A stretch of 32,775 nt of DNA from a virus, in IMG/VR virus record IMGVR_UViG_3300037517_003599, positions 1-32,775 of that record; one strand, written 5' to 3'. Shown here piece by piece: positions 1 through 32,775 of the stretch (its first letter is position 1; each line of letters begins with the position of its first letter). The notes beneath the pieces were generated by a model, which made no database searches, was not told where the DNA came from, and saw only the letters and a list, made by a program, of their open reading frames with translations. Position numbers and translations under genes: made by a program.

Positions 1-313
1 ACTAACAAGGAAGGGTGAGAGATTAATGCAACCTAATTTCGGTTCAAAGATACCTGATTATTTATTCGAATTAAATAGTGAAGAAAACAGAAATTCTCTT
101 AGATTATCTGTTATAGATGATATTGAATTTTGGTTACCCTATATTTTATTAGATTCAGTTCAAGTTACAGCAGAGACTGATATTGCTTTCTCAAATAGTT
201 ATTCAGAACATAATGTTCAAATTAAAATATCATTTAGGGTAACTAATGTAGGTGCTAATAGAAATATAATACTATTTTTAGATTCAGGTGTTGTTAACTT
301 TGAAATAGAGTAA
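1..313 (+). CDS. 25: Baseplate wedge protein, gp25-like (5' end outside window)
   Basis: This is the C-terminal part of a T4 gp25 / GPW-type baseplate wedge protein, which in T4 links the baseplate wedge to the start of the tail tube and sheath. The reading frame is open from base 2 and reads LTRKGERLMQPNFGSKIPDYLFE. The pattern 'LTRxGER.M.P.FG......LFE' is the hallmark core of the gp25 family. The ATG at 26 falls inside this motif, so it is an internal Met and not the start; the true start lies upstream of the window. About 103 residues are visible, against 132 for T4 gp25. The stop at 311-313 lies one base before the next start, so this is one operon with the gp6-like gene, the usual order in contractile-tail baseplates. 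Family membership is strong from the motif; the exact role is by homology. Confidence 0.88.
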   Translation, partial: LTRKGERLMQPNFGSKIPDYLFELNSEENRNSLRLSVIDDIEFWLPYILLDSVQVTAETDIAFSNSYSEHNVQIKISFRVTNVGANRNIILFLDSGVVNFEIE

Positions 314-314
314 T

Positions 315-2204
315 ATGAGTTCAAAATTATTAAATAATAATATTAGAAAGGATATAAAGTATCTAAATAAAGATTTTGGGGAGATACGACAGCAGTTAAT
401 AGATTATACAAAGAACTATTTTCCTGATACTTATAATGATTTCAATGAATCATCTCCCGGCATGATGTTCATGGAATTAGTTGCTGCCACAGGAGACATT
501 CTATCCTTCTACACTGACATACAATTACGAGAATCTTTATTACTGACAGTTGAAGAAAATATAAATTTATATAATATTGCCCATTCTTTAGGATACACAC
601 CAAAATTTAGAACTCCTGCATCTGTAGATTTAGATATATTTCAATTAGTGCCATCTATAAATAATGGTTCATCTGTAGTTCCTGACTTTAGATATTGTTT
701 GCAAATTGATTCAAACATGATTGTTAGTTCGGATTCTAACAAAAATTTTAGAACTGTAGATAGCGTAGATTTTTCATATAGTTCTTCATTTGATCCGACA
801 GAAATTACTGTATATTCTTTAGATAATACAGGAGAAGTAGATTATTTCTTATTAAGAAAAAATGTTAGAGCCGTTTCAGGAGAAATTGTATCACAAAGCT
901 ATGTATTCGATTCTCCTAAACCATATGATAAAATAGTACTACCACAGGATGATGTTTTAGAAGTAGTAGATATATACGATTCTGATAATAATAGATGGTA
1001 TGAAACACCTTACTTAGCTCAAGATTTAATACCTATATCTGTTCCAAATTTGCCATACAATGATCCACATCTATCTAAATTTAGATCTACAGCACCAAAT
1101 TTAATGCAGTTTAAACAATCAGAACTTAGATTTGTAACAAGGCTGAGAGAGGATAATAGATATGAAATACAGTTTGGCTCAGGAGTAAGTTCAGAGTATG
1201 ATGAAGAAATCGTACCTAATCCTTTTAATGTTGGATTTGGTTTAGACTACTTTGAAAGAGTTGTTGATTTAAGTATTGATCCAAAGAATTTTTTATATAC
1301 TAAAACTTATGGAAAAGCACCATCAAATACAACATTAACAGTACGATATACTATTGGGGGAGGAGTTGAAGATAATGTTGGGGCAAATAGTATATCAAAT
1401 ATAGTAACTTCAAACATAACTACTCCACAATCAAATTTAAATTCAGCATTATTTAACACTATAGTGAATAGCGTAGCCGTTAATAATCCCAAACCTGCAA
1501 GAGGAGGATTATCGAGAAGAAATGTGGAAGATGTTAGAAGAGAGGCTTTAGCTAACTTTGCAGCTCAAAATAGAGCTGTAACTAAAGATGATTATATTGT
1601 AAGAGCTTATAGTATGCCTGTTAAATATGGAGCTATAGCAAAAGTATGCGTAGAATTAGATGATCAATATTTAGATAGTTCAACTGATTTTCAAAATGTA
1701 AATTATTTTGGAATTAATTTATATTGCTTAGGTTATGATGAGAATAAGAATTTAACACCATTAAATGATGCAGTTAAATTCAACCTACTAAACTATATGA
1801 AAGAGTATAGAATGATGACTGACTCTGTTAGTATACGAGATGCTTTTATAATTAATATAGGAATAGATTTTGAAATAGTTGTTGACGAAGTTTATAATAG
1901 TAATGAAGTTTTATTACGATGCATACAAGCTTTAAAAAATTATTTTGATATAGAAAAGATGGGTATCGGAAAACCTATTTTCAAAAATACAGTATTGAAA
2001 GAAATTTTGCAAGTTGAGGGAGTAATATCTGCTACAAATATGAGTATATTTAATTTATATGATACAAGTTTAGGATATTCAGGTAATGTATATGATATAG
2101 AATCGGCAACTAAAAGGAGTATTATATATACTTCTATAGATCAATCAATTTTTGAGATTAAATACCCAAATAAAGATATTAGAGGAAGAGTAATAAACTA
2201 TTAA
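315..2204 (+). CDS. 6: Baseplate wedge protein, gp6/gpJ-like
   Basis: A 629-residue baseplate wedge protein of the T4 gp6 / P2 gpJ (Baseplate_J) type; T4 gp6 is about 660 residues. In T4, two gp6 chains and one gp7 form the wedge core that closes into the baseplate ring. The N-terminal signature is clear: SSPGMMFMEL at residues 46-55, followed by a GD.LSFY.D stretch and NLYNIAHSLGY. The second family signature, around residues 400-435, reads RNVEDVRREA then NRAVTKDDY, ending near 'KYGAIAKV'. These match the usual J-like 'E..R..A...F..Q.R.VT..DY' pattern. It sits directly after gp25 with a 1-base gap. It starts at the first ATG after the gp25 stop, with no Shine-Dalgarno sequence. Confidence is high for family and role. 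Confidence 0.9.
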   Translation: MSSKLLNNNIRKDIKYLNKDFGEIRQQLIDYTKNYFPDTYNDFNESSPGMMFMELVAATGDILSFYTDIQLRESLLLTVEENINLYNIAHSLGYTPKFRTPASVDLDIFQLVPSINNGSSVVPDFRYCLQIDSNMIVSSDSNKNFRTVDSVDFSYSSSFDPTEITVYSLDNTGEVDYFLLRKNVRAVSGEIVSQSYVFDSPKPYDKIVLPQDDVLEVVDIYDSDNNRWYETPYLAQDLIPISVPNLPYNDPHLSKFRSTAPNLMQFKQSELRFVTRLREDNRYEIQFGSGVSSEYDEEIVPNPFNVGFGLDYFERVVDLSIDPKNFLYTKTYGKAPSNTTLTVRYTIGGGVEDNVGANSISNIVTSNITTPQSNLNSALFNTIVNSVAVNNPKPARGGLSRRNVEDVRREALANFAAQNRAVTKDDYIVRAYSMPVKYGAIAKVCVELDDQYLDSSTDFQNVNYFGINLYCLGYDENKNLTPLNDAVKFNLLNYMKEYRMMTDSVSIRDAFIINIGIDFEIVVDEVYNSNEVLLRCIQALKNYFDIEKMGIGKPIFKNTVLKEILQVEGVISATNMSIFNLYDTSLGYSGNVYDIESATKRSIIYTSIDQSIFEIKYPNKDIRGRVINY

Positions 2205-2206
2205 CT

Positions 2207-3334
2207 ATGTATCACGCTATATACGCAACAAGAGACACTACTTTATATGAGAAAAATCCTCGTAGAAATGCGGGTATTGACCAAGTATTAGAACTACTAA
2301 AGTATGTAGAAAGTGTTCCTGATGAAAATGGTTTTTACTACGATGGCACTTATAATTCAAGAATACTAATAAAGTTTGATATAGATCATTTAAGCAATTT
2401 AATATCATCTAAGACAGTATCAAGAACATCAAAATACTTTCTATCTTTAAGAGCAACAGATGCTTCAGATTTGCCGTTAGATTATAATATTGATGTTTTT
2501 GCCGTATCACAATCTTGGGACAATGGTGTAGGTCATTATAATGATTATCCTGAAATTACTACAGGAGCAAGTTGGACTTACAGAAATGGTTACTACGATG
2601 GAAATGGTTTACAATGGATAAATAATATGTTCTCTACAAGAACGACAGGATCATTTTCAACTAATTCAGGTGGTGGTACTTGGTATACAAGTTCTCAATA
2701 TTATGCTACACAAAATTTTAACTATGTTAAAAATCCTGATATAAGAATAAATGTTTCTAATATAATTCATAGATGGTTAAGTGGCAGTATACCCAATAAT
2801 GGTTTTATTGTAAAGAGAACATCTCAAGATGAGTTTTCTACAGATTTTAAAGGAACTATAAGATTTTTTAGTACAGATACACATACGATATATATTCCAA
2901 AATTAGAAATAGTTTGGGATGACAGTAATATATCAATGAGTGGAAGTTTACCTGAAGTATCTGACGATTTTCAATTATTTGTAAGCAATATTAATAAAAA
3001 CTATAAAACAAATTCAAAGTATAAATTCAGAGTAAAAAGTAGAGATAGATATCCAACTTTAGATTATACTACGACTAATAATTATTTAAATTTTAAGAGG
3101 CTACCAACATCTTCATATTATGCAATTCAAGATTCTGTTACAGAAGATTATATTGTACCATTTGATACGGGATCAACTCGATTAAGTATAGATTCTGAAG
3201 GTAATTATTTTAATATAAATATGAACAGTTTTTTACCTGAAAGATTTTATAAAATAGTTTTTAAAGTGCAGAAAGATGGTGGATTCACCGAACATATAAT
3301 AGATGATGGATTTTATTTCAAAGTGATTAGATAA
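2207..3334 (+). CDS. DNRLRE-domain-like virion protein
   Basis: A 375-residue protein whose first 240 residues resemble the DNRLRE (disaggregatase-related) beta-sandwich. It has a 'RDTTLYEKNPRRNAGIDQVLEL' type opening, then 'SRILIKFDID', a 'W.....Y.D.P.....ASWTY' stretch near residues 105-125, and a 'NVSNIIHRWLSGSIPNNGFIVKR' type stretch. It then has an ending of beta strands ('IPKLEIVWDD'). Such domains occur in secreted and surface proteins, often carbohydrate-associated. The last 130 residues are less distinctive and could be a second beta domain. The gene lies 2 bases after gp6 and 1 base before the next gene, so a baseplate or host-contact structural role is inferred from context. The DNRLRE call is from pattern memory and is moderate. 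Confidence 0.6.
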   Translation: MYHAIYATRDTTLYEKNPRRNAGIDQVLELLKYVESVPDENGFYYDGTYNSRILIKFDIDHLSNLISSKTVSRTSKYFLSLRATDASDLPLDYNIDVFAVSQSWDNGVGHYNDYPEITTGASWTYRNGYYDGNGLQWINNMFSTRTTGSFSTNSGGGTWYTSSQYYATQNFNYVKNPDIRINVSNIIHRWLSGSIPNNGFIVKRTSQDEFSTDFKGTIRFFSTDTHTIYIPKLEIVWDDSNISMSGSLPEVSDDFQLFVSNINKNYKTNSKYKFRVKSRDRYPTLDYTTTNNYLNFKRLPTSSYYAIQDSVTEDYIVPFDTGSTRLSIDSEGNYFNINMNSFLPERFYKIVFKVQKDGGFTEHIIDDGFYFKVIR

Positions 3335-3335
3335 C

Positions 3336-5624
3336 ATGGATAAGGATAATTTGGAAATATTGGATAATTGTATTAATTGTGGAGTAAATGCTTCTAACAA
3401 TGATTCATCAATGCTACCTATAGATACATCTTATAGACCAATGCCTCTTATGCCTTCTTTAGATTTTGATTTAAAGTACATATATATTAAAAATATAGCA
3501 TATAAAAAAGAAACATTTTATAGTAATGATTTACAATATAGGAATAAATTAAACAATACAAATCAAAAGAATGCGTCTAATATTATATTAGAGTATGATA
3601 ATATTGGGGATACCTACTCTGATGAGGATTTGTATTACATGGATAAAGTATTCATAGATAAAAATAATTTAGGAACTAATGTAATAAATTTAAATTACAA
3701 AAAGTTGCAAGATAGTTCATTAGAATTAATTCCAAACTTTTATAGAATATTGCCTGAAAAGAGAATTATATTAGATAATGAATTATGTTCTAATATTGAT
3801 TGTGATTTTTCATATTTCGTAGATACTGATTTTGGAAATCCTGAAATAGTATATCCTATAGGAACATTCTTCAGAGTAGCTAACGGAGTTTCAGTCAGTT
3901 CTCCTTGTGATCAACAGATTTATTTTGTTACAAATGGAAATTGTATATGTCCTATACCTAATAAGCAGACTTTACAAGTTATGCTTATAGAAAGGGGAAA
4001 AGTCATACAAAGTGTATTTGTTATAGAACAATCAGAATTTACTTATTTTGAAGTATTAGAATCATGTTTAGATAGAACATCTGAATGGATTCCGAGATTT
4101 GAAATAGATTCAGGATGTAAGACTCCTGATTTAGAAATTGATTTAAGTGCTTTAGATAGAATTCAAATACCAAAATTACCCGATGTTATTCAAGGAGCAG
4201 CAGGAGCAGCAGGATCAGCAGGATCAGCAGGAGCAGCGGGAGCAGCAGGATCTTCAGGTAAGGATGGTAAAGATGGTAAAGATGGTAAAGATGGTAATGA
4301 TGGTAATGATGGTAACGATGGGGTATGTCCAAATTGTCCAACACCTGCACCTACACCTACGCCTACTATTTTAACTATATCACCTACATCTACAATACAA
4401 ATTACACCAACAACAACTCGAATACCTCGTCTAACACCAACACCAACACCAACATTTGTAATTACGGCAAGACCAACATTAACACCCGATGTAGTAAATT
4501 GTGAATGTTATGATGGATATATTGTAAATGCATCAGGTTTCTTCTACGAAGATTGTTTAGGAAATGTAGTAACAAATACTTTGGGAAATGTGGGAGGAAA
4601 TGATCCTATATGTTTCAATGTTAAAAAACCATATTCGTCAAATATAGTTGCATTCCAAATATCTAATAATTGTTCTTGTAGTAGTACAGGTACTTCAACT
4701 ACTCCGACTCCTATTACCCCGACTCCAACTTTACCTGTAAACTTAATAAAATATTATGAGCTGTCAGGATGTAGTAATACTGAATATGCATATACAACTA
4801 TCGATCCTACAATGGGAGTTGGTCAAAGATACATAAATCCGTTAACGGGAATTATATATACATACACAGGTGCTCCACCTCTACTTCAACAACCTACATC
4901 CTATAATGGAAGTATCCAAATTGTTAGTGGAAAGCAATACTGCTCTAATTCAGATATAGCAAATCCTACAACTCCACCTCCGCAACCTACTCCTACTACT
5001 ATAACAGAATCTAAGTTATCATATAATTTATTTTTATGTGGAACCAATATTACATCAAATGAGAGAATCGTATATACAGGTACTTACAATGGTGGAGAAG
5101 TTATAAAAACGTCAAATGGTAAATGCTACACAGTATCATCGGGTACTTCATCACAACCACCTACTTTAAGAGTAATAGCGAGTTATAGCACATGTATGGA
5201 ATGTAATCCTATGGTAACAACTTCAAGACCTCCTATTACACCAAGACCTACTCCAACTCCTACACCTACACCAATACCGACATCTCCCGTAGGTATTGTA
5301 AATTGTGAGTGTTATGATGGATATATTACAGATGATTCAGGATTTTTCTATGAAGATTGTTATGGCAATAAAATAACAAATTCTATAGGAAGAGAAGTAA
5401 ATAATTCAATATGTTTTAATATTCAAAAACCATATTCTTCAAATATAACATCGGTACAATTATCAGAAAATTGTTCTTGTGGAGGTTTATATGATCCCAA
5501 CACACCTCAAAATCCTGAAATATTTCCTACAATAGGAGTAGGCATAGGAACAACGTCAGGTGATAATGGAAATACTTCGGATGTACTACCGCCAAATGAG
5601 TTAAGGATAGATAATTTTAGATAA
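3336..5624 (+). CDS. Modular fiber-like virion protein with collagen-like, Pro/Thr and Cys-rich modules
   Basis: A 762-residue mosaic protein. Residues 1-286 form a unique N-terminal region, probably the virion-anchoring part. Residues 287-329 are 14 collagen-like Gly-X-X triplets (GAA, GSA, then GKD and GND runs). Residues 335-384 are a Pro/Thr-rich linker. Two copies of a Cys-rich domain of about 62 residues follow (387-448 and 655-715), each opening VNCECYDGYI and ending NCSC. Between them lie further small domains ('YYELSGC', 'LFLCGTN') separated by TPTP linkers. The layout resembles beads on a stalk and suggests a trimeric fiber or baseplate appendage. The Pro/Thr linker is shared with the 953-residue protein at 11899. 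Whole-protein function is not recognised; virion location is inferred from the neighbouring baseplate genes. Confidence 0.6.
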   Translation: MDKDNLEILDNCINCGVNASNNDSSMLPIDTSYRPMPLMPSLDFDLKYIYIKNIAYKKETFYSNDLQYRNKLNNTNQKNASNIILEYDNIGDTYSDEDLYYMDKVFIDKNNLGTNVINLNYKKLQDSSLELIPNFYRILPEKRIILDNELCSNIDCDFSYFVDTDFGNPEIVYPIGTFFRVANGVSVSSPCDQQIYFVTNGNCICPIPNKQTLQVMLIERGKVIQSVFVIEQSEFTYFEVLESCLDRTSEWIPRFEIDSGCKTPDLEIDLSALDRIQIPKLPDVIQGAAGAAGSAGSAGAAGAAGSSGKDGKDGKDGKDGNDGNDGNDGVCPNCPTPAPTPTPTILTISPTSTIQITPTTTRIPRLTPTPTPTFVITARPTLTPDVVNCECYDGYIVNASGFFYEDCLGNVVTNTLGNVGGNDPICFNVKKPYSSNIVAFQISNNCSCSSTGTSTTPTPITPTPTLPVNLIKYYELSGCSNTEYAYTTIDPTMGVGQRYINPLTGIIYTYTGAPPLLQQPTSYNGSIQIVSGKQYCSNSDIANPTTPPPQPTPTTITESKLSYNLFLCGTNITSNERIVYTGTYNGGEVIKTSNGKCYTVSSGTSSQPPTLRVIASYSTCMECNPMVTTSRPPITPRPTPTPTPTPIPTSPVGIVNCECYDGYITDDSGFFYEDCYGNKITNSIGREVNNSICFNIQKPYSSNITSVQLSENCSCGGLYDPNTPQNPEIFPTIGVGIGTTSGDNGNTSDVLPPNELRIDNFR
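4194..4322 (+). repeat. Collagen-like Gly-X-X coding repeat
   Basis: An in-frame tandem repeat coding for 14 Gly-X-X triplets (residues 287-329 of the 762-residue protein). The DNA changes from GGAGCAGCA-type units to GGTAAAGAT and then GGTAATGAT 9-bp units, so the array has probably grown by slippage. Such repeats normally form a triple-helical stalk in trimeric phage fibers. Confidence 0.85.
4362..4427 (+). repeat. Shared Pro/Thr linker cassette, copy 1
   Basis: These 66 bases match 12333-12398 with 8 differences by hand count (about 88% identical). The match codes for TI(L/V)TISPTSTI(Q/R)ITPT(T/S)TRIP in two different virion genes about 8 kb apart. The low divergence suggests recombination between virion genes or recent duplication. 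Confidence 0.75.
4494..4679 (+). repeat. Cys-rich domain repeat, copy 1
   Basis: Codes for residues 387-448 of the 762-residue protein. It is the partner of the copy at 5298-5480; by hand alignment about two thirds of residues are identical, including all the cysteines (two in NCEC, one in EDC, one in ICFN, two in NCSC). This is an intragenic domain duplication, probably a small disulfide-bonded or metal-bound bead. Confidence 0.8.
5298..5480 (+). repeat. Cys-rich domain repeat, copy 2
   Basis: Codes for residues 655-715 of the 762-residue protein. It is the second copy of the module at 4494-4679 and shares VNCECYDGYI, SGFFYEDC, KPYSSNI and NCSC. Both copies directly follow a Pro/Thr-rich linker, so linker plus domain may be the duplicated unit. 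Confidence 0.8.
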
Positions 5625-5638
5625 TATACAATACTAAC

Positions 5639-8600
5639 ATGTCATTAGAAAGATATACTAACAATACTGAAATATTAAATACGAAGAATAGATTGGAAGG
5701 GTTTGTTCTTTCTAAAAATGATATAAATACTTTAAATCAAGATATTGCTGTATTATCTGAATTTACTCCTAAAGCAAATTCTAAGTATACAATAAGCGTA
5801 GAAGCTCACATATATAATTCAAATGGAGATTATATATCATCTAATTATAATACAGAATATAAACATTCTATAAAATATTCTGATTTTACATTTGACATAG
5901 CCAAGGTGTTTGATAGTAGTAATCTACTATATGGAAATTTTAAACTTAGTATGTCATTTCTTGTAAATTTATTGGGAAATTATGATGATAATCCATTTTA
6001 TTTAGAAGAAATAAGTCCTGACAGAACAGAATTAAAGTTAACAGTAAAAGATTCTTATATATCAAAAAACTTTAATATAGTATCTGAAGTAGAGTTATTT
6101 AAAAATTTTGCGGGAAGCTTAAAAGTAAAAAACTTACTAACTAACTTAGTTTTAAATTTTAATGAAAATAAAATAGTTCCAATTGTAAATATAAAAGTTG
6201 ATTGTAGGGATAGAATAGTATTATATATAAAATTATATTCTCCACTTTTAAGTAGTATAGTTGAGAATGACATATGTCACATAGCTTATAAAGTATTAGA
6301 AGATTATGTAGATATATTTAATGTAAGATCATCCAATTTAGATACAGATTCAGCACTATCAAAGTATCCAAATTCAGTAAAAATACTTAGTAATGCAAGT
6401 TATACTACATGTTCTGAAACTGATGTAAGTAATGAGACTGATATAAAGAATTGGAATTCATTATTAGATACAGATGCTGATACTTCTAATTCTATAATAA
6501 GGAGGATATTCTCAGGCTCTCAAGATGTAGAATTAAATATAGATTATACTGATTTTAATAATTTTATATACTACGGATCAGCAGCAGAACGCATAAAAAA
6601 TTATGATTATAAGTTAAAACTAATAGAGTATTTAAATAGTCAGTACATACAAGCTGATAATACTGTATCAGGTTCACTATATTCAGTAAAATCAGCAAGT
6701 AATTATACTGAGAGAATAAAGAAAATAGTAGATAGTTTTGATAGATTTGAGTCATTTCTTTATACAAAAACAGGAAGTTTATTTAGTTATGATATTTCGG
6801 GAAGTGTTGTTCCGAGTCCAAAATATATTGCAAATAATAGATATGTAAACTACCCAACAACAAGTTCTCAGTATTTAAATTGGTATAGTAGTCATTTAAA
6901 TGTTGCTACTGAATACGATAGGACTAATTATACAAGCCTATATTATAACACACCTGACCACATACTAAGAGATGAGAGAAATAGTCAATATGTTCTATTT
7001 CTACACATGGTTGGGCAACATTTTGATAATACTTATGGATTTATAAAAAAGTTAACAAGTATACATCAAAGAGATGAACATCCTGAGAGAGGTATACCTA
7101 ATGAACTTTTACCATATTATGCAAAATCTTTAGGATGGAAAATTCAGAATACGAGAAATTTAAGTGATCTATGGTTATATAAATTAGGAACTGATTCAAC
7201 AGGAAGTTATTCTGAAGCATCAGGTGAGTTGCTGAGTAAATCATATGAGAATTTAACCCACCAAATATGGAGAAGAATTGTAAATAATCTACCATATTTA
7301 CTTAAAACTAAAGGATCTACAAAATCCGTAAGAGCTCTGTTTTCTATATATGGAATACCTTTTACTTTAATTAGTGTAAAGGAATATGGCGGCCCTCAAA
7401 TAGATGAAGACAATCCTCCATTACTATCCGAAGATAAGTTTCAATATTTATTGAATTTTAAACGAAATCAGTATATTGAAATTCCAAGAAGATTATATAC
7501 GTCTTCATTAGATAACATATCAAAAGTTCCACAAACAACAGAGTTTAGATTTAGAACAGATTACACAGGAAGTGTAAGCATGAGTTTATGGGCTGTTGAA
7601 GAAAGTTCAAATAGAAATAATGTTCTACAAAATTTAGAATTAGTACATTATACTTCGTCACTATACGGTAAAAGAACTTATGGATATTTAAAGTACACTG
7701 TAAAGACAGGATCTTTAGGCAATTTAAAAGCTATAAGATCTACAAGTAGTTTAATGCCATTATTCGATAATGATATTTGGACTGTCAGAATGTATAGTAA
7801 CCATCCTGTATACAATGGTTCTCCATTCAACGGAACTATAAATATAGATTGTGCTAAATCAAGTGATTTTGTAGACAATAGGATATCTATATCCTCAAGT
7901 TTCAGCATATCAGCAAATCCAAACTCTTTATTATATTCTTTAGGAGCAACCTCTAATATACTTCCAAGTGGTCATAAAGCTGTTTTAGGAGGAACTACAG
8001 GCAGTAATTCTGTTAGATTTAGTGGATCTTTACAATCCTATAGAGAATATATGGGATGGTATAGCAAAAGAGTTTTTGATGCTCACGTTCTAAATCCATC
8101 AAGTTATAATGCTAATTCGTATACGTCATCATATGATGAATTATTTAGATACTATCCTATAGGAATAGATAATATTAGAGATAATCATTCGGTATACTAC
8201 TATGTTAGTTCAAGTCATCCAAATCAGAAGTTTTATGGTGACAATCCTGCAACATTCAAAAACTTTACAGGAACTCAAGAAAGTCAGTATACATCAAAAG
8301 TAGAAACACATTACAGGCAGTTTCCTTCATTAGGTGCGAATAATCCTAAATCAAATAAGATTAGATTCGAATCTACGAAATTAGATAATAATTTAGCTCC
8401 TGATAGAAGGGCTACTGTTAGTAGATATGATAAGGAACAGAGAGATAGTAATAGATTATCTATAGTATTTTCACCTACAGACCAATTAAATAAGGATATA
8501 TCCAATCAATTTGGAGCCTATAACTTTGAAAATTTTGTAGGAGATCCTAAAGATTCTACGTCTAACAGTTATAAATCATTAGATTATGCTCGAAACGAGT

Positions 8601-10036
8601 ACTTTAAAAAGTTTGCGAGAAGCAACGACATAGGAAAATTCATAGAAATATTTAGTTTATACGACTATTCAGTATTTGAGCAAGTAAAACAATTAGTACC
8701 TGCAAGAGCAAATCTAATAACGGGTGTATTAATAGAACCATCATTATTAGAGAGATCTAAAATAGAGAGAAAGTTTCCAATAGTCAGTTACCCAAAGCAA
8801 GAAACTTTATTAAAGGGTGCTGTAATGGATATAGAATCTAATTTAGTACCTAATAATATAGGAGTTCTTGATTATTCTTTAGAGATAGAAATTGAAAGAT
8901 CCAAAGAGAAAACTAATATAAAGTATTCACCTAAAATAGAACTTGAAAGAGATAAGCTAAAATCAGAATGTAATGTAGTTGTAGATGTTGAAGTAGAAAT
9001 GAATAAATATAAAGTTATTCAAAGTATGAATTTAGTATCTATAGATAATAATGTATCAAATAGTAATTTGATAACTGATTCAGTAGGTAGAGTTTCATCA
9101 ATGAATACTGAAGTTAGTTTAAAAGATTATTATAATAATTTTATAAAGTCAAATAATGAAACTAATATAGTTTTAGATAGATATAATAGTGCTAATACTC
9201 CAAACTCTTCCATAAAGGTAACTAATTCTTATTTTAAAAATATACAACCTTTATCAAATGCAGATGTTATATTACAATATATAAATTATACATATAAAGA
9301 TAGCAATGGAGTTTTGAAACAAAAATCATCGAGTGATTATGTATATAAGCCATTTACTATTGAGGCAGATGTAACTGAAAGAAATTTATATAAAAATAAT
9401 GTATTAAATAAAAATGAATATGCTGTAGGTTCATTCTATGTTAGAGATAATTCACTAAATATTGTAGAATTCAACGAATCACAGCTGAGTAGTTCTAATT
9501 TTAAATTTTATTTCAAAACAGTGCAACCTAACATTAGTTCAGAAAGAAATCTAACAGGATTATTATTCAGAGAATTTTTGAATAAATATAAATATTCAAT
9601 ATATAATAAGGATAATACTATATATAGAAATCCTGATGGTGGAGGAATTATAAATCAGCACATAAGTGGTTCATCTATTAATAACTTTTATAAGAAAGTT
9701 AAATATCATTTCTCAAGTTCGGGCAATTTTATATTAGGTCAAACTTCTCCAAATATGTTGAAGTCTCCTGTATATCTGTCAGGCATATCAGGAAAATTAA
9801 GTGACTACAGCAGAGAGTTAAATTATAAAATAAATAAAGAATATAAAGCATACTACTCATCATCTATTGAATATTCTAATTATCAATATGTAGAGGATAG
9901 TAGTATTATGAGAGTTAGATTTAGAGGATCAAAGATTTCAGGGGCAGGTATTAATATTGATTCGACAGAAACAGTATATGGAGGCCCTGTGGTATCTGTT
10001 AAAATTGTAAATGAAAACGAAATTATAGTTCAATAA
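5639..10036 (+). CDS. Giant baseplate protein with gpI/gp7-like core and LamG-like domain
   Basis: A 1465-residue structural protein. Residues about 450-585 resemble P2 gpI-type tail proteins. They contain 'NELLPYYAKSLGW', then W544-RRIVNNLPYLLKTKGSTKSVRALF around residues 544-568, matching the gpI pattern of a Leu-Pro-x-hydrophobic-A segment followed by a KGT/KGS..A(I/L) helix. In contractile systems gpI/TssG is the equivalent of T4 gp7, the partner of gp6, which fits the position after gp6. Residues about 600-820 look like a LamG/concanavalin-type jelly roll, ending 'SGSLQSYREYMGWYSKRVF'. The C-terminal 600 residues are charged and beta-rich and not recognised. It is far larger than P2 gpI (about 176 residues) or T4 gp7 (1032). 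The start ATG follows a 14-base gap without a Shine-Dalgarno sequence. The gpI link is a pattern match, not a proven homology. Confidence 0.65.
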   Translation: MSLERYTNNTEILNTKNRLEGFVLSKNDINTLNQDIAVLSEFTPKANSKYTISVEAHIYNSNGDYISSNYNTEYKHSIKYSDFTFDIAKVFDSSNLLYGNFKLSMSFLVNLLGNYDDNPFYLEEISPDRTELKLTVKDSYISKNFNIVSEVELFKNFAGSLKVKNLLTNLVLNFNENKIVPIVNIKVDCRDRIVLYIKLYSPLLSSIVENDICHIAYKVLEDYVDIFNVRSSNLDTDSALSKYPNSVKILSNASYTTCSETDVSNETDIKNWNSLLDTDADTSNSIIRRIFSGSQDVELNIDYTDFNNFIYYGSAAERIKNYDYKLKLIEYLNSQYIQADNTVSGSLYSVKSASNYTERIKKIVDSFDRFESFLYTKTGSLFSYDISGSVVPSPKYIANNRYVNYPTTSSQYLNWYSSHLNVATEYDRTNYTSLYYNTPDHILRDERNSQYVLFLHMVGQHFDNTYGFIKKLTSIHQRDEHPERGIPNELLPYYAKSLGWKIQNTRNLSDLWLYKLGTDSTGSYSEASGELLSKSYENLTHQIWRRIVNNLPYLLKTKGSTKSVRALFSIYGIPFTLISVKEYGGPQIDEDNPPLLSEDKFQYLLNFKRNQYIEIPRRLYTSSLDNISKVPQTTEFRFRTDYTGSVSMSLWAVEESSNRNNVLQNLELVHYTSSLYGKRTYGYLKYTVKTGSLGNLKAIRSTSSLMPLFDNDIWTVRMYSNHPVYNGSPFNGTINIDCAKSSDFVDNRISISSSFSISANPNSLLYSLGATSNILPSGHKAVLGGTTGSNSVRFSGSLQSYREYMGWYSKRVFDAHVLNPSSYNANSYTSSYDELFRYYPIGIDNIRDNHSVYYYVSSSHPNQKFYGDNPATFKNFTGTQESQYTSKVETHYRQFPSLGANNPKSNKIRFESTKLDNNLAPDRRATVSRYDKEQRDSNRLSIVFSPTDQLNKDISNQFGAYNFENFVGDPKDSTSNSYKSLDYARNEYFKKFARSNDIGKFIEIFSLYDYSVFEQVKQLVPARANLITGVLIEPSLLERSKIERKFPIVSYPKQETLLKGAVMDIESNLVPNNIGVLDYSLEIEIERSKEKTNIKYSPKIELERDKLKSECNVVVDVEVEMNKYKVIQSMNLVSIDNNVSNSNLITDSVGRVSSMNTEVSLKDYYNNFIKSNNETNIVLDRYNSANTPNSSIKVTNSYFKNIQPLSNADVILQYINYTYKDSNGVLKQKSSSDYVYKPFTIEADVTERNLYKNNVLNKNEYAVGSFYVRDNSLNIVEFNESQLSSSNFKFYFKTVQPNISSERNLTGLLFREFLNKYKYSIYNKDNTIYRNPDGGGIINQHISGSSINNFYKKVKYHFSSSGNFILGQTSPNMLKSPVYLSGISGKLSDYSRELNYKINKEYKAYYSSSIEYSNYQYVEDSSIMRVRFRGSKISGAGINIDSTETVYGGPVVSVKIVNENEIIVQ

Positions 10037-10056
10037 AATTTTAAAAAATGTACATA

Positions 10057-10089
10057 TTGTTCAATAATTTAAAGTATAATGTATATTTA
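10057..10089 (+). promoter_or_regulatory. Candidate Bacteroidetes-type promoter
   Basis: This lies in the largest intergenic gap of the window (10037-10107, 71 bases). TTG at 10057-10059, a 22-base spacer and TATATTTA at 10082-10089 fit the flavobacterial pattern TTG-N17-23-TAnnTTTG, with the last base A instead of G. Initiation would fall about 10-15 bases before the ATG at 10108. A TATAAT at 10075-10080 overlaps and gives an alternative sigma70-like -10. In DNA this AT-rich, chance matches are common. Confidence 0.33.
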
Positions 10090-10107
10090 TAATAAAAAAA
10101 CTTAAAT

Positions 10108-10794
10108 ATGGGATATTTAAACAATTCCTCAATTGTTATCGATGCAGTTCTTACTAAGAAGGGTAGAGAATTGTTGGCAAGAGGACAAAATGAATTTAGA
10201 GTAGCTTATTTTGCATTAGCTGATGATGAGATAGATTATAGTTTATGGAATAGTGACCACCCTTTAGGCAGTGCTTACTATGGTAGAACCATCGAAAATC
10301 TACCAATTACTGAAGCTGTAACTGATGAAACTCAGGTTATGAAATACCCATTAGTAACACTTCCTAAGAATACTATAAGAATACCTGTAGTATCAGTTGC
10401 ACAAAATTCATATACATTTAAATCACCAACAGATAGAATAACGATTACTCCAAATACTGTGAATTTTCCAAGTGGAAACATTGCATTAGGGTACACTGCT
10501 GTACTTAGTGATAGTGATGCAGCAACTTTTGTTAGTGTGACACCATCACCTGCACAGTCAGCGGGTCAAGATACTGCGAGTAGTACACCACTTGCTATTA
10601 GTGATTTAGAATCATCACAAACAGTATCGGTAAGTGGAACGTCATTTACTCTTTCAGGTAAGTTCTCTACAATTAGATCTAAAAAAGCAACTTTAACCAT
10701 AATTGGAAATGAGACAGGAGGCAGAGTAACTATTGAATTAACAATTAATAGATTAACTCAAACTAATTCTTCTGCTGCAAACATCACAATTTAA
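10108..10794 (+). CDS. Conserved myovirus virion structural protein with Ig-like C-terminal domain
   Basis: A 228-residue protein. The first 95 residues (MGYLNNSSIVIDAVLTKKGRELLA, then FALADDEIDYSLWNSDHPLGSAYYG and YPLVTLP) match a family I recall from T4-like marine and environmental myoviruses, annotated only as structural protein. Residues about 100-228 are Ser/Thr-rich beta strands ending in a 'TLTIIGNETGGRVTIELTINR' type strand pair, which suggests an immunoglobulin-like fold. It begins a second structural block after a 71-base gap with a candidate promoter, and is followed 11 bases later by another virion protein. The exact role is unknown; a tail or baseplate component is inferred. Confidence 0.6.
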   Translation: MGYLNNSSIVIDAVLTKKGRELLARGQNEFRVAYFALADDEIDYSLWNSDHPLGSAYYGRTIENLPITEAVTDETQVMKYPLVTLPKNTIRIPVVSVAQNSYTFKSPTDRITITPNTVNFPSGNIALGYTAVLSDSDAATFVSVTPSPAQSAGQDTASSTPLAISDLESSQTVSVSGTSFTLSGKFSTIRSKKATLTIIGNETGGRVTIELTINRLTQTNSSAANITI

Positions 10795-10805
10795 AAATAT
10801 AAAAT

Positions 10806-11888
10806 ATGTTCGTTAGATTTCAAGCTGATGATGTTGTTCCAAATCAACAGGAAACTGTTACAAGAGCAATGTTCTCGAATAATGTAGGTAATTTAACTAC
10901 ATTCTTCACATCCTCTGCTCAAACAGCAGCTCAAAAAACGTATTACTACGAATTGTTTAATAGTGCATCAAACGCACCAACTGCGGAAGCTCAATTCTCT
11001 ATTGCATTTGGACATCGATTTGGTTCAGGATCTGAAAGTGAGGGTGGTCAAGTGGATGATACTCCATCAAGAGCTATATATTCTCAGTATAGACAATTAT
11101 GTTTAGATGCGGGAATTAAATCATTTACAAATAGTGGAGTTAATTCTAACTTTATATATGTTTTGAATTTTAATAGGTCAAGACTTAAAGATGGCATTGA
11201 TGAAGGTAATATTGAAATAAATCTACATCATTTATCAGGATCTCAGTTCATAAACGGCCCGGGGCATAATAGAACTCACACAGGTTCTAACGTAACTTTA
11301 GGAGCTCCAAGAGCTTTAAGATTGATAGATGATAGTAAAATATCATCTGCAACAATGACATCAGCAGGAGAGGTATATAATATTGTATCAGGTTCTATTG
11401 AAAATGGAGTTTTCAATTCAGCATCACCTAAATATTATGGTAAATTATTTCCAAGATTAGGTGTAGTTGTTTTAGATGGAGTAAAGTTAGACTTATCTGC
11501 ATCATTCGGTACTGTTACAGGTTCTGATATTGCAGGAGATAATGCTTACAAATTGTATAAATCATTGTCAGGATCGGCAGCAAGACTTACTGATTTAAGT
11601 GGTGATGTTTTAGGATTGTCGGCAAGAAGCAAAGAATATGTTAAATCTACTCATTACTTTGTTAGAGCAAGAGCATCTCAATTTAATTTCTCAAATAATC
11701 CTACATTCGTAACAGGTTCAGATGGAGATTTAGCCGTATCAGATTTCATTAATGATCCTAAAGTATATATTACTACTATAGGTTTATATGATGACAATAA
11801 AAATCTATTGGCTGTAGCAAAATCAAGTAAGCCTATACAGAAATCTTTTAGAAAAGAAACACTAATTGAAGTTAAGTTAGATTATTAA
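10806..11888 (+). CDS. Virion structural protein, paralog A with TTIGLY C-terminal module
   Basis: A 360-residue protein that is clearly paralogous to the C-terminal 370 residues of the next gene. Shared landmarks include TRAMFSNNVGNL versus TRGMFSNGIANM, QFSIAFGH.FGSGS versus QFSLAYGH.EGSGS, EGGQ.(D/N)DTP(S/T)RAI, and IN(L)..HLSGS(Q/E)FI. A YNIVSGSIE(N/D)GV.NS..P.Y(Y/F)GKL(F/Y)P stretch and the ending YITTIGLYD.N.NL.AV.K are also shared. Residues about 318-360 form this last module. There is no catalytic motif and no signal peptide. Phage structural function (tail or baseplate) is inferred from the neighbours. The upstream leader is A-rich (AAAATATAAAAT) without a Shine-Dalgarno sequence. 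Confidence 0.6.
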   Translation: MFVRFQADDVVPNQQETVTRAMFSNNVGNLTTFFTSSAQTAAQKTYYYELFNSASNAPTAEAQFSIAFGHRFGSGSESEGGQVDDTPSRAIYSQYRQLCLDAGIKSFTNSGVNSNFIYVLNFNRSRLKDGIDEGNIEINLHHLSGSQFINGPGHNRTHTGSNVTLGAPRALRLIDDSKISSATMTSAGEVYNIVSGSIENGVFNSASPKYYGKLFPRLGVVVLDGVKLDLSASFGTVTGSDIAGDNAYKLYKSLSGSAARLTDLSGDVLGLSARSKEYVKSTHYFVRARASQFNFSNNPTFVTGSDGDLAVSDFINDPKVYITTIGLYDDNKNLLAVAKSSKPIQKSFRKETLIEVKLDY

Positions 11889-11898
11889 AAAATACTAA

Positions 11899-14760
11899 AT
11901 GAATCCTATATTATTTGAAAATTATTTAGCACTTCCCGAATCACTTCGAGAAAGATATTTGCAACAATTATTTCCTAATGAAGGCGATAGGATTCAATTT
12001 AGGGCAGATTTGAATGCATATTTATTAGGAGGTTCTTCTAATAACGATGAAGATAGTCAATCTACAGATGGTAGTGTGGGTGGTACGGGCACAATCCCCC
12101 TATCAACCGCAGTTGTTAATATTAACTATTGTGAAAATTTAATTAATTTAAGAACAGTAAGTGTTCCTATTACATATAATAGCACAGAACCTAATAGTTT
12201 AGAAAGGGAAGTTTCAAATGCAGTAAGTTTTTACGTAAATAATAATATACCTTTTAGATATGCAGTAAATCAAGAAGCACCTCCGTTAACTTGTTTTATT
12301 CCTACATTCACACTTCCTACACCTACACCTGTACCTACTATTGTTACTATATCACCTACGTCTACTATACGAATTACACCAACAAGTACTCGTATACCAA
12401 GTGTAACACCTACACCAACACCGCTACCAACGAGTACATACTATGTACTTTCATCTTGTAATGGTAGTGGAGATATAATAACAACACAAGTTCCGCAAAC
12501 AAATCAATTATATGTTGATTTTTCAGAAGTTGATACAGGAATATTCTACACATATAATGGAAATACTGTTAGATTAACCTCTACAGAAGGTAGAAATTTT
12601 GTAAATAATTTACAAACAGTTGCGGGAAGAACTAATTGTCAAGATGATAGAAGACCTGTAGCAGGTCTCATAAGTGTAAATCTAAAATTTGTTAATTGTA
12701 ATATTGAGGAATCATTAAGTTCTAATCTACTACCTAACAGTTTGAGTGTAATTACGCCTAATTCATCTCAAATAAAAACAATACCTTTAGGATTTGTAAA
12801 TTTAGGTAAAAATAATACTGTACTATTTCCAAATTCTTATAATAAGAATATTGATGAAATATTTACAAAAGCAGGAGTATATACTATTAATTTTCCAAGT
12901 ATTGCTGATTATAATACTCCGAGTCCGTTAACATTTACATTAAATTCTGTTGCTGATACTCAGGATTTAACTGTATCGTATACAAAGGATTGTGATGGTG
13001 AGATTATTATAGATCCTCCTCCTGTTTCTGAGAATGTATACACAACATTTAGTGGATTAATATCTCCTGATTTACAGTCTGCTTACAGATCCCGTTGTTC
13101 AAGTAATGATTATAAACCGGGATTGTTCGTGCCGGGGGAAATCCTCTTGAACGGACAATCCATAGGTAGAGGTACAGCAAGTGTTTCTTTACAAATAGGT
13201 AGTAGATATACTGTAGAGTTTAGAAAACCATCTCATCCATATTTCACATTTAGTGATGGTAGTCCTAATAATTTTACATTTGTAGCATCATCTGCAACTA
13301 CGAGGATAGAGAGTTTATTTACGCCTTCTTTTGCAAAGATAACAGGTGGTTTATCGGTAGTTACAAATATATCACCTAATATAGCAGGTGTTAACTTCAA
13401 TCCAAAGATTTATATAAGTAATATAGGTCAGATTGGGGAAGGTTCGGTGAATGATTATCAATTAGAGTCGGGAGAGTACACCCTATACTTCGAACCTATA
13501 AAAGTTGCGGGGATGATATTTATCACTCCTAAACAAAGAACTATAACCATAGGACTTTGCGACACTCTAAAAATAAGTGAGACTTACACAGGAGTAGCAT
13601 TACCAACAAATTATTGGTTAAAAAAAATAGATTCTATAGATCAAATGAAATATAACTCTGTTATAACAAGAGGAATGTTTTCAAATGGTATAGCTAATAT
13701 GGTATCATATTATAAATCAAGTATATCAGACTCTTTAGATAATTTCTATACGCATGTATACCATGAACGAATAGCCCATCCTACATCTTCTATACAATTT
13801 AGTTTAGCTTATGGTCACTCTGAAGGTTCAGGATCAAATGATGAGGGAGGTCAGTACAACGATACCCCTACAAGAGCCATATTTGGACAGTACCGAAGTA
13901 TAATCGTAGGAAATACTTCCAATACCATAAATCTATCAGGTACTCCTACAAAGCATTTCTATGCTATTTCTTATCAGAAAGACAGAAGAGATACAAGAGC
14001 TGATTATAATGCTTTAGAATTAAACATAGCACATTTATCAGGATCTGAATTTATAAGTAGTTCTAATATGAGATATCATACGGGATCTAATGTTAGATTG
14101 GGGGGTAGAGGCAAAGTTTTACGTTTAATATCAGATTATAAAATAAACAATAATCCGAGTAGAGCAACACCATCAGCTCCATTAGAATATAATATAGTAT
14201 CAGGTTCTATAGAAGATGGAGTCTACAATAGCAATAATCCTCATTATTTTGGCAAACTGTATCCAAGTTTAGGATTAGTATTACTCGATGCTAATAAACT
14301 TGATGTATCTGCATCATTAGGTACTGTAACTACTCGTGAAATAGATGGTAAGAATCAATTAAAACTATTTACAGCTATTTCAGGTGCTGCTTTATACACA
14401 GATATAAGTGGGGATAAATTAGGTATGAAGGCAAGATCTACTAAAGAGGAGTTATCTTTTTACTACTATATACATGTAAAGAACAAAGAATTTAACTATT
14501 CAAATAATCCAAGTATATACAATACAGATGGTATTGATATATTAAAGTATGGAGTTGGTAGTAATCAGATAGCATCTTCCCAAATTTTAGATAATACTGC
14601 TGTTATAAATACTAATTTTATAAGTAGACCTACTACATACATAACTACTATTGGATTATATGATGAAAATAGAAATTTAATAGCTGTTGGTAAGTTAAGC
14701 AATCCTGAATTGAATAATTTTACTGAGGAGGTAATGTTCACTGTAAAACTAAAGTTTTAA
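11899..14760 (+). CDS. Virion structural protein, paralog B with Pro/Thr linker insertion
   Basis: A 953-residue protein in three parts. Residues 1-130 are a unique N-terminus. Residues about 136-176 are a Pro/Thr-rich linker whose core (TISPTSTIRITPTSTRIP) is nearly the same as in the 762-residue protein at 3336. It is followed by 'YYVLSSC...TGIFYTYNG...C', related to 'YYELSGC...TGIIYTYTG...C' in that same protein. The middle (about 250-570) contains beta-rich repeats. Residues about 580-953 are a paralog of the whole 360-residue protein encoded just upstream, including EGGQYNDTP, HLSGSEFI and the TTIGLYDENRNLIAV ending. The gene looks like a structural protein that acquired a fiber-like N-terminal extension by recombination. 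Function is inferred from context only. Confidence 0.6.
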   Translation: MNPILFENYLALPESLRERYLQQLFPNEGDRIQFRADLNAYLLGGSSNNDEDSQSTDGSVGGTGTIPLSTAVVNINYCENLINLRTVSVPITYNSTEPNSLEREVSNAVSFYVNNNIPFRYAVNQEAPPLTCFIPTFTLPTPTPVPTIVTISPTSTIRITPTSTRIPSVTPTPTPLPTSTYYVLSSCNGSGDIITTQVPQTNQLYVDFSEVDTGIFYTYNGNTVRLTSTEGRNFVNNLQTVAGRTNCQDDRRPVAGLISVNLKFVNCNIEESLSSNLLPNSLSVITPNSSQIKTIPLGFVNLGKNNTVLFPNSYNKNIDEIFTKAGVYTINFPSIADYNTPSPLTFTLNSVADTQDLTVSYTKDCDGEIIIDPPPVSENVYTTFSGLISPDLQSAYRSRCSSNDYKPGLFVPGEILLNGQSIGRGTASVSLQIGSRYTVEFRKPSHPYFTFSDGSPNNFTFVASSATTRIESLFTPSFAKITGGLSVVTNISPNIAGVNFNPKIYISNIGQIGEGSVNDYQLESGEYTLYFEPIKVAGMIFITPKQRTITIGLCDTLKISETYTGVALPTNYWLKKIDSIDQMKYNSVITRGMFSNGIANMVSYYKSSISDSLDNFYTHVYHERIAHPTSSIQFSLAYGHSEGSGSNDEGGQYNDTPTRAIFGQYRSIIVGNTSNTINLSGTPTKHFYAISYQKDRRDTRADYNALELNIAHLSGSEFISSSNMRYHTGSNVRLGGRGKVLRLISDYKINNNPSRATPSAPLEYNIVSGSIEDGVYNSNNPHYFGKLYPSLGLVLLDANKLDVSASLGTVTTREIDGKNQLKLFTAISGAALYTDISGDKLGMKARSTKEELSFYYYIHVKNKEFNYSNNPSIYNTDGIDILKYGVGSNQIASSQILDNTAVINTNFISRPTTYITTIGLYDENRNLIAVGKLSNPELNNFTEEVMFTVKLKF
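12333..12398 (+). repeat. Shared Pro/Thr linker cassette, copy 2
   Basis: The partner of 4362-4427, inside the 953-residue protein gene. The similarity continues more weakly into the small Cys-containing domain that follows in both proteins. Confidence 0.75.
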
Positions 14761-14763
14761 GAT

Positions 14764-16434
14764 ATGTATGAACTTTCAGTATTTGAAAAAATAAGGAAAT
14801 CTGATTATACGATACTTCCATATGAAGCTAATAAATCATATTCAATAGATTCCAATAAAGCAAAATCTTTAGGATATTCATATAAAATAGCTAATTATTT
14901 TAAAGATTCGTTACCTATAAGTTCATCTAAGTATTATGCAGTAAATGCACCAACAAGTTCAGATGGTTCTTATAATTATCTTAATTGGAGAGTTATAAAT
15001 CATATGTATTATAGAAATGCATATGATTCTTATGAATCTTGGGAAGGTAATTCTAAAAGATATACTGAAAAAAGATTATTTACAACGTCAAGTATTATAT
15101 CTGCTCCATATCTTGATATGGGAGATGGTTTTAGGAAAGGTTCTGTAAGAATAACAAGTAATAATTTAGATTTAAGAGATGATTCTAACAATAATATTTA
15201 TGATTATAGTATAAATTCATCGAGTCTTGTAGATTCTAACTATTTAGATGCCTACTTTGGATTTCAGAACTTATATCATCATACTAAAAAAGGTTTTGGA
15301 ACAGGTATTTCAAAAGATTTCTCATTTGAATCGAATACTATTGGAGAATCATTGCATTTCAAAACTTATAATGTAGGTTTAAGTGATGGTATAAAAATAA
15401 ATAATACGGGTAGTGGTGCTAAACTTGATTTCATAGGAACAAGTTACGCAGAAATACCACATTATGAGCAGTTATCTTATGAATTATCAGAAGATTTTAC
15501 ATTGAGTTTTTGGTTACAGGCTCCGATAAGCCAAAGTAACACTACATTTACTACTAATTCTATAATAACTAAAAAAAGTTATAGTAATATTATACAATCA
15601 GGCGAATTTGATGTAATTACTGACAGTGGATACTTGAAAAGAAACTACATAAGCTCAAGTATTTCATATACTCCTGTTGAATATTATCCATATGACGTAT
15701 CGATATACAACCAAACAGCAGGTTCTGACGTTGGTAAAATACTTTTTAAAAGATCTGATGGTGTAAAAACTATGTCTATGGAAAGTACGTCATCTATAAA
15801 TGATGGAAATTATCACCATGTATGTGTAACCAAAAGTAATAATTTATTTAAATTATACATTGATGGTGCATTACAAACATCGGCTTTTGATGTAAATAAT
15901 GAGCCTACAAATGCCCATACAATAATTTTGGGAGCTGACGATAAGAAGGGAACAAAACAATATTTAGGATCTATAGATGAATTAAGATTCTATAGTAAAG
16001 CTATGACAAATACAGAGATATCTACATCTTTGGCAAACTCTTCAAACGCATTAGCATATCAAACTATAAATGTTGGAAATGTATTCTATAGAAGAGGGGA
16101 AGTTATTATAACATCACCTATAAAAAAATATCATAATATATTAAAAAATCAGCAGTGGAATTTATCTTATAAGAATAAATATGTAATTTATGAATATGAA
16201 ACATTAGTTAAGATACGAGCAGGTTCGTTTAACAAAACTATGAATCCAACATCTATTCAGAGTCCTAAGTCAAATTTATATCTTAATGATTTTACGGGAT
16301 CATTAGCTCCTTATGCAACAACAATAGGATTGTATAATAAAAACTTTCAATTAGTTGCTGTAGCTAAATTTGGAAGACCTCTCAAAATGAGAGATGATGT
16401 TGATATAAATGTTATAATTAAAATGGATTATTGA
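14764..16434 (+). CDS. LamG-domain virion protein with TTIGLY C-terminal module
   Basis: A 556-residue protein with a LamG / concanavalin A-like jelly roll at about residues 215-420. The clear signature is DFTLSFWLQAP, then DGNYHHVCVTK, LYIDG, and YLGSIDELRFYSKAMTNTEI. Such domains bind carbohydrate or serve as beta-sandwich spacers in phage fibers. The N-terminal 200 residues (rich in Tyr, Ser and Asn) are unique. The C-terminal 45 residues (ATTIGLYNKNFQLVAVAKFGRP) repeat the module that ends the two preceding proteins. It lies 3 bases after the previous stop, so it is co-transcribed. A tail-tip or baseplate-decorating structural role is inferred; sugar binding is possible but not shown. Confidence 0.65.
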   Translation: MYELSVFEKIRKSDYTILPYEANKSYSIDSNKAKSLGYSYKIANYFKDSLPISSSKYYAVNAPTSSDGSYNYLNWRVINHMYYRNAYDSYESWEGNSKRYTEKRLFTTSSIISAPYLDMGDGFRKGSVRITSNNLDLRDDSNNNIYDYSINSSSLVDSNYLDAYFGFQNLYHHTKKGFGTGISKDFSFESNTIGESLHFKTYNVGLSDGIKINNTGSGAKLDFIGTSYAEIPHYEQLSYELSEDFTLSFWLQAPISQSNTTFTTNSIITKKSYSNIIQSGEFDVITDSGYLKRNYISSSISYTPVEYYPYDVSIYNQTAGSDVGKILFKRSDGVKTMSMESTSSINDGNYHHVCVTKSNNLFKLYIDGALQTSAFDVNNEPTNAHTIILGADDKKGTKQYLGSIDELRFYSKAMTNTEISTSLANSSNALAYQTINVGNVFYRRGEVIITSPIKKYHNILKNQQWNLSYKNKYVIYEYETLVKIRAGSFNKTMNPTSIQSPKSNLYLNDFTGSLAPYATTIGLYNKNFQLVAVAKFGRPLKMRDDVDINVIIKMDY

Positions 16435-16446
16435 TATTGAAAAAAT

Positions 16447-16650
16447 ATGAAAAATAAATTAAAAGTAGAAAAATATATAAATAGTAACAGTACTAATATA
16501 TTAAATATATTTGAAGAAGATTATGATTTTACTAATTTTATAAAAATAAAAAATAAATCATATAAGAAAATACATAATAGTGCTGATAAACTAAACAATA
16601 AAACAAAAAAAAATTACTACAATAGAATAATTGATATTGATGAAGATTGA
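16447..16650 (+). CDS. Small hypothetical Lys/Asn-rich protein
   Basis: A 67-residue, highly charged protein (many Lys, Asn, Ile) with an acidic end (RIIDIDED). No family is recognised and there is no membrane segment or signal peptide. It follows the LamG gene by 12 bases and precedes the first repeat-protein gene by 18 bases. Its last 30 bases, plus the spacer after it, are repeated at 18871-18921, where they no longer belong to an open frame. It may be a real small gene or a remnant; very AT-rich coding makes small frames less certain here. Confidence 0.45.
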   Translation: MKNKLKVEKYINSNSTNILNIFEEDYDFTNFIKIKNKSYKKIHNSADKLNNKTKKNYYNRIIDIDED

Positions 16651-16671
16651 AGGTATTAAAAATTAATTATG
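16621..16671 (+). repeat. 51-bp direct repeat, left copy
   Basis: This covers the last nine codons plus stop of the 67-residue gene, the spacer, and the ATG of the 732-residue gene. It matches 18871-18921 at 48 of 51 positions by hand count. Both copies end exactly at a start codon. Confidence 0.9.
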
Positions 16672-18867
16672 AATATAGTAAACACATATTATTTATCAAA
16701 ATTAGTTCAAATATTATCTGAAGGATATAATTATATAGTATTAAAAGAAGCAGTTTCATATTCAGTGTCTAAAGAATATCTTAAAATAGAAAGAAGTCCT
16801 GAAGCAGAATCAAGAGTTAAATCAATATTTGGAAAGTTGAAATCATTACCGAATGCAAGTCAACTTGATAAACGTGGTTGGAGAATAGCATTTCCATATG
16901 CAGAAGACTCTACTGAATTTGAAATACAATCTATATTAGAACCTTACGATTTCTCTATAAAAAACTACAAAGATGGATTAGCATTAGATACTAAAAGTAA
17001 CAAAGAGATAGCAATAGGTAAAGCACTCAACAAAATATCAAAAAAAGAACCTGACGCAAAAGAACTTTTAGATAGATATGCAGCTATCAAAGGTAAAGGT
17101 GCTACAAATAAAGATGAGGACTTAATGATAGTATTTTCAAGTGCTAAGTATGATATCATAGGAATGTCTACAGGTAGAGAATGGAGAAGCTGTATGAATG
17201 TTATAGATGGTGGCAATAAAAACTATGTAAAGTTAGATATAAAAGAAGGTTCAATAGTATGCTATCTTACTACAATTGGTGACACTAATTTAAAAAAACC
17301 ATTAGGAAGAGTTTTAATAAAACCATATTTAAACACAGAAAATAAAGAAGACGTAATATTATATGCTGAACTTAGAACTTATGGTTCTATACCAAATCCT
17401 GACAAATTTATGGATGAAATAGATGACTATATGGAAAAAACACAAAAGTTGTTTGGAACCTATAAAAGATTAGGATGTTTATATAATGATAGTGAAAGAG
17501 ATTCTGTAGAAGACAAAGAAACTATACAAAAAAGAGCATTTACAAAATTAAAAGATGATAGAATATTATCTAAAGAAGAATTCATAGCACTTCCTTTAAA
17601 GAATAAAAGACAGTATATTGATAAGACATTAACAGAAAAATATATAAGATTAGAAAATTATGAATATAGTTTTGCATCTCAGAGTCAAAAAAAAGAATAT
17701 ATAGAAAAAAGAGTTAAATCAGCATATGACTTAACAGACCAACAATATAAAGATGCATCTGACAATTTAAAAAAACTTTATATAGAGAAATTAATTGGGA
17801 GAGGATTCAATTTATCCGAACAACAATATGAACATTCACCTGACAACTTGAAACAATTTTATGTAGAAAATAAAGTTCGAAAAGGATTGGAGTTATCTGA
17901 TGAACAATATAAAAACGCATCAGATATAACAAAAGAACTTTATATAGAAAATATATTTTTTGATGAAAAAAATAATTATGATTTATCCAATCAACAATAT
18001 AAGGATACACCAAATGATTTAAAACAACTTTATATAAAAAAATCAATTGAAAAAGGATCTATAATATCCAACCAACAATATGAAGATTCACCTAATGATT
18101 TAAAACAACTTTACATAAAACAAGCGATTGAAAACGGATATAGACTATCGGATCAACAATACAAAGATGCACCTATCAATCTAAAAAAACTTTATATAGA
18201 AGAAAGAGTTGGAGAATACTATGCGATATCTGACCAACAATATAATGATACACCTAACAATATAAAACAATTCTTTATAAAAAAAAGAATTGAAATAGGA
18301 TATGAATTATCAAATGAACCATATAAAGATGCACCTAATGATTTAAAACAACTTTATATAGAGAAAATACTTGAGAAAGGATATGAATTATCAAATGAAC
18401 AATATGAAAATTCACCTAATGATTTAAAACAACTTTATATAAGAAAATTAATTGAAGATGGATATCCAATATCGGATCAACAATATAATAATGCACCTAA
18501 TGATTTAAAACAACTTTATATAAGAAAATTAATTGAAAAAGGAAACTCCATAACATACCAACAATATGAAGATGCATCTGATAATCTCAAACAACTTCAT
18601 ATAAAACAACTGATTGAAAAAGGATATAAGCTACCTGATCAATTTTATGAAGAGGCATCTGATAACTTAAAACAAGTTTATATAGAAAAAATAGTTGCAT
18701 TAGGAATAAAACTATCTAATAAAAACTATAAAAATACATCTAATAAACTAAAAAAACTTTATATAGAAAAAATAGTTGAATTTGAACACGAATTATCTGA
18801 CCAACAATATGAAGATACACCTAATGATTTAAAAGAATACTATCTTAAATTAAAAAAATGGAATTAA
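16669..18867 (+). CDS. Phage protein with MSTGR/SCMN domain and 27-residue tandem repeats, paralog 1
   Basis: A 732-residue protein. Residues 1-297 are a globular N-terminal domain shared with the gene at 21705. Its core runs from IERSPEAESR through LDKRGWRIAFPYAEDSTEFEI to YDIIGMSTGREWRSCMN and PLGRVLIKPY. I recall similar 'MST.R.W.SCM' proteins in large phages without an assigned function. Residues 298-732 are about 16 repeats of 27 residues with consensus G..LS.QQY.DAPNDLKQLYI.K.IEK. Each repeat is probably two short helices, giving a solenoid. The last 13 units are very similar at DNA level. There is no signal peptide or membrane segment. The gene is bracketed by 51-bp direct repeats, suggesting cassette duplication or insertion. 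Function unknown; a binding or scaffold role is plausible for such a solenoid. Confidence 0.7.
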   Translation: MNIVNTYYLSKLVQILSEGYNYIVLKEAVSYSVSKEYLKIERSPEAESRVKSIFGKLKSLPNASQLDKRGWRIAFPYAEDSTEFEIQSILEPYDFSIKNYKDGLALDTKSNKEIAIGKALNKISKKEPDAKELLDRYAAIKGKGATNKDEDLMIVFSSAKYDIIGMSTGREWRSCMNVIDGGNKNYVKLDIKEGSIVCYLTTIGDTNLKKPLGRVLIKPYLNTENKEDVILYAELRTYGSIPNPDKFMDEIDDYMEKTQKLFGTYKRLGCLYNDSERDSVEDKETIQKRAFTKLKDDRILSKEEFIALPLKNKRQYIDKTLTEKYIRLENYEYSFASQSQKKEYIEKRVKSAYDLTDQQYKDASDNLKKLYIEKLIGRGFNLSEQQYEHSPDNLKQFYVENKVRKGLELSDEQYKNASDITKELYIENIFFDEKNNYDLSNQQYKDTPNDLKQLYIKKSIEKGSIISNQQYEDSPNDLKQLYIKQAIENGYRLSDQQYKDAPINLKKLYIEERVGEYYAISDQQYNDTPNNIKQFFIKKRIEIGYELSNEPYKDAPNDLKQLYIEKILEKGYELSNEQYENSPNDLKQLYIRKLIEDGYPISDQQYNNAPNDLKQLYIRKLIEKGNSITYQQYEDASDNLKQLHIKQLIEKGYKLPDQFYEEASDNLKQVYIEKIVALGIKLSNKNYKNTSNKLKKLYIEKIVEFEHELSDQQYEDTPNDLKEYYLKLKKWN
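17722..18864 (+). repeat. 81-bp in-frame tandem repeat array (27-residue units)
   Basis: About 14 close copies of an 81-bp unit, for example units starting at 18379 and 18460, exactly 81 bases apart. Each codes for (S/T)..QQY.(D/N)(A/S/T)(P/S)(N/D)(D/N)LKQLYI.K.IE. One unit (around 17890-17980) is about three codons longer. Two more degenerate units precede the array. The array stays in frame throughout, so it is protein-coding and not a satellite or CRISPR. Confidence 0.9.
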
Positions 18868-18870
18868 TAT

Positions 18871-18921
18871 AATAGAATAATTGATATTGATGAAAATTGA
18901 ATATATTAAAAATTAATTATG
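18871..18921 (+). repeat. 51-bp direct repeat, right copy
   Basis: This starts 3 bases after the stop of the 732-residue gene and ends with the ATG of the 185-residue gene. It is the copy of 16621-16671 shifted by 2250 bases. It fills essentially the whole intergenic region, so it now serves as the leader of the 185-residue gene. Confidence 0.9.
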
Positions 18922-19476
18922 ATAAAACTAAAAAAACTTATAGAAGTATCGGATGGTTTGCAATATCATATTGACAATAAAATACCTATAATGGAAAATA
19001 TATATAGGTATTCATCTGATAAATTTTTAGAATTATTTGAAGAATGTCGTAAATTACACTACGAAGGAAATGTAAAATTTTGCGAAGATGACATAAACCT
19101 ATTAGAAACTACAGACATAGGAAAATATGGTATATATGAGGGAAATAAAGTTCCATTGGATATGCCTATAGCAGAATCAGAATATAAAGGAAAAGATGTA
19201 GATTTAGGAAAACCTAAAAGAGGAGGAAGTAAGAAGTTTTATGTATATGTTAGGGATCCTAAATCAGATAATATTAAGAAAGTATCCTTTGGTGCAAAGG
19301 ATGGGGGAGGAGCATTAGCAGTTAAGTTGGAAGATCCTAAACGTAGGAAAGCATTTGCTGATAGACATAACTGTAGCGATAAGACAGATAGAACATCTTC
19401 AGGATATTGGGCTTGTAGGATAACTAAGTATTGGAAATCTTTGGGAGGAAGCAGAAACTATTCAGGGTATTGGTGA
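18919..19476 (+). CDS. Conserved phage protein with C-terminal RHNC...YWAC motif
   Basis: A 185-residue protein. The C-terminal 85 residues are distinctive: KKFYVYVRDP...IKKVSFGAKDGG, then DPKRRKAFADRHNC, then SGYWACRITKYW. I recall this C-terminal domain from T4-like cyanophages and other large myoviruses, where it carries no firm function. The His/Cys pair in RHNC and the Cys in YWAC could bind metal. The N-terminal 90 residues are acidic and unremarkable. The start codon lies at the end of the 51-bp direct repeat. The neighbours are small unknown genes and the replication primase. Family conservation is moderately sure; the role is unknown. Confidence 0.55.
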   Translation: MIKLKKLIEVSDGLQYHIDNKIPIMENIYRYSSDKFLELFEECRKLHYEGNVKFCEDDINLLETTDIGKYGIYEGNKVPLDMPIAESEYKGKDVDLGKPKRGGSKKFYVYVRDPKSDNIKKVSFGAKDGGGALAVKLEDPKRRKAFADRHNCSDKTDRTSSGYWACRITKYWKSLGGSRNYSGYW

Positions 19477-19497
19477 TTCAAAATTAGTTTAAAAAAA

Positions 19498-19758
19498 ATG
19501 AATAATTTATACTCAGAGTACAAAAATACGGATAATTATAAACTGAGAGAGTTCTCAGAAGATATTGATGAAGATAAATTAGTATGGCATAGAGATTTAG
19601 AAGATAGATTACTTAAAATTACTAATAATAATAATTCATGGAAAATACAAATAGACAATGAATTACCAAGAGATATAGACTATGTATTTATTCCTAAATT
19701 AACATATCATAGATTGATAAAAGGAGAAGGAAACTTAACTATTAGTATAACATTTTAA
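19498..19758 (+). CDS. Small conserved phage protein, cupin-like
   Basis: An 86-residue protein with the pattern LVWHRDLEDRLLKI, WKIQIDNELPRDI, VFIPKLTYHRLIKGEGNLTI. This resembles small proteins in large marine phages with 'WHRDxEDR...W.FQ.D..LP......IP...YHRLIKG'. The spacing of the His residues and the 'IP...(Y/H)HR' turn suggest a single-domain cupin-type beta barrel. Metal ligands could be His in WHRD and His in YHR, but this is inference. The start follows an A8 leader without a Shine-Dalgarno sequence. No function is assigned. Confidence 0.5.
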   Translation: MNNLYSEYKNTDNYKLREFSEDIDEDKLVWHRDLEDRLLKITNNNNSWKIQIDNELPRDIDYVFIPKLTYHRLIKGEGNLTISITF

Positions 19759-19768
19759 AAAAACTTAT

Positions 19769-20305
19769 ATGAGTGATATAAAACTAAAACCTATTGCAGA
19801 GGGAATTATTGATGACTTCATCAATAAGAAAAGCAAATATGATTATCGTAAATTAGATTATGAAAGAGTCACAAGTATATTACAAAGTCGAATTAAACCT
19901 ATTAAAATAAAACATTGGGGAGTTTATTCTGTAAGATTCGGTAAAAAGTTTGTAGCTGTCCCTGAAATTAAATTAGAAAAAGATAGTTTTGGATATATAA
20001 TAAAAAGACCTAATTCAGTAAGAGAGTCAGGTGACAAAATATTTAGTATAGATTTATCAATCCAACCTGATAATATAAAATTGCATATGGGTGGTAATAA
20101 TTTAAATTATTATAATATATATTACGAACTCATTGATGACATATCAGATAGTTTAGAAAATACTTTAAAAAATGCATCTAACTATTATGATAGTTTGGAT
20201 GATACTATTATTTCTAAAATAGTAAAAGTATTTAGAATGAAACTACAAGATGCTGTAGAGGGTAGAGATAAATCTATAGAGTTTTACGACAATTTCAAAG
20301 TATAA
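19769..20305 (+). CDS. Hypothetical protein
   Basis: A 178-residue protein with no family I recognise. It is acidic-basic mixed and soluble, with a beta-rich middle (HWGVYSVRFGKKFVAVPEI and FSIDLSIQPDNIKLHMGG) and a helical end (LIDDISDSLENTLKNAS... and KIVKVFRMKLQDAVEGRD). It is transcribed in line with its neighbours, 10 bases after the cupin-like gene and 26 bases before the GIY-YIG-like gene. Codon and base use look like the rest of the window, so it is probably a real gene. Confidence 0.5.
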   Translation: MSDIKLKPIAEGIIDDFINKKSKYDYRKLDYERVTSILQSRIKPIKIKHWGVYSVRFGKKFVAVPEIKLEKDSFGYIIKRPNSVRESGDKIFSIDLSIQPDNIKLHMGGNNLNYYNIYYELIDDISDSLENTLKNASNYYDSLDDTIISKIVKVFRMKLQDAVEGRDKSIEFYDNFKV

Positions 20306-20331
20306 AAAATAATTAGTTATAATCTAAATAT

Positions 20332-20748
20332 ATGTGGATTTACAAAAATATTGAAATAGATGATATTTCTAAAATGCCTATTGATATTTCTAAAAATATA
20401 TTTGGATTTGTATATGAGATTACTCATGTTCCAAGTGGTAGGAAATATATAGGTAAGAAAGTATTGTACTTCAATAAGAAACTACCTGCCCTAAAAGGGC
20501 AGAAAAAATCAAGAGCAGTTGTAAAAGAATCCAATTGGTTAAAATATTATGGATCTAACGATACTATAAAAAATTTAATCAAAGATGGTAAAATTTTGGA
20601 ATTTAAGAGAGAAATACTTACATTTGCCTATTCTAAGTATGAGTTAACATATTTAGAGACGAAATATCAGTTTCTGAAAGAAGTTTTGGAAGATGATAAT
20701 TATTTGAACAATAACATATTGGGAAAATTTTACAAAGGCAAAATATGA
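20332..20748 (+). CDS. GIY-YIG-like putative endonuclease
   Basis: A 138-residue protein with a variant GIY-YIG core. GFVYEITHVPSGRKYIGKK at residues 25-43 supplies the two motif strands (G-F-V-Y and K-Y-I-G), followed by SNWLKYYGSND near residues 66-76 and an acidic ELTYLETKYQF helix that could give the metal-binding Glu. This is the pattern of short T4-like phage proteins annotated as putative endonucleases. There is no DNA-binding extension, so it may be a small DNA-processing nuclease and not a homing enzyme. Its stop overlaps the primase start (ATGA at 20745-20748), which implies translational coupling and a possible link to replication or recombination. Confident about family, not substrate. 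Confidence 0.7.
   Translation: MWIYKNIEIDDISKMPIDISKNIFGFVYEITHVPSGRKYIGKKVLYFNKKLPALKGQKKSRAVVKESNWLKYYGSNDTIKNLIKDGKILEFKREILTFAYSKYELTYLETKYQFLKEVLEDDNYLNNNILGKFYKGKI
20486..20502 (+). other. GC-rich perfect hairpin inside the nuclease gene
   Basis: CTGCCC-TAAAA-GGGCAG, a 6-bp perfect stem with a 5-base loop in very AT-rich coding sequence. It is followed by A6 and not T's, so it does not look like a + strand terminator. Its role is unknown; it may be an incidental structure. Confidence 0.35.
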
Positions 20749-21671
20749 ATAGTTACACCTCAGATCAAGTTACAAAGTTACAAGTACTAAATAAGTATTT
20801 AGGACAACACTCTCCTAAAAGTTCTACAAATGTTGCATTTAATTGCCCATTCTGTGGACATCCAAAAAAGAAATTAGAGATAGATGTACAGAGTGGTTTG
20901 TGGAATTGTTGGGTATGTAAGACAAGTGGATACTCCATAACTAAGTTACTAAAGAAAGTAAATGCTTCTGTTATTGATTTAACTAAACTTTCTAAATTAG
21001 AAAGTAGTAATGTAAATTATAGTAAAGTATCTAACGAAATAGTTAGTTTACCAAATAATTTTATACCATTTAGCAAATGTCAAAATTCTAATAATATTCA
21101 TAAATTATTAAAATATTTAGAATTAAGAAATATATCTGAGCAAGATATAGTAAAGTATAACATAGGATATTTAGATGACAGTATGAATAGTACAATCGTA
21201 ATACCAAGCTACGATAGTCAGTTCAGATTGAATTATTATATATCTAAGAATATATATACAAATAGATATAATAATCCTAAGTGTTCAAAAGATAAAGTAT
21301 TTTTAGAATCTTTTGTAGATTGGAATTATGATATAGTAATTGTGGAAGGTATATTCGATGCTATAGCAGTAAAAAGAAATGTTATTCCTTTGTTTGGTAA
21401 ATTTTTGAATGATAGGGTAAAGGAGAAGATAGTTAGTTCGTCTTCCCAAAATTTTTATATAGCTTTAGATGGTGGAGAGTATGACTCTATATTTAAGATA
21501 GCTAAATATATTATAGAAGTTGGAAAAAACGCTTATTTTGTCAACATTCCAATAGGAGAAGATCCATCATCTTTAGGGAATAAAACTATTTGGGAATTTA
21601 TTAGTAATAGTGAAAGAATAACTGAAAACGATATATATAAATACAAGTTATATGCAAAATTAGACATTTAA
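20745..21671 (+). CDS. 61: DNA primase, T4 gp61-like
   Basis: A 308-residue primase that makes RNA primers for lagging-strand synthesis. The N-terminal zinc-binding motif is C34-PF-C37-GH ... C55-WV-C58. The central TOPRIM region has VIVEGIFDAIAVK with Glu201 as the expected metal-binding acid, and IALDGGEYD with Asp242. The usual TOPRIM second motif is D-x-D, but here it reads D-G-G-E-Y-D, so the second Asp is shifted or replaced. The size is close to T4 gp61 (342 residues). The gene overlaps the nuclease by 4 bases. No helicase gene lies next to it in this window; a separate helicase partner, as in T4 gp41, is expected elsewhere. High confidence for primase, moderate for the strict gp61 equivalence. 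Confidence 0.82.
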   Translation: MNSYTSDQVTKLQVLNKYLGQHSPKSSTNVAFNCPFCGHPKKKLEIDVQSGLWNCWVCKTSGYSITKLLKKVNASVIDLTKLSKLESSNVNYSKVSNEIVSLPNNFIPFSKCQNSNNIHKLLKYLELRNISEQDIVKYNIGYLDDSMNSTIVIPSYDSQFRLNYYISKNIYTNRYNNPKCSKDKVFLESFVDWNYDIVIVEGIFDAIAVKRNVIPLFGKFLNDRVKEKIVSSSSQNFYIALDGGEYDSIFKIAKYIIEVGKNAYFVNIPIGEDPSSLGNKTIWEFISNSERITENDIYKYKLYAKLDI

Positions 21672-21704
21672 CAATATACTTATATAAAAGAGTATAACAT
21701 AGCT

Positions 21705-23942
21705 ATGAAGTATACATTTACAGAGAATTATCTAAAAAATATACTAAATATTTTAACTGAAGCATATGACTATGTCAAACTTACTGAAGCAGTACCATAT
21801 TCAGTAGCTAAAGAATACATGACTATAGAAAGAAGTCCTGAAGCAGAAACAAGAATCAAAGAAGTATTCAATAAATTAAAATCATTACCAAATGCACGTC
21901 AACTTGATAAACGTGGATACAGAATAGCATTTCCATATGCAGAAGACTCCACTGAATTTGAAATACAATCTATATTAGAACCATACAACTTTTCTATAAA
22001 AAACTACAAAGATGGAGTAGCATTAGATACTAAAAGTAACAAAGAGATAGCAATAGGTAAAGCACTCAACAAAATATCAAAAAAAGAACCTGACGCAAAA
22101 GAACTTTTAGACAGATATGCAGCCATAAAAGGTAAAGGTGCTACAAATAAAGATGAGGACTTGATGATTATATTTTCAAGTGCTAAATATGATATTGTAG
22201 GAATGTCTACAGGTAGAGACTTACCTGAATTTGGTAATTGGGACAGTTGTATGAATGTTATTAAAGGAAGCAATAGACATTATGTAAAATTAGATTTAAA
22301 AGAAGGTTCAATAATATGTTATCTCACTACAATTAGTGACACTAATTTAAAAAAACCATTAGGAAGAGTTTTAATAAAACCATATATAAACACAGAAAAT
22401 AAAGAAGACGTAGTATTATATGCTGAACTTAAAACTTATGGTAAAATATCCAATTCTGAAAAATTTATGGATGAGGTAGATGACTACATGGAAAAAACAC
22501 AAAAGTTGTCGGGAAGCTATGAAAGATTAGGATGTTTATACAAAGATAGTCAAAGAGGTGAAATTGAGGGAAAAGAGACCATAAGAACAAGAGCATTAAA
22601 AAAATTAAAAGATGAAGATAAAGAAGGATTATCTAAATCAGAATTCGTATCACTTCCTTTAGAAAATAAAAGACAATATATCGATAGATTAATAAAAGAA
22701 GAGATTAGACTATTTGACTTTCAGTATGCATTTGCATCGCAGAGTCAAAAAAAAGAATATATAAAAATGATTTTAAGTAAATCAAAGTATATAAAAGACT
22801 TTGAATATAAAGGAGCACCTAAAGATTCTAAAGTATATATAATAAATTTTGTAATAGATAATGAATTAAAGTTACCAAGATATATGCTTGACGAGGCAAC
22901 TCCTGAACAACAACAAAAATATCTAAATATTAGAATGAACAATAATAATAGTTTAGAAGATTATGAATTGAAGATAGCAACTCCTGAACAAAGAGAAAAG
23001 CATATAGATATTATGATAAACACAAAAGTAAAATTAAGTATAGATGAATTTAAAGAAGCAACAGACAATCAAAAAGAAAAATATATAGATTTTGTATTAG
23101 AATTAGCTGAAAATGATGGAGATATAAGATTGAAAGGATATGAAACAGTAGCAGCAACAGAAAAACAACAATTAAAGTATCTTGATATAGTGATTAAAAA
23201 TGATAGATATTGGCCTGATGAATTTGTTAAGTATTTGAAAGGTAACGCAAAAGAAAAATATATTGATTATCTATTAGATAAAAAAATTGATAATCTATTA
23301 GATAATATGTATGGTCTATCGACTGCTGAGTTAGAAATAGCAACTCCTAAGCAAAAAGAAATATATATTGATACTATAATATCTAAATATTCAAATATTA
23401 AACGAGAACTGAAAGACAGAGAATTTAGAATAGCAACACCTAAACAAAAAGAAAAGTATATTGATTTAATATTAAAAGATAATAAAAGATTAGGAGAACA
23501 CGAATTTGATGCAGCAACACCTAAGCAAAAAGAAAAAGACATTACTTTCAAACTTAGTAAATTTGACGCATTAACTATAAATGAATTTGAATTTTTAACT
23601 CCTAAACAAAAATCAGAATATATAGATAATAGGTCAAATTCTGAATATGAACTTAATGATTATGAGTATGAATTAATGAGTAAGGAACAATTAGATAAAC
23701 ATTTTACTAATCTTATAGATAGTGGTAATTCTATAGCTGACGAAAATTATAAATATGTAAGTGACGATATAATGTATTACTTTCTTAATAAAGTATTTGA
23801 AGAAAATGGTAATTTAGATATTGAAGAAGATGCATTTAACGGAGCTCCTGAACAATTAAAAAATGCTATAGTTAAATTTAAAATAAGTAATAATTTAAAG
23901 CTAAGTAATGCAGAAAAAAAATACAAATCAAAAACAAAATAA
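21705..23942 (+). CDS. Phage protein with MSTGR/SCMN domain and repeats, paralog 2
   Basis: A 745-residue paralog of the protein at 16669. The N-terminal 300 residues align throughout. The DNA of 22000-22169 differs from 16961-17130 at only about six positions by hand count, while the first 30 codons are clearly diverged. It carries a 6-residue insertion in the core motif (MSTGRDLPEFGNWDSCMN instead of MSTGREWRSCMN). The C-terminal half again has repeats of about 27 residues, but with a different consensus (L...EF..ATPKQKEKYID..I) and more irregular lengths. So the N-terminal domain is shared and the repeat array is different. It sits between the primase and the tail fiber gene. No enzyme motif is recognised; function unknown. 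Confidence 0.68.
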   Translation: MKYTFTENYLKNILNILTEAYDYVKLTEAVPYSVAKEYMTIERSPEAETRIKEVFNKLKSLPNARQLDKRGYRIAFPYAEDSTEFEIQSILEPYNFSIKNYKDGVALDTKSNKEIAIGKALNKISKKEPDAKELLDRYAAIKGKGATNKDEDLMIIFSSAKYDIVGMSTGRDLPEFGNWDSCMNVIKGSNRHYVKLDLKEGSIICYLTTISDTNLKKPLGRVLIKPYINTENKEDVVLYAELKTYGKISNSEKFMDEVDDYMEKTQKLSGSYERLGCLYKDSQRGEIEGKETIRTRALKKLKDEDKEGLSKSEFVSLPLENKRQYIDRLIKEEIRLFDFQYAFASQSQKKEYIKMILSKSKYIKDFEYKGAPKDSKVYIINFVIDNELKLPRYMLDEATPEQQQKYLNIRMNNNNSLEDYELKIATPEQREKHIDIMINTKVKLSIDEFKEATDNQKEKYIDFVLELAENDGDIRLKGYETVAATEKQQLKYLDIVIKNDRYWPDEFVKYLKGNAKEKYIDYLLDKKIDNLLDNMYGLSTAELEIATPKQKEIYIDTIISKYSNIKRELKDREFRIATPKQKEKYIDLILKDNKRLGEHEFDAATPKQKEKDITFKLSKFDALTINEFEFLTPKQKSEYIDNRSNSEYELNDYEYELMSKEQLDKHFTNLIDSGNSIADENYKYVSDDIMYYFLNKVFEENGNLDIEEDAFNGAPEQLKNAIVKFKISNNLKLSNAEKKYKSKTK
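22600..23930 (+). repeat. Diverged in-frame repeat array of paralog 2
   Basis: About 15 irregular units built around 'EF(D/E/R).ATP(K/E)Q(K/R)EKYID..I', easy to see between 22890 and 23610. The units are less alike than those at 17722-18864 and vary in length, consistent with an older or more strongly selected array. The boundaries given are approximate. Confidence 0.7.
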
Positions 23943-23976
23943 TTCATAATAGTAGTAAATATTAAATAAACAGTTA

Positions 23977-26709
23977 ATGGGTATAGAATCTTATGTAAAA
24001 AATGGTGCGAGATGGGATGGAGATACATTCTCATTAAAATATTTTAATGTATCAAGAAATTTCACCATTTTAAAAAAAGGTAAAAATACTATAACATTAA
24101 CTCCCGATCCTATTATAGTAAGAGGATCAAGTATTACAGTAGAATTAATAGATAGAGGTGGAAATAGTATTCCTGTAGAATATTCAAATCAAGTAACCTC
24201 AGATGGAACTATAATATTACAAGTAACTATTACAGACCAAGTATCATCAGGAACAGGTAAATTAATAATATTAGGTCAAGCACTTAGAGATGTTGATACA
24301 GGCAGATTATTAGATCAATCAGGAAGTAATTTAGTTTGGAGAGGGTTAACGCAGATAAAATCTACAGTTGAAGAATTTAAAATTCCAAAAGATACAGAAG
24401 ATATAGTATTCGAGAATAATCCAAAAGATATAAAAGTACGAGTAACTCCAATAGATGTATCGTATAGAGATAAATCAACAGATAGACCAACAATAAAAGC
24501 AGGAGCAGGTAGATTAACCTACTTCCCCGTAATAGAATCAAGTACAACTTCAGATAATATATTAAATAAACCATCTATATTTTCAAGTATAGGTAATAAT
24601 TCTATATCTAAAGTAGAGGAGCAGTCATCTGCAACGGCTTTGACTTCAATATCATCTACTGAGGGAAATCCAACAATTGTTAGTACTTTAGAAGAATTTA
24701 CATCGGATATGGTAGGAGGTACTATAGTAGCAACTCCTATAGTAGAAGATAGAGTTCCTCCAAATTTACAATCAAATATAGGGAGTGTAGCAGAATACTC
24801 AGGAAATATATTAGAGGTTTTAAACTCTACAACTATAGTAGTTGATACATTATTCTTCCATACGATAAATGCAGCATCAACTAAATTTGTTGTAGACTCT
24901 TTCGAGTCTATTGTATATTCTATAAATTTTAATAAAAATGTAAAAACTTCGGAAGGACAGAAAGTTACAGGATACGCAAAGATGTGTTTTGATAATGTAG
25001 CTACATCTAATGGTGTTATAGATAAAGTAAAAGTATCTGCCAAACCTATAGGATCTATTGGAGCACCTATGCTATTAGGTGACTTTGAAGTTATGCCACC
25101 CAATAAGATGCAGGATACAGGTAGTTTTACATTCGATCCTAAATATGGTATTGGGTACAAAAGTGTGGGAGAGGTCACCTCAAGTAACGATATATCAAAC
25201 TACTATGATTATAATGAATATACACTAAATACTAATGCAACATCTAATTCATTCGATAATTATAATTATGAAGTAGTAACAGGAGGTTTATCTGTAGCAA
25301 ATCCATCTCAAAGAAGTTCAAAAGTTACAAATGCAATTAACTTTGAATCACCTTTAGCATCATCCAATGTTACTGCATTATCAGTAAAGGATCAATATTT
25401 AGGATCAGCCAAATCAGGAACTAAGTATAAAATATCTTTAAATGCATTTTCAGAATATGACGCATCAAAGAAACCTCCAACAGCTCAAATATTTATAGAA
25501 GGGCCTTCAATACAAGAGGGAGGGGATACCTCAAATACATTTGGAACTCTTATTGATACGATAGAGGGAGGTAACGGAGAAAGACAAGATAATTTAGAAT
25601 ATTATTTTACAGCAGCATCAGATTCAGATAAGATAAAATTATCATTAGTTTTAAATACAGGTATTTGGGATTTTTCAAATATGAAAGTAGAACCTTCCTC
25701 ACCAACGGGTAATTCACCAAATGAGTTTTGTGTAATGGTTCCATTAGATAATCTACCTGTAAATAAGATAGATGAAGAATATGTTTTTGTTATTGATTTT
25801 TTAGATAAGAATGGAAATCCTACAAATTTAAATATTAATACTCAAAGTATTACTTTGAATAGTAATTCTACTTTAGATGAAAAATTAATAATAAATACCA
25901 TAAATAGTAGTCCTGATTTAAGAAATACTATTATAGGATTAGGATCTCAAGGAGTACAAGGAGTTCAAGGATCCCAAGGATTTCAAGGATATCAAGGATA
26001 TCAAGGTTCACAAGGATATCAAGGTTCTCAGGGAAGGCAAGGTTCTCAAGGTAACCAAGGAAATACAGGACTCCAAGGAGCAACAGGACTCCAAGGAGCA
26101 GTAGGAGCTCAAGGTAATCAAGGATTCCAAGGAATACAAGGAATACAAGGAACACAAGGTTTTCAAGGAAACCAAGGCCCTATAGGTTCACAAGGAGCAA
26201 CAGGAGTAGGACTTCAAGGGTCATCGGGAGTACAAGGATTCCAAGGGAATCAAGGATTCCAAGGAAATACAGGACTTCAAGGATCTTCATCAGACGTTGA
26301 TGTATCTGTTTCAAATTTGATAACAAGATTAGGACAGATTAATACATCCTATACTGTAGGTAACTCAACGGGAGTAACAGCTACTTTTTCAGGTAATGTA
26401 CAAACATCTCAGTTTATAACTGCCGATAACTTTATAACTACGTCAGATAAAAGACTAAAAGAAAATATAAATGAAATATCAAGTAGTTTAGATACATTGA
26501 GTAAATTTAATTCATATACATATATAAAAAATGGTCATAAAGATGCAGGATTTATAGCTCAAGAAGTTTTAGAAGTTATTCCATATATTATACAAGAAGG
26601 TACAGATGGATTCTTAACAATAAAAGATAGAGCTATTATAGCATATTTACATAGTGCAATAATTGAACTTTATCATAAGTTAAAGTGTATAGAAGATAGA
26701 TTAGATTAA
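23977..26709 (+). CDS. Tail fiber protein with collagen-like stalk and S74 self-cleaving chaperone
   Basis: A 910-residue fiber. Residues 1-650 are beta-rich structural domains. Residues 656 to about 770 are about 38 Gly-X-X triplets, mostly G-(F/Y/S/V/I/N)-Q, forming a probable triple-helical stalk. Residues about 815-910 are the peptidase S74 intramolecular chaperone of endosialidase-type fibers: [10 protein letters not shown] with Ser823 and Lys828 as the catalytic dyad (spacing of five as in known members), then AGFIAQEV and the coiled-coil end [16 protein letters not shown]. In known relatives this domain trimerises the fiber and then cuts itself off before Ser823. It is probably host-recognising. 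The next gene starts 1 base after the stop. High confidence for the S74 and collagen-like parts; the receptor is unknown. Confidence 0.85.
25942..26283 (+). repeat. Collagen-like GXQ coding repeat
   Basis: A tandem array of about 38 nine-base units centred on GGA-NNN-CAA, with some GGA-GCA-ACA (GAT) variants and one short break near 26207-26212 (GVGLQG). Glutamine at the third position of most triplets is unusual compared with animal collagen (Pro or Hyp), but is common in phage collagen-like stalks. Confidence 0.9.
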
Positions 26710-26710
26710 T

Positions 26711-27742
26711 ATGACAGTTCCTATATCAGGTTCTTTTTCTATGTTTGGAATATTGGATGCTACTACTATAGCAGGAGCTATATATTCGCATGGAGGATCC
26801 GTATCAGGAATAAATAATTTTAATCAATTAATATCACAATCAGTAGCTGCTTATTTTGACCCTGTGTATGCAGGAGTAATTGTTAATCCAATAGTAGATG
26901 TTTATAATACGGAACAATTTAGAAATTATCCAAAAGCAACAGCTACACCAACACCAACACCAACACCTGCTACTACACCAACACCTACGCCTACTATAAC
27001 GCCTACACCTACTGTAACACCTACGCCAACATCAACACCTACACGTACACCTACCCCAACTCCATGTCCTCTATATGGTACTTTCTTATATTCTTATCAA
27101 GAATGTATTGGATATGATTTATATACTTACTATGTATATGCTAATGGTTCTTGTGGTACATTTACGCAAGTAGTAAATATAGAATATAATTCATATTCTT
27201 GTGGATTCCCAACTCCTACACCTACACCTACACCAACGATTACACCTACACCAACACGTACAGCCACACCTACACCTACACCAACGATTACGCCTACACC
27301 TACTATTACACCTACGCCAACATCAACACCAACGATTACGCCTACACCTACTATTACACCTACGCCAACATCAACACCAACGATTACGCCTACACCTACT
27401 ATTACACCTACGCCTACGCCTACACCAACGATTACACCTACACCAACGATTACGCCAACGCCAACACCTACACCAACGATTACGCCTACACCAACACCTA
27501 CACCTACACCTTCATGTACTTGTTGGTCTTTTGAAAATGTAGGAGGAACTGTAGCAAATGTTTCATATGATGGATGTGGAATAGGTTCGACTCAAACTAA
27601 TATAGATATTGGAGATATAATATATAAATGTGTTACGTATGGAACAACTCCTACTCAAAATAGTGGAACTGTTGATATAACACCTTTATACACATCTTGT
27701 GATATTGATAGCGATTGCAGTGGTGGTGGCGGTGGTATATAA
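26711..27742 (+). CDS. Thr-Pro-rich fiber-associated protein
   Basis: A 343-residue protein. Residues 1-76 form a folded N-terminal domain ([34 protein letters not shown]). Residues 77-118 are a first Thr-Pro tract. Residues about 119-165 are a small domain with Cys and Tyr ([23 protein letters not shown]). Residues 167-267 are a second tract of about 100 residues, almost all TPTPT or TITPT. Residues 269-343 are a Cys-containing C-terminal domain ending SGGGGGI. It lies 1 base after the tail fiber stop and 34 bases before the glycosyltransferase cluster. The composition resembles glycosylated linkers of secreted proteins, making it the best candidate acceptor for the downstream enzymes (inference). 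A virion location is inferred from the related tracts in the baseplate-block proteins. Confidence 0.6.
27290..27433 (+). repeat. 48-bp tandem repeat coding for [16 protein letters not shown]
   Basis: Three units of 48 bases (27290-27337, 27338-27385, 27386-27433). The first two are identical by eye and the third is diverged near its end. They lie inside the longer Thr-Pro tract (27209-27511), built of ACA-CCA / ACG-CCT type codon pairs. Such arrays change copy number easily by slippage or recombination. Confidence 0.88.
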
Positions 27743-27772
27743 TTGAAATTTACATATATTAATATACTTTTA
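27743..27772 (+). promoter_or_regulatory. Weak candidate promoter before the glycosyltransferase cluster
   Basis: TTG at 27743-27745, a 19-base spacer and TACTTTTA at 27765-27772 fit the Bacteroidetes TTG-N17-23-TAnnTTTG pattern except for the last base. Transcription would begin at or within a few bases of the ATG at 27777, giving a nearly leaderless message, which weakens the call. Confidence 0.2.
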
Positions 27773-27776
27773 AATT

Positions 27777-29018
27777 ATGAGTAATATTTTCGTTCAAATC
27801 GCAAGTTATAGAGATTTGCAATTGATTCCGACAGTTGAAGATATGATATCAAAAGCTAAAAATCCACAAAATTTAGTTTTTGGAATATGTTGGCAATACG
27901 GAGAAGAAGAGGATATAAATTATTTTGATAATAGAGATAATTTTAAAATAAAAAAGTATCACTATTCACAAAGTAAAGGATTAGGATGGGCAAGATCTGA
28001 AACAAATAATTTATATGATGGAGAAACTTATACTTTACAAATAGATTCACATCATAGATTTATTCAAGATTGGGATGAAATAGTATTAGAAGATTTTAAT
28101 CAGGCATTAAAATATAGTTCAAAGCCTATACTAACAACATATTGCACTCCATTTGATCCTAATGAATCAGAAGATTCTCGGATACAAATTCCATGTTTGA
28201 TGTCACAATATGAATTTAGTAATGATAAATTATTAATGAGTATGCCTTGGTATATACAAGATTATCAAAGTAGGAATACTATAATTAGGGCAAGAACTAT
28301 CAGTGGTCATTTTTATTTTACTTTTGGAAAATTTGTGGAAGATGTTCCATATGATCCTGAAATATATTTTGGAGGATATACTGAAGAAACAACAATGAGT
28401 TTAAGAGCATTTACTCATGGTTATGATATATTTAGTCCATATAGAATGGTTATGTGGCATGAGTATACGAGAAGCTACAGACCAAAACATTGGGAAGACC
28501 ATGGTACTAAAAGTACAACAGATAAAACAAGTACAGAAAGAGATATATTTGCAAGAAATAAAACGAGACAATTATTTGGTCAAGATGATTATGGTATAGA
28601 CATAGATAATCAATATGGATTAGGTAAAGAAAGAACTTTACATGATTATGAAGTTTACGGTGGTTTTGATTTTAAAAATTGTTTAATTCAGAGATATACT
28701 TTAGATGTAAATGAACCTCCAAATCCAATACCTTGGGAAGATAATTTTATTAAAACAGAGTATACTTTAGATTGTGTTTGGGATTTAGAATTTTTTAGAA
28801 ATCTAAATTTTAATAAACCTAAGTTTTTAACATTAGGCATTCACTCAGATTCAGACGAAATTTATAGAAAAGATTTTACAGATGATTCTTATATAAATTT
28901 AAGAACTAATTTCTATGAAGCAAAAATATATTCCGAAAAAGAACCTAAGAAAATAGTTATGTATCTATATGATGAAGATAAAGGTTGGAGTGAAAGATAT
29001 GAAAAATTATTTATATGA
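27777..29018 (+). CDS. GT60-like (Skp1-type) peptide GlcNAc transferase
   Basis: A 413-residue glycosyltransferase resembling the GlcNAc family (GT60), whose founding member adds alpha-GlcNAc from UDP-GlcNAc to a hydroxyproline of the protein Skp1 in Dictyostelium. The evidence is IFVQIASYRD at residues 4-13, a KGLGWARSE stretch near residues 67-75, then TLQIDSHHRF with Asp90-Ser91-His92 as the expected nucleotide-sugar metal site, followed by a WDE. A later 'FGGYTEETTMSLRAFTHGYDIFSPYRMVMWHEY' type region is also typical of the family. The last 120 residues are less conserved. There is no signal peptide or membrane anchor, so it acts in the cytoplasm. Its stop overlaps the next start (ATGA). 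Family call fairly sure; donor and acceptor are inferred. Confidence 0.75.
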   Translation: MSNIFVQIASYRDLQLIPTVEDMISKAKNPQNLVFGICWQYGEEEDINYFDNRDNFKIKKYHYSQSKGLGWARSETNNLYDGETYTLQIDSHHRFIQDWDEIVLEDFNQALKYSSKPILTTYCTPFDPNESEDSRIQIPCLMSQYEFSNDKLLMSMPWYIQDYQSRNTIIRARTISGHFYFTFGKFVEDVPYDPEIYFGGYTEETTMSLRAFTHGYDIFSPYRMVMWHEYTRSYRPKHWEDHGTKSTTDKTSTERDIFARNKTRQLFGQDDYGIDIDNQYGLGKERTLHDYEVYGGFDFKNCLIQRYTLDVNEPPNPIPWEDNFIKTEYTLDCVWDLEFFRNLNFNKPKFLTLGIHSDSDEIYRKDFTDDSYINLRTNFYEAKIYSEKEPKKIVMYLYDEDKGWSERYEKLFI

Positions 29019-30196
29019 GAATATTATTCATAGTAATTGGAAATAGTAGGCGAAGTAATTATCTAAACGGATATAATTTAAGATATGGAGGAGGAGGAGG
29101 ATCAGGTACTGATAGTAGTTCAATATTAGTAGCTGAGTACTTATCTAAATTAGGTAATGAAGTTGTAGTGTGTACAGATGCTTTAGAAAAAAATTTGGAA
29201 GATGAATACTCCAAAAAAACTAAAAATATATTAGGAGATAAGTACTATGGAGTACATTATACTAATATAAATTTAGATGGAATAGAGAATAAAACTTTTG
29301 ATATATTGGTTAGTATGTTATGGTTTGAAGACTATGATAAGTTACCTATAAAAGTCACTAAATCTATAATATATTGGTCTCATATGCAATGGATTTATGG
29401 TATAGACAATATTATAAATTATGCAATAAAAAATGATTTATCTATAAGAATAGTTCATATATCTAAATGGGAAAAATATATGAACTCAGAAGTAGTAAAT
29501 CATATAAAAAACAAATATATAGGTTTAGATATAGATTCAGCATTGATACCAAATCCTGTAATGGATGATATTATTAATGAAGTATTAGCTACTAAACCTA
29601 TTAGAAATAAGCATAAATTCATATTCCATGCGTCATGGGCAAGGGGAGGTAATGTAGCCTTAGAAGCAGTCAGACAATTAGATTATCCTGATAAAGAATT
29701 TCACTCATTTGATTATTTAATGAGCATACATCCTCATCAAGATTCTTTTTTTTATTTACATAATGGAGTTGATAAAAAAACACTATTTACACATTTAGCA
29801 GAGAGTGAATATTTTTTATATCCTTTATATACACCATATCAAGATGTTCATAAAGATACTTTTTCATGTGTTGTTGCTGAAGCAATTGCTTTGGGTGTAA
29901 TTCCCATAACATATAGATTAGGAGCATTACCTGAATATTTTGAAGATTATTGTATTTGGGTAGATCCTCCCGATGGAATAAGTTTAGAAGATATGCAAAA
30001 AGAACCATTATCAAAAGATATTGATGGTCACTTTAAAAATAATATATCAAAATTAATTGAAAAAATTGTATATTTAGAAAATAATATTTCTATAAAGGAA
30101 AATATTAGAAAAAGTGGCAGTGACTATATTATGTCAAAATTTAATATAATTATGATTGGTAATAAGTGGTTAAAATTAATAGATAGTATAATGTAA
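29015..30196 (+). CDS. GT4-type (GT-B) glycosyltransferase
   Basis: A 393-residue glycosyltransferase with two Rossmann-like halves. The N-terminus (MRILFIVIGNSRR, then a Gly-rich loop RYGGGGGSGTDSSS before a helix) is typical of GT-B acceptor domains. The C-terminal half has the retaining GT4-like donor site: ESEYFLYPLYTPYQDVHKDTFSCVVAEAIALGVIPITYRLGALPE, where the Glu in VVAEA and the following G-x-P/I-T strand bind the nucleotide sugar. The length fits the family. It overlaps the GT60-like gene by 4 bases and the next gene by 1 base (TAATG), so all three are probably translationally coupled. Sugar donor and acceptor cannot be read from the sequence. Confidence 0.75.
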   Translation: MRILFIVIGNSRRSNYLNGYNLRYGGGGGSGTDSSSILVAEYLSKLGNEVVVCTDALEKNLEDEYSKKTKNILGDKYYGVHYTNINLDGIENKTFDILVSMLWFEDYDKLPIKVTKSIIYWSHMQWIYGIDNIINYAIKNDLSIRIVHISKWEKYMNSEVVNHIKNKYIGLDIDSALIPNPVMDDIINEVLATKPIRNKHKFIFHASWARGGNVALEAVRQLDYPDKEFHSFDYLMSIHPHQDSFFYLHNGVDKKTLFTHLAESEYFLYPLYTPYQDVHKDTFSCVVAEAIALGVIPITYRLGALPEYFEDYCIWVDPPDGISLEDMQKEPLSKDIDGHFKNNISKLIEKIVYLENNISIKENIRKSGSDYIMSKFNIIMIGNKWLKLIDSIM

Positions 30197-30858
30197 TGAA
30201 AATAGAAAATTTCTTTGAAAAAGGTTACTATATAAATTTAGACAGGAGAGAAGATCGGAGATTAGAGTTTGAGTCTGAAATGAAAACTTATGGATTAGAT
30301 ACATTTTTTGAAAGAGTTTCAGCTGAGGATTCTATTAATGAATCATGTTACATAAGAAAACATCATTATTGTGCATTAACCTATTACAAATTATTTGAAA
30401 AAGTTTATGATAAAGGGTATGAAAATGTAGTTATCTTTGAGGATGATGCTTACTTTTATAATCATTCAGAAACTATATTAGGATATAATCTTGTTTGTGA
30501 TACCTTGGATGAATTGCAAGATTTTCCTGATTGGGATATGGTATATTTCGGAGGACATCCTGTTCATGAAGTTGATATAGTTTCAAAAACTCTTATGAGA
30601 GCTCCTACAATACTAACAACACATGCAGTTGGTTATAGAAGAAATGTTATAAAATTAATATTAGATACATACAAACCTTTCAATGAATCTGCAATAGATG
30701 GATGGTTAGGTCAAAGACATTATATAGTTAAATACTTAACTAATCCTATTGCAGTATGTCAGAGACATAGTAAAAGTGATTTAGATGCTTGGGGAAATTC
30801 TGTAGATGTGTATATGTTTAAACAAAGCTATAATTTAGTTAAAAAAAATTATAAATAA
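30196..30858 (+). CDS. GT25-family glycosyltransferase
   Basis: A 220-residue glycosyltransferase of family GT25, which includes bacterial LPS beta-galactosyltransferases and animal procollagen galactosyltransferases. The diagnostic opening is YYINLDRREDRR (residues 11-22), then ERVSAEDS, and the metal-binding VVIFEDDAYF with Glu82-Asp83-Asp84. Later landmarks are DMVYFGG, HAVGYRRN and AIDGWLGQ, which match GT25 order. The length matches short bacterial members. It begins at a TAATG overlap with the preceding glycosyltransferase. Galactosyl transfer is the best guess from the family and agrees with a UDP-galactopyranose mutase gene at the end of the cluster. The acceptor is unknown. Confidence 0.8.
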   Translation: MKIENFFEKGYYINLDRREDRRLEFESEMKTYGLDTFFERVSAEDSINESCYIRKHHYCALTYYKLFEKVYDKGYENVVIFEDDAYFYNHSETILGYNLVCDTLDELQDFPDWDMVYFGGHPVHEVDIVSKTLMRAPTILTTHAVGYRRNVIKLILDTYKPFNESAIDGWLGQRHYIVKYLTNPIAVCQRHSKSDLDAWGNSVDVYMFKQSYNLVKKNYK

Positions 30859-31673
30859 TGTCATATTTTATTGCACCAAGACTTCAAGGTAGAACAGGTA
30901 ATGTTATGTTTCAAATAGCTAATGCATATGCAAAGTCTTTAGAATATAGTATTCCATTAATAGTACCATCAGAAGAATCAGCTGTAGATCACCTTTCTCA
31001 AAATATTTTAAGAAATTTCAAATTTGAAAAAATTGATTATAATATTTTAGATAACTATAAAACTATTGAATCAACTTTTCATTATCAAGATTTAGAAGCT
31101 CCATCATATGATAAACCAACAAGATATGTTGGTTGGTTTCAATCTGAAAAATATTTTAAAAAATATTACGAAAATATTAGAAATGCCTATTATCCAACTG
31201 ATGAATTTATAAATAAAATTCACAATGATTTTAATTATATAGATGATGATGTATGTGCTATAAATGTTAGAAGAGGAGATTATTTGCATTTCCCAACAAG
31301 GCATCCTGTAGTAACTAAAGATTATATTATAGAATCTTTAAAATTAGTTCCTAAATGTAAAAAATATTTTATTCTGAGTGATGATATACCATGGTGTAAA
31401 GAAAATCTAAAAATAGATAATTCTATATTTATTGAAAACTATTGGGATTGGAAAGGACTTTGGTTAATGTCTCAATGTACTTATTTTATTATTTCAAATT
31501 CAACATATTCGTGGTGGGGTGCATATCTTTCTAAAAAACCTAATAAAAAAGTAATAGCTCCGAGTACATGGTTTGGGCCTGATATTCCTGAAAAAATTGA
31601 TGATATATATTGTGATGGTTGGATAAAAGTGGATACTAAATATTCAGATGGGAAAATTATATTAAATATATAA
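30858..31673 (+). CDS. GT11-family alpha-1,2-fucosyltransferase-like protein
   Basis: A 271-residue protein of the GT11 family, which transfers fucose from GDP-fucose to galactose in O-antigens and other glycans. Evidence: LQGRTGNVMFQIANAYA (residues 9-25, the N-terminal GT11 motif), INVRRGDY (135-142, the GDP-binding HxRRGDY motif, here with Asn in place of His), FILSDDIPWC, and ISNSTYSWWGAYL (212-224). All are in the usual order and the length is typical. It joins the previous gene by TAATG and the next by a 3-base gap. The host presumably supplies GDP-fucose, since no fucose-synthesis gene is visible here. Good confidence for family. Confidence 0.82.
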   Translation: MSYFIAPRLQGRTGNVMFQIANAYAKSLEYSIPLIVPSEESAVDHLSQNILRNFKFEKIDYNILDNYKTIESTFHYQDLEAPSYDKPTRYVGWFQSEKYFKKYYENIRNAYYPTDEFINKIHNDFNYIDDDVCAINVRRGDYLHFPTRHPVVTKDYIIESLKLVPKCKKYFILSDDIPWCKENLKIDNSIFIENYWDWKGLWLMSQCTYFIISNSTYSWWGAYLSKKPNKKVIAPSTWFGPDIPEKIDDIYCDGWIKVDTKYSDGKIILNI

Positions 31674-31676
31674 TAT

Positions 31677-32297
31677 ATGAATACATTAGTAGTTATATCA
31701 AAATATAATGAGTATTCAGATTGGATTAATGAAATTAAGCATAATGTATTAGTATACGATAAATCTGAAAATCCTATAAAGAATTCTATTCAAAGACCTA
31801 ATATAGGGAGAGAGGCTGAAACTTTATTATATTATATTATTAATAATTATTATAATTTACCTGAAATAACTATATTTTTACAAGGAGATCCAAGATCTAA
31901 TCCCATATCTTATACATATCAAGAAGTATTAAATATAATAAATAGTAATCATAAATATGAATTAAAAAATATATGTACTTTTGATGGTATATGCAATTTA
32001 AAACAGTATTGGTTAAAAAGTTGTTATGTATTAAATAATATTCTTTTTGATAATAACAGTATTGTAAAATATAGTTCAGGATGTCAATACATTATTCCAA
32101 GTAACAGCATTACACAAAGACCTATTGAATTGTATAAATTATTATATAATAAAATTTTGCAATATGGTGATAAGCCGTTAAATGATAAAAAAGAAAATTT
32201 GGAAGATGGTATAGATGCTTGGACATTAGAGTTGATATGGGGAAGTATATTTGATACAAATATGCCATTAAAAGATAATTATCATTTATTTTTATAA
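31677..32297 (+). CDS. DUF3431-like protein, probably a glycosyltransferase-related enzyme
   Basis: A 206-residue protein resembling the DUF3431 family: LVVISKYNEYSDW at the start, then VLVYDKS, RPNIGREAETLLYYIINNY, LPEITIFLQGDP. This 'NE..W...YNK...NxGRE..TyL.yI..nY..LP....F.QG' pattern is common in proteins found in glycan gene clusters of bacteria, algae and fungi. No enzyme activity is known to me. Its place between the GT11 gene and the mutase gene, in the same strand and spacing style, supports a role in making or attaching the same glycan. The first 100 residues support the family call; the C-terminal half is not distinctive. Confidence 0.6.
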   Translation: MNTLVVISKYNEYSDWINEIKHNVLVYDKSENPIKNSIQRPNIGREAETLLYYIINNYYNLPEITIFLQGDPRSNPISYTYQEVLNIINSNHKYELKNICTFDGICNLKQYWLKSCYVLNNILFDNNSIVKYSSGCQYIIPSNSITQRPIELYKLLYNKILQYGDKPLNDKKENLEDGIDAWTLELIWGSIFDTNMPLKDNYHLFL

Positions 32298-32310
32298 AAT
32301 CATATAGTAT

Positions 32311-32775
32311 ATGTACGATTATTTAATTGTAGGGAGTGGATTTTACGGATCTATATGTGCCTATGAACTGAATAAAAGAGGTTTTAGAGTTTGTGTTATA
32401 GATAAGAGGAAACACATAGGAGGCAACTGCTATACGTCAAACAGAGATGGTATTAATGTTCACGAATATGGCCCTCATATATTCCATACCTCAAATAAAG
32501 AAGTTTGGGATTGGATAAATCAATTTGCTGAATTTAATAACTTTACATTAAGACCCGTAGCTTCTTATAAGAATGAAATATACTCACTACCTTTTAGTAT
32601 GTGGACTTTTACAAAATTTTGGGGAGACGTATCACCAAACATAGCAAAAGAACTTATAAGATTACAATCTAAACATATAGATGTTCCTCAAAATTTAGAA
32701 GAACAAGCTATAAAGTTAGTAGGAACTGAAGTATATGAAGCATTGATAAAAGGGTATACTGAAAAACAATGGAGA
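32311..32775 (+). CDS. glf: UDP-galactopyranose mutase (3' end outside window)
   Basis: The first 155 codons of a UDP-galactopyranose mutase, which converts UDP-galactopyranose to UDP-galactofuranose using reduced FAD. The frame is open to the end of the window. Evidence: the FAD-binding Rossmann motif YLIVGSGFYGSICAYEL at residues 4-20, VIDKRKHIGGNCYT, then VHEYGPHIFHTSN (the conserved 'YG.H.FHT' motif), YSLPFSMWTF, and KGYTEKQW at the edge. Full-length members have about 370 residues. It starts 13 bases after the DUF3431-like gene. It provides a galactofuranose donor and so predicts a galactofuranosyl step in the cluster. High confidence. Confidence 0.9.
   Translation, partial: MYDYLIVGSGFYGSICAYELNKRGFRVCVIDKRKHIGGNCYTSNRDGINVHEYGPHIFHTSNKEVWDWINQFAEFNNFTLRPVASYKNEIYSLPFSMWTFTKFWGDVSPNIAKELIRLQSKHIDVPQNLEEQAIKLVGTEVYEALIKGYTEKQWR

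Follow-up and report, generated by a model that had tools for sequence, protein, structure and literature searches.

Glycosyltransferase family GT60 includes T. cruzi TcOGNT2 and Dictyostelium Gnt2, which place alpha-GlcNAc on Thr residues of mucin-like proteins (PMC3769586, PMC8724618). The Thr-linked alpha-GlcNAc is documented for TcOGNT2 (PMC3769586), and in the mucins of T. cruzi DTU I this sugar is extended with Galf (PMC7504415). The same family holds Skp1 GnT1, which acts on hydroxyproline (PMC8724618). A survey of GT-A enzymes groups GT60 with GT27, two families of which the DxH motif is the hallmark and which have polypeptide Ser/Thr acceptors (PMC7185993). Among phages, glycoproteins of the Xanthomonas phage XacN1 were detected by proteomics (PMC5852040). 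Phage GT60 genes are already annotated as glycosyltransferases, as in PHROG 24687 and XacN1 ORF334. To our knowledge, reports of glycosylated structural proteins in phages are rare, and the acceptors known so far are few. In mycobacteriophage Che8/Rita, phage-encoded glycosyltransferases have reportedly been linked to virion protein glycosylation by Freeman et al. in 2023 (cited in PMC11256854); this system is said to differ from the present one in the phages concerned and in having capsid proteins as acceptors.

The GT60 protein described here is encoded in the window, which is the entire IMG/VR record IMGVR_UViG_3300037517_003599 (32,775 bp). It resembles the mucin-type enzymes TcOGNT2 and Gnt2 in its PF11397 domain, its DxH motif and its Thr-rich acceptors, the latter being presumed for the phage. 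Unlike them, it is phage encoded, has neither a membrane anchor nor a Golgi, is linked at the gene level to its presumed acceptor, and carries an extra small C-terminal beta domain that is common to bacterial GT60s. With Skp1 GnT1 it shares the family and the character of a soluble cytoplasmic enzyme. However, the acceptor of Skp1 GnT1 is a single hydroxyproline in Skp1, and the enzyme depends on a prolyl hydroxylase; a scan of the window with PF13640 found no prolyl-hydroxylase-like gene. We know of no Skp1 in phages or bacteria.

Family membership and predicted fold

The phage origin of the record, proposed in the earlier note, is borne out by relatives of a T4-like baseplate wedge protein (phrog_219) and of DNA primase and by a collagen-like/S74 fibre protein, while positions 1 to 25000 of the window gave no match to phage records with megablast. 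The GT60 gene occupies positions 27777 to 29018 on the plus strand, starts with ATG and encodes 413 residues, exactly as first delimited. The two segments that had been singled out as family hallmarks, FVQIASYRD and QIDSHHRF, correspond to residues 5 to 13 and 88 to 95. The assignment to GT60 was confirmed with the Pfam model PF11397 (“GlcNAc”), which the protein matches with an E value of 2e-59 and a score of 202 bits (cut-off, 21 bits), in two stretches that cover profile positions 2 to 351 of 352. Placement in another GT-A family had been named as the outcome that would speak against the assignment, and it was this GT60 model that the protein matched, well over the cut-off. PHROG 24687 (“glycosyltransferase”) matches the protein over its whole length (2e-86). 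Sequence searches of the PDB with the protein and with profiles retrieved no GT60 or GT27 relative, and the PDB holds no eukaryotic GT60; matches to ephrin receptor (kinase) sequences were weak and attributed to chance.

The protein is divided into a GT-A domain (approximately residues 1 to 305) and a small C-terminal beta domain (approximately residues 312 to 413). Structure prediction gave an AF2 model from a 32-row alignment with a pLDDT of 93, whose nearest structures are the polypeptide GalNAc-transferases of GT27. This family came first in both the Foldseek and the VIA-align searches. In VIA-align, rows 1 to 29 were all GT27 polypeptide GalNAc-transferases (Z 18.7 to 22.9, with 260 to 305 residues aligned), and the best family outside GT27 reached Z 17.2.

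The residues D90 and H92 of the DxH motif (D90-S91-H92), the C-terminal His H228, E204 and G200 are invariant among 32 viral and bacterial relatives, and the E203/E204 motif is present in the protein. A profile comparison aligned the DSH of GT60 with the DSH of GalNAc-T2, and the GT60 segment GGYTEETTMSLRAF with the GalNAc-T2 segment GGENLEISFRVW, with the DxH and GGxxE motifs of the two proteins in register. This motif alignment (pairwise E 0.0064, HHalign probability 6%) is weak when taken alone and agrees with the predicted fold. GT27 is thus the best structural match (Z 22.9) and shares the DxH and GGxxE motifs with the window protein, although it gives no significant sequence match to it. 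In GT27 enzymes, a ricin-type lectin domain stands at the C-terminus; in the phage protein, the C-terminal 102 residues (312 to 413) are predicted to form a separate, small and mainly beta domain. This domain is kept in viral and bacterial GT60s and found no confident match in the PDB (none with E < 0.2); it might bind the acceptor or the glycan. On the evidence of sequence and predicted fold, the window protein belongs to GT60.

Linkage of GT60 genes to Thr-Pro tracts

The proline-rich tracts that had been noted beside the GT60 gene belong to a Thr-Pro repeat protein of 343 residues with 53 TP dipeptides (26711 to 27742, plus strand), whose gene precedes that of GT60 with 34 bases in between. 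The HMM scan returned no functional assignment for this protein, and scans of the TP proteins as a group, made with their sequences outside the repeats, gave no indication of function. From its sequence and from the adjacency statistics given below, this protein is probably the target of the GT60 enzyme.

The adjacency was explored among viral GT60 relatives, of which 40 came from a search with the single protein and others, more distant, from a profile search that gave at least 595 relatives. A gene was taken as TP-rich when it encoded at least six [ST]P dipeptides per 40 residues, and the same-strand gene directly upstream of GT60 was scored. This upstream gene was TP-rich in 40 of the 88 viral loci (21/47 in clade A and 19/41 in clade B), whereas the gene downstream was TP-rich in none of the loci of either clade. 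At bacterial GT60 loci the upstream gene was TP-rich in 0 of 35. Bacterial GT60 genes (L108 to L187) are spread over many phyla, with examples in Acidobacteria, Verrucomicrobia, Burkholderiaceae, Enterobacterales, Bacteroidetes and Actinobacteria, and those loci that were tested showed no TP-rich gene directly upstream.

The remaining genes at these loci served to set an expected rate. With one locus per 90%-identity cluster, the upstream gene was TP-rich in about 32% against 5.8% expected, and with 70% clusters in 20% against 4.5%. With 60% single-linkage clusters (n = 10) the values were 9% and 3% (z 1.2), an excess that is not significant. Given so few clusters, the independence of the pairings rests on the tree and on the lack of homology among the neighbours. 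Indeed, nine groups could be distinguished among the 40 TP proteins encoded upstream, with no detectable homology between groups outside the repeats, and mapping the TP-neighbour label on the GT60 tree required eight changes, seven of them forced by well-supported branches of what is a quick tree with some long branches.

Control TP genes were retrieved with a DNA pattern that makes no reference to GT60, which gave 64 TP loci. None of the 47 genes downstream of these control genes matched a Pfam glycosyltransferase family, one of them being a carbamoyltransferase, and GT60 followed in 0 of 56; a GT60 gene was present somewhere in the locus in 5 of the 64. A general hotspot for glycosyltransferase insertion after TP genes is not supported by the 0/47 result. 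The TP-tract pattern was found in 20 of 24 GT60-bearing records against 1 of 28 gp6-related records without GT60, the latter being shorter (0.75 Mb in total vs 3.97 Mb) and mostly from other samples. These comparisons bear out the proposed association of GT60 with Thr-Pro tracts, which is strong, non-random and extends across nine unrelated proteins.

The composition of the tracts points in the same direction. Pro-rich tracts upstream of GT60, picked regardless of their Thr content, contain 37% Thr and 4% Ser, a figure that is supportive only, since Thr is also abundant (31%) in the other Pro-rich tracts of these loci.

In approximately half of the viral loci, the gene directly upstream of GT60 is not a TP gene, and room must therefore be left for other acceptors or for action in trans. 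In the window, two further proteins recognized from their sequences are possible acceptors in trans, one that combines collagen-like tracts with Thr-Pro tracts (21 TP; 3336 to 5624, plus strand) and one with Thr-Pro-rich segments (13 TP; 11899 to 14760, plus strand). At nine loci from both clades, mostly without TP genes (L011, L012, L014, L015, L020, L066, L072, L078 and L105), GT60 lies beside a conserved minus-strand gene encoding approximately 115 to 147 residues (MSKIYQP...).

The glycosylation cassette

The collagen-like tail-fibre protein, with a C-terminal S74 intramolecular chaperone recognized by HMM matches, is encoded at 23977 to 26709 on the plus strand, and this part of the record is for this reason taken as a fibre/adhesin region. 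Here GT60 is the first gene of a glycosylation cassette, with all genes on the plus strand. A GT4-like glycosyltransferase (29015 to 30196) starts four bases before the GT60 gene ends, a position also held by its relatives; its Glycos_transf_1 match lies below the curated cut-off, and it matches PHROG 2170 with 1e-8. It is followed by glycosyltransferases of families GT25 (30196 to 30858; HMM 4e-7, over the cut-off) and GT11 (30858 to 31673; 4e-29), the latter being the family of alpha-1,2-fucosyltransferases. A DUF3431 protein (31677 to 32297; 3e-14) comes next, and then a UDP-galactopyranose mutase (GLF; 32311 to 32775; residues 1 to 160 of the 378 of TIGR00031, 9e-46), of which only the N-terminal part is present because the record ends within the gene.

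The cassette content was counted at loci with a TP gene upstream of GT60, which gave 61 proteins in clade A and 49 in clade B. Clade A cassettes contain GLF (10/61), GT25 (9/61) and GT11 (8/61), together with GT4-like proteins and FkbM methyltransferases. Clade B cassettes contain HtrL_YibB (10/49) and carbamoyltransferases (3/49), together with GT2, GT10 and PLOD-like glycosyltransferases. DUF3431 occurs once in each set, as the window protein itself in clade A and as a protein from a relative in clade B. When viral sequences were scanned with the GT11 protein of the window, four loci were returned, too few for a control. The mutase of the phage cassette parallels the Galf that is carried on alpha-GlcNAc in the mucins of T. 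cruzi DTU I (PMC7504415).

In six loci (L028, L029, L051, L052, L057 and L059), inspected by eye, a GLF-like gene lies directly upstream of GT60 rather than downstream, which makes it seem that the GT60-GLF pairing survives rearrangement. Carbamoyltransferases recur in clade B cassettes and also beside GT60 in the distant phage L039. XacN1 ORF334 and proteins of the Stenotrophomonas phages CM1 and RAS14 are GT60 relatives with 32 to 34% identity over their full length. The cultured jumbo phages XacN1 (L043, 12001 to 15718) and RAS14 (L044, 12001 to 15818) encode a carbamoyltransferase directly after GT60. XacN1 is thus like the window phage in encoding a GT60 relative, and it has glycoproteins (PMC5852040). 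XacN1 and RAS14 differ from the window in this carbamoyltransferase and in having no TP-repeat gene beside GT60.

Proposed pathway and its alternatives

We consider it fairly likely that the GT60 enzyme starts mucin-type O-glycosylation on Thr residues in the Thr-Pro tracts of the upstream protein, and that the cassette extends the glycan. In the activity that we infer, the donor would be a nucleotide sugar, for which the precedent of the family suggests UDP-GlcNAc, and a metal coordinated by H228 and the DxH motif (D90, H92) would mediate its binding. The enzyme would attach one HexNAc, with retention of configuration, to the side chains of Thr residues within the Thr-Pro tracts, the acceptor being the protein encoded directly upstream, a presumed fibre protein that would be located in the virion. 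The downstream glycosyltransferases and UDP-galactopyranose mutase would extend this first sugar into a glycan possibly containing Gal/Galf and Fuc, and the result would be a stiff linker, shaped like a bottle brush, on an adhesin or fibre.

Phage glycosyltransferases are often serotype-conversion or DNA-modifying enzymes. This general precedent, together with the viral GT60 genes that lie away from TP genes and beside ordinary structural or replication genes, would fit an action on host surface polysaccharide, lipid or phage DNA, the gene being near fibre genes as a place where sugar genes insert. We regard this as unlikely, since the fold and motifs of GT60 group it with polypeptide transferases, TP genes are generally not followed by glycosyltransferases, and an upstream-only link to nine unrelated TP proteins is unexpected from an insertion hotspot.

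The earlier note had called the enzyme a Skp1-type GT60. The family part of this name stands; the Skp1-type part is less likely, because GT60 also holds mucin-type enzymes that place alpha-GlcNAc on Thr, and the evidence favors these. Indeed, Thr- and Pro-rich acceptor domains are at hand, in the form of the 53-TP neighbour, its Thr-dominated class of tracts and their non-random linkage to GT60. In a Skp1-like mode, a prolyl 4-hydroxylase would modify Pro of the TP tracts, and GT60 would then glycosylate the hydroxyproline, as Skp1 GnT1 does within the same family (PMC8724618). The gene content of L039 also speaks for it, with a 2OG oxygenase near two GT60 domains, an O-fucosyltransferase domain and PT-rich proteins. 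Against it, a PF13640 prolyl-hydroxylase-like gene is absent from the window and from the five large TP-linked relatives (G002, G006, G008, G017 and G020), and occurs in 4 of the 24 GT60-bearing records, a count that refers to fragments and to the PF13640 family only. This mode is therefore improbable for the window enzyme.

The gene run of L039 (IMGVR_UViG_3300047546_001263, 4446 to 18198) starts with the 2OG-Fe(II) oxygenase and a 917-residue fusion of O-fucosyltransferase (PF10250) and GT60. It continues with a carbamoyltransferase, a second GT60, a second carbamoyltransferase, an NDP-sugar epimerase and three PT/AAPT-rich proteins; a run of this type is also seen in L038. It is a possible hydroxyproline-type counterpart, and this combination of genes means that a hydroxyproline version may exist elsewhere.

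That the reaction type is right and the substrate another, such as UDP-GalNAc as donor or the collagen-like fibre or Ser/Thr-rich linkers as main acceptor, would agree with the several TP or collagen-like proteins encoded in the record, with the half of the relatives that lack an adjacent TP gene, and with the use of UDP-GlcNAc by GT60 and UDP-GalNAc by GT27, which shows that donor use has changed in this group, but no partner other than the adjacent TP gene was found to recur, and Thr predominates in its tracts, which makes this reading, too, improbable.

Returning to mucin-type glycosylation of the upstream protein, the open-access literature gave nothing direct on PF11397 in phages or on TPTP or mucin-like phage proteins, and neither the GT60-Thr-Pro pairing nor the mucin-type reading was found in the literature searched. 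What is new here is the recurrent pairing with unrelated Thr-Pro proteins, which provides a linked candidate acceptor, and the mucin-type reading itself. The acceptor is predicted from gene order, together with a residue and a peptide motif (Thr in TPTP), and this specificity makes the idea directly testable.

The pairing recurs in many uncultured phages, with repeat proteins that are unrelated to one another, and this suggests that parts of their particles bear mucin-like sugars of their own. We give about even chances to the wider reading, in which phage mucin-type O-glycosylation is widespread and combines GT60 with Thr-Pro virion domains that were acquired repeatedly and with an exchangeable set of elongation genes (UDP-galactopyranose mutase, GT11, GT25, carbamoyltransferases and methyltransferases). 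The fibres would then be coated with glycans, could change their sugar surfaces and would be comparable to eukaryotic mucins. If true, the finding would provide soluble enzymes for making alpha-O-GlcNAc peptides and would offer a function for the Thr-Pro repeats of many environmental phage genomes. Mucin-type O-glycosylation with a GT60/GT27 initiating enzyme would then extend to the viruses of bacteria.
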